From positions 62,001-126,000 of the forward strand of contig CACJCN010000002.1 in the NCBI GenBank assembly GCA_902591925.1: a stretch of DNA of 64,000 nucleotides. The letters are read 5' to 3'. This DNA is from an uncultured SAR86 cluster bacterium (GTDB lineage: Bacteria > Pseudomonadota > Gammaproteobacteria > Magnimaribacterales > D2472). The notes below the pieces were generated by a model. That model did not search any database. It was not told the DNA's origin and saw only the letters and a list, made by a program, of their open reading frames with translations. Made by a program: the position numbers and the translations under genes. This document shows, piece by piece, positions 1-64,000 of this stretch (its first letter is position 1; each line of letters opens with the position of its first letter).

Positions 1-1
1 T

Positions 2-463
2 GAATCAACTATTAATGATTGGCTAAGCAAAAATGGTATATCAGATATTAACTCTACATATTTCCCAAGCTTTATATCTCCATTAGAAATTATTGAAGAT
101 ATTCAAAACAATAAACATTTAAATTTTAGGGAGTTCCTTGAAATTATTTCTGACTTTATAGAAAATAAAATTGATGCTAATTCAGCCTTAAAAAATGTTG
201 CAAATCTAGAAATTGATTTAATTACTAAGACAAATTATTTAATTGAATTTCTTAAGATACTCTTAAAATCAAGGTTATTATCTGAAGAATTATCGGGTTC
301 TTATGTAAAATTTAATACATTTAAATTTAACAATTTAAAGATTTCAAATCTTATAAATGATTTAAATGATTTTCGATATGATTATTTTAAAGTCCCACAA
401 ATCAATGAAACACATGTTTTAAACTATTTTTTTAGCGAATTAAAAAATTCTATCAAGATATAG
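2..463 (+). CDS. holB: DNA polymerase III delta-prime subunit, C-terminal part (probable)
   Basis: An open frame enters from the left edge and ends at TAG 461-463, giving about 153 residues with no start in the window. It reads INDWLSKNGI ... SPLEIIEDI ... and ends HVLNYFFSELKNSIKI. The predicted all-helical layout and the closing 'asparagine, then hydrophobic helix' pattern resemble the C-terminal oligomerisation domain of the clamp-loader subunit delta-prime. The catalytic-like AAA+ part would lie outside the window. The match is by pattern only, and this domain is poorly conserved, so another helical protein is possible. Its last 11 bases overlap the end of the converging SDR gene. Confidence 0.5.
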   Translation, partial: ESTINDWLSKNGISDINSTYFPSFISPLEIIEDIQNNKHLNFREFLEIISDFIENKIDANSALKNVANLEIDLITKTNYLIEFLKILLKSRLLSEELSGSYVKFNTFKFNNLKISNLINDLNDFRYDYFKVPQINETHVLNYFFSELKNSIKI

Positions 464-1220
464 TTGTACCACCATCAACAACTATTGTTTGTCCGTTAAT
501 ATAATTACCAGCATCAGAAGCAAGCATAATAGCAACACCAGCAATTTCATCTGGCTCACCGATCCTTCTCATAGGTGTTGAAGATAACACTGAATTTAAA
601 ATATCAGGATTTTCCCATAATGCCTTCGCAAAATCTGTTTTTATAAGACCTGGTGCAATTGAATTTGCTCTAATATTTTTATGACCAAATTCAGCAGCTA
701 TATTTTTAACAATCATAACATCGGCAGCTTTACTTATATTATAAGCACCAAGTATTGGGCTACCTTTAATAGCAGCGATACTAGATATAATAATAATTGA
801 ACCATCCTCACGATCAATCATATCTGGTAATACTAAGTTGCATAAAATTTGATTAGACTTAATATTATTATTCATAACCTTGTCAAACTTTTCTGATGGC
901 ATATCAAGCATTGACCCCATAAATGGATTTGTTGCAGCATTGCAAATGAGGGTATCAATTCTTCCTAGTTTTTCTTTAGTTAATGATACTAAATCATTTA
1001 GTTGATTTTCATCACTGATATTTGCTGGAATAGGGAAGGCAACTTCCGTACCAACAGCTTTATTAATTTCACTAGCAGTAGCTTTACATGCATCAAGTTT
1101 CCTACTAGAGATAATGACCTTGGCACCATGTAAAGCACAATGATGTGCAATACTTTTTCCTATACCCCTTGAAGATCCTGTAATTAAAATTGATTTATCT
1201 TTTAGGTTAAATAATGACAT
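453..1220 (-). CDS. SDR-family NAD(P)-dependent oxidoreductase
   Basis: A classical short-chain dehydrogenase/reductase of 255 aa, the usual length. The cofactor-binding TGSSRGIG motif is at residues 14-21. NAAT follows near residue 94, the catalytic Ser lies in the IIISSIAA strand, and the YNISK (YxxxK) active site is near residue 160. The C-terminal DGG motif typical of FabG-like enzymes is present. Such enzymes interconvert alcohols and ketones; the substrate cannot be read from sequence. The start is supported by a TATAAT element exactly 6 bases upstream on this strand, implying a leaderless mRNA. That element overlaps the divergent grxC promoter. Confidence 0.9.
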   Translation of the reverse strand: MSLFNLKDKSILITGSSRGIGKSIAHHCALHGAKVIISSRKLDACKATASEINKAVGTEVAFPIPANISDENQLNDLVSLTKEKLGRIDTLICNAATNPFMGSMLDMPSEKFDKVMNNNIKSNQILCNLVLPDMIDREDGSIIIISSIAAIKGSPILGAYNISKAADVMIVKNIAAEFGHKNIRANSIAPGLIKTDFAKALWENPDILNSVLSSTPMRRIGEPDEIAGVAIMLASDAGNYINGQTIVVDGGTTIS

Positions 1221-1222
1221 AT

Positions 1223-1238
1223 TTTCATTATAATGAAA
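1223..1238. promoter_or_regulatory. Perfect 16-bp palindrome carrying two divergent overlapping -10 elements
   Basis: TTTCATTATAATGAAA is its own reverse complement. On the plus strand TATAAT (1229-1234) lies 6 bases before the grxC ATG at 1241. On the minus strand TATAAT (plus 1227-1232) lies 6 bases before the SDR ATG at 1220. Neither gene has a Shine-Dalgarno sequence, so both transcripts would start at or next to their ATG. The two polymerases could not occupy the site together. A repressor site is the alternative reading of the palindrome. Confidence 0.6.
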
Positions 1239-1240
1239 TT

Positions 1241-1474
1241 ATGACTAAAAAAGTTGAAATATATTCCAGGTCAAATTGCTCGTACTGCGTTATGGCAATG
1301 AACTTCTTTGATTCAAAAGGAATAAAATATGATGTCTATAGTGCTGATGATCCAAAAGTTTTTGAAGAGATGTTAGAGCGAAATCCTCAAGCTAGAACAG
1401 TTCCCCAAATTTTTATAGATGATGAGTTAATTGGTGGATATACTGATTTAGTCGAAAATTATTCGGAACAATAA
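1241..1474 (+). CDS. grxC: Glutaredoxin
   Basis: A 77-aa thioredoxin-fold dithiol glutaredoxin that reduces protein disulfides and glutathione mixed disulfides in the cytoplasm. The active site is CSYC near residues 12-15 (the family norm is CPYC). The cis-proline TVPQIF motif and the GGYTDL glutathione-binding turn follow. The ORF track begins at 1214, but MTKKVEIYSR at 1241 is the normal family N-terminus. A TATAAT hexamer 6 bases upstream lies inside the longer version, so 1241 is chosen. The gene ends one base before the AGCS symporter start, so the two are probably cotranscribed. Confidence 0.9.
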   Translation: MTKKVEIYSRSNCSYCVMAMNFFDSKGIKYDVYSADDPKVFEEMLERNPQARTVPQIFIDDELIGGYTDLVENYSEQ

Positions 1475-1475
1475 T

Positions 1476-3143
1476 ATGGAACAATTTAATGCTTTTTTGG
1501 TATTACTTGATAGTAATTTAAGTGGATCTTGGTGGTTTCCAGCTTTATTAATTGGAACGGGTATATTTTTTACTATTTATCTAGGATTTCCACAATTTAA
1601 GTATTTCAATAGCGCATTCAAAATAGTATCTGGAAAGACAAAAAACTCTGAATCAAATGGAGAAACAACTGGATTTCAAGCGCTTACAACAGCTATGTCT
1701 GGCGCTGTGGGTACAGGAAATATTGGTGGTGTTGCTTTAGCAATTTGGACAGGTGGGCCTGCAGCAATATTTTGGATGTGGATTACAGCAATTTTTGGTA
1801 TGACAACAAAATATGTTGAAGTAACTTTAGGCCATAAATACAGAACAACTCTAAGCGACGGCTCAATATCTGGTGGACCAATGTATTACATTGAACAAGG
1901 TTTAAATATGAAATGGGTTGCTATTCTATTTGCATTCTTAATGATGATTACAGCTATTGGTTCTGGAAATATGCCTCAAATTAATAATATCGCTTTGGTA
2001 ATGAATACTGAATTTGCTGTACCTAAACTATTTACTGGATTATTTTTGGGAGCTTTACTTTGGATAATTATTATTGGAGGAATAAAAAGGATTGCATCTG
2101 TTGCTAGTAGAATTATTCCAATAATGGGTCTTATATACTTTGGAGGCGCATTAATAATTTTGGCAGAGAATTATCAAAATATAATACCTTCATTTAATGC
2201 AATATTTGCACAAGTCTTTACTGGATCTGCTGCAGTTGGCGGATTTCTTGGCGCTAGTTTTGCAATGAGTTTAAAATATGGAGTTGCTCGTGGGCTTTAT
2301 TCGAATGAAGCTGGTCAAGGATCATCTCCAATTGCTCATGCTTCATCAAAAAATAAATCAATTGATCAAGGTGTTGTTTCTATTCTTGAGCCTTTTATTG
2401 ATACCATTGTTGTTTGCAGTGTTACAGCATTGGTAATCCTATCAAGTGGAGTATGGACTCAAAAATTTGATACAACTTTCTCAAAGACAGATATGGTAAT
2501 TCTTGAAGGAATTTATTCTGATGAAAAAAATATAGATGGTGAATATATTAATCCTGATCATATAAACGAATTAACAAATTATGTTCAATCTATTGATTCA
2601 AATGTAAATGAATTTTCAGGATCATTAGACATAAAGGATGGGAAAATATTATCAGAAAATATAACTGTAATTCATTCTAGATCAATTGCAGAAGATATAA
2701 GAATCTCTAATTCAATTGATGATGGTTTATTTTCAGGAAAACTTGAAGTTAAAAATGGAAAAATATCAGAACAAGTTACTATAAATGGTAAATCACTTGT
2801 AAGCTCAGCCGAATTGACAGCAAAAGCATTCTCGCAAGGAATACTTGGTCAATATGGAGGTAAGTTAGTAGCTATAGCATTATTATTATTCGCATTTTCT
2901 ACATCAATAACCTGGTGTTACTATGGGGATAGATCAACTGCGTATATTTTTGGAGAGAAGGGCGTTGTTTGGTATAGAAATTTCTATGTTTTATGTTTTG
3001 TTTTAGCTGCAGTTATTGATACAACTGTAGTTTGGAACATTGCTTATGTTGTTGTTGCACTTGTATCGATCCCAAACTTAATTGCTATGTTTGTTCTCAG
3101 AAAGGAAATGAAATCTCTCTCTGATAATTTTGAAATTAAATAG
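1476..3143 (+). CDS. Sodium:alanine/glycine symporter (AGCS family) with a large soluble insertion
   Basis: An inner-membrane amino acid carrier coupled to Na+, with about ten hydrophobic segments. The family signature GAVGTGNIGGVALAI is at residues 77-91, with SNEAGQGSSPIAHA near 276-289 and FAFSTSITWCYYG near the C-terminus. At 555 aa it is longer than typical members (about 450-490 aa). The excess is a hydrophilic stretch at roughly residues 335-445, rich in Asp, Asn and Ser, placed after the ILSSGVW helix and before SAELTAKAF. Substrate is inferred from family membership (alanine, glycine or similar). The sodium gradient would be supplied by the Nqr pump encoded 12 kb away. Confidence 0.9.
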   Translation: MEQFNAFLVLLDSNLSGSWWFPALLIGTGIFFTIYLGFPQFKYFNSAFKIVSGKTKNSESNGETTGFQALTTAMSGAVGTGNIGGVALAIWTGGPAAIFWMWITAIFGMTTKYVEVTLGHKYRTTLSDGSISGGPMYYIEQGLNMKWVAILFAFLMMITAIGSGNMPQINNIALVMNTEFAVPKLFTGLFLGALLWIIIIGGIKRIASVASRIIPIMGLIYFGGALIILAENYQNIIPSFNAIFAQVFTGSAAVGGFLGASFAMSLKYGVARGLYSNEAGQGSSPIAHASSKNKSIDQGVVSILEPFIDTIVVCSVTALVILSSGVWTQKFDTTFSKTDMVILEGIYSDEKNIDGEYINPDHINELTNYVQSIDSNVNEFSGSLDIKDGKILSENITVIHSRSIAEDIRISNSIDDGLFSGKLEVKNGKISEQVTINGKSLVSSAELTAKAFSQGILGQYGGKLVAIALLLFAFSTSITWCYYGDRSTAYIFGEKGVVWYRNFYVLCFVLAAVIDTTVVWNIAYVVVALVSIPNLIAMFVLRKEMKSLSDNFEIK

Positions 3144-4149
3144 CATAATCAATTTGAATAAAATCAAAAATTTATTATTGTTTATTGCAATTCCCTCAAT
3201 CTTTTCATGTGGAAGCGGAGGTGAAGCTGATACTCAAAATACAATAGTTAATAATGTTCCTATTTCATATTCTTATTCACCACCTTCAGGAAAATCGATA
3301 GATAATTGTGTTGCTAAAAGTGATAGAGCAAATTGGCAAGAAGACTTTATCAATTCTGAGTTAGATATTTCTAAGTGGTCTTTTGATGAAGGTTGCAACA
3401 ATAATGGTGGAGGTTGTAATGGGAATAATGAATACCAAAACTATACACTGAATGATTCAGATAATCTCTTTATTGAAAATGGCTTTTTGAAAATTCAACC
3501 TATATATGAAATAAATACAGGCTCTGATAATGTTACTCAGAATTACACTTCAGCAAAAATCATGACAAAGGATAAATTCCCAATTGATATTAATAGCAGG
3601 GTTACTATTTGTTTTAAACTTCCTGAGGGAACTGGTTTGTGGCCAGCCGTCTGGATGCTTCCTTTTGACAATTCTCCTTGGCCTAGTGGAGGTGAAATAG
3701 ACCTTATTGAAGCAAAAGGTAGGTCATATCCCATTGATGGATCACCAGGACAATCTAATATAATAAGTTCTGCTGTTCATTTTGGAACACAATGGCCTGA
3801 TCATAAATATATTGTTAATGAATTTTATTCATCAATTGAAAACAATTATCAAGATTTTTTTCATTCGGTTACTTTAATTTTTCAAAATAATAAAATTGAT
3901 ATTTATGTTAATGATGAAACGACTCCCCACCTCAGTGTTGATCCATCAATTTATCCTTTAAATCAATATGCATATCCATTCAATAGACAATATTATTTAA
4001 TTATTAATGTTGCTGTAGGTGGAAATTTTGATTCTGGAAGAGTTGAACCATCTGAAATTTGTATTGATTCAAGTTGTTCAAATTTTATAGATAATCCAGA
4101 TAAAAAAAGATTGATAATAGACTGGATTGAATACGAAAAATTATATTAA
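3130..4149 (+). CDS. GH16-family beta-glucanase lipoprotein (laminarinase-like)
   Basis: A 339-aa exported glycoside hydrolase. A hydrophobic signal ending in SIFSC makes Cys27 a likely lipoprotein acyl site, followed by a Gly/Ser-rich linker. The GH16 catalytic motif GEIDLIEA is at residues 188-195: Glu189 is the nucleophile, Asp191 the helper and Glu194 the acid/base. GLWPAVWMLP and an N-terminal WSFDEG region are also typical of the fold. GH16 enzymes cleave beta-1,3/1,4-glucans, and laminarin from algae is the natural guess for a marine cell. The start is TTG at 3130, overlapping the symporter stop by 14 bases; a TTG at 3154 is an alternative. Neighbouring genes do not form a wider polysaccharide locus. 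Confidence 0.88.
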   Translation: MKLNSIINLNKIKNLLLFIAIPSIFSCGSGGEADTQNTIVNNVPISYSYSPPSGKSIDNCVAKSDRANWQEDFINSELDISKWSFDEGCNNNGGGCNGNNEYQNYTLNDSDNLFIENGFLKIQPIYEINTGSDNVTQNYTSAKIMTKDKFPIDINSRVTICFKLPEGTGLWPAVWMLPFDNSPWPSGGEIDLIEAKGRSYPIDGSPGQSNIISSAVHFGTQWPDHKYIVNEFYSSIENNYQDFFHSVTLIFQNNKIDIYVNDETTPHLSVDPSIYPLNQYAYPFNRQYYLIINVAVGGNFDSGRVEPSEICIDSSCSNFIDNPDKKRLIIDWIEYEKLY

Positions 4150-5156
4150 TTTTTTTTATGTAATAAAGAAACAATTTCTAGATGTTTGGTATTAGGAAAT
4201 TGATCAAATAATTCAATTTTTTCAATATAATGACTCTTTAGTAAATTTATGTCTCTTATGTATGTGTTTTGATTACAGGAAATATAAATAACATTCTTAA
4301 AGTTATTTAAAATATTAACTGTATTAAGATCTAATCCTGATCTTGGTGGATCAACTAAAACATGTGAAAAATCAAAGTCTGTAATTTCATTTTGCTTCAT
4401 TCGATTAAATTTTTTACCATTTATTAATTCATATACTTCATTTGATGATAGTCTTGCTGAAGAAATATTTGATATTGAATTTTTAATAATAGCTTTATTA
4501 AGACATTGAATTGCATTTCTATTGTTTTCTGTTGCTAAAACTTTACTGAATAAAGATGATAACGGTAATGAGAATGTACCTACACCACAATATAATTCTA
4601 ATAAGTCTTTTGGATTATTAATAAAATCTTGTACTTTAGTAAACATTTTTTCTAAAAGAAATTTATTTGGTTGAAAGAAACAGTTGTCGGTTTGATATAA
4701 AACTAAATTATTTAACTTTAAATGGTACTCAAAAAAATAGTTTTGAGATGAATAACAAAAGTTTTTTGATCTAATAATAATATTTATTTTTAATTCATTA
4801 GACAATTTATCAATTAACTTAATATGGTTATCAGTGATTTTTTTATGGTAAATAAGAGAAGTTGTAACAAGATTCGAGCTATTAGATCTAAAATTAATTT
4901 GAAATAATTTGTTTTTTAACTTTTCTGAATTATTAATTTTATCCAATAAAAGTTTCATAGTTTTTTGAATTTCAACAGAAGCAACTTTAAAAGATTTTAG
5001 ATAAATCTTTTTATTGTTTTCATACATAACATAACCTCCTTTGCTAAAAGAAAATTCGCATCTATTTCTATAATTTAAAGCAGGACTTAAATTTATATTT
5101 ACATCATTTTGAAAATGACTTTTTATATTTGTTTTAAATTCATCGAATTTATTCAT
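4146..5156 (-). CDS. trmA: tRNA (uracil-54-C5)-methyltransferase
   Basis: Makes ribothymidine-54 in the T-loop of tRNAs using S-adenosylmethionine. It is 336 aa (E. coli TrmA is 366). The SAM-binding motif LYCGVGTFSLP, the DPPRSGLD motif, the nucleophilic Cys in ISCNQNT and the general-base Glu in KHLEIVSLL are all present. FNRMK and LFDQFPNTKHLE are typical of TrmA rather than of RlmC/RlmD, and there are no Fe-S cysteines. SCNQNT departs slightly from the common SCNPxT. Its ATG overlaps the end of the upstream DUF2970 gene by 8 bases, so the two are translationally coupled. Its last 4 bases overlap the converging GH16 gene. Confidence 0.93.
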   Translation of the reverse strand: MNKFDEFKTNIKSHFQNDVNINLSPALNYRNRCEFSFSKGGYVMYENNKKIYLKSFKVASVEIQKTMKLLLDKINNSEKLKNKLFQINFRSNSSNLVTTSLIYHKKITDNHIKLIDKLSNELKINIIIRSKNFCYSSQNYFFEYHLKLNNLVLYQTDNCFFQPNKFLLEKMFTKVQDFINNPKDLLELYCGVGTFSLPLSSLFSKVLATENNRNAIQCLNKAIIKNSISNISSARLSSNEVYELINGKKFNRMKQNEITDFDFSHVLVDPPRSGLDLNTVNILNNFKNVIYISCNQNTYIRDINLLKSHYIEKIELFDQFPNTKHLEIVSLLHKKN

Positions 5157-5316
5157 TAAAAAAACTTGTAATAACCAAAATTAAACTTATAAAACTTAAA
5201 TTAATAACAAGAAATAACAATATTACTTTAAAAAGTGAAATATTATTTAAATCTTTTTTTAATTCATCTTTTTTTCTAATTCCTAAAAAAGAATTTATAA
5301 TTCTGTAAAACCACAT
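5149..5316 (-). CDS. DUF2970-type small membrane protein (absent from the ORF track)
   Basis: A 55-aa frame reading MWFYRIINSFLGIRKKDELK and ending ISLILVITSFFNE. The order is a short amphipathic segment with an SxxGI(R/Q)KKxE-type motif, a charged stretch (KKDELKKD) and one transmembrane helix (about residues 28-52). This is the layout of DUF2970 proteins, a small gammaproteobacterial inner-membrane family of unknown function. The match is from memory of the family pattern. The gene overlaps trmA by 8 bases on the same strand. Its ATG lies only 6 bases from the divergent nfuA ATG, so both promoters must lie inside the opposing coding sequence. Confidence 0.75.
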   Translation of the reverse strand: MWFYRIINSFLGIRKKDELKKDLNNISLFKVILLFLVINLSFISLILVITSFFNE

Positions 5317-5322
5317 ATTTTT

Positions 5323-5913
5323 ATGAACAAAATTATTAATATTACAAAATCAGCTGAGGAATACTTGGCTAAATTAATTAAAGACAAAAATGAAACAGAT
5401 TTGTCAATAAGAATATTTATTTCTGACCCAGGCACCCCAAAAGCAGAAACTTGTCTTGCTTATTGTAAACCAGATGAGTCTATGCCTGATGATATGATAA
5501 TTAATTTAGATTTAATAACTGTCAATATTGAAAAAAGAAGCATTCCATTTCTTAAAGATTGTGAAGTTAATTTTGATAATGATACATTTGGAGGCCAACT
5601 TACAATTAAGGCTCCAAATGCAAGAGTGCCGAATATTTCACCTGATAGCCCTGTAGAGGACAGAATAAATTATGTAATTTATAACGAGATAAATCCTATG
5701 CTTGAATCTCATGGAGGAGAGGTTAGTCTTGTAGAATTTAGTGATAAAAATGAAGCTGTTCTTCAATTTGGAGGAGGTTGTCAAGGTTGCGGTATGGTTG
5801 ATGTTACACTCAAAGATGGTATTGAGACGACATTAGTAGATCAAATACCGGAAGTAGAAGCGGTTGTTGATGTAACCGATCATTCTCTTGATGAAAATGC
5901 ATATTACAAATAA
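5323..5913 (+). CDS. nfuA: Fe-S cluster carrier NfuA
   Basis: A 196-aa carrier that delivers [4Fe-4S] clusters to apoproteins and protects them under oxidative stress (E. coli NfuA is 191 aa). The N-terminal half is a degenerate A-type carrier domain (RIFISDPGTPKAETC). The C-terminal Nfu domain has the cluster-binding CxxC in GGGCQGCGMVDVTLKDGIE. An upstream TATAAT at 5296-5301, inside the divergent DUF2970 gene, could give a short leader. The gene ends one base before the converging csiV-like gene. Substrates in this cell would include aconitase and other Fe-S enzymes. Confidence 0.96.
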   Translation: MNKIINITKSAEEYLAKLIKDKNETDLSIRIFISDPGTPKAETCLAYCKPDESMPDDMIINLDLITVNIEKRSIPFLKDCEVNFDNDTFGGQLTIKAPNARVPNISPDSPVEDRINYVIYNEINPMLESHGGEVSLVEFSDKNEAVLQFGGGCQGCGMVDVTLKDGIETTLVDQIPEVEAVVDVTDHSLDENAYYK

Positions 5914-6558
5914 TTAAATTTCATTTACAGAAACTACCACGCCAAAATATGGATGATCGAAAAAGTGAATTTCCTCATTAAATATTCTTTTTTCATTATC
6001 GATGAAGATTGTAATATTGGGACTTTTTGTATATAAATCTCCTAAATATGCCTTAAGATCAATATGCATAAATCTTTTTTTATAGAGCTTTATAAGAAAG
6101 CCATAATTATTTTGACTTTGATATGACAAATAATCTATAGATTCATTATCGGGAATTGTTTGGATCCATGATTTTGAATCAAGTAAAATATAATCTTTGT
6201 CATTACCAATTCTATTTTTAAGATCATTCAAAACAGTTAAATTATCATAATCTCTATAGAGAGGTTCTGGTAATTTATTAATGTCTAAGCTATCAATATT
6301 ATCAAATAAGTCTTTATAAAATTCAGACATATTTGAAAAGTTACTATGTTCTGTTTTACTAAATAAAGAGGCTTCATCAAATAAATAAACAATATTTTTA
6401 TCAGGTATTTTTAATTTTGTTTTGAAAGTTTCATTAGTCTGGATATCTGTAAACTTAAAAATAATTAGTTCTATTTTGTATTCAGCCGTATCTTCTTGAG
6501 CAAAACTAATATTTATTAATAATATTAATAATAAGGATCTTTTTTTAAAAAATTTCAT
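5914..6558 (-). CDS. csiV: CsiV-family periplasmic protein
   Basis: A 214-aa exported protein with a signal peptide (KKRSLLLILLINISFAQE). The family marks are YKIELIIFKF at the mature N-terminus and FDHPYFGVVVSV at the C-terminus. The latter corresponds to the closing 'YFDHPLFGV' motif of the CsiV group, described in Shewanella as needed for cell-shape integrity and peptidoglycan binding. The gene overlaps the mfd stop by 14 bases on the same strand, and csiV directly after mfd is the usual gammaproteobacterial order, which supports the call. The middle part is poorly conserved, so the molecular role is not shown by the sequence. Confidence 0.75.
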   Translation of the reverse strand: MKFFKKRSLLLILLINISFAQEDTAEYKIELIIFKFTDIQTNETFKTKLKIPDKNIVYLFDEASLFSKTEHSNFSNMSEFYKDLFDNIDSLDINKLPEPLYRDYDNLTVLNDLKNRIGNDKDYILLDSKSWIQTIPDNESIDYLSYQSQNNYGFLIKLYKKRFMHIDLKAYLGDLYTKSPNITIFIDNEKRIFNEEIHFFDHPYFGVVVSVNEI

Positions 6559-9500
6559 CTAACAACTTATTTATTTTTTTTCTTCTAACCTCAGAGTTTA
6601 ATTCATCATACTTATAAATAAATTTATTATTTGAATTAATTTGATATATTTTAGGCTCATTTTTGGCAAGACTAATTAATTTATCGAAATGAGTGTCTTT
6701 TATAGCATCTGTTATTTCAATATTTGTATTTTTTTTATTAGACTTAATTGATTTAATTCCAGTATTTAGTACCTTTAAATAAAATTTTTTGTTATCTATT
6801 AAATTTTTAGTTTCAATTGGTATTTTTCCGCATCTGTCCTTAAGGTTTGTATTCAAAGTCTTTAAATCTTTTAAAGTTAAAACTTCATCAAGTTTTTTAT
6901 AGATTTTTAAACGCTCTAGAGGTGAAGGCAAATAATCTTCACTAATATATGCAGAATCATAAAAATTTATCTCTATATCTTTTTTAATTGATAGTTTATT
7001 ATTTTTTTGAGAATTTATAGCATCTTTTAACATCGATAAATATAAAGATAAGCCTATGTTGTCAATGTGACCGCTTTGTTTATCTCCTAACATTTCTCCA
7101 CCGCCTCTAAGTTCAAGATCTTCTTCTGCAATTAAAAATCCTTCTCCAAGACTAGAATGTCTAATTATAGAATCTAATCTATTTCTAGAAAGCTTTGGTA
7201 TTTCTAGTGTTGGAATTAAAAAATAACAATAACCTTGTTTCTCTGACCTCCCAACTCTCCCTCGAAGCTGATGAAGTTGTGATAGTCCAAAATTATGTGA
7301 GTTGATAATTATCATTGTGTTTGCATTTGGAATATCGAGCCCCATTTCAATAATAGTTGTACAAATTAATCCATCGATATCACCATTTTTAAAATCATGC
7401 ATTACATTTCTTATTTCTTTTTTTGAAAGTCTTCCATGAGCAATTGAAACCTTAAAATCAGGCAGTAAGTTATTAATTTCTTTTTCTATAGCCGTCATTT
7501 TGTCTATATCATTTTGAACAATGAAACATTGACCACCTCTTACTTTTTCTCTTGTTAATGCTTCTTTAAGAAGCTGTGAGGTTTGAATTTTTAGAAATGA
7601 TTTTATGTTAATTCTATTTGTTGGCGGAGTCTGTAAAAAAGAAAAATCTTTTAAACCTGAGAACACAAGATTCATGGTTCTTGGAATAGGGGTAGCAGAT
7701 AAGTAAAGCACATGAATATTTGATTTCCTATTTTTAATGAAGTTTTTTTGTTTAATACCAAATTTATGTTCTTCATCAATGATTAGCAAACCAGTATTTT
7801 CGTAATTGATAGTATTATTAAAAACAATGTGAGTAGCAATTAAGATATCAATCTTTTTTGCATTAAAATCATTAATTACATGTTCTTTGTTTTTATTTGA
7901 TGTGTGTCTATTTAACTTGTTTATGGATACTGGGAAATTTTCAAATCTTTTGATAAAGGAATCATAATGTTGATCACAAAGTACTGTACTTGGGGTAATA
8001 ATAATTACCTGTTTATTAGATGAAACTGATATGAACGCTGCCCTCATTGCAACTTCTGTTTTTCCAAATCCTACATCTCCACATAAAACACGATTCATAG
8101 GTTTTATAAGAGAAAGATCCTTTTTTATTGATAGAATGGATTCGATTTGATCTGGTGTTTCACTATATGGAAATTCTTTTTCAAAATTTAAAAATAAGTC
8201 TTCATCAGCTTTTAAACGTGGTGAACTTGCATTATTTCTTCTTGATTCAATATCTAATATTTCTGCTGCATGATCAACAACTCTTTTATCTGCTCTAGAT
8301 TTTTTAATTGACCATTTATTTGATGATAGTGAATCAATTTTAATATTGATATTATTATTTTTATGATAATTCGTAATTTTATTAATATGTTTAAGCGGAA
8401 CATATAAAATCTCATTTTTGTCGTATATTATTTTTATATATTCACTGAATTTTTTATTAGCTTCGACAACTTCTAATCCTTCATAAATACCCAAACCATA
8501 ATCTTCATGAATTATTAAGTCCCCACTCTGAAAAAGTTTTGATAAAGTATCTTTCTTTATTGATTTAGTGTTTGATAGATCTATTTGGTATGCTGACTTA
8601 TCGATATATTCTTTATGAAAAATAAGCGTGTTCTCATCTCGAATATTAATTGGCCTTATAATATTTCCATAAATTATAGAAAGATCGTTTTTTATCTCAC
8701 TAGTGTTTTTAATTTTAATTGCTTCAGTTTTATATTTTTCTTTTAATTTTTTAATTTCCGAGGGTATAGAAGACATTAATACTATTTTTCTGTCTTTAAA
8801 ATTATTATCTTCAATTGCTTCTTCAATCTGTTTAAATGATTCAAATGAATGATCAATCTTATCTATGTCAATTTCTTTTATTGATTCAGTAAAATCTAAT
8901 ATATCTTTGTAACTTAAGAATAAATCTGATGGCTTAATTAATGGTCTGTTTGAATCATTTAATTCATCCTTATATCTATTTCTAATGAGGTCGTCATATT
9001 TTTTTATGTTATCACTTAAGTCATGATATTTAATGAAGTTGTAATCATTAAATATATCTAAAAAAGTTGATATTTTTTCAAAAAAGAAAGGAAAATATAT
9101 CTCAATTCCTTCTGGAACTTTATTATTTTTTATCTTTTGAAATATAGAGCAATATCTTTCATCTATATCCGGAAAATAATCTCGCCATTTATTAATAAAT
9201 GACGAAACTTTTAAATTATCCAGACTATATAAATTTCCTTTAGAAATAGAAAATTGATTAATATTTTTTATTGATAACTGGGACTCGATATCAAACAGTC
9301 TTATAGATTCAATATGATCATCAAATATTTCAATTCTTAACGGACTTTTATAAATAGGTGAAAAAACATCAATAATACCGCCTCTTACCGAATACTCATT
9401 TATTTTCTCTACATTTGTAATTTTTTGATAATTTAGAGATTCAACAATTTTTATAATTCTATCAATAGATAACTCATCGTTTATTGAAAATGTCTTTTCA

Positions 9501-9829
9501 GATTTAAAGAAGTATCTATCAGGGAATATTTCAAATAAATTTTTTACTGAGCTAATTAAAATATGTTTATCTTTATTTTTATTATTTATTAATTGAAATC
9601 TTTGTTTAGTTATATCTTCTGGAATTGAAAAATGATCATAGGGAAGAATATCATTCTCAGGAAAGATATGAATTATGTTATTTTTAATTAAAAATGAAAG
9701 TTCGTTATATATATACTTTGATTCAATATTGTCTTTAGTGATAAGACATAGAGAATTTGAAGATTTATCAAAATATTTCTTAATAGAATATGCATAATTT
9801 TGATAGCTATTTTGTTTATTTTTAGTCAT
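6545..9829 (-). CDS. mfd: Transcription-repair coupling factor Mfd
   Basis: A DNA translocase (1094 aa) that removes RNA polymerase stalled at lesions and recruits UvrA. The order is an N-terminal UvrB-like module (SVRGGIIDVFSP near residue 150), the polymerase-interacting domain with GDLIIHEDYGLGIYEGLE, then a RecG-like helicase. The helicase carries Walker A GDVGFGKTE, DEEH in LLIIDEEHKFG, TPIPRT, and motif VI HQLRGRVGRSEKQGYCYF. A TRCF-type C-terminus follows. The length is slightly short of E. coli Mfd (1148 aa). A TATACA hexamer 7 bases before the ATG would give a leaderless transcript and overlaps the divergent acyl-CoA dehydrogenase promoter. Confidence 0.97.
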   Translation of the reverse strand: MTKNKQNSYQNYAYSIKKYFDKSSNSLCLITKDNIESKYIYNELSFLIKNNIIHIFPENDILPYDHFSIPEDITKQRFQLINNKNKDKHILISSVKNLFEIFPDRYFFKSEKTFSINDELSIDRIIKIVESLNYQKITNVEKINEYSVRGGIIDVFSPIYKSPLRIEIFDDHIESIRLFDIESQLSIKNINQFSISKGNLYSLDNLKVSSFINKWRDYFPDIDERYCSIFQKIKNNKVPEGIEIYFPFFFEKISTFLDIFNDYNFIKYHDLSDNIKKYDDLIRNRYKDELNDSNRPLIKPSDLFLSYKDILDFTESIKEIDIDKIDHSFESFKQIEEAIEDNNFKDRKIVLMSSIPSEIKKLKEKYKTEAIKIKNTSEIKNDLSIIYGNIIRPINIRDENTLIFHKEYIDKSAYQIDLSNTKSIKKDTLSKLFQSGDLIIHEDYGLGIYEGLEVVEANKKFSEYIKIIYDKNEILYVPLKHINKITNYHKNNNINIKIDSLSSNKWSIKKSRADKRVVDHAAEILDIESRRNNASSPRLKADEDLFLNFEKEFPYSETPDQIESILSIKKDLSLIKPMNRVLCGDVGFGKTEVAMRAAFISVSSNKQVIIITPSTVLCDQHYDSFIKRFENFPVSINKLNRHTSNKNKEHVINDFNAKKIDILIATHIVFNNTINYENTGLLIIDEEHKFGIKQKNFIKNRKSNIHVLYLSATPIPRTMNLVFSGLKDFSFLQTPPTNRINIKSFLKIQTSQLLKEALTREKVRGGQCFIVQNDIDKMTAIEKEINNLLPDFKVSIAHGRLSKKEIRNVMHDFKNGDIDGLICTTIIEMGLDIPNANTMIIINSHNFGLSQLHQLRGRVGRSEKQGYCYFLIPTLEIPKLSRNRLDSIIRHSSLGEGFLIAEEDLELRGGGEMLGDKQSGHIDNIGLSLYLSMLKDAINSQKNNKLSIKKDIEINFYDSAYISEDYLPSPLERLKIYKKLDEVLTLKDLKTLNTNLKDRCGKIPIETKNLIDNKKFYLKVLNTGIKSIKSNKKNTNIEITDAIKDTHFDKLISLAKNEPKIYQINSNNKFIYKYDELNSEVRRKKINKLLDEIF

Positions 9830-9835
9830 CTAGTT

Positions 9836-9844
9836 GTGTATAAT
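9836..9844. promoter_or_regulatory. Overlapping divergent -10 elements, mfd / acyl-CoA dehydrogenase
   Basis: TGTATAAT read on the plus strand contains TATAAT (9839-9844), about 46 bases before the dehydrogenase ATG at 9891. Read on the minus strand the same bases give TATACA (plus 9836-9841), 7 bases before the mfd ATG at 9829. No convincing -35 was found for either. Positions are seen directly; promoter function is inferred. Confidence 0.4.
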
Positions 9845-9890
9845 GAGGACCTTATTCTATCAATCAAATTTAATATATAAAGAAAAAAAT

Positions 9891-11072
9891 ATGGATATAA
9901 ACTTTAGTAAAGAAGATATTGCTTTTAGAGATGAAGTTAGAGACTGGTTGGCTAACGATTATCCAAAGCATGTAAAAGAAAAAACTGACGCTGGTATTAC
10001 AATTAGTAAAGAGGATTTAATAGATTTCCACAAAGCGTTATCAAAGAAGGGTTGGATGGGCTACAACTGGCCTGTTGAGTATGGTGGAACTGGTTGGTCA
10101 GCTTCGAAGTTATACATTTTTAACAAAGAGCTCGGTTTAGCTGGATGTCCACCAATATTGCCTTTTGGTGTTGGCATGGTTGGTCCTGTCATATATACAT
10201 TTGGTAATGATGAGCAAAAAGAAAGATTTTTACCTGATATACTTAATTTCAACACATGGTGGTGTCAGGGCTATTCTGAACCAGGTTCCGGATCAGATCT
10301 AGCTTCTCTTAAAACAAAAGCTGTTCTTAGAAATGATCTCGATGAAGATTATTATGTTGTTAATGGATCTAAGACATGGACAACATTAGCTCAAAATGCC
10401 GATTGGATATTCTGTTTAGTTAGAACTGATAATAGTGGTATAAAGCAAGAAGGAATTTCATTTCTACTTATTGATATGAAATCACCAGGAATTGAGGTTA
10501 AACCAATAATAACTATTGACGGAGATCACGAGGTTAATTCGGTATTTTTTACTGATGTGAAAGTACCAGCCAATAATCTTATAGGTGAAGAGGGTAAAGG
10601 ATGGACTTACGCAAAATTCCTTCTAGCACATGAAAGATTTGGCATAGCTGGCGTGGGAGCTTCAATGAGACAACTCAAAAGATTGAAAGAGATAATTTCC
10701 AAACTTGATAATTCAGATTTGCAAAAAAAAGTAAATGAACTTGAGGTTGCGTTATCGGCAATTGAAATAACAGAATTGAGACTTCTATCCGCTCTTGAAA
10801 ATGGTGGCCATCCTGGAGCTGAATCATCAATATTAAAAATCAAAGGAACTGAAATGCAACAAGCCTTATCAGAACTATTTGTGGAGGCATCTGGAGAGTA
10901 TGCCTTAATGTATCCAGGACCGCATGGGTATGAAAATAATGATAAACCAGCAGGTCCAGATTATGCTGCTGAAGGCCTATCTGGATTTTTGAATCTTAGA
11001 AAAACATCAATATATGGTGGCAGCAATGAAATTCAAAAAAATATCTTATCCAAGTTTGTGTTGGGCGTTTAA
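9891..11072 (+). CDS. Acyl-CoA dehydrogenase
   Basis: A 393-aa FAD enzyme that introduces the alpha-beta double bond into an acyl-CoA and passes electrons to ETF. It has the N-terminal helical domain, the central beta-domain motif (WWCQGYSEPGSGSDLA; KTWTTLAQNADW) and the C-terminal FAD/acyl motif YGGSNEIQKNIL. The family (PF02770/PF00441 order) is clear; chain length is not. The ORF track starts at 9834, but MDINFSKEDIAFRDEVRDWL at 9891 is the normal family N-terminus. A second, divergent acyl-CoA dehydrogenase follows after 3 bases. Such paired genes often act on steroid, branched or aromatic acyl-CoAs, possibly as hetero-oligomers (inference). Confidence 0.93.
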   Translation: MDINFSKEDIAFRDEVRDWLANDYPKHVKEKTDAGITISKEDLIDFHKALSKKGWMGYNWPVEYGGTGWSASKLYIFNKELGLAGCPPILPFGVGMVGPVIYTFGNDEQKERFLPDILNFNTWWCQGYSEPGSGSDLASLKTKAVLRNDLDEDYYVVNGSKTWTTLAQNADWIFCLVRTDNSGIKQEGISFLLIDMKSPGIEVKPIITIDGDHEVNSVFFTDVKVPANNLIGEEGKGWTYAKFLLAHERFGIAGVGASMRQLKRLKEIISKLDNSDLQKKVNELEVALSAIEITELRLLSALENGGHPGAESSILKIKGTEMQQALSELFVEASGEYALMYPGPHGYENNDKPAGPDYAAEGLSGFLNLRKTSIYGGSNEIQKNILSKFVLGV

Positions 11073-11075
11073 TTA

Positions 11076-12167
11076 ATGAATCTTGATTATAACGATGAAC
11101 AAAATATGTTGCGAGAGCAGATACAAAAATTTTGTGAATCTGAATATGATTTTTATAAACGAGAAGAAATAGTTAAATCATCAAAAGATTTTGATCCAAA
11201 CGTTTGGAATTTGTTTGCTGAACAGGGATGGTTATCAATGCCATTTTCAGAACAATCTGGTGGCCTTGGTTTTGGCCCTATTGAATTATCAATTTTGTTT
11301 GAAGAATTTGGAAAAGCACTTGTAATAGAGCCATATTTATCAACCGTTGTTCTCTCTGGAACATTATTAGATAAATCAACATTTTCAGAAAAGAATGACT
11401 TAATAGAAAAAATTTGCACTGGATCTATTCATATTTCCCTGGCATACGCTGAAGTTGATAAGGGATACGACTATCTAAACCCTACTACAACTTTAGACTC
11501 AAAATTTATTTTGAATGGAACAAAAACATTAGTTCTTAATGGATCTAACGCTGAAAAAATTATTGTAACTTGTAATAATGATGAGACTTTAAATATTGTT
11601 ATATTAGATGCAAATACATCAGGTGTCTCAATAAACTCTTTTTCAACTGTAGATGGACAGTCATGCTCAGAAATTTCTTTTGAAAATGTTAAATTAGATA
11701 AATCAAATATTGTTGCTACAGGCAATGATGCTAAGAACTTATTAAAAGAAACAATTAATTTAGCTACATTATGTATATGTGCTGAGGCTGTTGGTTGTAT
11801 GGAGTCTTGCTATCATAAGACATTAGAATATACAAAAGGTAGAGAGCAATTTGGTCAACCTATATCTGGTTTTCAAGTTTTACAACATAGAATGGTTGAT
11901 ATGTTTATTGAGTCAGAATTAGCAAAGTCACTTTTAATCAAAGCAATGTTGGAAGTTAATAATAGATCTGATGATATGTATAAACATGTCTCTGCTCTAA
12001 AATCATATGTCGGAAAATCTGGAAAACTTTCAGCAAAAGAAGCTGTTCAACTTCATGGAGGCATGGGTGTTAGTGAGGAAATGATGATCGGACATTACCT
12101 TAAAAAAATGATTTCAGTCGATGCATTATTTGGAAATGCTGACTATCATCTTAAAACTTTTTCATAA
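11076..12167 (+). CDS. Acyl-CoA dehydrogenase, second subunit or paralogue
   Basis: A 363-aa acyl-CoA dehydrogenase-fold protein, shorter than its neighbour. FGPIELSILFEEFGKAL is in the N-terminal domain, and YTKGREQFGQPISGFQVLQHRMVDM is the canonical FAD-binding helix motif. Near the C-terminus is AKEAVQLHGGMGVSEEMMIGHYLK, the diagnostic HGGxG segment. The beta-domain is less conserved than usual. It starts 3 bases after the preceding dehydrogenase and so belongs to the same operon. The pairing resembles the heteromeric FadE pairs known from steroid-degrading bacteria, but this is inferred from arrangement only. Confidence 0.9.
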   Translation: MNLDYNDEQNMLREQIQKFCESEYDFYKREEIVKSSKDFDPNVWNLFAEQGWLSMPFSEQSGGLGFGPIELSILFEEFGKALVIEPYLSTVVLSGTLLDKSTFSEKNDLIEKICTGSIHISLAYAEVDKGYDYLNPTTTLDSKFILNGTKTLVLNGSNAEKIIVTCNNDETLNIVILDANTSGVSINSFSTVDGQSCSEISFENVKLDKSNIVATGNDAKNLLKETINLATLCICAEAVGCMESCYHKTLEYTKGREQFGQPISGFQVLQHRMVDMFIESELAKSLLIKAMLEVNNRSDDMYKHVSALKSYVGKSGKLSAKEAVQLHGGMGVSEEMMIGHYLKKMISVDALFGNADYHLKTFS

Positions 12168-12197
12168 TACTTTATTTAGGTATTTTACTAAAAGATT

Positions 12198-12203
12198 TAT
12201 AAT
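12198..12203 (+). promoter_or_regulatory. TATAAT -10 hexamer of the gap gene (leaderless-type)
   Basis: A consensus TATAAT is followed by 6 bases (CAAACC) and the gap ATG at 12210, with no Shine-Dalgarno sequence between. With the usual 6-7 base spacing to the start of transcription, the mRNA would begin at the ATG. No good -35 was found. Confidence 0.5.
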
Positions 12204-12209
12204 CAAACC

Positions 12210-13712
12210 ATGAGTGATAACAGGGATATCAATCTTCAGTCTACTAAAAGACAAAAAAGGATCTTACCTGAAGATTCATTTGGCGATTGGAAATGGAGAG
12301 AAGGTCTTGCTGAGCTAATGGTTCCCATTATTGGTTCTTTGTATCGTAATGGCATAAATATCCTTATTTATGGTAAATCTCTTGTAAATGAATCACCAGT
12401 AGCAATAATGAAGGCACATCGCTTTGCTAGACAATCTGATAATAATGAACTCAGTGAATTAGAAACTTATCCAATTTTAAAATATATAGAAACTTTAGAT
12501 CTAGCTGATTGTGAGATTGATGTTGGTGAAATAGCTGTTAAATGTCCATTTTTTGAAGAAATTAAAAGTGATGATAATAAAATTGGGGATTACATTGATA
12601 GCGAGCTGGAATCTGTATTAAATAAGAAATCAAATAGACCTCCTGAACCTGCAAATATAGTGTTGTATGGTTTTGGAAGGATTGGAAGACTTGTTGCTAG
12701 AATGATGACACAAACTACAGGACCAGGTAATTATTTTAAATTAAGAGCTATTGTCATTAGAAAAGCTACTGATGATGATATATTTAAACGAGCCAGCTTG
12801 TTAACAAAAGATTCTGTTCATGGTCCTTTTGATGGCACAGTAAGAGTTGACAAAGAAAATTCATGCTTAGTAATTAACGGAAATCCAGTAAAAGTTATTT
12901 ATGCATCTGGTCCGGAAAAAGTTACTTATGCAGATCATGGTATACATAGTCCAGTCGTAATTGATAATACTGGTATATGGAGAGACGAAGAAGCATTATC
13001 TGTTCATATTAAATCAGGAGCCTCAAAGGTTATTTTAACTGCGCCTGCAAAAGGAAATATCAAAAATATTGTATACGGAATAAATGATTCTATTCTTGAA
13101 GAAAATGATCAGATTATATCTGCTGCTTCATGCACAACAAATGCAATTGTTCCTGTTCTGAAAACTATTAATGATAAGTTCAAGATTAATGGAGGCCACA
13201 TTGAAACTGTTCATGCTTATACAAATGATCAAAATCTAATCGATAATTTTCACAAAAAAGATAGGCGTGGTAGAGGTGCGCCACTTAATATGGTAATAAC
13301 ATCAACTGGGGCTGTAAATGCGGTTGCGAAAGCTCTACCAGAACTTAAAGGAAAACTTACTGGTAATGCCATAAGAGTGCCGACGCCAAATGTTAGTCTT
13401 GCAATATTATCACTGGAATTAGATGAAAAAGTTACTGTTGAAACAATAAATGATTATCTTAGATCTATAGCTTTTCACTCTAAATATAGAGAAATTATAG
13501 GATTTGTTAATTCATCTGAAGTTGTCTCTACTGATTTTTATTCATCACCATTTGCAACAGTAATAGATTCTCAGGCTACTATTACTAATGACAAAAGAGT
13601 AACTCTTTATTGTTGGTATGATAATGAATACGGCTATACTAAACAAGTAATTAGTTTATCTAAGAAAGTAGCTAAAATTAATTTACCAAGATTACCTAAA
13701 CCAATTAGCTAA
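12210..13712 (+). CDS. gap: Glyceraldehyde-3-phosphate dehydrogenase, long form
   Basis: A 500-aa member of the long GAPDH group found beside mfd and nqr in Pseudomonas-type genomes. Residues 1-145 are an extension absent from the 330-aa housekeeping enzyme. Then come the NAD-binding NIVLYGFGRIGRLVARM, the catalytic Cys in SAASCTTNAI, the catalytic His region ETVHAYTNDQ and the C-terminal CWYDNEYGYTKQV. The reaction is glyceraldehyde-3-phosphate to 1,3-bisphosphoglycerate or the reverse. The direction, and whether the extension alters cofactor use or localisation, cannot be read here. In P. aeruginosa the homologous gene also sits between mfd and nqrA (established synteny), so this is likely vertical inheritance. 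Confidence 0.92.
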   Translation: MSDNRDINLQSTKRQKRILPEDSFGDWKWREGLAELMVPIIGSLYRNGINILIYGKSLVNESPVAIMKAHRFARQSDNNELSELETYPILKYIETLDLADCEIDVGEIAVKCPFFEEIKSDDNKIGDYIDSELESVLNKKSNRPPEPANIVLYGFGRIGRLVARMMTQTTGPGNYFKLRAIVIRKATDDDIFKRASLLTKDSVHGPFDGTVRVDKENSCLVINGNPVKVIYASGPEKVTYADHGIHSPVVIDNTGIWRDEEALSVHIKSGASKVILTAPAKGNIKNIVYGINDSILEENDQIISAASCTTNAIVPVLKTINDKFKINGGHIETVHAYTNDQNLIDNFHKKDRRGRGAPLNMVITSTGAVNAVAKALPELKGKLTGNAIRVPTPNVSLAILSLELDEKVTVETINDYLRSIAFHSKYREIIGFVNSSEVVSTDFYSSPFATVIDSQATITNDKRVTLYCWYDNEYGYTKQVISLSKKVAKINLPRLPKPIS

Positions 13713-13718
13713 AAACAT

Positions 13719-13760
13719 AGAATCCTAGGCGCTTTAGCCTTATAATTCTATTGTTTTTTA
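13719..13760 (+). terminator. Possible Rho-independent terminator between gap and nqrA
   Basis: AGAAT and AGGC pair with GCCT and ATTCT around a GCTTTA loop, with a mismatched internal stretch, and are followed by TTGTTTTTTATTGTTT. The stem is interrupted, so this is a weak call. If real it separates gap from the nqr operon, whose promoter would then lie at about 13750-13790. Confidence 0.35.
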
Positions 13761-13796
13761 TTGTTTCAACCGTAACTTTATTAAGGCACACAAAAA

Positions 13797-15113
13797 GTGA
13801 TAAAAATATCAAAAGGTCTTGATTTACCAATATCAGGCTCACCTACAAATATAATTTCTGACGAACCTAAAGTTTCGTCTGTAGCTTTGCTGTCTAATGA
13901 TTTTATTGGCATGAAACCAACCATGCTAGTGAAAGAAGGAGAGATTGTTAAAGCTGGTCAAAAAATTTTTGAAGATAAGAAAAATATTGGAGTTTATTTT
14001 ACTTCTCCTGCTGGTGGTATTGTTAAGGATATAAACAGGGGAGATAAAAGAAGGTTTTTATCAATCGAAATAGACATAACAGATACTGAAGAGTTGGTTA
14101 ATTTTGATATGGGCGATTCAGTTGATCAAATTAAAGCATGCCTTATTGATTCTGGACTATGGAATGCTTTTAGAACAAGGCCCTTTAATAGAACACCTGG
14201 CATTAATGAAACTCCTGATGCTGTTTTTATAAATTGCTGTGACTCTAATCCTCTTTCGATAGATCCGTATGAAATAATATCACTTAACAAAACTGAGTTT
14301 GATGAAGGACTGAATGTTTTATTAAATTTTTTTAATTGCAATATAAATCTTTGTTATCAAAATAACGATTTTGATACATCATTTGAAAAAATAAATTACT
14401 ATCAATTCCAAGGCCCACATCCATCAGGACTAGCAAGCACTCATATTTCTAAGATTTATCCAGTGAATCTAGATAGAAAAGTTTGGACAATTAATTATCA
14501 AGACATTATTTCAATTGGATACCTTAAGCATAACAAAGAAATTAGAACTTCAAAATATATATCGTTAGCTGGTCCCTCGGTTTATGAACCATCTTTAATA
14601 AAGGTAAGAATTGGAGGAAATATTGACGAAATTACAGCTGGTAAAATTGAACCGAATTCAAGAATCATTTCTGGATCTGTTCTTCATGGTCATCAATCTG
14701 AAGGAGTCATGAATTATCTTGGATATTACGATTCTCAAATATCTGTTATTGCAGATGAAGTTAATAATATATTTATGAATTGGCTTATGCCAGGTTCATC
14801 TTTACATTCAAAATTAAATATTTTCATATCTTCATTTATCAAACCTGAAAAATTTACTTTCAATACTTCTATTGGTGGTGGTAATAGAGCCATAGTTCCA
14901 ATTTCATCCTACGAAGAAGTAATTCCTATGGATATATTAGTAACACAATTGTTGAAAGCATTAGTAGTGTCCGATATTGATATGGCTATAGATTTAGGTA
15001 TGTTAGAACTAGTACCAGAGGACTTGGCATTATGTTCATACGTATGCCCAAGTAAATACGATTACTCATCAATATTAATGGATAACCTTAACAAACTTTA
15101 TTTAGAATCATGA
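13797..15113 (+). CDS. nqrA: Na+-translocating NADH:quinone reductase subunit A
   Basis: The 438-aa cytoplasmic-face, quinone-associated subunit of the six-subunit Na+ pump. It starts GTG-I-K-I-S-K-GLDLPISG, the characteristic NqrA N-terminus (usually MIKIKKGLDLPI), which fixes the GTG start. Further family segments are GGIVKDINRGDKRRFLSIEI and GRxHISG-like SRIISGSVLHG. It opens an operon with overlapping genes through nqrM. In the living cell the complex oxidises NADH, reduces ubiquinone and exports Na+. Confidence 0.97.
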   Translation: MIKISKGLDLPISGSPTNIISDEPKVSSVALLSNDFIGMKPTMLVKEGEIVKAGQKIFEDKKNIGVYFTSPAGGIVKDINRGDKRRFLSIEIDITDTEELVNFDMGDSVDQIKACLIDSGLWNAFRTRPFNRTPGINETPDAVFINCCDSNPLSIDPYEIISLNKTEFDEGLNVLLNFFNCNINLCYQNNDFDTSFEKINYYQFQGPHPSGLASTHISKIYPVNLDRKVWTINYQDIISIGYLKHNKEIRTSKYISLAGPSVYEPSLIKVRIGGNIDEITAGKIEPNSRIISGSVLHGHQSEGVMNYLGYYDSQISVIADEVNNIFMNWLMPGSSLHSKLNIFISSFIKPEKFTFNTSIGGGNRAIVPISSYEEVIPMDILVTQLLKALVVSDIDMAIDLGMLELVPEDLALCSYVCPSKYDYSSILMDNLNKLYLES

Positions 15114-16339
15114 AAATTTTAAGAAATTATCTTGATAATATAAAACCAAATTTTGTAAGCGATGGTAAACACGTTAAGTGGTTTCCATTATTCGATGCTA
15201 TTGAAAATTTATTTTTTTCTTATGGTAAAAAAACAAAAAATCCAATACATGTAAGAGATGCTGTTGATATTCAAAAAGTAATGGTTACTGTTTGGTTAGC
15301 AACTTTTCCAGCTATGTTTTTTGGTATGTATAATCTTGGTGCGAACTCTCTTGAATATTTAGAATCGATTAATCAACAAAATACTGGTGATTGGCATCAT
15401 TATTTTGTGAGTATAGTTGGATATGATTCAAGCAGTTTTCTAAGCAAGCTTTGGTTCGGCGCATGTTATTTTCTGCCAATATACTTTGTTGTTTTTACAG
15501 TAGGTATTGCTTGGGAAGCTTTATTTGCAATTGTTAGAAAACATGAAATCAATGAAGGAGCTTTTGTTTCAACAGTTTTATTTTCTTTAAGTTGTCCTCC
15601 TGATATTCCTCTTTGGCAAGCTGCTATGGGTATTTCATTTGGTCTTGTAATAGGTAAAGAAATATTCGGTGGAACTGGTAAAAATTTCTTAAATCCTGCA
15701 CTTACTGGCCGAGCTTTTTTATACTTTGCATATCCTGCTCAGATATCAGGAGATAAAGTATGGGTAGCAGGTATTTCTGATTACAATATAATTCCTGAGG
15801 GTTACAGTGGAGCCACAGCCTTAGGTGTAGCTGCTGAAAGCGGTATGGCTGGAATAACTAATTCCTATACATGGATGGATGCATTTCTAGGTAATATTCC
15901 TGGTTCAGTTGGTGAAACATCTATTATTGCTATATTAATTGGATTAGCAGTTCTATTAATTACTAAAGTTGCTTCATATAGAATTGTTTTAGGAACTTTT
16001 GTTGGAATGATATTAATGTCATCTCTATTAAATATAGTGGGATCAGATTCAAATCCAATGTTTGCTATTCCTTGGTATTGGCATGCTGTTATTGGAAGTT
16101 TTGCTTTTGGTTTGGTGTTTATGGCAACAGAGCCAGTTTCAGGTTCAGGAACTAATACTGGAAGATGGATATACGGAATTGTAATTGGAGTTACAGTTAT
16201 ATTAATACGTGTTATCAATCCAGCATTTCCTGAAGGAATGATGTTAGCAATTTTATTCGCAAACTTATTAGCTCCTGTTATTGACCATATGGTCGTTATG
16301 TCTAATATAAAAAGAAGAAAGGCTTTATATAATGAATGA
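15110..16339 (+). CDS. nqrB: Na+-translocating NADH:quinone reductase subunit B
   Basis: A 409-aa integral membrane subunit. It has the GKEIFGGTGKNFLNPALTGRAFLYFAYP segment and the covalent-FMN site GYSGATALG. The acceptor Thr is residue 236, the same number as in the Vibrio enzyme. Several transmembrane helices follow, including FGLVFMATEPVSGSGTNTGRW. It carries FMN, riboflavin and part of the Na+ channel. The ATG overlaps the nqrA stop (ATGA). The FMN would be attached by ApbE, encoded at the end of the operon. Confidence 0.98.
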   Translation: MKILRNYLDNIKPNFVSDGKHVKWFPLFDAIENLFFSYGKKTKNPIHVRDAVDIQKVMVTVWLATFPAMFFGMYNLGANSLEYLESINQQNTGDWHHYFVSIVGYDSSSFLSKLWFGACYFLPIYFVVFTVGIAWEALFAIVRKHEINEGAFVSTVLFSLSCPPDIPLWQAAMGISFGLVIGKEIFGGTGKNFLNPALTGRAFLYFAYPAQISGDKVWVAGISDYNIIPEGYSGATALGVAAESGMAGITNSYTWMDAFLGNIPGSVGETSIIAILIGLAVLLITKVASYRIVLGTFVGMILMSSLLNIVGSDSNPMFAIPWYWHAVIGSFAFGLVFMATEPVSGSGTNTGRWIYGIVIGVTVILIRVINPAFPEGMMLAILFANLLAPVIDHMVVMSNIKRRKALYNE

Positions 16340-17105
16340 ATCAATAGTTAAAACAATTGGAGTTGCATTTGCAGTTTGTTTAATCTGCTCACTGGTTGTT
16401 TCTACATCAGCAGTTAGTCTTAGGGATCTTCAAAAAGAAAATAAACTAAATGATAAAAGAATAAAAATACTACAAGTTGCAGATATCTATGATCCAAGTA
16501 TTTCTATTGCTGAGCAATTTTCTGAATTGGAGTCAAAGTTTATTGATTTTAATACTGGATTAATGATGGATGAATACAATAATTTTAGTATAGATGAGTA
16601 TGATCAAATTGTTGTTACAAAAGATCCTAATTTATCATCCAAAGTTCCAAGTTCAGAGGATATTGCAATTATAAAAAACAGAGAAAATGTTGGAAAGATT
16701 TATATATTAAGAGACGAAGTAGGCACTATTGATAAATTAGTACTTCCCATAAGAGGTTACGGGCTCTGGGGAACTCTATATGGTTATATTTCAATTGAAG
16801 AAGATTTTAATACTGTTTCTGGAATAGAATTTTATGATCACAAAGAAACACCTGGTTTGGGTGCAGAAGTTGATAATCCAAAATGGAAAGCTCAGTGGAA
16901 AGGAAAAAAAATATATAAAGACAATAAAGTTAATTTAGCAGTAATTAAAGGAAAAGTTGAGGCAGGGGATTCTGAGTCATCCTACAAAATAGATGGTCTA
17001 TCTGGAGCCACTATCACAAGCAGGGGAGTTACAAACATGGTAGCTTATTGGTTTGGTGAGTCAGGATATTCATCATTATTAAGAGAATTAAACTATGAAT
17101 CTTAA
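16332..17105 (+). CDS. nqrC: Na+-translocating NADH:quinone reductase subunit C
   Basis: 257 aa, with one N-terminal transmembrane helix ([18 protein letters not shown]) and a periplasmic FMN-binding domain. [10 protein letters not shown] and ETPGLGAEV are conserved around the flavin, and the covalent-FMN acceptor is Thr227 in GLSGATITS. The gene overlaps nqrB by 8 bases. The neighbouring apbE product is the expected flavin transferase for this threonine. Confidence 0.97.
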
Positions 17106-17781
17106 AAAGTATCAGGATGTAATTGTTAAGCCACTTATAGATGAGAATCCTATTACATTGCAAATTCTAGGTATTTGTTCTGCATTGGCAGTTACAAACA
17201 ATCTTTCAGTCACAATGGTAATGTGTGTAGCAGTAATAAGTGTAATTTCTTTTTCAAACCTTTTTATATCATTAATCAGGAACTATATTCCATCGAGTAT
17301 TAGAATTATTGTTCAAATGACAATAATTGCATCACTTGTAATTGTTGTAGATGAATTATTAAAAGCATACGATTATGAAACAAGCAAAAAGCTCTCTGTT
17401 TTTGTAGGTTTAATAATAACGAATTGTATTGTAATGGGTCGTGCTGAAGCTTTTGCTATGAAAGAAAAACCATTATTAAGTTTTTTAGATGGTCTAGGAA
17501 ACGGTATTGGATATAGTTTAATTTTGATCGCAGTAGCAACAATAAGAGAGCTATTTGGAGCAGGAACTTTATTTGGATATGAAATTCTTCCACTAATATC
17601 TAATGGTGGTTGGTACATGGGTAATAATTTATTACTGTTACCCCCGAGCTCATTTATTATCATAGGTTTATTTATTTGGTTAATAAGATCATTAAAATCT
17701 GATCAGGTTGAAGAAGATGACTTCTTTGTTTCAAAGCATTCAACCAGTCCTGATTTATCTAAAAGAGAAATAAATGTTTGA
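17095..17781 (+). CDS. nqrD: Na+-translocating NADH:quinone reductase subunit D
   Basis: A 228-aa polytopic inner-membrane subunit of the RnfA/RnfE/NqrD/NqrE fold, with about six helices. [31 protein letters not shown] is the family hallmark; the Cys in TNCIVMGR is one of the ligands of the intramembrane iron centre shared with NqrE. The gene overlaps nqrC by 11 bases. Confidence 0.97.
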
Positions 17782-18385
17782 ACATTACTTAAATATTTTT
17801 ATAACAACTGTATTCATTGAAAATATTGCATTGTCTCTTTTTCTTGGAATGTGCACATTCATAGCTATATCAAAAAAAATTGATGCTGCTTTTGGGCTTG
17901 GAATTGCAGTAATTGTTGTTTGTTTGATCACGGTGCCTTTAAATAACCTAATTTATAACTATATTTTAAGAGAAGATGCATTAACCTGGATTGGTATTGA
18001 AGGTACAAATCTAGAATTTGTTGAATTGATTAGTTACATTGGTGTCATTGCAGCAAGTGTTCAAATATTAGAAATGTTTTTAGACAAGTATGTACCTGCT
18101 TTATATAATGCTTTAGGTCAATTTTTACCACTAATTACAGTTAATTGTGCAATTTTAGGTGCTTCCTTATTTATGGTTGAGAAAGATTTAATGTTTGTTG
18201 AAAGTATTGTTTATGGATTTGGAGCAGGTTTTGGATGGGCTTTGGCTATTGTTGTTTTGGCTGGTATTCGAGAAAAACTAAAATATTCTGATATACCAGA
18301 TGGATTAAAAGGTCTTGGCACAACATTTATTATTGTAGGATTAATGAGTTTTGGTTTTATGTCATTTGGAGGTATTTCACTTTAA
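17774..18385 (+). CDS. nqrE: Na+-translocating NADH:quinone reductase subunit E
   Basis: A 203-aa membrane subunit that forms an inverted-topology pair with NqrD. It has the family segments [19 protein letters not shown] and [20 protein letters not shown], where the cysteines ligate the intramembrane iron centre. It overlaps nqrD by 8 bases and ends one base before the nqrF ATG. Confidence 0.97.
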
Positions 18386-18386
18386 T

Positions 18387-19613
18387 ATGAGTATAGATTT
18401 AATTTTAGGTGTTACCGCTTTTAGTGGAATTATTCTTCTGCTTGTTCTTGTAATAATATTTGCAAGATCAAAGCTTGTATCAACAGGCAATGTTTCTATT
18501 GAAATTAATGGTGATGATTCCAATCCAATAGTTGTACCAGCCGGAGCAAAGTTATTACAAACATTAGCTGATAACAATATATTTCTTGCCTCTGCTTGCG
18601 GTGGCGGTGGAACCTGTAGTCAGTGTAAATGTCAGGTATTTGAAGGCGGTGGCTCTATATTAGCTGCAGAAGAGTCACATTTTAATTCAACACAACAAAA
18701 AGATGGTTGGAGATTGTCATGCCAGGTACCGGTAAAGAATGATTTAAAAATTGCAGTTCCTGAGGATGTTTTTGGTGTAAAAGAATGGGAATGTGAAGTT
18801 ATATCTAATGAGAATGTTGCAACCTTTATTAAAGAACTGATTCTTAAATTACCAGAAGGTGAAAATGTAGATTTTAGAGCTGGCGGTTATGTACAACTTG
18901 AGGCTCCAGCTTATGATATCGATTACAAAGATTTTGATATTGAAAAAGAATATCATGAAGATTGGGATAGATTTAAGATTTGGAATAACAAATCATCTAC
19001 TAATGAACCAGTTATTAGAGCATACTCTATGGCTAATTATCCTGAAGAAAAAGGTATTATTAAATTTAACATAAGAATTGCATCACCACCTCCAGGCCAA
19101 GATGTTCCACCAGGATTAATGTCTTCTTGGACTTTTGGTCTTAAACCTGGAGATAAAGTTAAAGTGTTTGGACCATTTGGAGAATTTTTTGCTAAAGAAA
19201 CTGATGCGGAAATGGTTTTTGTAGGAGGTGGAGCAGGTATGGCACCTATGAGATCTCATATATTTGATCAATTACTTAGAATAAATACCAATAGGAAAAT
19301 AACCTTCTGGTATGGAGCTAGAAGTCTTAAAGAAATGTTTTATGTAAACGAATTTGACGAGTTAGCGAAGAAATACGATAACTTTGAATGGCATGTTGCA
19401 TTATCTGATCCATTACCTGAAGATGACTGGGATGGTGAAACTGGCTTCATACATAATGTATTATATGAAAATTATCTTAAAACTCACGACGCACCTGAAG
19501 ATTGTGAATATTATATGTGTGGTCCGCCAATGATGAACAAAGCTGTAATTGATATGTTAATTAATTTAGGTGTAGAGCCAGAAAATATCGCTTTAGACGA
19601 CTTTGGTGGTTAA
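18387..19613 (+). CDS. nqrF: Na+-translocating NADH:quinone reductase subunit F
   Basis: The 408-aa NADH-oxidising subunit. It has an N-terminal membrane anchor ([16 protein letters not shown]), a plant-type [2Fe-2S] domain ([13 protein letters not shown] plus a distal LSCQ cysteine), then an FAD domain with RAYSMANYP. The NADH domain carries [14 protein letters not shown] and the terminal [10 protein letters not shown]. The ORF track begins at 18351 inside nqrE; ATG 18387 ([12 protein letters not shown]), one base after the nqrE stop, matches the family start. Electrons flow NADH, FAD, [2Fe-2S], NqrD/E iron, NqrC FMN, NqrB flavins, then quinone. Confidence 0.97.
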
Positions 19614-19627
19614 TAAATTTTAACAAA

Positions 19628-20620
19628 GTGTCTAGATATTTTTTTTCTAAACTAATAGCTCTTATAGCTGGAATTATTTTATTACTCATTGCATATAATC
19701 ATAATGCTAATTCTTTATATGTAATATCAGGAAATGCATACGGAACAACGTGGTCTGTTTCATCGCCTCAATATATTGCAGATAACCACAAAGAAGCTAT
19801 TAAAGATATTATTAATGATATTGACTATGTAGCCTCAAACTACAAGTCAAAATCTGAAATTTCAAAAATTAATTTGAACTTTAAACAATCTCAATTTGTT
19901 TCAAATGACCTATTTGAGATTTTAAAAATAGCTAAAAGTGTAGAAGATATTTCGGATGGATACTACAACATTATGTTGGGTAAAATTTCTAGTAGTTTGG
20001 GGTTTGCACCAGATTTTGGTAAAAAATCTCTTCAAAAAAAGTTGTCAACATATGAGCTTGATGAAAAAAATAGTTCTTTAATAAGATACTCTGAGAATTG
20101 GTTTGACTTGTCTTCCATTGCTAAAGGATATGCAGTACAAAAAATACATGAATACCTTACTTTGTCTAATCTTAATAATCATCTTATTGATATAGGAGGT
20201 GAATTAATAATAAGTGGAAGTAAAAATGGTAAACCATGGAATATTGGTATACAAAATCCTTTATCAAATATAGATAGTTCAACTACAACCATAAATAATG
20301 AGAATAATGATTTTCTTGCTATTGCAACATCTGGAGAGTACAGAAATTTTAAATTAGATAAAGATGGAAACAAAATTACTCATACCATTAATCCTCTTAC
20401 TCTTTCATCTATAGATAATGATATTTTATCGGTAACTGTTATTAATGATTACTCTGCAACATATTCGGATGCTTATGCAACAGCCTTTAATGCAATGGGA
20501 AAAAGCAAAGCAATAGAAGTAGCTAATAAAAATAATATTGCAACCATGATTATTTATAAAAAAGCTAACAATGATATAGATATTGTTTTTTCAGATAAAT
20601 GGTATGATTTATTTATATGA
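19628..20620 (+). CDS. apbE: FAD:protein FMN transferase
   Basis: A 330-aa Mg-dependent flavin transferase of the ApbE family that attaches FMN to Thr in SGAT motifs of NqrB and NqrC. It has an N-terminal signal-anchor helix (LIALIAGIILLLIAYNH) and a GNAYGTTWSV start of the fold. The segments IDIGGELIISG, ATSGEYRNF, THTINPLT and YSDAYATAFNAMG line the active site. The start is GTG at 19628. Its position between nqrF and nqrM makes the substrate assignment firm. Confidence 0.94.
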   Translation: MSRYFFSKLIALIAGIILLLIAYNHNANSLYVISGNAYGTTWSVSSPQYIADNHKEAIKDIINDIDYVASNYKSKSEISKINLNFKQSQFVSNDLFEILKIAKSVEDISDGYYNIMLGKISSSLGFAPDFGKKSLQKKLSTYELDEKNSSLIRYSENWFDLSSIAKGYAVQKIHEYLTLSNLNNHLIDIGGELIISGSKNGKPWNIGIQNPLSNIDSSTTTINNENNDFLAIATSGEYRNFKLDKDGNKITHTINPLTLSSIDNDILSVTVINDYSATYSDAYATAFNAMGKSKAIEVANKNNIATMIIYKKANNDIDIVFSDKWYDLFI

Positions 20621-20793
20621 ATGAGTTATTACTGTCATTTTTAATAATTGCGTTTGCTTTTACTGGCTTAGCAGTAGGCCTTATTTTTAAAAATCAACCA
20701 ATTAAAGGTTCTTGTGGGGGAATGGCTAATCTTAAGGATGGTTCTACTTGTGAAATATGCGGAAGATCTGATCCAGAAAATTGTAAAGATTAG
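20617..20793 (+). CDS. nqrM: NqrM, Na+-NQR maturation protein (absent from the ORF track)
   Basis: A 58-aa small membrane protein: one N-terminal helix (LLLSFLIIAFAFTGLAVGLIF), then KGSCGGMANLKDG and two CxxC-like pairs (STCEICGR, ENCKD). This is the cysteine layout of NqrM (former DUF539), the factor needed to insert the iron centre into Nqr. The ATG overlaps the apbE stop in ATGA, showing translational coupling. Too short for the ORF track but firm by motif and position. Confidence 0.92.
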   Translation: MNELLLSFLIIAFAFTGLAVGLIFKNQPIKGSCGGMANLKDGSTCEICGRSDPENCKD

Positions 20794-20807
20794 TTCCTTT
20801 TATAATC

Positions 20808-22019
20808 ATGGTTAATGGTCATTGTGATGAAAAATTCTCCAAACTTAAAAAAATCCTAGAACAACAAATAAGTTCTGATTTTGAACTGGGGGCATCTGTT
20901 GCTGTTGAGTGGAAAGGCAAAGAAGTCGTTAATCTTTATGGTGGTTATAGAGATGAAACTAAAATCTCAAAGTGGGATAAGGACACTATTGTTAACGTTT
21001 TCTCTGTAACTAAAGCTATTTCTGGAATATGTATTACAAAATTGGTTGATGCCGGTTTGCTAGATGTAAATGAATATGTTGGCTATTACTGGCCAGAATA
21101 TTCATGTAATGGTAAAGAAAATACAAAAGTTATCGATTTCCTTACTCATAGAGCAGGTATGTTTGGATTTGAAAATGATATTCCTCAAGCAAGTTGGAAT
21201 GACTGGTATGTTTATGTAAAAGCTTTAGAAAAACAAAAACCATTTGTTACTCCAGGCTTGTCTCAAGGATACCATGCAGTTACATTTGCATGGTTGGTTG
21301 GTGAATTATTTAAGAGAGTTGAGGGAAGATCTATTGGAAGATATTTTAAAGAAGAAATAGCCGATCCATTAAACATTGATTTTCATATTGGTCTTAATGA
21401 TAATCAAATGAATAGATGTGCATCAATCACCTCATTTGATAGATTGGATTCAATTAAACCACCTATTGATTTTATAAAATTTATACCTAATTTTTTTCTC
21501 AATCATGAATTGATTAATTTAAAAAAATCTCTAAAGACAAAGCATTTCTTAAAAGCATTTATGCCAGAACCTTTTCAAGAGAATGATGTTAATTCAATTG
21601 ATTTTAGATCAGCTGAACTTCCAGCTGGTAATGGTCATGGAACTGCAGCTGGCCTTGCAAAATTATTTGGTATTCTTGCTTCTGGATGTAGCAGAGACAA
21701 CATTAAAATAATGGATAAAAAAACTTTAGAGCAAGCAACAAAAGTGTATTCAAGTGGTCCTGATTCAGTATTATTTGGAGTAAAACTTAAGTTTGGATAC
21801 TGTTTTATGTTAGATGGTAATAAGAAGACAAATATAAACTTTGCACCAATCTTTTACAAAAATACATTTGGACATGCTGGAATAGGGGGTTCAGTTGCTT
21901 TTGGAGATAAAGATAATAATTTAGGATACAGTTTCGTTTGTAATAAACAACAAAAATCTAAAAATCTCTATAAGACATCTAATATGCTGACAAAAGCTCT
22001 TTATGAGGCAATTAATTAA
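20808..22019 (+). CDS. Serine hydrolase, class C beta-lactamase fold (EstB/LACTB type)
   Basis: A 403-aa cytoplasmic-looking hydrolase without a signal peptide. The nucleophile motif SxxK is FSVTKAIS near residue 66, a YHAV tyrosine motif is near residue 150, and the HxG motif is FGHAGIGGS near the C-terminus. Relatives are esterases or transesterases acting on short acyl esters; a penicillin-degrading role is unlikely without export. A perfect TATAAT at 20801-20806 is too close to the ATG to serve it. The last 4 bases overlap the end of the converging isocitrate lyase gene. Confidence 0.88.
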   Translation: MVNGHCDEKFSKLKKILEQQISSDFELGASVAVEWKGKEVVNLYGGYRDETKISKWDKDTIVNVFSVTKAISGICITKLVDAGLLDVNEYVGYYWPEYSCNGKENTKVIDFLTHRAGMFGFENDIPQASWNDWYVYVKALEKQKPFVTPGLSQGYHAVTFAWLVGELFKRVEGRSIGRYFKEEIADPLNIDFHIGLNDNQMNRCASITSFDRLDSIKPPIDFIKFIPNFFLNHELINLKKSLKTKHFLKAFMPEPFQENDVNSIDFRSAELPAGNGHGTAAGLAKLFGILASGCSRDNIKIMDKKTLEQATKVYSSGPDSVLFGVKLKFGYCFMLDGNKKTNINFAPIFYKNTFGHAGIGGSVAFGDKDNNLGYSFVCNKQQKSKNLYKTSNMLTKALYEAIN

Positions 22020-23596
22020 AATTGATTCATAGTATTATCCTTACCAGCAGCCTTTAAGGCAGCTTCACCAGCAAAGTATTCTTTATGATCATCTCCCATA
22101 TCTGAACCTGACATATTTTGATGTTTCACACACGCTATTCCTTGACGAATTTCTTTTCTCTGAACATTTGCAACATATCCAAGCATGCCTTCAGATCCAA
22201 AATATTCTTTTGCAAGGTTGTCAGTGGAAAGTGCAGCAGTATGGTATGTTGGTAATGTTATTAGATGATGAAATATACCTGCCTCTTTTGAAGCATCAGC
22301 TTGGAATGTCCTTATCTTATCATCAGCTTGCTTTGCTAAATCAGTTTCATCATATTTCTCATTCATTAAATCATCTCTATCATATTTTGAAACATCATCA
22401 CCATTTTCATTCATTACATCAAAAACTTGTTGTCTAAAGTTCAAGGTCCAATTAAATGATGGACTATTGTTATATACTAATTTTGCATTTGGTATTGTCT
22501 TTCTTATCTCTTTCATCATCGATGCTATTTGACCAATATGTGGCTTTTCAGTTTCAATCCAAATTAAATCTGCACCGTTTTGTAAGCTAGTAATTGAATC
22601 AAGAATACATCTCTCCTCACCAGTTCCCTTTCTAAACTGGTAAAGATTAGATGGAAGTCTTTTTGGTCTAACAATTTTGCCATCTCTGTTAATCATAACG
22701 TCACCATGTTTCATGTTTGAATCATCAATTTCATCAACATCAAGAAATGAGTTATATTTATCTCCCAAATCACCTTTTTCATTAGTTATTGCAAGCCTTG
22801 CTGTTAAACCAGCTCCTAAAGAATCAGTTCTAGCAACAATAATTCCATCATCAACTCCTAATTCTAAGAATGCATATCTAACAGCATTTATTTTTGCTAA
22901 AAACTCAGCATGAGGCACAGTAACTTTGCCATCTTGATGTCCACATTGCTTTTCGTCAGATACTTGATTTTCTATTTGGATTGCACAAGCTCCAGCTTCA
23001 ATCATTTGTTTTGCCATTAGGTATGTTGCTTCTTCATTACCAAAACCAGCATCAATATCGGCAATTATTGGAACAATATGTGTTTCAAAATTATCTATTT
23101 TTTCTTGAACAGCAGGTTTATCCTTTTCAGATGCATTATCTAATTCTCTAAATAAACCTCCTAACTCTCTAGCATCAGCCTGTTTTAAAAATGTATATAA
23201 CTCATTTATAAGACTTGCTACTGAGGTCTTTTCATGCATTGATTGATCAGGCAATGGTCCAAATTGTGATCTAAGTGCTGCAATCATCCAACCAGACAAG
23301 TACAAATATTTTTTATTATTTGTACCAAAATGTTTTTTTATAGAAATCAGTTTTTGTTGTCCTATAAAACCATGCCAACATCCAAGTGATTGAGTGTAAG
23401 CAGCGGGATCCTTATCATATTCGTCCATATCTTTACGCATTATCGATGCAGTATATTTAGCAATATCAATACCAGTCTTAAATTGATTTTGAAGTCTCAT
23501 ACGGGCAACATAATTTGGATTTATTGCATCCCAATTTGATGTATCGATATCAGTAATAGATGAAGCTTCTTCTAATGAATTTTTGTATTTTGACAT
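22016..23596 (-). CDS. aceA: Isocitrate lyase (long Pseudomonas-type)
   Basis: A 526-aa enzyme splitting isocitrate into glyoxylate and succinate, the first step of the glyoxylate bypass. The catalytic Cys is in EKQCGHQDGKV; the family motif is K(K/R)CGH, so here the second basic residue is Gln. IADIDAGFGNEEATYLMAKQ, IVARTDSLGA and YNNSPSFNW are further active-site segments. The length matches the 530-aa subfamily rather than the 430-aa E. coli type. A good Shine-Dalgarno AGGGG precedes the ATG, and a TTGACA hexamer (plus 23644-23649) could be its -35. Malate synthase is not in the window. Together with the two acyl-CoA dehydrogenases it points to growth on fatty acids or acetate. Confidence 0.96.
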   Translation of the reverse strand: MSKYKNSLEEASSITDIDTSNWDAINPNYVARMRLQNQFKTGIDIAKYTASIMRKDMDEYDKDPAAYTQSLGCWHGFIGQQKLISIKKHFGTNNKKYLYLSGWMIAALRSQFGPLPDQSMHEKTSVASLINELYTFLKQADARELGGLFRELDNASEKDKPAVQEKIDNFETHIVPIIADIDAGFGNEEATYLMAKQMIEAGACAIQIENQVSDEKQCGHQDGKVTVPHAEFLAKINAVRYAFLELGVDDGIIVARTDSLGAGLTARLAITNEKGDLGDKYNSFLDVDEIDDSNMKHGDVMINRDGKIVRPKRLPSNLYQFRKGTGEERCILDSITSLQNGADLIWIETEKPHIGQIASMMKEIRKTIPNAKLVYNNSPSFNWTLNFRQQVFDVMNENGDDVSKYDRDDLMNEKYDETDLAKQADDKIRTFQADASKEAGIFHHLITLPTYHTAALSTDNLAKEYFGSEGMLGYVANVQRKEIRQGIACVKHQNMSGSDMGDDHKEYFAGEAALKAAGKDNTMNQF

Positions 23597-23713
23597 ATAA
23601 TTTCCCCTGTTATGTAGTGAAGTAGATAATATTATGTAGATTGTGTCAATATAATGAAGAAATGCAGTTATTTAGGGATTATTTCAGTAGTTTTACTACA
23701 AATAACCATTAAT

Positions 23714-25060
23714 TTATATTTTTTTTGCTAGACCAATATATTTTGCAGGAGTTAAAGATAGAAGCTTTTCTTTTGATTTAATTGATATATCTAATGAGTT
23801 TACAAAACTTTTATATGAATCTTTATCCAGTTTTTTACCTCTTGATAAATTTTTTAATAGCTCATATCCATCATCAATACCTTCATACCTCATTATTGTT
23901 TGTACTGCTTCAGTTAAAACCTCCCAATTGTTGTCAAGTTCACTAAAGATAAATTCTTTATTTGGTGAGATTTTTTGTAATCCATTTAGCAAGGAAGTTA
24001 TACCAATTTTTGTATAACCAAATGACATTCCAATATTTCTCAAAACAGTGCTATCTGATAAATCTCTTTGAAGTCTAGATCTAGGAAGCTTGTTAATAAA
24101 ATATTCATTTAATGAGTTGGATAGTCCAAAATTTCCTTCTGCATTTTCAAAATCTATTGGATTTACTTTATGAGGCATGGTGGATGAACCTACTTCATTA
24201 TTACTCAGTTTAAGTTTGAAAATCTCATTTGAAATATATATCCACATGTCCTGTGACGTATCAATGCAGATATTATTTATTCTTGTAATTGATTGTAATA
24301 ACTCAGCAATCCAGTCATGAGGTTCTATCTGTGTAGTAATAGGATTTTGATTAACTTTAAACATTTTGATAAATTTATTTGTAAATGTTATCCAATTAAT
24401 ACGAGTCTCAGCAATGTCTAAGGCGTTATAGTTACCTACAGCTCCACTAAACTTTGCTAGCGGTGCTATTGAATTTAATTTTTTTATCTCTCTTTCAATT
24501 CTTGTTTGAAATACTTTTATTTCTTTGCCAATTGTAGTGGGGGATGCTGCTTGACCATGTGTTCTAGATAGAAGTGGGATTTTTGACCATTTTGATGAAA
24601 GTTTTTTTAAGCTTGTATTCAGATTTTTTAAATCTTTTTCGCAAACCTGTATTCCATCTTTAATCATAATTGCATATGACAAAGAATTAATATCTTCACT
24701 AGTTAAACCGAAATGAATTAAATTTATATATTTCTTTAACACGCTATCTTTTTTAAAGAAATTTCTTATGTAATACTCGACTGCTTTAACATCATGATTT
24801 GTTACTTTTTCTATTTTTTTTATCTCTAAAACACTCTTATCATTAAAAGAATCTCGAAACTTAATGATTTTATTTTTTGATTGATTTGATATTTTAGAAA
24901 AATAATTTGGATATTTTTCACATAAAAATAGCAACCAATTAATTTCTATAATAAATCTTGTCTTTAATAAGCTATATTCAGAAAAAATACTTCTTATGTC
25001 TTCAATTTTAGATGAGTATCTATTGTCAAGTGGAGAAATATTATTATGATCAAATTTCAT
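23714..25060 (-). CDS. purB: Adenylosuccinate lyase
   Basis: A 448-aa homotetrameric purine enzyme that releases fumarate from SAICAR and from adenylosuccinate. PLDNRYSSKI lies at the N-terminus. SRTHGQAASPTTIGKE carries the catalytic His region, and GSSTMPHKVNPIDFENAEGN is the fumarase/ASL-superfamily signature loop with the catalytic Ser. It lies downstream of mnmA with a 26-base gap, as in other gammaproteobacteria where purB and mnmA are neighbours. Confidence 0.96.
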   Translation of the reverse strand: MKFDHNNISPLDNRYSSKIEDIRSIFSEYSLLKTRFIIEINWLLFLCEKYPNYFSKISNQSKNKIIKFRDSFNDKSVLEIKKIEKVTNHDVKAVEYYIRNFFKKDSVLKKYINLIHFGLTSEDINSLSYAIMIKDGIQVCEKDLKNLNTSLKKLSSKWSKIPLLSRTHGQAASPTTIGKEIKVFQTRIEREIKKLNSIAPLAKFSGAVGNYNALDIAETRINWITFTNKFIKMFKVNQNPITTQIEPHDWIAELLQSITRINNICIDTSQDMWIYISNEIFKLKLSNNEVGSSTMPHKVNPIDFENAEGNFGLSNSLNEYFINKLPRSRLQRDLSDSTVLRNIGMSFGYTKIGITSLLNGLQKISPNKEFIFSELDNNWEVLTEAVQTIMRYEGIDDGYELLKNLSRGKKLDKDSYKSFVNSLDISIKSKEKLLSLTPAKYIGLAKKI

Positions 25061-25086
25061 GGGTTAATATTAATTAATTATTAGTA

Positions 25087-26190
25087 TTATGCGCTTTTAG
25101 AAATAATTCCTCCACCCAAACATATATTGTTATCATAAAAAACAGCAGACTGACCTGTGGCAACTCCTCTTATCGGCTCAGAAAATTCAACATTAAAAAT
25201 TTCATTTCTGACATATATTTTACAATCTATTGGTGTATGCTGATGCCTAACTTGAACGCTACAATTTTTAGGAAAAGAATGATCGATATCATTAATCCAT
25301 GAAATGTTTTCACACTCTAAACGTTTACTAAAAAGCAACTCGTTATTAATACCCTGACATACATAGACTTCATTTTTATCGATATCTTTATCAAAAACAT
25401 ACCAAGGAAGATCCTCTTTACCTCTTACACCACCAATATTTAAACCTTGTCTTTGGCCTTTAGTGAAGAGAGTAGCACCATTATGTGTTCCAACTTCAGT
25501 TCCAAATTCATCATAAATAATTCCTTTTTCTAATTTTATGAATCTACCTAAGAAATCTTTTAGATTTCTTTCACCAACAAAACATATGCCTACGGAATCT
25601 TTTTTTGAAGATACAGGTAGTTTTATTTCTTTAGCAATTTTTCTTACTTCCGTTTTAAGAAGATTTTCTAGTGGAAAGATACACTTTTCAAATTCTTTTT
25701 CTCTAACCTCATGAAGAAAATATGTTTGATCTTTTTCTAAATCTTTTGATCTTACGAGTAGTTTCATTCCATCAATATAATTCAATGATGCATAATGTCC
25801 TGTAGCAATATAATCAGCGCCAATATTAAAGGCGTAATCAAGAAAGGACTTAAATTTAATTTCACGATTACACAAAATATCAGGATTTGGTGTTCTACCT
25901 TTCCTGTGCTCATTCAAAAACTCTTCAAATACTCTATCCCAATATTCATCTGAAAAGTTTGCTTTATGCAGTGGTATATCTAACATATCACAGACTTTTG
26001 AAGCATCCTCAAAGTCAATTTCTGAGGTACAAACTTCACCAGGCTCACTTTGCCAGTTTTGCATAAATAGACCAACTACTTTAAATCCTTGCTCTTTTAA
26101 TAAATATGCGGATACAGATGAATCAACACCACCAGACATCCCAACTACAACAGTTTTTTCACTATTTTTCATATTATTAAATGAATTCAT
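25087..26190 (-). CDS. mnmA: tRNA 2-thiouridylase MnmA
   Basis: A 367-aa ATP-pyrophosphatase that thiolates U34 of Lys, Glu and Gln tRNAs. The PP-loop GMSGGVDSSVSAYLL is at residues 18-32. The two catalytic cysteines are in NPDILCNREIKF and SVGICFVGERN, and the C-terminal barrel ends GGGIISKSA. An internal ATG (MKNSEKTVVVGMSGG) is a possible start closer to the usual family N-terminus. The promoter region is shared with the divergent icd gene, where the two -10 hexamers overlap. Confidence 0.96.
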   Translation of the reverse strand: MNSFNNMKNSEKTVVVGMSGGVDSSVSAYLLKEQGFKVVGLFMQNWQSEPGEVCTSEIDFEDASKVCDMLDIPLHKANFSDEYWDRVFEEFLNEHRKGRTPNPDILCNREIKFKSFLDYAFNIGADYIATGHYASLNYIDGMKLLVRSKDLEKDQTYFLHEVREKEFEKCIFPLENLLKTEVRKIAKEIKLPVSSKKDSVGICFVGERNLKDFLGRFIKLEKGIIYDEFGTEVGTHNGATLFTKGQRQGLNIGGVRGKEDLPWYVFDKDIDKNEVYVCQGINNELLFSKRLECENISWINDIDHSFPKNCSVQVRHQHTPIDCKIYVRNEIFNVEFSEPIRGVATGQSAVFYDNNICLGGGIISKSA

Positions 26191-26206
26191 AAATTAATAT
26201 TTTAGG

Positions 26207-26214
26207 AGTATAAT
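26207..26214. promoter_or_regulatory. Overlapping divergent -10 elements, mnmA / icd
   Basis: AGTATAAT contains TATAAT on the plus strand (26209-26214), about 48 bases before the icd ATG. On the minus strand it contains TATACT (plus 26207-26212), 16 bases before the mnmA ATG. The arrangement mirrors that between mfd and the acyl-CoA dehydrogenase. The hexamers are seen; promoter activity is inferred. Confidence 0.4.
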
Positions 26215-26262
26215 TATCACCGATTTTAACTGCAAATAACGAATTAAGAGAGCTATTATTCT

Positions 26263-27516
26263 ATGCCTTACAAGAAAATAAAAGTCCCAAAAAAAGGCTC
26301 CAAAATTACTTACGATAAAGGGAAGATTATTATTCCAGACAATCCAATCATTCCTTATATTGAAGGTGATGGAATTGGTGTTGATATAACACCGCCAATG
26401 ATAAATGTTGTCAATGAAGCTGTAAAAATAGCATACAAAGATAAAAAGAAAATTGAATGGATGGAGGTATATTGTGGAGAGAAAGCTACACAAGTTTATT
26501 CAAAAGATACATGGTTACCTGATGAGACTATAGATGCATTAAAAGAATTTGTTGTAAGCATAAAAGGCCCTCTAACAACACCTGTAGGTGGTGGAATTAG
26601 GTCATTAAACGTTTCATTGAGACAAATATTAGATTTATATGTATGTTTAAGACCAATCAGATATTTTGATGGTGTTCCTTCGCCAGTAAAAAGACCTCAA
26701 GATGTTGATATGGTTATATTTAGAGAAAATTCAGAAGATATATATTGTGGTGTAGAGTTTGAAGGAAATTCAAAGGAAGCTAAGAGTTTAGTTAAAACAT
26801 TAAAAACAAGATTTGATGTTTCAAAAATAAGATTTGATGATAACGTAGGCATAGGTGTTAAACCTATATCTAAAGATGGAACCTCAAGACTTGTAAAAAA
26901 AGCTATAGATTATGCAATTGATAATAATCGCTCGTCAGTAACTTTAGTTCATAAAGGAAATATTATGAAATATACCGAAGGTGCATTTAGAGATTGGGGA
27001 TATGAATTAGCAAAAAATGAATATGGTGGTATCGAAATTGACGAAGGTCCATGGCAAGAGATTGTTAATCCAAATAATGGTAAAAAAATTGTTATTAAAG
27101 ATGTAATTTGTGATGCGTTTTTACAACAAATATTATTAAGACCTATGGAATATGACGTTATAGCAACAATGAATCTTAATGGTGACTATATATCTGATGC
27201 TTTAGCTGCAATGGTTGGTGGGATTGGTATAGCTCCTGGAGCAAATATATCTGATGAATATGCAGTTTTTGAAGCTACACATGGTACCGCACCTAAATAT
27301 GCTGGACAAAATAAAGTTAATCCAGGAAGTCTTATTCTTTCTGCAGAGATGATGTTGAGACATATGGGTTGGATAGATGCAGCAGATTTAATTATGTCAT
27401 CTATGGACAGAGCAATTGGTGCCAAAAAAGTAACTTATGATTTTGCTAGGATGATGAGTGATGCAGATCTTGTATCTTCATCAGGATTTGCAGATGAGAT
27501 GATCAAAAGAATGTAA
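26263..27516 (+). CDS. icd: Isocitrate dehydrogenase (NADP+)
   Basis: A 417-aa TCA-cycle enzyme (E. coli Icd is 416). [15 protein letters not shown] lies at the N-terminus. The regulatory/substrate Ser motif is in [11 protein letters not shown], with [15 protein letters not shown] following, the catalytic Lys/Tyr region near [13 protein letters not shown], and the metal-binding [13 protein letters not shown]. The phosphorylatable Ser in RSLNVSLRQ is the control point by which AceK diverts flux to isocitrate lyase in E. coli; aceK is not in this window. A GAGAG stretch precedes the ATG. Its TAA overlaps the clpS ATG by one base, linking it to the Clp genes. Confidence 0.97.
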
Positions 27517-27860
27517 TGTTTAAGTTATCTCAGGATAATGATAATGACTCAACTTCATCAGACCTTGGAGCGGTTGTTCTAGAAAAAGACCCTGAAGTTA
27601 AAGAACCACCATCATATCAAGTAGTATTAATTAATGATGACTATACTCCGATGGAGTTTGTTGTTTTTGTTATTCAAACTGTATTTGGACATACTCATCA
27701 AAAATCTACAGAAATAATGATGACAGTTCATACAAAAGGTAAGGGTGTTTGTGGTATATTCTCTAAAGAGATTGCTGAAATGATGTCATATGAAGTTAAC
27801 ACAATGGCTAAAGATCATGGACATCCTCTTTTGAGTGAAATAGAACCTTTAACAGATTAA
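27516..27860 (+). CDS. clpS: ATP-dependent Clp protease adaptor ClpS
   Basis: A 114-aa N-degron adaptor that delivers substrates to ClpAP. The core PPSYQVVLINDDYTPMEFVVFVI has the NDDYTPM acidic pocket for N-terminal residues. HQKSTEIMMTVHTKGKGVCG and EVNTMAKDHGHPL follow. The acidic N-terminal extension is typical. The start codon overlaps the icd stop, and clpA begins 3 bases after it. Confidence 0.97.
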   Translation: MFKLSQDNDNDSTSSDLGAVVLEKDPEVKEPPSYQVVLINDDYTPMEFVVFVIQTVFGHTHQKSTEIMMTVHTKGKGVCGIFSKEIAEMMSYEVNTMAKDHGHPLLSEIEPLTD

Positions 27861-27863
27861 TAA

Positions 27864-30101
27864 ATGTTTAGTAAAGAATTAGAACTATCTATAGCTGCGT
27901 TATTTGATAAAGCTCATGAGGCTAATATTCAATATATTACTGTTGAGCACCTCTTATTAATGATAATGAGCGATTTTGATGTTAAAGAATTTTTTAAATC
28001 TAAAGGTATTAGTAATGATTCACTGAAAGATGATTTAAATAATCATTTAAATAAAAATGTTGTATCAAAAATTGACCAACAAAAACCTGTTCAACCAACA
28101 TTAGGTTTTCAAAGAGTTCTTCAAAGAGCTGTATTTCATATCCAATCATCTGGAAAAGGCGTCGTTAAACCTATAAATATTCTAGTTGCTATTTTTTCCG
28201 AAAAAGAATCACATTCTGTCTTTTTACTTAACAAATATAAGTTAAGCAGGCTTGATGTAGTTAGTTATTTATCGCATGGCCCTAAAACTTCATCAGTGAA
28301 AGAAAAATCGATTGATAATAATTCATCAGATGAAAAAGAATTATCTTCTGAGAACGAATTTTTAATCAACCTTAACAATTTAGTATCAAATAATAAAATT
28401 GATAAAATTATTGGTAGAAAAAAAGAAATTGAAAGATTAGTTCAAATACTATCCAGAAGAAATAAAAATAATCCATTATTAGTTGGTGAATCAGGTGTTG
28501 GAAAAACAGCAATTGCAGAGGGTCTGGCATATTTAATTTCAGAAAAAGAAGTACCATCTATAATGGAAAATACGGTTGTTTATTCATTAGATATAGCAGC
28601 TTTAATAGCAGGCACTAAATATAGAGGTGATTTTGAGAAACGCTTAAAACAAGTTTTATCGTTTTTATCTAAACAAGATAATCCAATATTATTTATTGAT
28701 GAAATACATACTATTATAGGAGCGGGATCTGCTTCAGGCGGCTCATTGGATGTATCAAATTTGCTTAAGCCTGCCCTAGGAAAGGGAGAAATTAGATGTA
28801 TTGGCTCAACAACTTTCCAAGAATATAGAGGAATATTTAATCAAAATCAGGCTTTATCTAGAAGATTTCAAAAAATTGATGTAGTTGAACCTAATTTTGA
28901 TGAATGTGAGGAAATTCTTAATGGTATTAAGGATATTTATGAAGAATATCATGACGTTAAATATACTGATGAGGCTATCAAATCATCTATTGAGCTTTCT
29001 TCAAAATATATAAATGATAGATTTTTACCAGACAAAGCAATAGATGTAATTGATGAAACAGGTGCATTATTAAATATCAACAGAAAAAATGATAAAACAA
29101 TTAAAGTCTCAAAAAATGATATTGAAATGACCATATCAAAAATTACTAAAATACCAGAACAAACAATCACAACTAGTGATAAAAAAGATCTTAAGAATTT
29201 AGAAGAGAACTTAAAAAGAGTTATTTTTGGTCAAGATAAAGCAGTTAAAACATTATCCAATGCTATTAAGTTATCTAGGGTAGGTCTTAGAGATGAAAAT
29301 AAGACTATTGGATCATTTTTATTTACAGGTCCAACAGGGGTGGGTAAAACAGAAATATCTAAACAATTATCTGAAATTCTTGGTATTGATCTTATTAGAT
29401 TTGATATGAGCGAATATATGGAGAGACATACTGTTTCACGTTTAATTGGAGCTCCCCCAGGTTATGTTGGGTTTGATCAAGGAGGACTTCTAACCGAAGC
29501 AATTGTTAAATCACCTCACTGTGTTCTCTTGTTAGATGAAATTGAAAAGGCCCATCCAGATATTTTTAATATACTTCTTCAAGTTATGGATGCTGGTCAA
29601 TTGACTGATAATAATGGACGAAAGTCAGATTTTAGAAATGTAATATTGATCATGACAACAAACATCGGTGCTGAACTTTTAAGTAAAAGAAACATTGGTT
29701 TTGCTGAATCATCCAATGAATCAGATGCCATGAATTCGCTTAAAAGATTATTTTCACCCGAGTTTAGAAATAGACTTGATGAAACAATACAATTTAATTA
29801 CTTAGATAAGAGTGTCATTTTATCAATTGTTGATAAGTTTCTCACCAAACTTCAAGCACAACTTGACAAAAGAAATGTTGAAATACAAGTTTCTAAAAAA
29901 GTCATTGAATGGATTGCTGATAATGGATATGACAAAGAGATGGGTGCAAGACCTATGGAAAGGTTTATATCTCAAAATATTAAAAAACCACTTGTAGATA
30001 AACTATTGTTTGGAAATCTAAAAAGTGGCGGATTAATTAAACTAGATATTGAGAAAGGCAACTTAAAATTTAGTGATGCTAAGACAAAGGTAAAAGCTTA
30101 A
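27864..30101 (+). CDS. clpA: ATP-dependent Clp protease ATP-binding subunit ClpA
   Basis: A 745-aa AAA+ unfoldase partner of ClpP. It has the N-domain (residues 1-145, ClpS-binding), a first AAA+ module with Walker A GESGVGKTA and Walker B LFIDEIHTIIGAG, and a second module with GPTGVGKTE, LLDEIEKAH and sensor motif GARPME. The IGL/ClpP-binding loop region includes the usual RxIGFAES-type segment (KRNIGFAES). It follows clpS by 3 bases and converges on infA with a one-base gap, the standard gammaproteobacterial order. Confidence 0.97.
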   Translation: MFSKELELSIAALFDKAHEANIQYITVEHLLLMIMSDFDVKEFFKSKGISNDSLKDDLNNHLNKNVVSKIDQQKPVQPTLGFQRVLQRAVFHIQSSGKGVVKPINILVAIFSEKESHSVFLLNKYKLSRLDVVSYLSHGPKTSSVKEKSIDNNSSDEKELSSENEFLINLNNLVSNNKIDKIIGRKKEIERLVQILSRRNKNNPLLVGESGVGKTAIAEGLAYLISEKEVPSIMENTVVYSLDIAALIAGTKYRGDFEKRLKQVLSFLSKQDNPILFIDEIHTIIGAGSASGGSLDVSNLLKPALGKGEIRCIGSTTFQEYRGIFNQNQALSRRFQKIDVVEPNFDECEEILNGIKDIYEEYHDVKYTDEAIKSSIELSSKYINDRFLPDKAIDVIDETGALLNINRKNDKTIKVSKNDIEMTISKITKIPEQTITTSDKKDLKNLEENLKRVIFGQDKAVKTLSNAIKLSRVGLRDENKTIGSFLFTGPTGVGKTEISKQLSEILGIDLIRFDMSEYMERHTVSRLIGAPPGYVGFDQGGLLTEAIVKSPHCVLLLDEIEKAHPDIFNILLQVMDAGQLTDNNGRKSDFRNVILIMTTNIGAELLSKRNIGFAESSNESDAMNSLKRLFSPEFRNRLDETIQFNYLDKSVILSIVDKFLTKLQAQLDKRNVEIQVSKKVIEWIADNGYDKEMGARPMERFISQNIKKPLVDKLLFGNLKSGGLIKLDIEKGNLKFSDAKTKVKA

Positions 30102-30102
30102 A

Positions 30103-30321
30103 TTACCTACCTCTAAACGTAATTCTCCCAACGGTCAAATCATATGGTGTCATCTCAACTTTTACTTTGTCACCAGTTAGTATTCTAATGTAGTGTTTTC
30201 TCATTTTCCCAGATATATGAGCAGTGATGATGTGACCATTGTCTAGCTTTACTTTGAATTTAGTATTGGGAAGTGTTTCAATAACTTCTCCCTCAAATTC
30301 TAACTGATCTTCTTTTGACAT
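30103..30321 (-). CDS. infA: Translation initiation factor IF-1
   Basis: A 72-aa OB-fold factor that sits in the ribosomal A site during initiation. It reads [20 protein letters not shown], with [21 protein letters not shown] at the end, nearly canonical. No Shine-Dalgarno is present; a TAGAAT hexamer 6 bases upstream points to a leaderless mRNA. It converges on clpA. Confidence 0.97.
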
Positions 30322-30327
30322 GTTTGT

Positions 30328-30333
30328 ATTCTA
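30328..30333 (-). promoter_or_regulatory. -10 hexamer of infA (leaderless-type)
   Basis: On the minus strand TAGAAT is followed by ACAAAC and the infA ATG. The spacing equals that at gap, grxC, the 453-1220 SDR and the sulfatase. The gene has no ribosome-binding site between hexamer and start. Confidence 0.45.
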
Positions 30334-30364
30334 CACCATAAGAATATCTTGTTATTACTTATCT

Positions 30365-30760
30365 TTATCTATTTTGAAATATAAAAATTAAAGAAATTGA
30401 TTGAATAATACCAATAATAAGGAATACAAATATATTTGCTGGTATACCAAAAGGATTTGGTTCATCTATTCCTTCACCAATTGGAACACCTCCATATAGT
30501 GACATCGTAAATATTGCAGAAAAAAAACCTAACACAATACATAGACTAAGAAGTGCTGGTAATAATGAATAATTACTTATCCATAAAAGGTATAAACCTA
30601 TTCCCGCTATAAATATATTTGTTGATAATCTCCACACTTCATGAACTCTTGAATGAGCGTCCCAGTCAGGATTTAATAAATGTGTGTGTCCAGTATCAAC
30701 AATTAATGGAAGTATTGTTCCTAATAGTAGACAAATTGTAGTTAAATACTTACTTGTCAT
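30365..30760 (-). CDS. Uncharacterised four-helix membrane protein
   Basis: 131 aa with four likely transmembrane helices. Between the first two lies a conserved-looking, His-rich loop, GHTHLLNPDWDAHSRVHEVW, which could bind a metal, haem or quinone. I recognise no named function; the loop recalls uncharacterised DUF-type membrane proteins seen beside catabolic genes. It overlaps the end of the FAH-family hydrolase by 11 bases on the same strand, so the two are co-translated. The hydrolase promoter carries palindrome site A, so this gene would share that control. Confidence 0.7.
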   Translation of the reverse strand: MTSKYLTTICLLLGTILPLIVDTGHTHLLNPDWDAHSRVHEVWRLSTNIFIAGIGLYLLWISNYSLLPALLSLCIVLGFFSAIFTMSLYGGVPIGEGIDEPNPFGIPANIFVFLIIGIIQSISLIFIFQNR

Positions 30761-31655
30761 CTTTAGGCATTCTAGCTTTAAGAAATTCAGGTAAATAGTC
30801 TGTATTTGAATGGTTATTAATTTTTACACATTTGTTTTCTAGTGTACCAATTCCTTCAATGGTTGTTTTTAAGATATCACCATCTTTAAGAAATTTACCC
30901 TGAGTTGCACCAACACCCTCAGGTGTACCTGTAAAAATAACATCACCAGTATTTAAAGTTATAAATTCAGATATGTATGAAATTAAATATGGAATATCAA
31001 ATATTAAATCGTTAGTGAGTGTTTCTTGTCTTAATTCATCATTTACCCAACATTGAAGTTTTAAGGATTCCTTATTATCAAATAAATCTGTTGATACTAA
31101 ATATGGTCCTATTGGCCCGAAAGTATCAAATGATTTACCTAAATTGAATTGTGGTGGTGTTGCGTGAAATTGAACTGGTCTATCTGATATATCTTGGCCA
31201 ACACATAAACCAGCTACATGATCCCATGCATCTTCCTTGCTTATATCTTTTCCACCCTTACCGATAACAAAAACTAGTTCAGCCTCATAATCTACCATAT
31301 CACTTTTCATAAATATGTCTGACTTTGGGCCAGAGATGCATGTTGAATGTTTGGTAAAAATCATAGGGAAGGGAGGTATCTCTAGATTAGATTCCTCCGC
31401 ATGTTTTCTATAATTTAAACCAACAGCAAAAACATTTGTTGGTATTATCGGTGGATCCAGATTTATATCACTTAAATTACCAGAGGGCTCGTAATCATTT
31501 AAATTTATATAAAGTTGGCTTAACTTCTCAGTGTCAGATAGAGCTTTAAGAGAATATGATGAAATGTCACCATTTGAGATGGTATTTACATCATAATATT
31601 TATCATCTTTTATAAATATTGCTCTTCCAGAATTGCTTCCTAATTTATACCCCAT
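30750..31655 (-). CDS. Fumarylacetoacetate hydrolase (FAH)-family protein
   Basis: A 301-aa member of the FAH superfamily (C-C bond hydrolases, hydratases, isomerases and decarboxylases of ring-cleavage products). NVFAVGLNYRKHAEES opens the catalytic domain. DYEAELVFVIGKGGKDI supplies metal-binding acidic residues, and CVGQDISDRPVQFH and GDVIFTGTPEGVGATQGKFL complete the fold. Members include fumarylpyruvate hydrolase and 2-keto-4-pentenoate hydratase-like enzymes; which one this is cannot be told. A GAGAGG Shine-Dalgarno and TATAGT hexamer precede it, with operator-like site A ending 29 bases upstream of the ATG. It is divergent from the TonB receptor. Confidence 0.9.
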   Translation of the reverse strand: MGYKLGSNSGRAIFIKDDKYYDVNTISNGDISSYSLKALSDTEKLSQLYINLNDYEPSGNLSDINLDPPIIPTNVFAVGLNYRKHAEESNLEIPPFPMIFTKHSTCISGPKSDIFMKSDMVDYEAELVFVIGKGGKDISKEDAWDHVAGLCVGQDISDRPVQFHATPPQFNLGKSFDTFGPIGPYLVSTDLFDNKESLKLQCWVNDELRQETLTNDLIFDIPYLISYISEFITLNTGDVIFTGTPEGVGATQGKFLKDGDILKTTIEGIGTLENKCVKINNHSNTDYLPEFLKARMPKDDK

Positions 31656-31684
31656 AAAAAACCTCTCAAAAATGAAACTATATG

Positions 31685-31700
31685 TTAGTCATTTGGATAA
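31685..31700. promoter_or_regulatory. Palindromic operator candidate, site A
   Basis: TTAGTCATTTGGATAA fits the consensus TTAnnCAnnTGnnTAr, an inverted repeat with half-site TTAnnCA. It lies 29 bases upstream of the FAH-family hydrolase ATG, directly behind its putative -10 (TATAGT on the minus strand, plus 31677-31682). Binding by the TetR protein encoded at 37808-38395 is inferred. Confidence 0.6.
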
Positions 31701-31778
31701 AATAATACAACTTCCCGAGAAAAATAGAAGTAATTTATAAGACATCTATATTTGGAAAATATATATAAATTATGTAAA

Positions 31779-31794
31779 CTAACCACATGGATAG
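31779..31794. promoter_or_regulatory. Palindromic operator candidate, site B
   Basis: CTAACCACATGGATAG has perfect CTA/TAG outer and CA/TG inner arms. It lies 33 bases before the TonB receptor ATG and overlaps the -35 region expected for a TATTAT hexamer at 31799-31804. Sites A and B together flank the divergent promoters of the hydrolase and the receptor. Confidence 0.6.
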
Positions 31795-31827
31795 AAATTA
31801 TTATTAGTTTCAATATAGGGGGAATTT

Positions 31828-34212
31828 ATGTATTCATCATTAGTCAAAAAAATATTATTAATTTCAATATTTACATTACCTTTTAGTGTTTTATCTCAAG
31901 ATGGTGGTGGAATCGAAGAAGTTGTAGTTACAGCTGAAAAAAGAGAACAAAATTTGCAAGATGTACCATCTTCAATAACTGCAGTTTCTGACACTGAAAT
32001 GGAAAGAGGTACTTACCAAAATATATTTGATCTTCAAACTTCTGTACCAAGTTTAGTTGTTGGTTCTGCCGGTGCTTCAAGACCTTTCTTATTTATTAGA
32101 GGTGTTGGAAGTCGTAAATTTGATCCAGGTACAGAAGGAGCTGTTGGTGTTTTTGTCGATGAAATTTATAACACAAGATTTACAAACTCTATGATGGATA
32201 TCGTTGACTTAGAGAGGGTTGAGGTTTTAAAAGGTCCTCAAGGAACACTCTATGGAAGAAATACCATTGGTGGTGCTATAGCTCTATACACAAAAAAACC
32301 TACTCAAGAAACTGAAGGAAAAATTAAAATTGGTTTTGGTACTGAAGGATATGGAAAATTAGCTGCCTCATATTCTGGAGGCTTAACTGATTCATTGGTT
32401 GGAAGAGTTACATTATCAACAAAAACTGATGATGGTTTTGCGGAAGAAAAATCATCAGGTAGAAATAATGGTGGTGATGTAGATGCATTTAGACTATCTC
32501 TAATCAAGGAAATGGAAAATGGATCAGAACTATCTTTAATGATACAAGACACCTCATACAGTGCAGATGCTCATTTAGCAGAAGCTCAACTTGAGTGTGG
32601 CCCTACAATTGATCCAAGTGGCTCTCCTAATTTTATGAGCGTAGCCTATTTCAGAGTTGGTGCTGCTGCAAGTCAACTTGCTAATGCTGGAATAATGCCA
32701 AATGACTGTTATTCAACCGGTCATTTATTGCCGTTTTTTCCTGCTGGACCTCTTGCTGGGCAAGTAAATGCTAATGCGCTACCAGCCATTGGCAGTGATT
32801 TAGTTCAAAATTTAATTAGAGCTGATATGGCTGATGGACCAAGAATTATTGATAATGATCATCCAGGCTTTAATGATATTGATTCTACTCTTGTAGCACT
32901 GAAATATATTAATGATATATCTGATAATTTAACATTAACAGCAATGTTATCAACAAATGACGTTGAAAATCAATCGAGTTTAGATTTTGATGCAACTAGC
33001 AGAGCATCCGTTGTTAATTACGTTGAAGAAGAGTCTGATCAAACCACAACTGAATTGAGACTAAACTATACTGGAGACAATTTCTATTGGGTTGGAGGTA
33101 TTTACCTTTTAGATGACAATATTTATAGTAATTATAACTTTACAACTGATATTCAATCTACATTTGGAATAGTTCAATTAATGCAAATGATGGCAGGTAT
33201 GACACCAACACCATCAGACAATATGCAGACATCAAATGCAAATGTAACTTCAGAAGCAATATATTGGCAGGGTACTTATGCATTAACTGACAAATTAAAT
33301 GCAACATTAGGTGTTAGAAAAAGTGACGATGAAAGTGACTACAGAATTGATATAACCACTACATCACCTGGCATACCATTTGTTCAAGTTCCTGGGTCAT
33401 GGTCAGAAGTTTTAACATTCGGATCAACAGACCCTAAATTTGTTTTAGATTATTCCTTTAATGAAAATACTATGGGATACGTTTCTTATTCATCGGGTTA
33501 TAAGAGTGGTGGATTTTCATTTGCTACTTGGTCAGAATCTGAATCAAGGGGTGGTTTTAAAGAAGAAGAACTTGATGCAACAGAAATTGGTATCAAATAT
33601 AAGTCACCTGATAATAGGCTTGTTATGAATGCTGCTTATTACGAATATGACTATAAAGATCAACAGCAGCAGATTATTGTAGTTACCCAATCAGGATCTT
33701 TAGCTGGAAAAACATTTAATGCTGGTCAATCTGAAATGACTGGTTTTGAACTTGAGACAAAATTAGCTATTACAGATAATACACAGTTAGATTTTAACTA
33801 TTACTCTACAGATACCTCATTTAAGTCTTTTGTAATACCAACAGCAGTTCCTCCATTGAATTTTACTGGAAATCAAATGAACTACTCGCCTGAGAAAGCA
33901 TATAATGTTGCCTTTACAGCTATCTCCGATGATGATTCATCAATATTTAGAATGGCATATTCATTCAAAGACGATTTTTTCATGGATCCAAGCAATAGAT
34001 TTTTAAGTATGCAGGAAAAATATGGAGTTGCTAATGTAAGTTATACAAAGTACTTTAATGATGATTTAAGAATGAAAATTTTCTGTACTAACTGTACTGA
34101 TGAAATCTATAAAACTCAGGTTACAACATTTGCTATTCCTTATGGTGGTGGTGGAAGAAACTACTATGCAAATGCAAGAAGAATAGGTGTTGAGATAACT
34201 AAAATGTTTTAA
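31828..34212 (+). CDS. TonB-dependent outer-membrane receptor
   Basis: A 794-aa receptor that imports a substrate across the outer membrane with TonB energy. It has a signal peptide (ILLISIFTLPFSVLS), a TonB box (EEVVVTA, about residues 29-35) and a plug domain (QDVPSSITAVSD; VEVLKGPQGTLYGRNTIGGAIAL). A beta-barrel follows and ends in a terminal Phe (IGVEITKMF), the outer-membrane insertion signal. A strong AGGGGG ribosome-binding site precedes the ATG. It is probably the uptake channel for the substrate of the surrounding catabolic cluster, since its promoter contains palindrome site B. Receptors of this large family in marine bacteria often carry organics rather than siderophores, but specificity is not readable. 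A clear terminator follows. Confidence 0.93.
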   Translation: MYSSLVKKILLISIFTLPFSVLSQDGGGIEEVVVTAEKREQNLQDVPSSITAVSDTEMERGTYQNIFDLQTSVPSLVVGSAGASRPFLFIRGVGSRKFDPGTEGAVGVFVDEIYNTRFTNSMMDIVDLERVEVLKGPQGTLYGRNTIGGAIALYTKKPTQETEGKIKIGFGTEGYGKLAASYSGGLTDSLVGRVTLSTKTDDGFAEEKSSGRNNGGDVDAFRLSLIKEMENGSELSLMIQDTSYSADAHLAEAQLECGPTIDPSGSPNFMSVAYFRVGAAASQLANAGIMPNDCYSTGHLLPFFPAGPLAGQVNANALPAIGSDLVQNLIRADMADGPRIIDNDHPGFNDIDSTLVALKYINDISDNLTLTAMLSTNDVENQSSLDFDATSRASVVNYVEEESDQTTTELRLNYTGDNFYWVGGIYLLDDNIYSNYNFTTDIQSTFGIVQLMQMMAGMTPTPSDNMQTSNANVTSEAIYWQGTYALTDKLNATLGVRKSDDESDYRIDITTTSPGIPFVQVPGSWSEVLTFGSTDPKFVLDYSFNENTMGYVSYSSGYKSGGFSFATWSESESRGGFKEEELDATEIGIKYKSPDNRLVMNAAYYEYDYKDQQQQIIVVTQSGSLAGKTFNAGQSEMTGFELETKLAITDNTQLDFNYYSTDTSFKSFVIPTAVPPLNFTGNQMNYSPEKAYNVAFTAISDDDSSIFRMAYSFKDDFFMDPSNRFLSMQEKYGVANVSYTKYFNDDLRMKIFCTNCTDEIYKTQVTTFAIPYGGGGRNYYANARRIGVEITKMF

Positions 34213-34214
34213 TT

Positions 34215-34239
34215 AAAGCCTCTGTTAAAGAGGCTTTTT
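34215..34239 (+). terminator. Rho-independent terminator after the TonB receptor
   Basis: AAAGCCTCT pairs with AGAGGCTTT (9 bp) around a GTTAA loop, followed by TT and an AT-rich tail. It starts 3 bases after the receptor stop codon. The following GST gene therefore needs its own promoter. Confidence 0.85.
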
Positions 34240-34286
34240 ATATATATTTTAAATATATTTTTAGATATTTTGTTTATTGATTTATT

Positions 34287-34302
34287 TTAATCACATGAAT
34301 AG
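34287..34302. promoter_or_regulatory. Palindromic operator candidate, site C
   Basis: TTAATCACATGAATAG fits TTAnnCAnnTGnnTAr. It ends 12 bases before the GST ATG at 34315. If the GST mRNA is leaderless, with TATTTA at 34303-34308 as the -10, this site fills the spacer between -35 and -10. Confidence 0.55.
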
Positions 34303-34314
34303 TATTTATATATT

Positions 34315-35175
34315 ATGAATAAATATGTTTTATATGGTTACGGGGAGTCTGTAGCATCTAACCAAGTTAGATTGGCCTTATCCGAAAAAAATATAACTTA
34401 TGACTATAATTTAGTTAAGTTGGAGTCGACAGGTGAACATTTACGAGATGATTATAAAAAATTAAATCCAAAGACACTGGTTCCAACATTAACAGTAAAT
34501 GGTAATCCAATATGTGAAAGCTTAGATATAATGAAGTTCATTGATAATGAACATCCTGATCAAGGAAAATCACTTTTTCCTGACGAAAGTGAGACTTTTA
34601 ATGATTTATTAGACTTTTTATTTTTGGATGATTCAAAAGAACTTGGTGCTAGTTTTGGATCTACTGGAGGCGGGATATCAGTTCCTGTTCTGGGTAGGTT
34701 GTTGTGCAAGAGATCATTATTAAGTGTATTCATGGATTATTATAAAAATCATGGTGTCAAAAAAAGAAAGTTTATTTTTTTAATGGTTAGAATATTTAGA
34801 GGGCCGCCACCAGGATTATATGAAAAAATGATGTATTTTTTAGCTAAACACTTAGTCTACACTGAAAATTATTTAAATCATGGTAAGGAATTCATATACG
34901 GTGATAAATATACAGCTGCTGATTGTCTTTTAACAGTTTTACTTCATAGAGTAAATGAAATGCGTTTTTATGATGTTTTTGATGGAAAAATATTACCAAA
35001 TATATCAAAATATTGGTCTATGGTTTCATCTAGACCAAGCTATAAAGAAGCAATTATTGATTATGAAACAGGTGAATGGAAACCTGAATTAGTCGCTTTA
35101 TATGGCGATGGTGCTAATACGTTTAGTGGATTACTAGAAAATAATATTAATAATATTTTAAATAAGGAGAATTAA
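34315..35175 (+). CDS. Glutathione S-transferase family protein
   Basis: A 286-aa GST-fold protein, longer than the usual 200-230 aa. The N-terminal thioredoxin-like domain reads YGYGESVASNQVRLALSEKN, with the cis-Pro motif LVPTLTVNG and the ES motif CESLDIMKFID for glutathione binding. The helical domain includes FIYGDKYTAADCLLTVLLHR. In ring-cleavage pathways GST-type enzymes isomerise maleylpyruvate or maleylacetoacetate, or act on halogenated or epoxide intermediates; either would fit the cluster (inference). It starts a plus-strand operon with the VOC dioxygenase and the nitroreductase; its stop codon overlaps the next start. Confidence 0.85.
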   Translation: MNKYVLYGYGESVASNQVRLALSEKNITYDYNLVKLESTGEHLRDDYKKLNPKTLVPTLTVNGNPICESLDIMKFIDNEHPDQGKSLFPDESETFNDLLDFLFLDDSKELGASFGSTGGGISVPVLGRLLCKRSLLSVFMDYYKNHGVKKRKFIFLMVRIFRGPPPGLYEKMMYFLAKHLVYTENYLNHGKEFIYGDKYTAADCLLTVLLHRVNEMRFYDVFDGKILPNISKYWSMVSSRPSYKEAIIDYETGEWKPELVALYGDGANTFSGLLENNINNILNKEN

Positions 35176-36287
35176 TGATGACAGAACCAGTTTGTAAAGT
35201 AGCAGATATTATATATGTAAGATTTGAGTTGACAGAGTTTGAAGAACAAAAAAAATACCTTCATCATTTTGGAATGATGCTAGCTCATGAAGACGAAAAC
35301 GGTATATTTTTTAGAGGAACAGGAACTTCGCCATACATATATGTTGCTACAAAAGGCGATGAAAATAAATATATAGGAACTGCATATAAGGCTAATGATT
35401 ATTCTGACTTAGAAGCTTTATCAAAAGAGTTTAATGTGGATATTGTTGAAAATACAGAACCTGGTGGTGGTCACAAAGTTACTTTAACAGATCCAGATGG
35501 TATTGAAGTTGAGGTTTGTCATGGTATGAATCAAGCCGAACCAGTTGCTGTAGTATCTAAAGTATTGAATACTGGTCAGTCAAAAGCAAGAGAGAGAAAT
35601 GTTGTACAGAGATTTGGTAATGCAGCAGATGAATGGCAGTTAAAAGGTGATAAATGGGTATATGAGTTATCATCAAAAGTTAAAAGATTAGGCCATACCG
35701 CCATAAATTGCAGAGATCCAAAAGCATCAGTTGATTGGTATGCGAATACAATTGGTTTTCTTATCAGCGATAATTTAGTTGCACCAGATGGAGACAGCAT
35801 GGGTGCATTTATGAGATGTAATCAAGGCGATAAACCTGTAGATCATCATACTCTTAATAATATGGCTTTACCTGGTGATAGTTATCCCGGTCCTTATGGA
35901 CATGCTGGTTATGAAGTATCAGATTCGGTAGACGATCTGATGGCAGGTCACTATCATTTAAAAACTAATGGTGAATATTTTCATGAATGGGGCATAGGAA
36001 GACATCTTTTAGGAAGTCAAATGTATGATTATTGGAGAGACCCTCATGGATTTACCCATGAACACTGGACTGATGGAGATTTAATTGATGCTTCTGTTCC
36101 TGCAAATGATGTAAGTTTATTTGAATTTGGTAAAGCTCAGTATGGACCTCCACCTCCAGCAACTTTTGGTCACTCTATGCCAATTGAAGAAGTTAACAAA
36201 GTTAGAGCTGAAGTCCCGGATCTTTATGAAGGAGTTTTAAAGGACTTAGCAAAAATGCAAAAAGAAATGGAAAATGAAAATGATTGA
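35175..36287 (+). CDS. Extradiol dioxygenase-like VOC protein with intact His-His-Glu triad
   Basis: A 370-aa two-module vicinal-oxygen-chelate protein. The N-terminal module (residues 8-118) lacks ligands, as in type I extradiol dioxygenases. The C-terminal module carries His174 (RLGHTAINCRDP), His243 (YGHAGYEVSD) and Glu296 (DPHGFTHEHW), at the positions of the iron ligands in BphC/HsaC-like enzymes. The length exceeds the usual 290-310 aa owing to an interdomain segment (residues 120-170) and a C-terminal tail. Likely reaction: oxygen-dependent meta-cleavage of a catechol-like compound. A glyoxalase-type isomerase is the alternative. AAGGAG precedes the start (ATG at 35175 or 35178). It sits in an operon with a GST and a nitroreductase. 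Confidence 0.82.
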   Translation: MMTEPVCKVADIIYVRFELTEFEEQKKYLHHFGMMLAHEDENGIFFRGTGTSPYIYVATKGDENKYIGTAYKANDYSDLEALSKEFNVDIVENTEPGGGHKVTLTDPDGIEVEVCHGMNQAEPVAVVSKVLNTGQSKARERNVVQRFGNAADEWQLKGDKWVYELSSKVKRLGHTAINCRDPKASVDWYANTIGFLISDNLVAPDGDSMGAFMRCNQGDKPVDHHTLNNMALPGDSYPGPYGHAGYEVSDSVDDLMAGHYHLKTNGEYFHEWGIGRHLLGSQMYDYWRDPHGFTHEHWTDGDLIDASVPANDVSLFEFGKAQYGPPPPATFGHSMPIEEVNKVRAEVPDLYEGVLKDLAKMQKEMENEND

Positions 36288-36942
36288 GTTTTCAGAAGAG
36301 CAAAAATTAGCTATTTCTAAAGCTCAAGAAACATTCTCAAAAATTAAAGAAGATGCGGATTTATTAAACGATAAACAATTAGATCTTCTTTTTGGTCAAG
36401 CGAGAAGTATGAATGGTTGGAAGGATCAAGATGTCTCTGACAATACATTAAATGATCTTTATGAACTGACTAAAATGGGTCCTACAAGCACTAATTCATG
36501 TCCAGCAAGATTTGTATTTATAAAATCTGATGAGATGAAAGAAAAAATTAAACCAGCTTTATTACCTAATAATGTTGATAAATGTATGACAGCTCCGGTT
36601 ATAACAATAATTGGCTATGATCTAGATTTTTCTGATCATATGGGTAAACTTTTTCCTCATATGGATGTTGCTCCGATGTATAAGGGGAATAGTGATATGA
36701 ATTTTGCAACAGCTTTTAGAAATGGTTCTTTGCAAGGAGCATATTTAATGATTGTGGCTAGAGCTTTTGGTTTGGATTGTGGCCCAATGTCAGGATTTAA
36801 TAATGAGTTAGTTGATGAAGAATTTTTTAGTGGTACAAATATTAAATCAAATTTTTTATGTTGTTTAGGTTATGGAGATCCATCTAAGATATTCTTTAGA
36901 CTACCAAGGTTTGATTTTGATGAAGTTTGTAAGATAGTCTAA
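36274..36942 (+). CDS. Nitroreductase-family oxidoreductase, RutE-like
   Basis: A 222-aa flavoprotein of the malonic semialdehyde reductase/RutE subgroup. LNDLYELTKMGPTSTNSCPARFVFIKS is the FMN-binding segment characteristic of RutE. The gap before APVITIIGYD and the NGSLQGAYLMIVARAFGLDCGPMSGF helix also match. The reaction in this subgroup is NADPH-dependent reduction of malonic semialdehyde to 3-hydroxypropionate; other small aldehydes or enones are possible. It overlaps the VOC gene by 14 bases (start 36274, alternative 36280). It may detoxify a semialdehyde produced by the cluster (inference). Confidence 0.85.
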   Translation: MKMIEFSEEQKLAISKAQETFSKIKEDADLLNDKQLDLLFGQARSMNGWKDQDVSDNTLNDLYELTKMGPTSTNSCPARFVFIKSDEMKEKIKPALLPNNVDKCMTAPVITIIGYDLDFSDHMGKLFPHMDVAPMYKGNSDMNFATAFRNGSLQGAYLMIVARAFGLDCGPMSGFNNELVDEEFFSGTNIKSNFLCCLGYGDPSKIFFRLPRFDFDEVCKIV

Positions 36943-37797
36943 TCAAAATTTAACAAGATCTGTTAAATATTTACCCATCATCTTATTTTTTATTTTTAAT
37001 ATTTGTTTAAATAATACTATAGGTCCGTCGATCTTTATTTCATTACTAAACCTTTTATCACTATCAAGATCATCAAACCATCTCTTTACATTCTCATATT
37101 TATTAATTGGTATTCCTGCTGAAAATAATCTTTTAGTTGAGACATACCAAGCTAAGTCAACAATTGTAAATTTGTTTCCTTTAAGGTATTTATTTGTTTG
37201 TAATTGACTATCAAATTTTGTATATATTTCTTTAAATTTACTAGCACTCTCAATAACTTCCTTATCTGTAATACCGTTATCGTAATGATTTTTCCAAAAT
37301 AAAAGTTCTCGTTCCTTATGCTCATCCTCTTTACCATTAATAGTTCCTATGTAAGATTCTTTAAATGAAAGTTTTTTAAGATCTTTCTTACCCAGACTAT
37401 GAGGAATGATATACCTAAAAGTCAGCCTCCGTAGATCATGATGAAGACTGTCTTCAAATGCAAGATCACTTACAATTTCATCAAATTTATCATCTGGATA
37501 TAATTTATTATTTGTAAACTTTTCATCTAAATACATCATTATGTCGTTACTTTCAATATGAACTTCACCGTTATCAACGAGGGTAGGAACCAATCCTCTA
37601 GGATTTATACCAAGAAACCATTCAGAAAATTGCTCCTGTTTAATTAAATTAATTTCGTGTGAATGCCAATCAATATTCTTAATATTAAGAAAGATTCTTA
37701 ATTTTTGTGAACAAGCAGAACCCTTAAAATGAAGTAAATGTATTCCTTCCCATGAAAGAACTTCTTTTGTTTTAATATCGGTTATATCTAATTTCAT
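36943..37797 (-). CDS. Glutathione S-transferase family protein, second copy
   Basis: A 284-aa GST-fold protein. LLHFKGSACSQKLRIFLNIKNIDWHSHEI is the N-terminal domain with a potential catalytic Ser/Cys. LVPTLVDNGEVHIESNDIMMYLDEKF is the glutathione-site motif. A longer helical domain includes NKYLKGNKFTIVDLAWYVSTKRLF. It is unlike the GST at 34315 apart from the fold, so the cluster holds two distinct GSTs. It is the last gene of the minus-strand operon monooxygenase-tetR-GST, 10 bases downstream of tetR, and ends next to the converging nitroreductase. Confidence 0.83.
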   Translation of the reverse strand: MKLDITDIKTKEVLSWEGIHLLHFKGSACSQKLRIFLNIKNIDWHSHEINLIKQEQFSEWFLGINPRGLVPTLVDNGEVHIESNDIMMYLDEKFTNNKLYPDDKFDEIVSDLAFEDSLHHDLRRLTFRYIIPHSLGKKDLKKLSFKESYIGTINGKEDEHKERELLFWKNHYDNGITDKEVIESASKFKEIYTKFDSQLQTNKYLKGNKFTIVDLAWYVSTKRLFSAGIPINKYENVKRWFDDLDSDKRFSNEIKIDGPIVLFKQILKIKNKMMGKYLTDLVKF

Positions 37798-37807
37798 TTA
37801 AATAATA

Positions 37808-38395
37808 TTATTTAAGTACTTTTAAAATTCCAAGCTCTCTTGCTTCAAAAAAATATTTCATAAAAACCTTTTTATCATTTGTAGACATTTCAAGCACTTC
37901 GTCAATATACTTTTCCATAGCAGCTAAGCCAAATTCAACAACCATAGCAATAGCCACAGCTGACTTAATTTCAGCATTAGGTTTTTTTAATTTTTTTAAT
38001 TTTGTAAGTTGTTCTAATGTTTGTCTTGAAACAGACAAATTTGAATCAATTTGAACTCTTACTAAATCCATTTGATCATCAAGTACAGCTCTTATAATAG
38101 CTTTAAAGTAATCTTCAGTTATAGTTGATAGGGGTTCGTCTCCAAGATTATTGGGCGATACATTTCTCCTTTCTAATTGTTGAACATGTTCAAATGCCAA
38201 TTGTTTGTAGGTTGCAATTAATAAACCTTTTTTTCCACCAAAATAATGATGAATTTGAGCATGATTTACACCAGCATGGTCAGCAATATCTCTTATAGTA
38301 AGTTGATTTGGGCCTACCGATCCAACAAGATATGCTGCAGAATCTATAAGACGCTTTTCAACATTTTTTCTACCTCTTCTATTATTATCATCCAT
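37808..38395 (-). CDS. TetR/AcrR-family transcriptional regulator
   Basis: A 195-aa repressor with an N-terminal helix-turn-helix (LTIRDIADHAGVNHAQIHHYFGGKKGLL) and a divergent helical ligand domain. The ORF track starts at 38455, inside the upstream monooxygenase; the ATG at 38395 (MDDNNRRGRKNVEKRLIDSA) is a normal TetR N-terminus and removes the overlap, so it is preferred. The gene lies in one operon behind the FAD monooxygenase, whose promoter holds palindrome site D. Autoregulation, and control of sites A-E, are therefore plausible. The inducer is unknown and is expected to be a pathway substrate or intermediate. Confidence 0.88.
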   Translation of the reverse strand: MDDNNRRGRKNVEKRLIDSAAYLVGSVGPNQLTIRDIADHAGVNHAQIHHYFGGKKGLLIATYKQLAFEHVQQLERRNVSPNNLGDEPLSTITEDYFKAIIRAVLDDQMDLVRVQIDSNLSVSRQTLEQLTKLKKLKKPNAEIKSAVAIAMVVEFGLAAMEKYIDEVLEMSTNDKKVFMKYFFEARELGILKVLK

Positions 38396-38408
38396 AGGTA
38401 TATGAATA

Positions 38409-39986
38409 TTAATGCTTAAAAAGCTCACCTTTGAGTTTTGTAGTAAGTTTGTCAATATTATTTACAATATCTTCATCATCTACACAACCATATATATGTT
38501 GATCTGGTCGAATTATCGCAGCAGATATATTATTTTCTTTAGCCCAACTAGAAATCTTTTTATCTTGATTAAATTTATTATCTTCTGTCATTAGATGGAT
38601 ATTATTATCAAAAATTTTTGCTGATTCTAAATTCTTAATTTCATTGAATACATTTATATCATTGTGAAATAGTAAAATTCCAAAATTGTTACCAAGATAT
38701 TGATCAAATAATTTATTATCGACTTTAATATCAAGAGAAGGGTGAGGAATAATTACACCATTAACATCATTAGGGAATAGATAATTATCAATCATTCCAT
38801 TTTTAATTTTCCATGGCTTTTGAAATTTTAAAGGTTTAAGAAGTTTTGGTATATAACTGGCAACATTGAGATAAATGTCTCTTAAGGTTGCTGTTAACCA
38901 ATCTTGACTTCCAATTATATCGCCTTGTTTCATTGCGCCTTTTATTACAAAATCCACAATTCCTTTTCTTTCTAATGAATATGTATTAAGAATTTTTTTA
39001 TTAAAAGCGTTGTTCATTACTCCTGATAATTTCCAACATAAGTTATATGAATCCTTTATACCTTGGCATAGACCTTGTCCTAAAAACGGAGGCATTTGAT
39101 GGGCAGCATCACCTAAAAGAAAACAATTATTAAATTTAAAATTTTTTGCCAATAGACCATGAAATGTATAGGCACTAGATCTTAACAATTTACCACTATG
39201 CAGTGGAATTTCTGGATTCAGCCTCCATAGATGTGGCTTCATCATTTTACGTATATTTTTTTCGTCTTCTAATGTCTCTAAATTATCATCAGGATTAACC
39301 TTAAATTCCCATCTAACGTGTTGTCCTGTTATTGGAACAATTGTCGTTGGTCTTTTATAGTCACATATCTGATATCGATCTGTGTTAATTTTGTATTTTT
39401 CATCTACTTGATAATCTACAACAACCCAATCTTGATCACATTTATAATCAAATGATTCTATATTCAATGCCTTTCTAACAAAACTATTAGCACCATCACA
39501 AGCTAAAACATAACTACTTGTAATATATTCATTTTCTTCATTGTTTATATTTAATAAAGTTAAATTATTAATAGATTCTTGAGCATCAATATTTGTTAAC
39601 TTATAGCCAAGTTTTATATCAATATTGTTATGTTTAATAGCTTCACTTCTTAAAAATTTTTCAAATATAGGCTGATTAAAGAAAACACTTTCATCATAAC
39701 CATTAATAGGTTCATCAAGTTTAAGATTTATATTTACAATAGATTTACCTTTATTGTTTAAAAAATTAATTCCTTCCATTGGATGAATAATTTTAGAAAT
39801 TTCATCCATAAAACCCATTGTTTGGAATATTCTTTGAGTTTGTCCATCAAAATGAACAGCTCTTGGAATATCCCAAATTTCTTTTTTAGGTTCTATTACA
39901 ATAGTATTGAAACCTTTTTGTCCAAATAAATTTGCTGTTACAGCGCCGACAGGACCATAACCTATTATTGCAATATCATAGTGCAT
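38409..39986 (-). CDS. FAD-dependent aromatic-ring monooxygenase (MhpA/PheA-like)
   Basis: A 525-aa group A flavoprotein hydroxylase. The N-terminal Rossmann motif IIGYGPVGAVTANLFGQKG binds ADP, DGANSFVRKAL is the DG motif, and LLGDAAHQMPPFLGQGLCQGIKDSYNLCWKL is the GD motif contacting FAD ribityl. A C-terminal thioredoxin-like domain follows. Length and order fit 3-(3-hydroxyphenyl)propionate hydroxylase (MhpA) and related phenol hydroxylases. Likely role: NAD(P)H- and O2-dependent hydroxylation of a phenolic ring to a catechol, ready for extradiol cleavage. It is first in an operon with tetR and a GST. Its minus-strand promoter (TTGACT, 18 bases, GATAAT) overlaps operator site D. Confidence 0.88.
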   Translation of the reverse strand: MHYDIAIIGYGPVGAVTANLFGQKGFNTIVIEPKKEIWDIPRAVHFDGQTQRIFQTMGFMDEISKIIHPMEGINFLNNKGKSIVNINLKLDEPINGYDESVFFNQPIFEKFLRSEAIKHNNIDIKLGYKLTNIDAQESINNLTLLNINNEENEYITSSYVLACDGANSFVRKALNIESFDYKCDQDWVVVDYQVDEKYKINTDRYQICDYKRPTTIVPITGQHVRWEFKVNPDDNLETLEDEKNIRKMMKPHLWRLNPEIPLHSGKLLRSSAYTFHGLLAKNFKFNNCFLLGDAAHQMPPFLGQGLCQGIKDSYNLCWKLSGVMNNAFNKKILNTYSLERKGIVDFVIKGAMKQGDIIGSQDWLTATLRDIYLNVASYIPKLLKPLKFQKPWKIKNGMIDNYLFPNDVNGVIIPHPSLDIKVDNKLFDQYLGNNFGILLFHNDINVFNEIKNLESAKIFDNNIHLMTEDNKFNQDKKISSWAKENNISAAIIRPDQHIYGCVDDEDIVNNIDKLTTKLKGELFKH

Positions 39987-40016
39987 ATAATGTTATTATC
40001 TATAAGTTAATTTATT

Positions 40017-40032
40017 TTAGTCAAGTGGATAG
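40017..40032. promoter_or_regulatory. Palindromic operator candidate, site D
   Basis: TTAGTCAAGTGGATAG lies midway between the divergent starts of the FAD monooxygenase (30 bases away) and mmsA (33 bases away). On the minus strand it contains the -35-like TTGACT. On the plus strand its end overlaps the -35 region expected for TATAAT at 40053-40058. It would let one repressor shut both promoters, including that of its own gene. Confidence 0.65.
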
Positions 40033-40052
40033 ATGACATAAAAAATATATTT

Positions 40053-40058
40053 TATAAT
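40053..40058 (+). promoter_or_regulatory. TATAAT -10 hexamer of mmsA (leaderless-type)
   Basis: A perfect TATAAT followed by 7 bases and the mmsA ATG, with no Shine-Dalgarno sequence. Transcription would begin at about the ATG. Site D covers the -35 region. Confidence 0.5.
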
Positions 40059-40065
40059 TGACACA

Positions 40066-41553
40066 ATGTACACAGTAGATAACTTTATAAACGGTAAGTC
40101 TGATACTGCCTCAAAAAATTCATCAATAATTGTTAACCCATCCTATGGTAAAGAGATAGGAAAAGTACTTTATGCTACTGATGAATCAATAAATTTAGCA
40201 GTTGAAACATCATTAAAAGCATTTAATACATGGTCACAAACTGGTTTAAGTTTTAGAGCAGAATTGATGCTTGAATTTAGACAAGAACTTATAAAAAAAT
40301 CATCTGAAATAATTGACTTATGTACTACTGAAGCCGGTAAGACATATCCAGATGCTGAAGCTGAATTGGATAGAGCGGTTCAATGTATTACTCATGCTGC
40401 ATCTGTTCAACACTTTTATCCGTCTCATTTGAGTCCCAATGTTGCAGGTGGAATCGATATTGCAGATAGACGTTATCCACTAGGAGTTGTTGTTGGTGTT
40501 GGCCCATTTAATTTTCCAATATTAATACCAATTGTTCATAGCTCTATGGCTCTTGTTACGGGAAATACATTTATATCTAAACCAAGTGAAAAAGTTCCGT
40601 CAATTTCAAGATTGATAGCAGAAATATATAAGGATGCAGGTTTACCTGATGGATGTTTTAACCTTTTAAATGGTGGCAAGGATGTTGTTGAGAGTCTTGT
40701 TTGTCATAAAGATGTTGCAGCTTTAGCTTTTATTGGTAGTACTCCTGCAGCTAAAAGTTTAAAAATGCTAGGCGTTGAAAATAATACGAAAGTTCAAGCT
40801 TTAGGTGGTGGTAAAAATCATATGATTGTTTTGCCTGATGCTGATTTAGATATGGCTGCAGATGCTGCCGTATCTGCAAGTTTTGGTGCAGCAGGTCAAA
40901 GATGTATGGCAGTTTCGGTTGTAGTCGCAGTTGGTGATATAGCAGATGATTTAGTTAAAAAAATTAAAGAGAGAATGCCTAATCTAGTTATTGGTAAAAC
41001 TGATAACTCTGATACTCAATTAGGACCAGTAATATCACAAGAAAATAAAGATAAAATCTACTCTTTTATAGAAACTGCAGAACCTGAAGGAGCCTCATTA
41101 GTAGTTGATGGAAGAGAAGTATCAGACGCTATGGAAGGTTGTTTTGTTGGTGCTACATTAATTGATAATGTAAAACCTGGAATGTCTGTTTACGAAAATG
41201 AAATATTTGGACCTGTTTTGTCTTTTGTAAGGGCAGAAACTTATGAAGATGCAATGAATATTACACATAGTCATAAATTAGGTAATGGGGCAGCAATATT
41301 TACTCGTGATGGAGGGGTTGCACAAAAATGGACTAATGAAATCCAGGCAGGCTCTATTGGAATAAATGTTCCAATACCACTCCCAACTTATACTCATAGT
41401 TTTGGTGGATGGAAGGATAGTGGTTTTTCTGAAACAAAAGCTTTTGGACCTTCTTCAATCGATTTCTATACCAAAACGAAATCTGTAGCAACTAGGTGGC
41501 CTGACCCTAAAGATAGCAAAGTTGATCTTGGTTTTCCCAAGAATGATAAATAA
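40066..41553 (+). CDS. mmsA: CoA-acylating methylmalonate-semialdehyde dehydrogenase
   Basis: A 495-aa aldehyde dehydrogenase-superfamily enzyme that converts methylmalonate semialdehyde or malonate semialdehyde to propionyl-CoA or acetyl-CoA. VVVGVGPFNFPILIPIVH is the Rossmann segment, ALGGGKNHMIVLPDADLD holds the usual ALGGAKNH-like segment, and the nucleophile is Cys280 in AAGQRCMAVSV. The C-terminal region reads AGSIGINVPIPLPTYTHSFGGWKDS. These are MmsA hallmarks rather than general ALDH ones. It may finish the pathway by making acyl-CoA from a semialdehyde fragment, pairing with the RutE-like reductase (inference). Downstream lies the overlapping alpha/beta hydrolase. Confidence 0.93.
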   Translation: MYTVDNFINGKSDTASKNSSIIVNPSYGKEIGKVLYATDESINLAVETSLKAFNTWSQTGLSFRAELMLEFRQELIKKSSEIIDLCTTEAGKTYPDAEAELDRAVQCITHAASVQHFYPSHLSPNVAGGIDIADRRYPLGVVVGVGPFNFPILIPIVHSSMALVTGNTFISKPSEKVPSISRLIAEIYKDAGLPDGCFNLLNGGKDVVESLVCHKDVAALAFIGSTPAAKSLKMLGVENNTKVQALGGGKNHMIVLPDADLDMAADAAVSASFGAAGQRCMAVSVVVAVGDIADDLVKKIKERMPNLVIGKTDNSDTQLGPVISQENKDKIYSFIETAEPEGASLVVDGREVSDAMEGCFVGATLIDNVKPGMSVYENEIFGPVLSFVRAETYEDAMNITHSHKLGNGAAIFTRDGGVAQKWTNEIQAGSIGINVPIPLPTYTHSFGGWKDSGFSETKAFGPSSIDFYTKTKSVATRWPDPKDSKVDLGFPKNDK

Positions 41554-42799
41554 TTTTTTAAATCTTTTAATCAAATTAATAATTAATTTTATATTTATAT
41601 TCATAGATATATACATATCGACTCTAATCTTTTTTAGAGAAAAGCTTTTTTATACTCCTAATATTAAAAAATCAAAATATGCAAAGAAAACATTATTTAT
41701 CGATAATCAAAGTCATTTTTACTTTGAATTTGGTAATGCTAAAGCTACTGAAGAAGATACAATTCTTATGATTGGAGGAATACCCACAAATCCTATGGAG
41801 TCGATGAGTTGGCTAGCAGCTGAACTTATTAATTTAAATACTAATTTCAAAGTTTTAATATTTAATATTCCTTTCTACGAAAATCATTTTGATATTGAGT
41901 TATCAGATACATTAGCATCCACAAATGGTAAAAATCTATTTACTAATAAAATAATTGATAATAAAAAAATTAATGTGGATCATAAATACTCACATAAAAA
42001 TCAAGGAATAAAAATAAATGATTTCCTTAAGGCTCTAAATATAACTAAATGTCACTTTGTAGGTCATGATAGGGGTGCCGTAATTTTAGAATATTTTGCA
42101 ATTAATTTTCCTAGTAAAGTATTAAGTTATTCAAGAGGATCTCAAGTTTGGAATTATATTGAACCGGAATGGGAATTATTGGCACCAGATATATGTGTTG
42201 GACCTCCACACAAAATTATGACTGTGTATGAGCAACTTAGACTTCTTCTTTTTTCAGTAATTCATTTTAAAAAACCACTTGAGCTTCTATCTGATTCTTT
42301 TGAATTAAAAGCTAGCAGAGCAAAGAAAGGAACAGATTTATACGATAGATATACTCATCTAAAATATAAATCACAACTGTCATATAAAAAATATTCAGAA
42401 AAGTTTAAACATTCACTTATTCAAGGTGGTGTTTACTCCGAGGTGAAGAATAGGGCTAATCTTAGAGAAAGATTATTTCCAATCATGCAATTTCAAGGAG
42501 AAGATGAGTTTAAATATAATAATTCAGGTACATTGATTTCTGATCAGCCCTATTTTGGTATTTATAATTTATTTAGAAATGAAATAAAAGATGTTTATCC
42601 AGGTTGTATTGGCCAAGAATTTAAAAAGTATCAAAGTCAATACGTTACAGAAAAGCTTAATTATAAAGAAATCCAGTTAAAGCCAAACGCTAGGTTTTCA
42701 AAATTTTGTTTAATTCCAGATTCAGCACACTTTAATGTTGTTGAAAATCCAAAAAGTTGCGCAAATGCAATTGCAGATTTTATAAAAGAAATTAATTAG
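41543..42799 (+). CDS. Membrane-anchored alpha/beta hydrolase with Asp nucleophile
   Basis: 418 aa from the ATG at 41543, chosen over the track's TTG at 41522; it overlaps the mmsA stop by 11 bases. A strongly hydrophobic N-terminal helix (LLIKLIINFIFIFIDIYI) anchors it. The fold has IGGIPTNPM as oxyanion loop, CHFVGHDRGAVILEYFA as nucleophile elbow with Asp near residue 176, and DSAHFNVVE with the catalytic His. GHDRG is the elbow of epoxide hydrolases and haloacetate dehalogenases. C-C hydrolases of meta-cleavage pathways use Ser, so this is probably not an MhpC. Substrate unknown. Confidence 0.78.
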   Translation: MINNFLNLLIKLIINFIFIFIDIYISTLIFFREKLFYTPNIKKSKYAKKTLFIDNQSHFYFEFGNAKATEEDTILMIGGIPTNPMESMSWLAAELINLNTNFKVLIFNIPFYENHFDIELSDTLASTNGKNLFTNKIIDNKKINVDHKYSHKNQGIKINDFLKALNITKCHFVGHDRGAVILEYFAINFPSKVLSYSRGSQVWNYIEPEWELLAPDICVGPPHKIMTVYEQLRLLLFSVIHFKKPLELLSDSFELKASRAKKGTDLYDRYTHLKYKSQLSYKKYSEKFKHSLIQGGVYSEVKNRANLRERLFPIMQFQGEDEFKYNNSGTLISDQPYFGIYNLFRNEIKDVYPGCIGQEFKKYQSQYVTEKLNYKEIQLKPNARFSKFCLIPDSAHFNVVENPKSCANAIADFIKEIN

Positions 42800-44351
42800 A
42801 TTTTAAATAAAATCTTACAAACAATCCAAATAATAAAATGATTAAAATAGCCAGAATAACTATTTCTTTAAAAGCCAAAATCATAATCCATACAAATAAT
42901 ATTGCATTAATAAAAGGTGAGGGCGGTTCTTTTAGTTCATAATCTCTATTTAGCCAGGGACTTCCAATAAACCTAGTTTCATCTGTAAATCTATCTCCCC
43001 ATAAAAACATCATTACAGGATCAATTTTTGGTGGATTCATCCAAATAGTCTGATTATCCATTGTGTTTTTCATTTCATTAAATACCTCTTGATATTGTTG
43101 AGATAAATCATTTGTTTCATATGGATCATTTAATATATCGTAAAGCTCATATGTTTTAGGGCCATTTGCTTGAATATTTTGGCTATAGAACAGCTTCCAT
43201 TTTCCATTAAATAGAGCTCTTTCATCATTTATAACTATATTGCCAGTATGTACATTTTTTGGTTCCTTGATATTGTTATTGATCAAGTCATCCCATCTAT
43301 CAACGCCTGTAAAAGGTGAATTATTAACTTTAATAGAGGCTGCTGATAAAAGTGTTGGTAAGAGATCCTGAGCAAAGAAAAATTGATCAGATTTTCCTCC
43401 CTCAAGTTTACCTTTCCAGTAAATTACAGCAGGCACTCTTATGCCACCCTCATATGCTGAAAGCTTACTACCCTTTAATTTACCAGCACTACCTCTTGCA
43501 GATAAAAGATCAGGTGCTATAACTTTTGCTATCGGATCAACATCAAAAACAGGCCCGTTATCACTAAAAAATACAATGATTGTTTCTTCAAGGAGTCCTG
43601 AGTTTTCAATAGCTTTAATAATTTTTCCAATTTCTCTATCTAAAGAAAAAATATTAGCAGCATATTTTCTATCATAATCATTGTCTATATTTTTAAATAA
43701 TTCAATATCACTTTCTTCAGCTTGAATAGGAGTATGAGGTGCATTAAAAGCAACATATAAAAAAAGTGGGGTAGATTCGTCTTTGTTTTCAATTATTCTT
43801 ACAGCCTCATTAGCAATGAGAGTTGTAGAATAGCCGTCTTCATAAAGAACTTCGCCGTTTTTATGCCAATCTAGCCTTCCTGAAAAACCATGATCAAAAT
43901 AACCAATACCTCCCATAAGATGACCATAAGTTGAATCAAAGCCTCTATTTATTGGTAAAAAGGCATCATCAGACATACCTAAGTGCCATTTTCCTGATAA
44001 AGCTGTTACATATCCTACATCTCTCAAGTATTCAGGCATAATTTTGTGCTCAAGCGGCATTCCGAATGATTCAACTCTTGGATTAGCAAAAGGTCGAACA
44101 ACACCATTAGCAAAGTTGTTAATACCTGTAAGCATTGATGCTCTAGTGGGACTGCATGATGGATCAGCATAAAATCGATTCATCTCTAAACCTCTAGAGG
44201 CCAAATTATCAATATTTGGTGTTGGAATCGTGCCACCATGATAAGAGACATCACCCCAGCCAAGATCATCAGTTAATATGATAACTATGTTTGGCTTATC
44301 AAGCGCTATTAAACTACATGAAAATAATAGTAAAAATGCAAATTTTTTCAT
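42792..44351 (-). CDS. Arylsulfatase-type sulfatase with C-terminal membrane helix
   Basis: A 519-aa exported sulfatase. It has a signal peptide (FAFLLLFSCSLIALD), metal-binding Asp28 and Asp29 in ILTDDLGWGD, and the formylglycine signature CSPTR with Cys66 and Arg70 in DPSCSPTRASMLTG. SGKWHLGM and FFSDNGPVFD complete the active site. The cysteine type needs a formylglycine-generating enzyme, not seen in this window. The last 35 residues form a membrane helix (ILAILIILLFGLFVRF), so the enzyme is probably tethered with its domain in the periplasm. A TATAAT hexamer 6 bases before the ATG, with operator site E at its -35, links it to the TetR regulon. It may desulfate a sulfated phenolic or polymer (inference). 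Confidence 0.92.
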   Translation of the reverse strand: MKKFAFLLLFSCSLIALDKPNIVIILTDDLGWGDVSYHGGTIPTPNIDNLASRGLEMNRFYADPSCSPTRASMLTGINNFANGVVRPFANPRVESFGMPLEHKIMPEYLRDVGYVTALSGKWHLGMSDDAFLPINRGFDSTYGHLMGGIGYFDHGFSGRLDWHKNGEVLYEDGYSTTLIANEAVRIIENKDESTPLFLYVAFNAPHTPIQAEESDIELFKNIDNDYDRKYAANIFSLDREIGKIIKAIENSGLLEETIIVFFSDNGPVFDVDPIAKVIAPDLLSARGSAGKLKGSKLSAYEGGIRVPAVIYWKGKLEGGKSDQFFFAQDLLPTLLSAASIKVNNSPFTGVDRWDDLINNNIKEPKNVHTGNIVINDERALFNGKWKLFYSQNIQANGPKTYELYDILNDPYETNDLSQQYQEVFNEMKNTMDNQTIWMNPPKIDPVMMFLWGDRFTDETRFIGSPWLNRDYELKEPPSPFINAILFVWIMILAFKEIVILAILIILLFGLFVRFYLKSN

Positions 44352-44357
44352 TATTCT

Positions 44358-44363
44358 ATTATA
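44358..44363 (-). promoter_or_regulatory. TATAAT -10 hexamer of the sulfatase gene (leaderless-type)
   Basis: On the minus strand TATAAT is followed by 6 bases (AGAATA) and the ATG at 44351. A 17-base spacer puts the -35 position at 44381-44386, exactly inside palindrome site E. Confidence 0.55.
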
Positions 44364-44380
44364 TAACCTTATTGATATTT

Positions 44381-44396
44381 TTAGTCATATGGATAA
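44381..44396. promoter_or_regulatory. Palindromic operator candidate, site E
   Basis: TTAGTCATATGGATAA is centred on CATATG, and the longer TTTAnnCATATGnnTAAA is also symmetric. It lies 29 bases from the sulfatase ATG on one side and 29 bases from the DUF1330 ATG on the other, so it could control both divergent operons. Confidence 0.65.
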
Positions 44397-44425
44397 ACTT
44401 ACATAAGTGTTTTTAAGGAGTAAAA

Positions 44426-44737
44426 ATGGCAAAAATTAATGTTTTTATAGTGGTAAATTTAACTATAAATGATGCAGAAGAATACAGGATTTATGAAAAA
44501 GGATTTTTTCCAATTTTAAAAAAACATAATGGAACTTTTATTACATATGATGATTCGCCAGATGTGCTTGAGGGACCAAAACCTTTACCTGGGAGAGTGA
44601 TTATTTTTACTTTCCCATCCGAAGATGATGCTAACAATTGGTGGAATGATATGGATTATCAAGAATTAAGTAAACATAGAAGGGCAGCAACGAATGCAAC
44701 TATTCAACGTATTAAGGGATTGCCTCCAAGAGAATAA
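44426..44737 (+). CDS. DUF1330 family protein
   Basis: A 103-aa protein with the ferredoxin-like (dimeric alpha-beta barrel) DUF1330 pattern: NDAEEYRIYEKGFFPILKKHNG, then GRVIIFTFPSEDDANNWWND and YQELSKHRRAATNATI. The molecular function of the family is not established; structures resemble small monooxygenases and dehydratases. AAGGAG precedes the ATG. First gene of an operon with cytochrome b561 and an SRPBCC protein, controlled by the region containing site E. A second DUF1330 gene begins at 63625. Confidence 0.85.
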   Translation: MAKINVFIVVNLTINDAEEYRIYEKGFFPILKKHNGTFITYDDSPDVLEGPKPLPGRVIIFTFPSEDDANNWWNDMDYQELSKHRRAATNATIQRIKGLPPRE

Positions 44738-45279
44738 TGATTGATTACCTAAGAATACAGAAAATTATTCACTGGTTAATGGCTATTATCATAATGCTTG
44801 ATTTAAATATTGCTCAAAAATTTGGAGGTGAAATGCAACTTTTGGATCGTTTAGAATCAAGAGTAGATCACGCAACAGCAGGCATGATAGTTACTTTTTT
44901 ATTTGTTTTAAGAATAATATTAAGATATAGGTATGGAGCACCAAGTCTCCCACAAACTATGCCACTGTGGCAAACACATTTAGCTAAATTAGGGCACTTT
45001 GGTCTCTATTTTCTTATGGGATTACTAATTATATCTGGAATAACAACAGCAAATTTTACTAGTGACCCAATTGTGGTATTTGGTTTATTTAATTTATCTT
45101 CAGAAGTAGACAATTTATATATGTTTGAGTTAATTCGAGGCATTCATGAATTCGCAACAAACGCTATAATTGCTCTAATAATTATTCATATACTTGCTGC
45201 CATTTATCATCACTTTATTATAAAAGATGATACTACCAAAAATATGCTTAAATTTTGGACAAGAAAATCTTTGAGATGA
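44737..45279 (+). CDS. Cytochrome b561 family membrane protein
   Basis: 180 aa, four transmembrane helices. Conserved histidines stand at the helix positions that ligate two b-type haems: IIHWLMAIIIMLD, RVDHATAGMIVTFLFVLRIILRY, LGHFGLYFLMGLLI and IRGIHEFATNAIIALIIIHILAAIYHH. Such proteins pass electrons between quinol and a periplasmic partner, or relieve superoxide. The ATG overlaps the DUF1330 stop by one base and its TGA overlaps the next ATG. The partner may be one of the exported enzymes of the cluster (inference). Confidence 0.9.
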   Translation: MIDYLRIQKIIHWLMAIIIMLDLNIAQKFGGEMQLLDRLESRVDHATAGMIVTFLFVLRIILRYRYGAPSLPQTMPLWQTHLAKLGHFGLYFLMGLLIISGITTANFTSDPIVVFGLFNLSSEVDNLYMFELIRGIHEFATNAIIALIIIHILAAIYHHFIIKDDTTKNMLKFWTRKSLR

Positions 45280-45749
45280 TAGTTCAGAGTCAATTAGAGA
45301 TAAATAAAGAGTCTAATACAGTTATTGATTTAATTAAAAGTAAAAGTAATCTTGAAAAATTTCATCCATTCTGTAAAAAAAATATTGTAGTTAAATGGAA
45401 AGGTAAAAATTCTGAAGATATAGTTATTTATCATAATAATAAACAATATGTAAGAAAATTTACTGAATGGCATCAAAGTGGTTATAAGCTTGAGATATTT
45501 GAAGATAGAAAACTTGCAGATATTTCATGGAATGTTAAAGATTTAAATAACAAATCTATTATTAAAATCACAGCAAAACCTTATCTACCATATAAATATA
45601 GATTTATTAATGTAATAGTATTCAATCTATATGTTAAATACGTTCTGCAAAGTTACTTAAATTCAGTTGTAAAAGGGCTTAAATATTACCTAGAAACTAA
45701 TAAAACTGTATCAGATAATCAATTCGGTAGACATATTTGGTATTCCTGA
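45276..45749 (+). CDS. SRPBCC (START-like) ligand-binding protein
   Basis: 157 aa from the ATG at 45276, coupled to the b561 stop by an ATGA overlap; the track's longer version from TTG 45255 lies inside b561. It opens IVQSQLEINKESNTVIDLIKSKSNLEKFHPFC, the usual start of polyketide-cyclase/SRPBCC domains. It ends with a long amphipathic helix (YVLQSYLNSVVKGLKYYL). The predicted fold is a helix-grip with a cavity for a hydrophobic ligand. There is no catalytic signature and the ligand is unknown; the operon suggests redox or binding of a cluster intermediate. Confidence 0.65.
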   Translation: MIVQSQLEINKESNTVIDLIKSKSNLEKFHPFCKKNIVVKWKGKNSEDIVIYHNNKQYVRKFTEWHQSGYKLEIFEDRKLADISWNVKDLNNKSIIKITAKPYLPYKYRFINVIVFNLYVKYVLQSYLNSVVKGLKYYLETNKTVSDNQFGRHIWYS

Positions 45750-45854
45750 TATATTATTTAACATAATATATATTATGCGAAGTTATATATTTGTATTTGA
45801 TATGTCCCTATCCTATACTCAACACTCATATAGACTTTTTATAGTTATAAAAAT

Positions 45855-46121
45855 ATGGAAAACAACGAAATTATCTACCTTTGCATGGTTATATTTACAT
45901 GTTATGGCTTTAATTTAGCTCAAGGATTAAGAGCTGCAATCAATAGAGGTGACACAGTAAGAATCACTCCCAAGATATTATGTTCTGTTTTTTGTATATC
46001 TGTTTCAATAATTGCAATAAATATTATGATAGGTTCGCCCTTTTCTTCATTAATAATTTATCTACATGTATTAATAATAATTTTTCAATCTGCTATGATT
46101 TGGTACTCGAAACCAGACTAA
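45855..46121 (+). CDS. Small three-helix membrane protein, family shared with 59741-60121
   Basis: 88 aa with three hydrophobic segments. Motifs MVIFTCYGFNLAQGL, ILCSVFCISVSI and IGSPFSSL ... QSAMIWYSKPD line up with MVLFTWLGFRMANNI, VFTSVFCIFVAA and VGSPLQTA ... QLAITWSRK of the 126-aa protein at 59741. I recognise no named family. The gene stands alone, with TATAGT and TATAAA hexamers just upstream of the ATG, and ends one base before the converging MBL hydrolase. Confidence 0.7.
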   Translation: MENNEIIYLCMVIFTCYGFNLAQGLRAAINRGDTVRITPKILCSVFCISVSIIAINIMIGSPFSSLIIYLHVLIIIFQSAMIWYSKPD

Positions 46122-47072
46122 CTATTCAACAGAACTTCTAATAATTTCTAAGTCTTTTGTTAAAACACTACCTATTGCGGTATGAGATAAGTTTTGTCTT
46201 GAAATCCCAATGATCTCAGCTATTGTTTCTGCTGCATATATGCCTGTACAGTGACCGCCCATAAATTTAGTCATACCATTATTTTTAAGCCAGTTTGCAG
46301 TTTTAATTATAGTATTATCATCAGCTTGAAATAAATGAAAGCCGCCAATAGCACCATAAACAGGTACATCTTTTATTTCCTGCAGTTTTTTTGCGGTATT
46401 GATTATCCCAGAATGTCCACAACCGGACATCATAATCCAACCTTTATCAGTTAACATACCAACAGATTGATCATCTTTTATAATATCTGGTACTTTAAAC
46501 TCTTTATCTACATATAAGCCTTTGGGACCATTATAATATTCAATTTTTCTATCTACCGTTCCTGTTGCATATATATTTTTTGCGACCATTTTATAATCAT
46601 CTAGGATTATGAATTTTATACCCTCCTCCTCAGCTACTTTTTTAAATTCAAGAGAATCATCAAAGTTTCCAGGACCTTCTTTAGTTCCATCTTTTTTGTA
46701 TCTTTGATCAAAAAATCCTCTCGCAACATAAACCTTACTAAATGCATCTTTATTAATATCTTTAAAAGTTTTTCTTAATTTAATAAGACCCCCAGTATGA
46801 TCACTATGAAAATGACTTAAAACAACTTTATTAACTTTTGAGAGATCTTTATTTAGTACTTTAGCGTTATGTAAAACAGTATCTTCATGAAAGCCAGTAT
46901 CAAAAAGTATAGATTCGTTATCACTTTCATAAAGCGCTGAAAAACTCCATTCTCCAAAACCTCCAAAATTAGAAATATTCGTTGCTAATACTGTAATTTG
47001 ATACTCAGCATTAATGGCTGCTGATAATAAAAGAAAAAAGAATTTTATATGTTTGAATGTTTTGGACCACAT
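46122..47072 (-). CDS. Exported metallo-beta-lactamase-fold hydrolase
   Basis: 316 aa with a probable signal peptide (FFFLLLSAAINAEYQ). The metal motif HxHxDH is LSHFHSDHTGGL, further histidines are in MMSGCGHSGIINT, and GGHCTGIYAAETIAE is near the end. The order, with a 'GGFHLF' loop, matches MBL-fold proteins related to ribofuranosyl-aminobenzene phosphate synthase-like and oxygen-sensor-like hydrolases. The substrate is unknown. The start overlaps the ABM-domain gene by 28 bases on the same strand, and the two follow a secreted S10 peptidase, so they form a three-gene operon. Confidence 0.85.
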   Translation of the reverse strand: MWSKTFKHIKFFFLLLSAAINAEYQITVLATNISNFGGFGEWSFSALYESDNESILFDTGFHEDTVLHNAKVLNKDLSKVNKVVLSHFHSDHTGGLIKLRKTFKDINKDAFSKVYVARGFFDQRYKKDGTKEGPGNFDDSLEFKKVAEEEGIKFIILDDYKMVAKNIYATGTVDRKIEYYNGPKGLYVDKEFKVPDIIKDDQSVGMLTDKGWIMMSGCGHSGIINTAKKLQEIKDVPVYGAIGGFHLFQADDNTIIKTANWLKNNGMTKFMGGHCTGIYAAETIAEIIGISRQNLSHTAIGSVLTKDLEIIRSSVE

Positions 47073-47350
47073 AATATTACCTTAATGCTTTGTGCTCCAC
47101 CCTCTAGAAGTGGATCTAATTGTGTAAGCAACCCTGTTTCAACTCTCCAGTTAAGATACTTTGCTTGATGATCGAGAGTTTCCCAATCTTCAATTAGGTG
47201 AATTGTATTAGTAGAATCTTCAATGTAAGTATCAACAGAAATGCATCCATCATAACTTCTTGTATCAGGTAATGCTTCTGTCATTGCGTTCTTCAGCGCA
47301 TCTAACATATTTTCTTTTGCTGGAAATGAAACAATAACTAAGTTTTTCAT
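47045..47350 (-). CDS. Antibiotic biosynthesis monooxygenase (ABM)-domain protein
   Basis: A 101-aa dimeric alpha-beta barrel protein. It starts MKNLVIVSFPAKENMLDALKN, with DGCISVDTYIEDSTNTIHLIEDWETLDHQAKYLNWR in the middle, the classic YgiN-like quinol monooxygenase/ABM pattern. Such proteins act on quinols or small phenols without a cofactor, or degrade haem. It lies between an exported peptidase and an exported MBL hydrolase, yet has no signal of its own. The long overlap with the next gene (28 bases) suggests coupled translation. Confidence 0.82.
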   Translation of the reverse strand: MKNLVIVSFPAKENMLDALKNAMTEALPDTRSYDGCISVDTYIEDSTNTIHLIEDWETLDHQAKYLNWRVETGLLTQLDPLLEGGAQSIKVILCGPKHSNI

Positions 47351-47359
47351 AGTTATCTC

Positions 47360-48856
47360 CTATTTAACAAAACTCGTAACTTCATTTAAAAACTTATCAA
47401 ACGAAGGTTGATGGTTATACATCATATGGCCAGATTCAAACTCAGAAAATATTACTCTAGACATATCGACTGAGTTATCATTCATAAAGTTTTCAGCTGT
47501 AAAGCATGGAGTAGCAAGATCATAAAGTCCACATGAAACATATACTTTAAAATCTTTATTGTATCTTTGAGCTCTAGCAATATGAGGAACTGTATTTACA
47601 TATCCAAAATCATTGCCCTTCCATTGTTGCGGATGTTTCCAACTATAAAAAACTTTTGAATCACCACTCTGATATAACATTTCCATTTCAACACCGATTT
47701 CACTAAACCAGGTATGAATAGCTGTTACATATGCAGACATGAAACCCTCACTCGAAACATCTGTATCCGAATATTGACCACCTGATATATAATCAGAATT
47801 CTTATATCGCGAATCTAGTCTTCCTACTGAAAATCCTTCGTCTCTTAATAATTCTTTTCTAAAGCTTGATGGATCAACTCTCATATTAAAATCCTGAACA
47901 AATCTTTCACTTAAACCAGTAAAAAAAGAATATTTTTCCATAATTTTATTTCTTTCATCATCTCCAATCCTTGAACCCTTCAAAAGTGCAGGCCCATATT
48001 CATTTAAGCTAAACTCTTTTGAATCATTATAAAATTCAGTCAAAGTTTTATCAGTATCTATCTTTCCGTGATAATATGCTGTTGCCGCATAAGACGGTAA
48101 AAATCCATAATGAGGACTATTATTACCAGGATGAAAGACTAGATATTGATAGTCTGATGCAGGCGCCACCATTAATAATCCATTAATTTCTATTGGCGTA
48201 ATATCACCTGATCTTAATTCAGATATCAACAATGGGCCTCTAATACCTCCGTAACTCTCTCCTAAAATATATCTTGGAGAATTCCATCTTTTACTATCAG
48301 TTATCCAACGTCTAATAAATTCTGCAATAATTTTTGGATCCTCGTTTACACCCCAAAACTCTTCTCCCTTATGACACCCAATTGCTCTACTGTAACCAGT
48401 ACCAACTGGATCAATAAAAACTAAATCTGCATCGCTGAGTGGAGATAATTTATTATCTACAATGTTATATGGTGGAGCACCATCATCGGTAGCATCACTA
48501 GGAACTTTTATAACTTTTGGCCCTAAAACACCCATATGAAGCCACAATGAGGCTGAACCAGGACCACCATTAAAGCTAAATATAACCGGTCTGTTAATAT
48601 TTGAATCTTTTGCTATATATTCTGTATAGAAAAAAGATGCCATAGGTAAGTTAGGATTATCTTTTTCATAGATAATTTTTTCTTTCAAACTTGCTTCATA
48701 TTCAATTTTTTTACCATTGAATATGCCATTAAAGGAATTTGAAAAAGTTCTTTCAACTAACTTATCTTTTGTAATCTCCTTGCATTTATCATCGGCAATT
48801 AAATGATCATCAGCAATTAATGAAAATGAAAAAAACAATATATATAGGTAGCGCAT
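47360..48856 (-). CDS. Secreted serine carboxypeptidase, S10 family
   Basis: 498 aa with a signal peptide (YLYILFFSFSLIADD). The oxyanion segment is FSFNGGPGSASLW (residues 93-105), the catalytic Ser201 is in ILGESYGGIRGP, the Asp is in GLYDLATPC and the His in SGHMMYNHQ. S10 enzymes remove C-terminal residues at acid pH and are found in some marine heterotrophs. The mature start carries a short tandem repeat (ADDHLIADDKC). GGAG precedes the ATG. It leads an operon with the ABM and MBL genes and is divergent from the M14 peptidase. Confidence 0.9.
   Translation of the reverse strand: MRYLYILFFSFSLIADDHLIADDKCKEITKDKLVERTFSNSFNGIFNGKKIEYEASLKEKIIYEKDNPNLPMASFFYTEYIAKDSNINRPVIFSFNGGPGSASLWLHMGVLGPKVIKVPSDATDDGAPPYNIVDNKLSPLSDADLVFIDPVGTGYSRAIGCHKGEEFWGVNEDPKIIAEFIRRWITDSKRWNSPRYILGESYGGIRGPLLISELRSGDITPIEINGLLMVAPASDYQYLVFHPGNNSPHYGFLPSYAATAYYHGKIDTDKTLTEFYNDSKEFSLNEYGPALLKGSRIGDDERNKIMEKYSFFTGLSERFVQDFNMRVDPSSFRKELLRDEGFSVGRLDSRYKNSDYISGGQYSDTDVSSEGFMSAYVTAIHTWFSEIGVEMEMLYQSGDSKVFYSWKHPQQWKGNDFGYVNTVPHIARAQRYNKDFKVYVSCGLYDLATPCFTAENFMNDNSVDMSRVIFSEFESGHMMYNHQPSFDKFLNEVTSFVK
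48789..48823. repeat. Tandem 17/18-base repeat at the S10 signal-peptide junction
   Basis: TCATCGGCAATTAAATGA is followed directly by TCATCAGCAATTAATGA. In the protein it duplicates ...LIADD-HLIADD... at the end of the signal peptide, a recent-looking slippage duplication. Confidence 0.6.
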
Positions 48857-48972
48857 TTAAAATTTCTCCATATTTAAATATATTTAATTATTGTCTATAT
48901 TTTATCTATTAAACTATACTTTTATCATAAGAATTACAAATAAACTTTAATGACTCAAACGGAGCCTGATAA

Positions 48973-51816
48973 ATGCTTAAACTATTACTAATCACTATAT
49001 TATCCACAAATCTCTTATCATCCACATTGATGGAACCTACATCATTTTCAAAAGATCTTTATAAAGAAAATATACTTGATGGTTCTTATAATGATGATAT
49101 TGATCATCCAAACAAATTTTTAGATTTTAAAATTGGTGAGCGTGTTGCAACACCTGAGCAAATTTCTGAAGCGATATTAAGTTGGGCTAATCAATCAAAC
49201 CGAATGATAGTAAAAGAATATGCTAAAAGTCATGAAGGACGTCCTTTATATGCATTATTTATTTCGTCTCCATCAAATTTAGCCAAATTAGATGAAATTA
49301 AAAAAAATGTAAATTTACTTGCTGATGGAGAAAATACAAATGCAAATAAGGCTAGAGCTTTAATAAATGATCTACCTGCAATTGCGTGGATGGCCTACTC
49401 TATTCACGGGAATGAAACTTCTGGAGCAGATGCAGCTTTGGCTAGCATTTATCATTTTATTGCCAGCAATGATGAAGAAACTATAGATATGTTAGACAAT
49501 ATGTTAATAATTATTGATCCATTAATGAATCCTGATGGTCGTGCAAGATTTGCAAAAACATTGGAGCAATATCGTGGAACAGCCCCAAATTATGACGATC
49601 AATCTCTTATTCATACAGGAGATTGGCCATACGGCAGAACAAATCATTATTTTTTTGATTTAAATAGAGATTGGATATATGTAACACAACCTGAAACTCG
49701 AGGTCGAGTTAAATTAATAAATGAATGGAAGCCTCAAATACTTGTCGATGCTCATGAAATGGGTCCACAAGACACATTTATGACTGGCCCACCTAGAGAA
49801 CCAATAAATAAAAATATAGATAGAGATTTAATAAAATGGGGTAATGTTTTTGCTCAAGATCAAGGTAATGCATTTGATGAGAGGAACTGGAGATTCTATA
49901 CAGGTGAATGGCATGAAGATCTCTATCCAGGATACTCATTTTATGTCCAATTTAGAGGTACTCTTGGTATTCTTTATGAACAATCCAGAATGGCTGAAGA
50001 TGGTGTAAAAAGACCTGAGGGAACCATTCAATCTTATAAAGAATCTGTTCATCATCAATATGTCAGCACAATGGTGAATTTAAGAACTCTTAAAGAAAAT
50101 TCAAAAGCAATGTATAGAGATTTTTGGGAGGGAAGAAAATATAATGTATCCAAAGATAGTAAATATGCTAATCAAACTTTCGTAATTTTACCAACAGAAA
50201 ATGTAGGTAGATTAAAAACATTAATTGAAAAGTTACAATTCCAAGGTATAGAACTTTATAAAAATAATAAGCCTATCTTAGTAAAGAATGTATTAAAACA
50301 ATCTGGTGATATTGATGATAATTTTTCAATTCCTGTAGGAAGTCTAATTATCCCCAATAGACAAGCTGAAGCTCCAATTATAGCTGCAATGCTTGAGTTC
50401 GATGCAAAAATCGATGAATCAGTTCTTGTAAAAGAAAAACAAGCGAATTTAAGAGATGGATCATCAATTATGTATGATACAACAGCCTTCAATCTTACAA
50501 TGATGTACGGTTTGCCAAGTATAACTGTTCCAGAAAATATAACTAATAACCTATCTCCATGGGAATTTAATCAAACTAACTATGAGATTGATAAAGATGC
50601 ATTAATGTGGTCCGTTGATGGCAATGACGATCGCTCAGTGGCATTTGCAGCTCGATTAATGGAACTCGGTGTTCAAGTGAGGATTATTAATAAGGCGACT
50701 TCTCTGTCAGGTCACGAATTATCAAGAGGTAGTGTTGTTGTTTTAGGTATGGATAATCCTCTTATGACTGATTTACATATTTTAGTTGAAAAGATTGCTA
50801 GAAATTTAGAACTGTCTGTTGTTTCAATTGAATCAGGATTTGGTCCTGAAGAATTACCTGATTGGGGTGGTGAACACTTTAATTTGCTAGAAAGACCGAA
50901 GGTTGCAATTTTAAGTCATGAAGGATTTAATTCTTATGATGTTGGTGTAAGTTGGTGGTCAATTGACCATCATTTAGGTATCAGGCATAGCCAAATAAAT
51001 ATATCTATTGTTAATTATGCTGATTTGAGACGTTACAACACAATCATAATTCCAAGTGGTGGAAGCTTAACAAAAAATAATAAAACAATGCTAACTGATT
51101 GGGTAAAACAAGGTGGAACACTTATTGCTCATAATGGTAGTGTGAGAGCACTAACTAATGAAGAAGGAGTTGGGAACGTCAAACAGATTCAAAATAGTTT
51201 TGATAAAAGTAATAATTTCAATATTGATTTACAGAGAGAAATATATGCATTAAGTGATGAAATTGATTATGAATCTGTATTGGGTAACAAAGTAAATACA
51301 GAAATTTCTTATCCATGGGAAACATCAAAGAAAAAACTATCACAAAAGGAATTAGAAGATAGAGATAAGTGGCAATCATTATTTATGCCTTCAGGATCTT
51401 TTGTAGGAGCTAGAACTGATCAAAAACACTGGTTAACTTTTGGATCTACTGAAATACTTCCAGTTTTATATAGTAACTACCCTGTTTTAATGACAGATAA
51501 GAATTCTCAAGCAGCTGTAAGAATTGGCGAAATAATAGATTCACCTGAAAATAATGAAGTTAAGGTATTAAATTGGTCAACTATTCCTGCTGGTAAAGAT
51601 ATAAATATTAGAATGAGTGGTTTAGTATGGCCGGAGGCCGCTCAAAGAATTGCTAACTCAGCATATGTTACAAGAGAAAGACTTGGAAGTGGACAAGTAA
51701 TTCTGTTCTCAGGAGAACCAAATTTTAGAGGATCTACTTTAGGAACAAACAGGTTATGGTTAAATGCTGTGGTATATGGAGCAGGATTAGGTACTAGTAA
51801 AAAAATTAACCTTTAA
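48973..51816 (+). CDS. Exported zinc carboxypeptidase, M14 family
   Basis: A 947-aa metallopeptidase with a signal peptide (LLLITILSTNLLSSTL). The zinc ligands are His145 and Glu148 in IHGNETSGADAAL, then His261 in VDAHEMGPQD, and the probable catalytic Glu336 is in LYEQSR. The long C-terminal half contains a class-I glutamine-amidotransferase-like domain (KVAILSHEGFNSYDVG ... IIIPSGGSLTKNN), an architecture typical of large bacterial M14 proteins. It is probably periplasmic and trims C-terminal residues of imported peptides. A CGGAGC ribosome-binding site precedes the ATG. The TolB-like/TPR gene follows after 5 bases. Confidence 0.92.
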   Translation: MLKLLLITILSTNLLSSTLMEPTSFSKDLYKENILDGSYNDDIDHPNKFLDFKIGERVATPEQISEAILSWANQSNRMIVKEYAKSHEGRPLYALFISSPSNLAKLDEIKKNVNLLADGENTNANKARALINDLPAIAWMAYSIHGNETSGADAALASIYHFIASNDEETIDMLDNMLIIIDPLMNPDGRARFAKTLEQYRGTAPNYDDQSLIHTGDWPYGRTNHYFFDLNRDWIYVTQPETRGRVKLINEWKPQILVDAHEMGPQDTFMTGPPREPINKNIDRDLIKWGNVFAQDQGNAFDERNWRFYTGEWHEDLYPGYSFYVQFRGTLGILYEQSRMAEDGVKRPEGTIQSYKESVHHQYVSTMVNLRTLKENSKAMYRDFWEGRKYNVSKDSKYANQTFVILPTENVGRLKTLIEKLQFQGIELYKNNKPILVKNVLKQSGDIDDNFSIPVGSLIIPNRQAEAPIIAAMLEFDAKIDESVLVKEKQANLRDGSSIMYDTTAFNLTMMYGLPSITVPENITNNLSPWEFNQTNYEIDKDALMWSVDGNDDRSVAFAARLMELGVQVRIINKATSLSGHELSRGSVVVLGMDNPLMTDLHILVEKIARNLELSVVSIESGFGPEELPDWGGEHFNLLERPKVAILSHEGFNSYDVGVSWWSIDHHLGIRHSQINISIVNYADLRRYNTIIIPSGGSLTKNNKTMLTDWVKQGGTLIAHNGSVRALTNEEGVGNVKQIQNSFDKSNNFNIDLQREIYALSDEIDYESVLGNKVNTEISYPWETSKKKLSQKELEDRDKWQSLFMPSGSFVGARTDQKHWLTFGSTEILPVLYSNYPVLMTDKNSQAAVRIGEIIDSPENNEVKVLNWSTIPAGKDINIRMSGLVWPEAAQRIANSAYVTRERLGSGQVILFSGEPNFRGSTLGTNRLWLNAVVYGAGLGTSKKINL

Positions 51817-51821
51817 ATTTA

Positions 51822-53270
51822 GTGAAGTACTTTAGAGATCTCTGGAAAATTACAACTGCATATCTTGTTGGAAGTTTTGCATTAATACAATTTGCAAATA
51901 TCGCTCTTCCATATTTTGAAGTTGAAGCAATTCTTGGATTAAACTCTGATTTGTTTATGCGTTTATTATTTATAGGTCTTCCAATTGGGTTACCTATAGT
52001 CCTTGTAGTTGGGTATGTTTTAAATAAAAAAGGAGTTATCCCAAAAATATCAATAGACGAAGTTAACAGAATTGAAGGAGGTTCATATAAACAAAAAATA
52101 GCTGTAATTCCATTTACAAATTTAAATAAAGATGATGATGGTGCTTTTTTAGTGGATGGTATTGTTGAAGATTTAATTACAGAATTCTCAATGATTAAGG
52201 AAATTGAAATTCTTTCAAGACAGTCATGCTTTGACTATAGAGAAAAAAAATATTCTTTGAATGAGTTTAAAAAAGATTTTGGTATTGATTATGTTGTTTC
52301 TGGAAGCATACGAGTAATAAACGAAAGAATAAGAATTTCTGTTGAGCTATCGGAATTAAACGAAGGAAAAGTACTTTGGGCAAATAAGTATGACAGAGTA
52401 AAAGAGGATATATTTGATATTCAAGACGAAATTGTTAGAAAAATTACTATTTCTTTAATTGGAGAAATTGAATTATCAAGTCTTGAAAGAGCGAAAAGAA
52501 AACCTACAGAAAATATGAATTCTTATGAGTGTTTATTAAAAGGAAAGGAATTACACCATAAGTTTACAAAAGAAGATAATCAAGAAAGTATTAGAGTTTT
52601 AGATCAATCTATAAAAGCTGATTCTAATAATTCTCAAGCTTATGCATGGAAAGCTTGTGCATTAGGTCAAGCCTATGGAAGAGGATATAGACAGGATACT
52701 GATAATCTGATGATAGAAATAATGAATAATATTAATAAGGCTGTAGAACTTAATAATAATGATTTTGAAGCTCATAGAATGTTAGCCGAAGTTCATCTTT
52801 CACTGCATGATTTTGATAAAGCATTAGATCATGGCTCTAAAGCCTATCAACTTAATCCCAATGATCCTAGAGTATCTTCTGTTTATGGTGAAATATTAAT
52901 AAGAACAGATAATATTAGCGAGGGAATTAATCATTTAGAAAAAGCTTATGAGTTAGATCCTATCCCTCAAGGCCAGAGCACCTCTGATAGAAGAATTTAC
53001 GCATTATTAACAGGCTATTATTTTTCTAATAATATTGAAAAGTGTAAAGATTTAATAAATAAAGTGGTTGAACTAGATTTTAAATCTTGGTTACTTTCAT
53101 ATGATATATATACAAAAAATAATATTGAAATAAATGATAACTGGTTTACAAAAGGTTTAGAGAAATTTAAAAATGTTGATATTAAATTAGAGATTGATAG
53201 ATTCCATTTAAATAATAGTGTTTTACAATCTGAATTAGAAAAAACTGCTAAAAAAATTTTTATTGCGTAA
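51822..53270 (+). CDS. Membrane-anchored TolB-like domain / TPR protein
   Basis: 482 aa from GTG 51822. It has two N-terminal membrane segments (TTAYLVGSFALIQFANIAL; LLFIGLPIGLPIVLVVGYVL), then a TolB/FlgO-like domain (KIAVIPFTNLNKDDDGAFLVDGIVEDLITEF ... VSGSIRVINERIRISVEL ... IFDIQDEIVRKIT). C-terminal tetratricopeptide repeats include NNSQAYAWKACALGQAYGR, EAHRMLAEVHLSLHDFDKAL and NDPRVSSVYGEIL. This is the C-terminal two thirds of many adenylate cyclase-linked CadC/CyaC-like proteins, but neither a cyclase nor a DNA-binding domain is present. It starts 5 bases after the M14 gene and may sense or organise its export (inference). Confidence 0.82.
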   Translation: MKYFRDLWKITTAYLVGSFALIQFANIALPYFEVEAILGLNSDLFMRLLFIGLPIGLPIVLVVGYVLNKKGVIPKISIDEVNRIEGGSYKQKIAVIPFTNLNKDDDGAFLVDGIVEDLITEFSMIKEIEILSRQSCFDYREKKYSLNEFKKDFGIDYVVSGSIRVINERIRISVELSELNEGKVLWANKYDRVKEDIFDIQDEIVRKITISLIGEIELSSLERAKRKPTENMNSYECLLKGKELHHKFTKEDNQESIRVLDQSIKADSNNSQAYAWKACALGQAYGRGYRQDTDNLMIEIMNNINKAVELNNNDFEAHRMLAEVHLSLHDFDKALDHGSKAYQLNPNDPRVSSVYGEILIRTDNISEGINHLEKAYELDPIPQGQSTSDRRIYALLTGYYFSNNIEKCKDLINKVVELDFKSWLLSYDIYTKNNIEINDNWFTKGLEKFKNVDIKLEIDRFHLNNSVLQSELEKTAKKIFIA

Positions 53271-53287
53271 ATTTATAAAAAATAATT

Positions 53288-54304
53288 TTAGGTGCCCTTT
53301 CCAATTGCAACAGGTCTTATCGGAGATGCAGCACTGCCTTCAGTCATTAAAGGTAGAATTATGACGCAAGAAAGTTCTACATTATCTTGTGACAGACCCT
53401 TTAAATTGAAGTTTTCTAATGTGTGCACACCAGATTGTGTTAAAAAGTAATGATGAGCAGGATTAGCTATACCATCTGGATTTTGAGCTCTTTCAGGACC
53501 ATACTCATCCTCGTCTGCAAATGTATCGACGCCCCATGTATCCAATCCAACTCCAACAACTTTTTTTTCACTCAGATACTTAACAAGATTATATGAAACA
53601 CCAGGTGCCTTTTTATAATAAATCCCAAGCTCATCAGGATCTTGGTAATTATCGCTCCAACCAGTATTTATTAAAATTACGTCTCCTGGGAGGATTCCTC
53701 TATCCTTTAAACTAGTTTTTTTAATTGTATCTTCAACATGTTTAACAGTTACATATTCACCTGCTTTCATAGCAATCCCATTGAATATATGTTTTCGTAC
53801 ATCAAGAAATACTGCTGTTGTTATTATGGGTGGAACAGTTTCAATACCTAATTTTTTTAGAGGCGAATCAGGTGTTGGTTTTACATCTTTTCCTTTTAGA
53901 TCTCCAAAATATTTAAGTGAAGACAAGTCAGCCACGCCTTCTCCATTCCAAACTTCATCTGTGTAACCGAAATGTCCTAAAGCATCCATTTGAGTACCTT
54001 GATTTCCATCGTTAACATTTTCGTTTAATACATCCATTGTAAATACTTGTTTAGAACCAGCCCATGGTATTTCAGGAAGAAATTTGGGTTTATATTCACC
54101 AGCAAATGGTGAAAGAGGCATAGTAGATGTTCTTTTATAAGACAATTCATATATTTTTGATTCTGGATTACTCATTTGTTCAGAACATCTTTGATAAGTT
54201 TCATATCCAAGAAGATTTGTCATACCTCTTTGATTTTGTAATTGATCAGACCATACAAAAGGTATGAAAATAAATATACATAAAATATTTTGTAAATTAT
54301 TCAT
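53288..54304 (-). CDS. Exported cyclase-family (kynurenine formamidase-like) hydrolase
   Basis: 338 aa with a signal peptide (ILCIFIFIPFVWSDQ). The cyclase-fold metal motif reads NQGTQMDALGHFGY, where typical members have HxGTHxDxxxH. Asp and the last His are kept but the first His positions are Asn/Gln. GVGLDTWGVDTFADE and NPAHHYFLTQSGVHTLEN supply further metal-site residues. Substrates of the family are cyclic or N-formyl amides and lactones. It is coupled to the SDR upstream by a one-base overlap, so a lactone or hydroxy-acid conversion shared by the two is plausible. Confidence 0.82.
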   Translation of the reverse strand: MNNLQNILCIFIFIPFVWSDQLQNQRGMTNLLGYETYQRCSEQMSNPESKIYELSYKRTSTMPLSPFAGEYKPKFLPEIPWAGSKQVFTMDVLNENVNDGNQGTQMDALGHFGYTDEVWNGEGVADLSSLKYFGDLKGKDVKPTPDSPLKKLGIETVPPIITTAVFLDVRKHIFNGIAMKAGEYVTVKHVEDTIKKTSLKDRGILPGDVILINTGWSDNYQDPDELGIYYKKAPGVSYNLVKYLSEKKVVGVGLDTWGVDTFADEDEYGPERAQNPDGIANPAHHYFLTQSGVHTLENFNLKGLSQDNVELSCVIILPLMTEGSAASPIRPVAIGKGT

Positions 54305-55071
54305 TAAGCTGCAGTATATCCTCCATCACATACATATACTGATCCTGAACAATTTGATGACTCATCAGAACCAAGAAATAATGCCAGATTTGCGATTTCT
54401 TCATTAGTTGAATATCTGTTAGTTGCAACCATGCTATTAACCATATCTACTACAGATGAAGGATCATCTGGATTTAATTGCTCACCTAAAGAAGCCATCA
54501 TTCTATTATCAACAGGTCCTGGTGCTAATGCATTAACTCTAACATTCATCGGACCATTTTCTAAACAAGCTGTTTTAACCATGCCGCACACAGCATGTTT
54601 ACTTGCGATATAAGGACATAATCCATTAAATCCTATCAGTCCAGCTGTTGAAGCAACTGCTATAAAAGAACCACTTTGTTGTTTTTGCATAACAGGAAAG
54701 GCATATTTCATAAATAGCCAAACACCCACTACGTTAATATTAATAACATTATTAAATTCCTCAACAGTGAATTCAGTTAATGGTTTTACAATTCCCTCAG
54801 TACCAGCATTTGCCATCACTATGTCGAGTGAACCAAATTTTTCACATGCATCATTGATAGATTTACTTATTGCTTTTTCATCTTTTGAGTCAGCTATGCA
54901 GGTTATAGCATTAGTTGGATTATTTAAAGAATTCATTAAATTTGTTAATTTTTCCTCTGATCTTCCAACTAAAACAAGATTTGCACCCTCCTCAAGAAAT
55001 CTTTTTGATGTAGCTGAACCTATTCCACCAGTTGCTCCAGTTATAATTGCTGTTTTATTTTTAAGTCTCAA
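54304..55071 (-). CDS. SDR-family NAD(P)-dependent oxidoreductase, second
   Basis: A 255-aa classical SDR: TGATGGIGSATS at residues 12-23, a VMANAGTEG (NAG) motif, the catalytic Ser in AVASTAG, the YIASK active site and the terminal VCDGGYTAA. It starts at TTG (plus 55069-55071), supported by a strong GAGAGGG ribosome-binding site 7 bases upstream; MRLKNKTAIITG is a normal SDR N-terminus. It is coupled to the exported cyclase gene. Not close to the SDR at 453-1220 beyond the family motifs. Confidence 0.9.
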   Translation of the reverse strand: MRLKNKTAIITGATGGIGSATSKRFLEEGANLVLVGRSEEKLTNLMNSLNNPTNAITCIADSKDEKAISKSINDACEKFGSLDIVMANAGTEGIVKPLTEFTVEEFNNVININVVGVWLFMKYAFPVMQKQQSGSFIAVASTAGLIGFNGLCPYIASKHAVCGMVKTACLENGPMNVRVNALAPGPVDNRMMASLGEQLNPDDPSSVVDMVNSMVATNRYSTNEEIANLALFLGSDESSNCSGSVYVCDGGYTAA

Positions 55072-55197
55072 TTTAATTCCCTCTCTTTATTTATCTAAAT
55101 TTAATTTGAAATAATGACTGCCATTTAGTTACATTTATATTTAAAATATTACAAAAAGATGTTTCATACTACAAATTAATATTTTATTTTATATTTT

Positions 55198-56220
55198 ATG
55201 ATTTACTCAGATATTTTAGATACTATTGGGAATACTCCCTCTATAAAAATTAAAAATATCTCTGTGAATGGTACAAATTTATATGTAAAGGCAGAATATT
55301 TTAATCCAGCCAGCTCAGTAAAAGATCGTTTAGCTCTCAGTATTATTAATAATGCTGAAAAAAAAGGTGTTTTAAAAAAAGGTCAAACAATTGTTGAAGC
55401 TACAAGCGGTAATACTGGTATAGGTCTTGCTCTTGTATGTGCCTCAAAAAACTATCCACTTGTAGTTACCATGCCTGATAGTGCTTCAATTGAAAGAAGA
55501 AAATTAATGAGATTTCTTGGAGCAAGAGTATTGCTTACACCAGCATCTGAGGGTGGAACTGGTGCCTACAATAAAGCAAAGAAGTTAGTTGATAAAAATA
55601 AATGGTTTTATGCAAGGCAATTTGAAAATGAAGATAATGCAAAAATTCATGAAGAAACAACAGGAATTGAGATATATGATGATTTTAAAGAAATTGGATT
55701 AGATTATTGGGTTTCTGGATATGGTACTGGTGGAACATTTACTGGTGTTTCAAGATTATTAAGAGAAAAAATGCCAAAAACTAAATTAATCTTAACAGAA
55801 CCAGATGTTGCGCCACTTATCGGTAGTAATAATATTCAAAAAAGAAATTCAGATGGCTCAGCGGCTGAGTCTCATCCATCCTGGAACCCACACCCAATTC
55901 AAGGATGGACAACTGATTTTATTCCTCTTGTACTTCAAGAAGCCATTGATGAAAAATATTATGATGAATTGATACCAGTATCAGGTGATGATGGAATTTT
56001 CTGGTCAACCGAATTGGCAAAAAAAGAAGGAATAATAACCGGCGTCTCTGGAGGCTCAACTTTTGCAATTGCTGTTAAAGTAGCAAAAAAAGCAAAACCT
56101 GGTTCAAATATTTTATGTATGATTCCTGATACAGCTGAAAGGTACATGTCTAGTGTATTATTTGATTCAATTGATTCAGAAATGAACAATGAAGAGATAA
56201 ATTTATATAAATCTGTTTAA
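55198..56220 (+). CDS. cysK: Cysteine synthase (O-acetylserine sulfhydrylase)
   Basis: A 340-aa PLP enzyme converting O-acetylserine and sulfide to cysteine. The PLP lysine is Lys42 in NPASSVKDRLA. TSGNTGIGLALV is the substrate-binding TSGNTG loop, YGTGGTFTGVSRLL binds PLP phosphate, and TGVSGGSTFAI lies near the end. The length is slightly above E. coli CysK (323 aa); a CysM or cystathionine beta-synthase-like role cannot be excluded. It faces cysE tail to tail with a two-base gap, so both cysteine-synthesis steps are encoded side by side. Confidence 0.92.
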   Translation: MIYSDILDTIGNTPSIKIKNISVNGTNLYVKAEYFNPASSVKDRLALSIINNAEKKGVLKKGQTIVEATSGNTGIGLALVCASKNYPLVVTMPDSASIERRKLMRFLGARVLLTPASEGGTGAYNKAKKLVDKNKWFYARQFENEDNAKIHEETTGIEIYDDFKEIGLDYWVSGYGTGGTFTGVSRLLREKMPKTKLILTEPDVAPLIGSNNIQKRNSDGSAAESHPSWNPHPIQGWTTDFIPLVLQEAIDEKYYDELIPVSGDDGIFWSTELAKKEGIITGVSGGSTFAIAVKVAKKAKPGSNILCMIPDTAERYMSSVLFDSIDSEMNNEEINLYKSV

Positions 56221-56222
56221 AT

Positions 56223-56945
56223 TTAAATTTCTTTTGCAGGGATACCAGCAACAGTAGTATTTTTCTTAACATCTTTTAATACAAGGCTTCCTGCGGCTAC
56301 CTTTGCATTCTTCTCAATTGTGATGTTTCCTAAAATGGTACTTGAAGCAAATATTGATACACCTGATTTAATTTTAGGATGTCTATCACCATTCTCAAAA
56401 CCTTTTCCACCAAGCGTAACCCCTTGATATATTGAAACATTTTCATCAATTACAGATGTTTCACCTATAACGACACCTGTAGCATGATCTATCATCACAC
56501 CTCCAGAAATTTTTGCAGCTGGGTGTATATCAACACCAAATATTTCAGATGCTCTATTTTGAAAGAAAAGTGCCATAGTATGTCTATTATCATTCCATAA
56601 ACAATGTGCAGCTCTATATGTAGCTAATCCTTGAAAACCCTTATAAAAAAGAATTGGTGTTGAAAAATACTTACATGCAGGATCATGATCTTTAAAAAAA
56701 ATTAAATCATTAATTAAGTCATCTTCGATATGATCACACTTCTTATATACATCTAGAATAAATTCTTTTATTTTAGAAGATGATAAAGCATCACTATTAA
56801 GTTTTGATGCAAGCACGGAAGCAACCGAATCTGTTAAGTTTTTCTGAGATAAAATTAATTGATTTAAATAAGGCTCAAGCGATGGCTCAGCACCAATTCG
56901 TAGCTTAACTTCATCTTTAATGGTATTCCAAATATTAGTATTCAT
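56223..56945 (-). CDS. cysE: Serine O-acetyltransferase, short C-terminus
   Basis: A 240-aa enzyme making O-acetylserine. It has a helical N-terminal domain (WNTIKDEVKLRIGAEPSLEPYL) and a left-handed beta-helix with catalytic GVDIHPAAKISGGVMIDHATGVVIGET and GVTLGGKGFENGDRHPKI. The protein stops at VAGIPAKEI, about 30 residues earlier than E. coli CysE (273 aa). It thus lacks the flexible tail that docks in CysK, although it still ends in Ile, the residue required for docking. It ends beside the converging cysK-like gene and starts 3 bases after the carboxyltransferase gene upstream on the same strand. Confidence 0.94.
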   Translation of the reverse strand: MNTNIWNTIKDEVKLRIGAEPSLEPYLNQLILSQKNLTDSVASVLASKLNSDALSSSKIKEFILDVYKKCDHIEDDLINDLIFFKDHDPACKYFSTPILFYKGFQGLATYRAAHCLWNDNRHTMALFFQNRASEIFGVDIHPAAKISGGVMIDHATGVVIGETSVIDENVSIYQGVTLGGKGFENGDRHPKIKSGVSIFASSTILGNITIEKNAKVAAGSLVLKDVKKNTTVAGIPAKEI

Positions 56946-56948
56946 AAA

Positions 56949-58349
56949 TTATTCTATGAATAATCCAAAGCCTTCTTGAAGACCAACAACATCATTCCAT
57001 GTGTGTTTATTTAAAGACAGATAATATTCTTTTGATTCTTTGGGAAATAATATGTAATTCAATAAATCTGTCTCTTTATTAGAAAAATCCTTGAGATCAT
57101 TGGATTTACAAAATTCAGAAAAATCTTTTTTATAACTATCGATTGTAAAATTTTCATTGCTTTCGTCTAAAATATTTTTATCAATTTTATTTAAAAGTTT
57201 CTTATTTACTTTTCCTGGAATTTTTCCATATTTGCCATTAACTAAATCAATAAATTCTTTATTTAATGTTTTATATCGTTCGTTATCAAGAACATTCATT
57301 AATGCTTGGGCACCAACTATTTGCGATGATGGAGTAACTAATGGGACATATCCAACATCTTCTCTAATTTTTGGTATTTCATCAATAAGATCTTTCAGTC
57401 TGTCTTGCTTTTTAAGATCAACTAATTGTTTTTCTAAAATACTCAACATACCACCGGGCACCTGATAAAGAAGCATATTAATATCAACACCCCTCATAGA
57501 TCCTTCATATTGAATATATTTAGGTCTTATCGATTGAAAATACTCAGCAATTTTTGTTAATAATTTCATATCAAAAGGGTTGTCTGAGTCTTTATATATC
57601 ATAGAAATGAAACTTTCTGTTGCAGTATGAGCATAAAGATTACTAAAAGATGATATCGAAGTATCAATGTTATCAACACCAGCCTCATATGCCTTTAAAT
57701 TAGTTGCATCAGCTAATCCTGTAGTTGAGTGTGTATGAAGATAAATAGGAATTTTTAAATTTTTCTTAAGTTTTTTTATCAACTCAAAACCAACATTTGG
57801 TCTAAGCAAACCTGCCATATCTTTTATAGCTAGAGATTTAGCTCCTATGTCCTCAATATTTTTTGCTAGAGTAATCCAGTATTTTTCATTATGCACAGGG
57901 CTAGTTGTATAACAGATTGTACCTTGAGAATTCTCTCCCTCTCTATTTACATATTCAATTGAAGATTTAATATTATTTATATCGTTAAGCGAATCAAAAA
58001 TTCTGAATATGTTAATACCCTCTTTGACTGCATTTTTAATGAAAAGAGAAATAACTGAATCATCGTATTCTTTATAGCCAACAAGATTTTTTCCTCTTAA
58101 AAGCATTTGTAACTTGGTTTTTTTTATATGTTTTTTGAATACTTTCAATCTATCCCATGGATTTTCATTTAGATATCTTAAACAACAATCGTATGTTGCA
58201 CCCCCCCATACCTCTAATGAGGAATATCCAACTTTATCTAATAATTTTAGAACCGGTAACATATCACTAGTTTTCATCCTGGTAGCAATTAAAGACTGTT
58301 GTCCGTCTCTTAAAACTACTTCAGTGATATTTGCTTTTTTATTTGGCAT
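56949..58349 (-). CDS. Carboxyltransferase subunit of a biotin-dependent (de)carboxylase, without biotin domain
   Basis: A 466-aa protein of the oxaloacetate decarboxylase alpha / pyruvate carboxylase B / transcarboxylase 5S family. Residues include Asp15 in VLRDGQQSL, Lys176 in LAIKDMAGLL (the carbamylated lysine), and His205 and His207 in YLHTHSTTG (metal). OadA and PycB usually reach about 600 aa with a C-terminal biotinyl domain (MKM). Here the protein ends after the conserved PycA domain (QEGFGLFIE) with no MKM lysine. It may act with a separate biotin carrier and carboxylase elsewhere in the genome. Substrate is pyruvate/oxaloacetate by family. It is grouped with cysE (3-base gap). Confidence 0.88.
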   Translation of the reverse strand: MPNKKANITEVVLRDGQQSLIATRMKTSDMLPVLKLLDKVGYSSLEVWGGATYDCCLRYLNENPWDRLKVFKKHIKKTKLQMLLRGKNLVGYKEYDDSVISLFIKNAVKEGINIFRIFDSLNDINNIKSSIEYVNREGENSQGTICYTTSPVHNEKYWITLAKNIEDIGAKSLAIKDMAGLLRPNVGFELIKKLKKNLKIPIYLHTHSTTGLADATNLKAYEAGVDNIDTSISSFSNLYAHTATESFISMIYKDSDNPFDMKLLTKIAEYFQSIRPKYIQYEGSMRGVDINMLLYQVPGGMLSILEKQLVDLKKQDRLKDLIDEIPKIREDVGYVPLVTPSSQIVGAQALMNVLDNERYKTLNKEFIDLVNGKYGKIPGKVNKKLLNKIDKNILDESNENFTIDSYKKDFSEFCKSNDLKDFSNKETDLLNYILFPKESKEYYLSLNKHTWNDVVGLQEGFGLFIE

Positions 58350-58402
58350 AAATAATAAGATATTATTTTTCTTTACTTATTTTAATTCAAAACTATTAAA
58401 AA

Positions 58403-58428
58403 TAAAAAACCCGTTATGAAACGGGTTT
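58403..58428 (-). terminator. Rho-independent terminator after the cupin gene
   Basis: Read on the minus strand, AAACCCGTT pairs with AACGGGTTT (9 bp) around a TCAT loop, followed by a T-run (TTTTATTTTTA). It ends transcription of the cupin operon and separates it from the carboxyltransferase gene downstream. Confidence 0.85.
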
Positions 58429-58444
58429 ATTGATTTAAATTCAA

Positions 58445-58852
58445 TTAATCTATAAAAACGGTGTGATCCTTGCCAGACTCTGCAACTCTGATTACTAACA
58501 AATCTGAACAAACATCACCTAGATCTGGCGCATCGGTTTCTCCTCCATGAACCCAATCAGATTTTTCAAACCAATATTCATTATTGGAATATTTTTTCCA
58601 CTTACCAGATGATTTTGATTGAGAAACACCATCAAGAACATATACAAGTGTTCCTGCTGCAGGATGAAAATGTTTAGGAACTGTTCCCTGATTACATGTT
58701 TTCCTTCTTTCAACATGCATTTCCATTCCACCACCCATATCAAAAACTTCTGAAGAGACCATTCCTGGAAAAGATTGTTCCTCTGAATGATCATCAGTAT
58801 AAACATCAGTAGCCATAAGTAATAAAAAACTAATTGATAAAAAATATTTCAT
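58445..58852 (-). CDS. Exported cupin-domain protein
   Basis: 135 aa with a signal peptide (FLSISFLLLMATDVYTDDHS). One cupin core, TVPKHFHPAAGTLVYVLDGVSQ (His, His, Glu-like first motif), is followed by a second motif around WVHGGETDAPD, so a metal site could form. Small single-domain cupins of this kind bind or process small molecules. The reaction is unknown. It is preceded by AGGAG and lies 1 base after the uncharacterised secreted protein, forming a two-gene operon closed by a terminator. The 95-aa frame inside it is a shadow. Confidence 0.82.
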   Translation of the reverse strand: MKYFLSISFLLLMATDVYTDDHSEEQSFPGMVSSEVFDMGGGMEMHVERRKTCNQGTVPKHFHPAAGTLVYVLDGVSQSKSSGKWKKYSNNEYWFEKSDWVHGGETDAPDLGDVCSDLLVIRVAESGKDHTVFID

Positions 58853-58853
58853 A

Positions 58854-59585
58854 TTATTCTCCTGTATAAAATTTAACTAATTGAACAAGTTCAACATTTA
58901 TATTCTGTCTGATAGAAGACACATCAGAGGCAAAATCCATGAATTCTTTGGATGAAGTTGCTGACTTAATCCCTTTATCCAATTTATCCATTGAATCAGC
59001 TCCTAAATAGACCATATGAGAAACATATCTATTACCATATGCAATTCTATTCAAACCAAATGAACCATCGAATGTGTTTAATTGAGAACTCATAAATTTT
59101 TTCCATGAATTCATATAGTCAGATTCATGTCCTGGCTCAATATTGAAATTGTATTTTGCAAAAGCAGTATTGTTAGTCCATGCTCTTGCAGCTACTAAGT
59201 TTTCAGATATCCAATTCCATGATCTATCTGTATCTGTGTTATCTTGAAATGATTTAATCATATAAGCAGAATCTTTGCATGATGAGAAAATAGCTCTTCC
59301 TTTTTCCATCATTTCATAATTTTCATATACCACTAAAATAAAATGGCTTGAACCTGAACCACGAAGCGACCATAAACTTACAGCCACGCCAGACTCTTCT
59401 CTCCACTTTTTTGCACAATCAGATTTATCAAACCTATCTAATGCCATCATGAAACTAGCTGGATCTGTTACAGTTAAATAATTAAATTCGGCCACTGTTC
59501 CATCTGAATCCATAGACACTGTTTCATCAGATAAAAGATTTATTGAAGTAATAAATAAAAAAGAAATTATTAATTTTATTAACAT
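58854..59585 (-). CDS. Uncharacterised secreted protein with two ferredoxin-like halves
   Basis: 243 aa with a signal peptide (LIKLIISFLFITSINLLSD). The mature part seems to be an internal duplication: FNYLTVTDPASFMMALDRF ... SSHFILVVYENYEMMEKG and YNFNIEPGHESDYMNSWKKF ... VSHMVYLGADSMDKLDKG. Each half has the beta-alpha-beta-beta-alpha-beta order of dimeric alpha-beta barrels, and the first half holds two cysteines (DC, SSC) that could form a disulfide. I recognise no named family. GGGAGG precedes the ATG; it leads an operon with the exported cupin. Confidence 0.7.
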   Translation of the reverse strand: MLIKLIISFLFITSINLLSDETVSMDSDGTVAEFNYLTVTDPASFMMALDRFDKSDCAKKWREESGVAVSLWSLRGSGSSHFILVVYENYEMMEKGRAIFSSCKDSAYMIKSFQDNTDTDRSWNWISENLVAARAWTNNTAFAKYNFNIEPGHESDYMNSWKKFMSSQLNTFDGSFGLNRIAYGNRYVSHMVYLGADSMDKLDKGIKSATSSKEFMDFASDVSSIRQNINVELVQLVKFYTGE

Positions 59586-59635
59586 AGTTTTTATCCTCCC
59601 AATACATCAGTATTAAATACATTTGAAATTAATTC

Positions 59636-59649
59636 CACATATTTATGTG
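59636..59649. promoter_or_regulatory. Inverted repeat in the divergent promoter region 59586-59740
   Basis: CACATA-TT-TATGTG is a perfect 6+6 inverted repeat, about 50 bases from the minus-strand start at 59585 and 92 bases from the plus-strand start at 59741. A dimeric regulator site is possible. It differs from the TTAnnCA palindrome of the TetR regulon. Confidence 0.4.
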
Positions 59650-59740
59650 TATAAATTGTTTATATATTTTTTTAAATCTTTGTAACGTAATTTAGATATT
59701 TATACTATTATAAAGAATCAATAAATAAGGGAGGATAATT

Positions 59741-60121
59741 ATGGCTGAATATCAAATTTTAAACTTAATGCAAGTAGGCTTTATTCAAAATGCAATGTAT
59801 TTTGTTGGAATGGTTCTATTTACATGGTTAGGTTTTAGAATGGCCAATAATATTTACAACAATCCTGATGCGAATATGCTAGCAAAAGTTTTTACATCAG
59901 TATTTTGTATATTTGTTGCAGCTTTTATGTTTGGAGTAAATCAAATAGGTGCTTCTATATTAGAATCCGCCGTAACTCAACTAAATGAAATTGGGGCAGC
60001 GTCAGGTGAAAGAATGGCTGAATACCTTGATTTTCCACTTGTTGTTGGTTCACCACTTCAAACAGCATTTGTTTTATTTATTCTTGCGTTTCAGTTAGCA
60101 ATAACTTGGTCAAGAAAATAG
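59741..60121 (+). CDS. Small membrane protein, family shared with 45855-46121
   Basis: 126 aa with three hydrophobic segments (AMYFVGMVLFTWLGFRMA; VFTSVFCIFVAAFMFGV; LVVGSPLQTAFVLFILAFQLAI). It has the same motif order as the 88-aa protein at 45855, plus a loop of about 22 residues (LESAVTQLNEIGAASGERMAEYL) between the second and third segments. AGGGAGGAT is a very strong ribosome-binding site and a terminator directly follows, so it is expressed as a single gene and perhaps strongly. Function unknown. Confidence 0.75.
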   Translation: MAEYQILNLMQVGFIQNAMYFVGMVLFTWLGFRMANNIYNNPDANMLAKVFTSVFCIFVAAFMFGVNQIGASILESAVTQLNEIGAASGERMAEYLDFPLVVGSPLQTAFVLFILAFQLAITWSRK

Positions 60122-60132
60122 TTCAATAATAT

Positions 60133-60152
60133 GGGGCCATTTGGCCCCTTTT
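60133..60152 (+). terminator. Rho-independent terminator after the small membrane protein
   Basis: GGGGCC pairs with GGCCCC around ATTT, followed by TTTT. It begins 12 bases after the stop codon at 60119-60121. The track's start at TTG 60141 for the next gene lies inside this hairpin. Confidence 0.85.
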
Positions 60153-60155
60153 AAT

Positions 60156-61019
60156 ATGATCAAAGATAAAAAAATAAGTCAGCTTCTTTGTATATTAATT
60201 TATTTTTTATCTTTTTATGTATCATATATTCTTTTACCAAATTCATTAGATTTTATTTGGTTGAAAATCACAATATGGCACGTTTATGCAACGATCTTTA
60301 TATATATTGGGAGTGTAATACTCAAAAATTCAAGTCTATATGACCCTTTTTGGTCAGTCGCTCCAGTTCCCATAGTTATATATTTAGCATTGAATTCAGA
60401 AAATTCTTTGTTGTTAAAACTCTTAGTTACTATACCAATAATATTTTGGGCAGCTAGATTAACTAGAAATTGGCTTATAAGTTGGAGAGGATTTGAGCAT
60501 GAAGATTTTAGATATATAGATTTAAAAAAAACAAATAAATTTCAAGCTGAGTTCAATAATTTTTTTGGTATACATCTATTCCCAACATTCATTGTAAATA
60601 TTTGTCTGTATCCTCTTATCTATATATTCACTTATGATGTAGAGGTAACGACAAGCTTATACTTCGCATCTATTTTTACATTTCTTGCAGTAGTACTTGA
60701 GACTGTAGCTGATGAACAAATGAGAGGGTTCAGACAAAATCCAGAAAATAAAGGAAAAACTATGAAATACAAGTTATGGAAATATTCTAGACATCCAAAT
60801 TATCTAGGAGAGATTGGGTTTTGGTTTGGTATATTTTTTATGAGTATGAGTTCAGAGTTTGCACCATTCTGGCTAATAATTTGCCCACTAGCCATGTTAG
60901 CATTATTTGTCTTTGCATCATGTCCAATGATGGATGAAAGGAGTCTTAAAAATAGATCGGACTATAAGGAGTATATGGAAAAGACATCTCAATTATTTTT
61001 AATGCCACCAAAAAACTAA
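60156..61019 (+). CDS. DUF1295 / steroid 5-alpha-reductase-like membrane protein
   Basis: A 287-aa integral membrane protein with seven or so helices. YDPFWSVAPVPIVIYLAL and LKYSRHPNYLGEIGFWFGIFFMS (here KLWKYSRHPNYLGE) are the hallmarks of the DUF1295/isoprenylcysteine methyltransferase-like fold, with CPMMDERSLKNRSDYKEYMEKT at the end. Relatives reduce steroid or sterol-like double bonds or have unknown roles. The start is ATG 60156 (MIKDKKISQ); the track's TTG 60141 is in the terminator hairpin. No ribosome-binding site is evident; read-through from 59741 is one way to express it. Confidence 0.87.
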   Translation: MIKDKKISQLLCILIYFLSFYVSYILLPNSLDFIWLKITIWHVYATIFIYIGSVILKNSSLYDPFWSVAPVPIVIYLALNSENSLLLKLLVTIPIIFWAARLTRNWLISWRGFEHEDFRYIDLKKTNKFQAEFNNFFGIHLFPTFIVNICLYPLIYIFTYDVEVTTSLYFASIFTFLAVVLETVADEQMRGFRQNPENKGKTMKYKLWKYSRHPNYLGEIGFWFGIFFMSMSSEFAPFWLIICPLAMLALFVFASCPMMDERSLKNRSDYKEYMEKTSQLFLMPPKN

Positions 61020-61057
61020 ATTTGAGATGAATTAAAATATATGTAATATTATTAAAC

Positions 61058-61477
61058 ATGAACGATACAAATTATGTCCAAAAATTTATTTGGATTTCAG
61101 AAAGAGTCTTATTATTTTTAATTGCCTTAGCTACTATATTTGCAACAACTTCTGAAATAATAAGAATGATTGATGTAAAAATTGTAAATCTGAGTGATTT
61201 ATTTTTATTATTTATTTATGCTGAGGTGCTTGGAATGGTTGCTTCATTTTATGCTAATAACAGAATACCTGTAACTCTTCCACTTATCATTGCAATGACT
61301 GCTTTGACAAGAATGATTATTCTTCAAAGCAAAGATGTTAATGCTATAAATATAATTTATGAAGCAGCAGGCATACTTATACTAGCAATTTCTGCCTATA
61401 TCATGACTCTTAAAGATAAAATTAGTTTAAAAAAACTAATGCTAAGAGAAAAATTAGAAGAATCTGAAAAAGGTTAG
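61058..61477 (+). CDS. PsiE-family membrane protein (phosphate-starvation-inducible type)
   Basis: A 139-aa four-helix protein. WISERVLLFLIALATIFATTSEI opens it, YAEVLGMVASFYANNRIPVTLPLIIAMTALTRMIIL is the conserved PsiE core, and a charged cytoplasmic tail closes it. The function of the family is unknown; in E. coli psiE is induced by phosphate starvation. TATTAT 5 bases before the ATG, with no Shine-Dalgarno, suggests a leaderless mRNA. Confidence 0.82.
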   Translation: MNDTNYVQKFIWISERVLLFLIALATIFATTSEIIRMIDVKIVNLSDLFLLFIYAEVLGMVASFYANNRIPVTLPLIIAMTALTRMIILQSKDVNAINIIYEAAGILILAISAYIMTLKDKISLKKLMLREKLEESEKG

Positions 61478-61487
61478 CTATCTTTTC

Positions 61488-62411
61488 CTAAAACTTTAAT
61501 TCTCTCATTGAATCACAAATCGAATTAAAGTCTTTAATAATTTCATTAATGATTTGTTTTACTGGTTTTATTTCATTTATTAATCCTGATGATTGACCAG
61601 ATAAAGCCGGAGCTGCCTCCATATCACCACCAAAGTATAAATCTTTAATATTTATAAGTGCAGTCATATCCATCTCGCCTTTATCATTAATTTCTTTAGT
61701 TAAGTGTGATTTAAGCGCCCTTATTACTGGTTTTGATTTTTTATTTAATATATATGTACCATCAATACCTGAATCAATAATTTTATTTTTAAAGTTATCA
61801 TGAACTGGACTTTCTAAACTTGAGACAAATCTTGTTCCCATTTGAATGCCCTCCGCTCCTGCAGCAAAAACAGCGGCCATTCCAGCACCATCTGCAATAC
61901 CACCAGCAGCAATTATTGGCAAATCTAAATTTTGTCTTATAGATTGAATGAGAACTAAAATACCGACTTCAATAGGACTTTTAAATCCACCTCCTTCAGT
62001 ACCCTCAACAACAAGACCATCAACACCAGCATTTGCTGCTTTAATCGCACCATCAAGACTAGGGACAGCATGATATACAGTTATTCCTGCATCTTTCAAT
62101 ATACCAACATATTTTGTAGGATCACCAGCAGAAGTTGTTACAAATTTAATACCCGACTCGACACAAAAATTAACCATTGAGTCATCTTTTAAAAATAATA
62201 AAGGTAAATTAACACCAAATGGTTTATTAGTTAGTTCTGACATCATTTGAATTTCTTTTTTACAATTATCGATTTCGCCAGATGAAGTTTCTATTATTCC
62301 CATCCCACCTGCTTCACATACTGCTGAGGCAAGTTGGCTTCTTGCAATCCAACCCATTGGAGCTTGTATAATTGGATATTTAGATCCTGTATGTGCAGTA
62401 ACTCTATTCAT
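61488..62411 (-). CDS. Nitronate monooxygenase / 2-nitropropane dioxygenase-family FMN enzyme
   Basis: A 307-aa TIM-barrel flavoprotein. IIQAPMGWIARSQLASAVCEAGGMGIIE opens it, and GLVVEGTEGGGFK is the family HxGG-like region; Glu stands where NMOs often have the catalytic His (EGTEGGG). IAAGGIADGAGMAAVFAAGAEGIQMGTRF binds FMN phosphate. Related enzymes include enoyl reductases (FabK-like), so nitronate oxidation is not certain. It starts on the minus strand behind the dehalogenase-like gene (21-base gap), probably in one operon. Confidence 0.87.
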   Translation of the reverse strand: MNRVTAHTGSKYPIIQAPMGWIARSQLASAVCEAGGMGIIETSSGEIDNCKKEIQMMSELTNKPFGVNLPLLFLKDDSMVNFCVESGIKFVTTSAGDPTKYVGILKDAGITVYHAVPSLDGAIKAANAGVDGLVVEGTEGGGFKSPIEVGILVLIQSIRQNLDLPIIAAGGIADGAGMAAVFAAGAEGIQMGTRFVSSLESPVHDNFKNKIIDSGIDGTYILNKKSKPVIRALKSHLTKEINDKGEMDMTALINIKDLYFGGDMEAAPALSGQSSGLINEIKPVKQIINEIIKDFNSICDSMRELKF

Positions 62412-62432
62412 TAAGTAATTGTATATTTAAAT

Positions 62433-63557
62433 TTATAAAATAAAATTCTTATCTAGAACTTTCTTTTCAACAGTAAATCCCTCAGGCTTTTCATTAATAA
62501 AATCTATTATTAATTGAGCATATTCAGGTCCTGCTTCTTCTTGTACAAAATGTCCAGGACCACTTATGACAATTTCTTGTGCGGTAGGTATTCTTTTTAA
62601 AAGCTCAACTAATTCAGGATTATTACCAGTAACAGGGTCATTATCTGAATTGGCGATTAAGAAAGGTTTGTTCCATTTTTCAAGTACATCTCTGTATGCC
62701 ATTTCATTTTTTCTAATTTCGCTTGGAATTAAATATGGAAAAATCTGTGCTCCTGCTTTAAATGAAGCATTTGGATATGGAGCTTCGTAAGCAAGTCTTT
62801 CTTCATCAGTTACTGACCCAAGAATCTGCATAATTCCACCAACATCAATATTATCTGTATAAGTTGAGTATCGAATCCAATTTGTAAAACCATCACCACC
62901 AATAAATTCTTCCCAAGTTGCTGGTCCTTGAAGCCATATCATAAATTTAAATATTGGCCATATTATGTAGCCTCTCAAGTCATTCAAAAAACCTCTTCCA
63001 GTTGCTGGCAAACTTGTATTGGTTGCAATAACTCTATCGAATCTATTTGGTTCTTCTGCTAATACTCGAAATCCAACTGGTCCACCCCAATCATGAAAAT
63101 GTGCGGTAATATTTTTTAAATCAAGTTCTACAATTAATTGAGTCATCTTTTCAACATGCATTAGATGTGAATAATCATCTGTTGATATATATTTATCAGA
63201 TTTACCAAATCCAACCATATCTGGCGCAATAACTCTAAATCCTTCGTTTACAAGAGTTGGTATCATTTTTCTAAATAAATAACTCCATGTAGGTTCGCCA
63301 TGAAGTAAATAAACAATCTGTCCATCTTTAGGTCCCTCGTCAATATAATGAATCCTTGTATCACCAATTGTTAAATAATTAGGTGTGAACGGATAATCTT
63401 TTAAGTCTTCAAATCGTTTATCAGGTGTTCTTAATATTCCAGGAGAAACTAAATTGAATCTCTCATAATTAATAGATGGTTCAGAGTTTCGAATGAATTG
63501 GAATAGTCCAGTAGATATAATAAGAATAAAAAATAAAATTGAAAAAACTTTATTCAT
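62433..63557 (-). CDS. Haloalkane dehalogenase-like alpha/beta hydrolase with signal anchor
   Basis: 374 aa from ATG 63557, placed 7 bases after GGAG; the track's start at 63653 is too far upstream. An N-terminal hydrophobic helix (VFSILFFILIISTGLFQFI) anchors or exports it. The domain follows DhlA (HLD-I) closely: LLHGEPTWSYLFRKMIP (Glu88 of HGEP), APDMVGFGKSDK, nucleophile Asp156 and Trp157 in HFHDWGGPVGFR, acid Asp in NSDNDPVTG and base His in SGPGHFVQEE. The likely reaction is hydrolytic dehalogenation of a haloalkane, but epoxide or ester hydrolysis is possible. It is placed in an operon with the nitronate monooxygenase-like gene. Confidence 0.87.
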   Translation of the reverse strand: MNKVFSILFFILIISTGLFQFIRNSEPSINYERFNLVSPGILRTPDKRFEDLKDYPFTPNYLTIGDTRIHYIDEGPKDGQIVYLLHGEPTWSYLFRKMIPTLVNEGFRVIAPDMVGFGKSDKYISTDDYSHLMHVEKMTQLIVELDLKNITAHFHDWGGPVGFRVLAEEPNRFDRVIATNTSLPATGRGFLNDLRGYIIWPIFKFMIWLQGPATWEEFIGGDGFTNWIRYSTYTDNIDVGGIMQILGSVTDEERLAYEAPYPNASFKAGAQIFPYLIPSEIRKNEMAYRDVLEKWNKPFLIANSDNDPVTGNNPELVELLKRIPTAQEIVISGPGHFVQEEAGPEYAQLIIDFINEKPEGFTVEKKVLDKNFIL

Positions 63558-63592
63558 CAGCATTCTCCAGTAATATACTAAAAGATAATATA

Positions 63593-63611
63593 TTGACGTA
63601 ATATATGTCAA
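63593..63611. promoter_or_regulatory. Inverted repeat / promoter region between dehalogenase-like and DUF1330 genes
   Basis: TTGAC-N9-GTCAA. On the minus strand it includes a perfect -35 TTGACA (plus 63606-63611) with TATTAT 15 bases downstream, toward the dehalogenase-like gene. The same bases form an operator-like symmetry lying 14 bases before the DUF1330 ATG. Confidence 0.45.
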
Positions 63612-63624
63612 AGGTGTTTTAGTT

Positions 63625-64000
63625 ATGAAAGTTGAAAACAAAGTTATGCCCAACGAAGCTCAAATAAATGGTTTCTTAGAAAATTCTGAAATTGGGCCTA
63701 TATCAATGGTGAATTTGCTTAAATATAAAGATAAAGCTAAATATGATGATGGTCGTGATACTAATCTGACCGGAGAAGAGGCATATGGTCTTTATGCTGC
63801 TGAAGTAATAAATTTAGTTGAAAAGTATGGTGGTGAATTTATTTTTGCAGGTAAAGTTAGTAGATTAATGTTAGGTGAAGTTGAAGATTTATGGGATTCT
63901 GTTGCAATTGCTAAGTATCCAAATAGAAAAGCAATGTTTGATATGACAATGGATCCAGAATATCAAAAGATTCATATTCATAGAGATGCAGGACTAGAGG
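63625..64000 (+). CDS. DUF1330 family protein, 3' end outside the window
   Basis: 125 codons are visible from the ATG at 63625 and no stop is reached. MPNEAQINGFLENSEIGPISMVNLLKYKDKAKYDDG opens it, and FAGKVSRLMLGEVEDLWDSVAIAKYPNRKAMFDM matches the DUF1330 core (xxGR ... VAIxxYPSRxAFxxM). Function not established. The gene is divergent from the dehalogenase-like gene with 67 bases between starts, and the shared region holds a TTGAC inverted repeat. It is longer than the DUF1330 protein at 44426. Confidence 0.82.
   Translation, partial: MKVENKVMPNEAQINGFLENSEIGPISMVNLLKYKDKAKYDDGRDTNLTGEEAYGLYAAEVINLVEKYGGEFIFAGKVSRLMLGEVEDLWDSVAIAKYPNRKAMFDMTMDPEYQKIHIHRDAGLE

Follow-up and report, generated by a model that had tools for sequence, protein, structure and literature searches.

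Five 16-bp inverted repeats recur in the promoter regions of a gene cluster of an uncultured SAR86 cluster bacterium, which raises the question of what regulator they serve and how it could control genes on both strands. The window, i.e. the whole stretch of DNA that was analysed, comprises 64,000 nt (GCA_902591925.1, contig CACJCN010000002.1, positions 62,001 to 126,000) with a GC content of 30.6%; the genome has 1,198,535 bp. The initial annotation had proposed the five palindromes as marks of a candidate TetR regulon, and we recovered all of them at the positions and start-codon distances that it gave. Operators A (31685..31700, TTAGTCATTTGGATAA) and B (31779..31794, CTAACCACATGGATAG), both exact matches, lie 29 bp before the FAA-hydrolase gene and 33 bp before the TonB-dependent receptor, respectively. 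Operator C (34287..34302, TTAATCACATGAATAG) precedes the GST operon by 12 bp. Operator D (40017..40032, TTAGTCAAGTGGATAG) is located in the monooxygenase-tetR/mmsA divergon at 30 and 33 bp, and operator E (44381..44396, TTAGTCATATGGATAA) in the sulfatase/DUF1330 divergon at 29 bp from either gene.

Genome-wide scanning was carried out by pattern searches with reversed-pattern controls. The loosest pattern, TTANNCANNTGNNTAR with one mismatch allowed, stayed at chance level, with 28 matches in the window where 24.3 were expected, and the signal therefore resides in the full motif. The genome contains five exact matches to YTARYCANNTGRATAR and no more, namely sites A–E, so that the proposed comparison of coding with intergenic hits found no further exact match anywhere. 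Because YTARYCANNTGRATAR was derived from sites A–E themselves, other genomes provide the real tests. The symmetric pattern YTANYCANNTGRNTAR occurs at five places in the window's genome, again sites A–E only, vs one for its reversed control. From 50 cluster sites of 16 genomes (35 distinct) we obtained the symmetric motif YTADYCANNTGRHTAR with two 7-bp arms and two free central bases. Positions T2, A3, C6, A7 and T10, G11, T14, A15 are invariant among these 50 sites, partly by construction, as the sites were gathered with the symmetric search pattern. The information content is highest at the palindrome, although its two central bases contribute next to nothing, and the flanks carry little apart from the promoter elements. 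The asymmetric consensus TTAgtCA/TGgaTAr put forward earlier thus had to be given up, as it reflects five sequences only and the larger site set gives a symmetric motif.

The genes behind these sites suggest a catabolic pathway. The tetR operon on the minus strand starts with an MhpA-like FAD-dependent aromatic hydroxylase (38409..39986; NCBIfam NF004829, 404.9 bits, cut-off 390), and downstream of tetR it encodes the glutathione S-transferase-like protein 2, GST2 (36943..37797, Pfam). Also on the minus strand are the FAA-hydrolase gene (30750-31655; FAA_hydrolase, 208 bits), a DUF6640-like gene (30365-30760; DUF6640, 21.1 bits, below the cut-off of 27) and a sulfatase that retains its CSPTR motif intact and whose start resembles a signal peptide (42792..44351). 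The plus strand carries the TonB-dependent outer-membrane receptor (31828..34212, Pfam), followed by GST1, a vicinal-oxygen-chelate dioxygenase-like protein and a RutE-type malonic semialdehyde reductase (34315..36942; reductase NF003768, 272.8 bits, cut-off 152). Further along lie a CoA-acylating (methyl)malonate-semialdehyde dehydrogenase (TIGR01722, 505.9 bits, cut-off 448.5) together with an alpha/beta-hydrolase-like protein that has a weak Abhydrolase_1 match below the cut-off (40066..42799), and then DUF1330, cytochrome b561 and an unassigned ORF (44426..45749). The MhpA-type hydroxylase, both semialdehyde enzymes, the FAA hydrolase, the receptor and the sulfatase score above their family cut-offs. 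In the dioxygenase-like protein, which presumably cleaves rings, H174, H224/H225 and E296 are invariant in all 11 aligned sequences. Taken as a set, the genes suggest that the substrate, probably a sulfated phenolic or other aromatic compound, is taken up, desulfated, hydroxylated, cleaved and turned into semialdehyde products. SAR86 degrades steroids (PMC4810484), and a steroid pathway was considered as well; nothing specific in the cluster favours one.

The regulator itself is a TetR-family protein of 195 aa (37808..38395, minus strand), the N-terminal helix-turn-helix of which matches Pfam TetR_N (PF00440) with 43.5 bits at a cut-off of 24. Its AlphaFold2 model is all-helical (pLDDT 91) and in fold comes closest to structures of the TetR family (PA3006, CecR and PhlH, TM ~0.63-0.69 at 14-17% identity). 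The best PDB sequence match, B. subtilis RefZ/YttP, covers the helix-turn-helix only (9.5e-8), and neither the PDB sequence nor the fold comparisons yielded a close characterised relative. In line with the earlier claim that TetR is the only regulator nearby, no other was recognised among the neighbouring proteins scanned. The recognition-helix region VNHAQIHHYFGGK is almost invariant in 13 orthologs, and the palindrome is present in the promoters of the regulator's own and neighbouring genes. We assign the motif to the cluster TetR as its predicted operator because this is the sole regulator recognised in the cluster, because the two co-occur and because VNHAQIHHYFGGK is nearly invariant, like the operator itself. 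TetR would hence bind sites A–E and regulate its own synthesis via site D. In this it would resemble local TetR-family repressors of catabolic clusters, which likewise combine a TetR_N helix-turn-helix and an all-helical fold with a short palindromic operator that lies on core promoters and is common to their own operon.

The RutR box, TTGACCAnnTGGTCAA, has the same 7-2-7 layout as the SAR86 operator, and the RutE-type malonic semialdehyde reductase of the cluster is a further link to the RutR system. RutR of E. coli is a TetR-family protein with a palindromic operator of ~16 bp (PMC10891134). RutR identity was therefore considered for operator layout and RutE-like enzyme, and rejected: TIGR03613 gave 19.3 bits at a cut-off of 368, and identity between the two proteins is confined to the helix-turn-helix (31% over 65 residues). 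BetI (NF001978, 52.8, cut-off 118; TIGR03384, 49.3, cut-off 201.3) and RefZ (NF037937, 46.4 bits, cut-off 180) were discarded likewise.

A TetR ortholog is found in 13 of 107 family genomes, and in 12 of these 13 the equivalent promoters bear exact sites, in line with the conservation in relatives that the initial annotation had suggested checking. These 12 are the genomes that also keep the adjacent FAD-monooxygenase. YTANYCANNTGRNTAR is conserved at the monooxygenase-tetR/mmsA, FAA-hydrolase, receptor and GST operon promoters, and the site complement varies, with some genomes lacking a site at some of these promoters. Operator D is the most widely conserved, being exact in every monooxygenase-bearing genome where the divergon is seen. 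Operators A and B are kept in G081, G080 and G062; A takes the form TTAGTCA.../...TGACTAR in G078, G070, G082, G091 and G108, and B is found at other receptors in G091, G053 and G108. The sulfatase/DUF1330 operator was seen in the closest species, with a sequence identical to operator E in G080 and G081. In three further genomes (G020, G056, G062) sites lie on contigs that end within the cluster before TetR is reached.

Counts across genomes follow the regulator. Across 15 genomes (the 14 with TetR, and G020, in which the contig end cuts off the cluster), we counted 48 exact sites in the cluster or the neighbouring divergon vs 21 in the remaining ~17 Mb. The 13 TetR genomes average 6.08 YTANYCANNTGRNTAR matches vs 2.62 for the control, and the 91 family genomes with neither TetR nor a truncated cluster 1.14 vs 1.77, i.e. 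no excess over the control. TetR-positive and TetR-negative match counts differ with a Mann-Whitney p of 3e-9, a value to be read with the relatedness of the genomes in mind, as they are not independent. In G108, which belongs to a second SAR86 family and possesses TetR, the pattern, fixed beforehand, has only three exact matches genome-wide, all on the 10.8-kb cluster contig and directly before the FAA-hydrolase, receptor and GST1 genes. A one-mismatch match on the same contig lies inside the monooxygenase gene and was taken as chance. Among the other Gammaproteobacteria sampled, in a draw of 369 genomes, no member of this TetR subfamily was found.

Additional sites were seen at other genes. 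Genera g5 and g9 include genomes with an extra divergon, of TPP enzyme and short-chain dehydrogenase, that bears the same operator; here the TPP-enzyme gene faces a short-chain dehydrogenase/GST/DUF6640-like operon across one common operator with promoters on both strands (L047:8188, L049:5468, L050:5413, L054:3308). Exact matches also precede non-cluster genes in G081, G082 and G062 (L071:1790, L072:1961 and L067:399, respectively); those of G081 and G062 stand before TonB-dependent receptors, which may be extra regulon members. G070 (L065 14317-14957) and G082 (L085 11867-12505) contain a 159-aa reading frame inserted between monooxygenase and mmsA, which has one operator at the start and a second behind it, suggestive of a duplicated operator-promoter unit.

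Could another regulator, encoded elsewhere, bind the palindrome, while TetR has a different operator? TetR and the target genes are inherited as a block, so that co-occurrence alone does not distinguish the two cases, and one genome, G069, has TetR without sites. Its intact-looking TetR has 58% identity and an unchanged recognition helix, and its reduced cluster (L060 6737-12277) is without monooxygenase, mmsA and receptor; neither an exact nor a diverged operator was found in this cluster. Either the circuit is decaying in G069 or the role of its TetR has changed. Fragments at 8208-8867 in G069 look like a broken dioxygenase gene. Against a regulator from elsewhere, however, the scanned neighbouring proteins show no candidate, and the motif follows TetR into another family. 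Moreover, family genomes with neither TetR nor a truncated cluster show no motif excess, which makes use of the motif by a regulator from the common genome unlikely. We thus regard this explanation as improbable, although it is the strongest of the rivals, and prefer the cluster-encoded TetR as the binder.

The position of the sites relative to promoter elements bears on the mode of action. Of 100 site orientations, 37 have a -35-like element TTG[AC][TC] (TTGAT/TTGAC) that starts precisely 9-10 bp upstream of the operator (10 bp in 21 cases, 9 bp in 16); the remaining offsets between -40 and -5 account for 8 in total. TANNNT at operator positions 14-19 accompanies all 37 placed -35 elements vs 52% of the other orientations. 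The operator thereby forms the spacer, as in TTGATT-N17-TAGGAT or TTGACT-N16-TAAAAT. As this geometry recurs at five promoter kinds (FAAH, GST1, monooxygenase/mmsA, DUF1330 and TPP/SDR), it is not one inherited sequence. It is present on both strands at 11 sites, where two divergent promoters therefore share one operator. The earlier placement of the sites on the -35 or spacer was right in outline and can be refined, since at sites C and E, as in many relatives, the whole spacer is taken up by the operator, which also extends into the -10. In the window, the strict geometry is confined to C (predicted promoter TTGATT-N17-TAGTAT) and E (toward DUF1330, TTGATA-N16-TAAACT); A and B do not fit, and D has weak -35 elements (TTAATT / TTTATG). 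At site C (window 34287-34315), the GST1 mRNA would begin ~3 bases before the start codon and be nearly leaderless if TTGATT-N17-TAGTAT is used. A general promoter scan of the region had no power, returning fewer matches than shuffles.

Bidirectional promoters, in which one DNA stretch engages RNA polymerase both ways, were described by Warman, Grainger and colleagues (PMC12825309, PMC10268837), and include PacrA/acrR with the TetR-family repressor AcrR. Like PacrA/acrR, the SAR86 divergons would engage polymerase in both orientations with a TetR-type repressor, here a predicted one, at the same place. In contrast to the start sites of the former promoters, which are 7-25 bp apart around a common -10, those of the SAR86 divergons are predicted from element positions to be ~35 bp apart, and it is the operator-occupied spacer that the two promoters would have in common.

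We conclude that YTADYCANNTGRHTAR is very probably the operator of the cluster-encoded TetR, which would repress by occluding core promoters and be released by a pathway compound. The earlier regulon claim is thereby supported by exclusivity, conservation and co-occurrence with TetR; motif and promoter-element geometry complete the evidence, all of it at the sequence level, from which we infer binding by TetR, repression, ligand and substrate. A TetR dimer would bind one palindrome per promoter region, where the 16-17 bp from -35 to -10 are occupied by the operator, which also overlaps the -10; because of this position, bound TetR would exclude RNA polymerase. In the monooxygenase-tetR/mmsA divergon of most relatives and the TPP-enzyme/SDR divergon of other SAR86 genera, the two opposing promoters would share the same spacer, and one operator would therefore shut both. 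TetR would be autoregulated because its own operon is among the targets. The pathway substrate or an intermediate would release TetR, and the genes for receptor, sulfatase, hydroxylase, dioxygenase-like enzyme, GSTs, hydrolases and semialdehyde enzymes would then be induced jointly.

Some TetR-family proteins act as activators. FasR has been described as one (PMC7382501), and TetR-bound sites in SAR86 might accordingly activate promoters, or both activate and repress them. An operator within the spacer and over the -10, however, is the classic arrangement of steric repression, and at 16-17 bp the spacer already has its normal length, so that no distortion is needed; we consider activation quite unlikely. 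That the repeats are chance resemblances between AT-rich promoters, or promoter sequence passed on without a regulator, is hardly credible despite the low GC content of the window and the chance-level loose pattern, given the exclusive placement of the sites, their conservation across several genera and two families, their retention at genes replaced by distant homologs, and an information content centred on the palindrome.

Such replacement is most evident in G081, where TetR and GST2 are 96% identical to those of the window, monooxygenase and sulfatase only 56% and 67%, and the operators are kept. This mosaic cluster (L064 1353-19961) suggests gene exchange inside a fixed regulatory frame. 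The receptor is only ~25% identical in g5, g8, g9 and G108, with operators still present. We may hence speculate, with appreciable but less than even confidence, that TetR and operator stay fixed while receptor, FAD-monooxygenase and sulfatase are swapped for distant homologs, with one operator in the spacer common to two fully overlapping divergent promoters.

Local TetR regulons are of a familiar kind. In the literature searched, from which subscription journals are largely missing, we found no description of this operator, of the regulon or of shared-spacer divergent promoters in SAR86. SAR86 bacteria are among the most abundant of the surface ocean and were cultured only recently, and their aromatic catabolism was inferred from genes (PMC11582366); regulation is not discussed in that work, where a text search for 'regulat' gave no match. 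Control of bidirectional promoters is said to have been unknown before a recent study (PMC12825309), and overlapping divergent promoters with a built-in operator offer a natural test case for them. For SAR86, the predicted operator and regulator define genes that act together on one substrate. They also make this substrate findable, as either the substrate itself or an intermediate is the expected ligand for the release of TetR from its operators. If the exchange of genes under fixed operators is true, the group would possess a standardised regulatory cassette with which new aromatic or sulfated substrates could be taken on.
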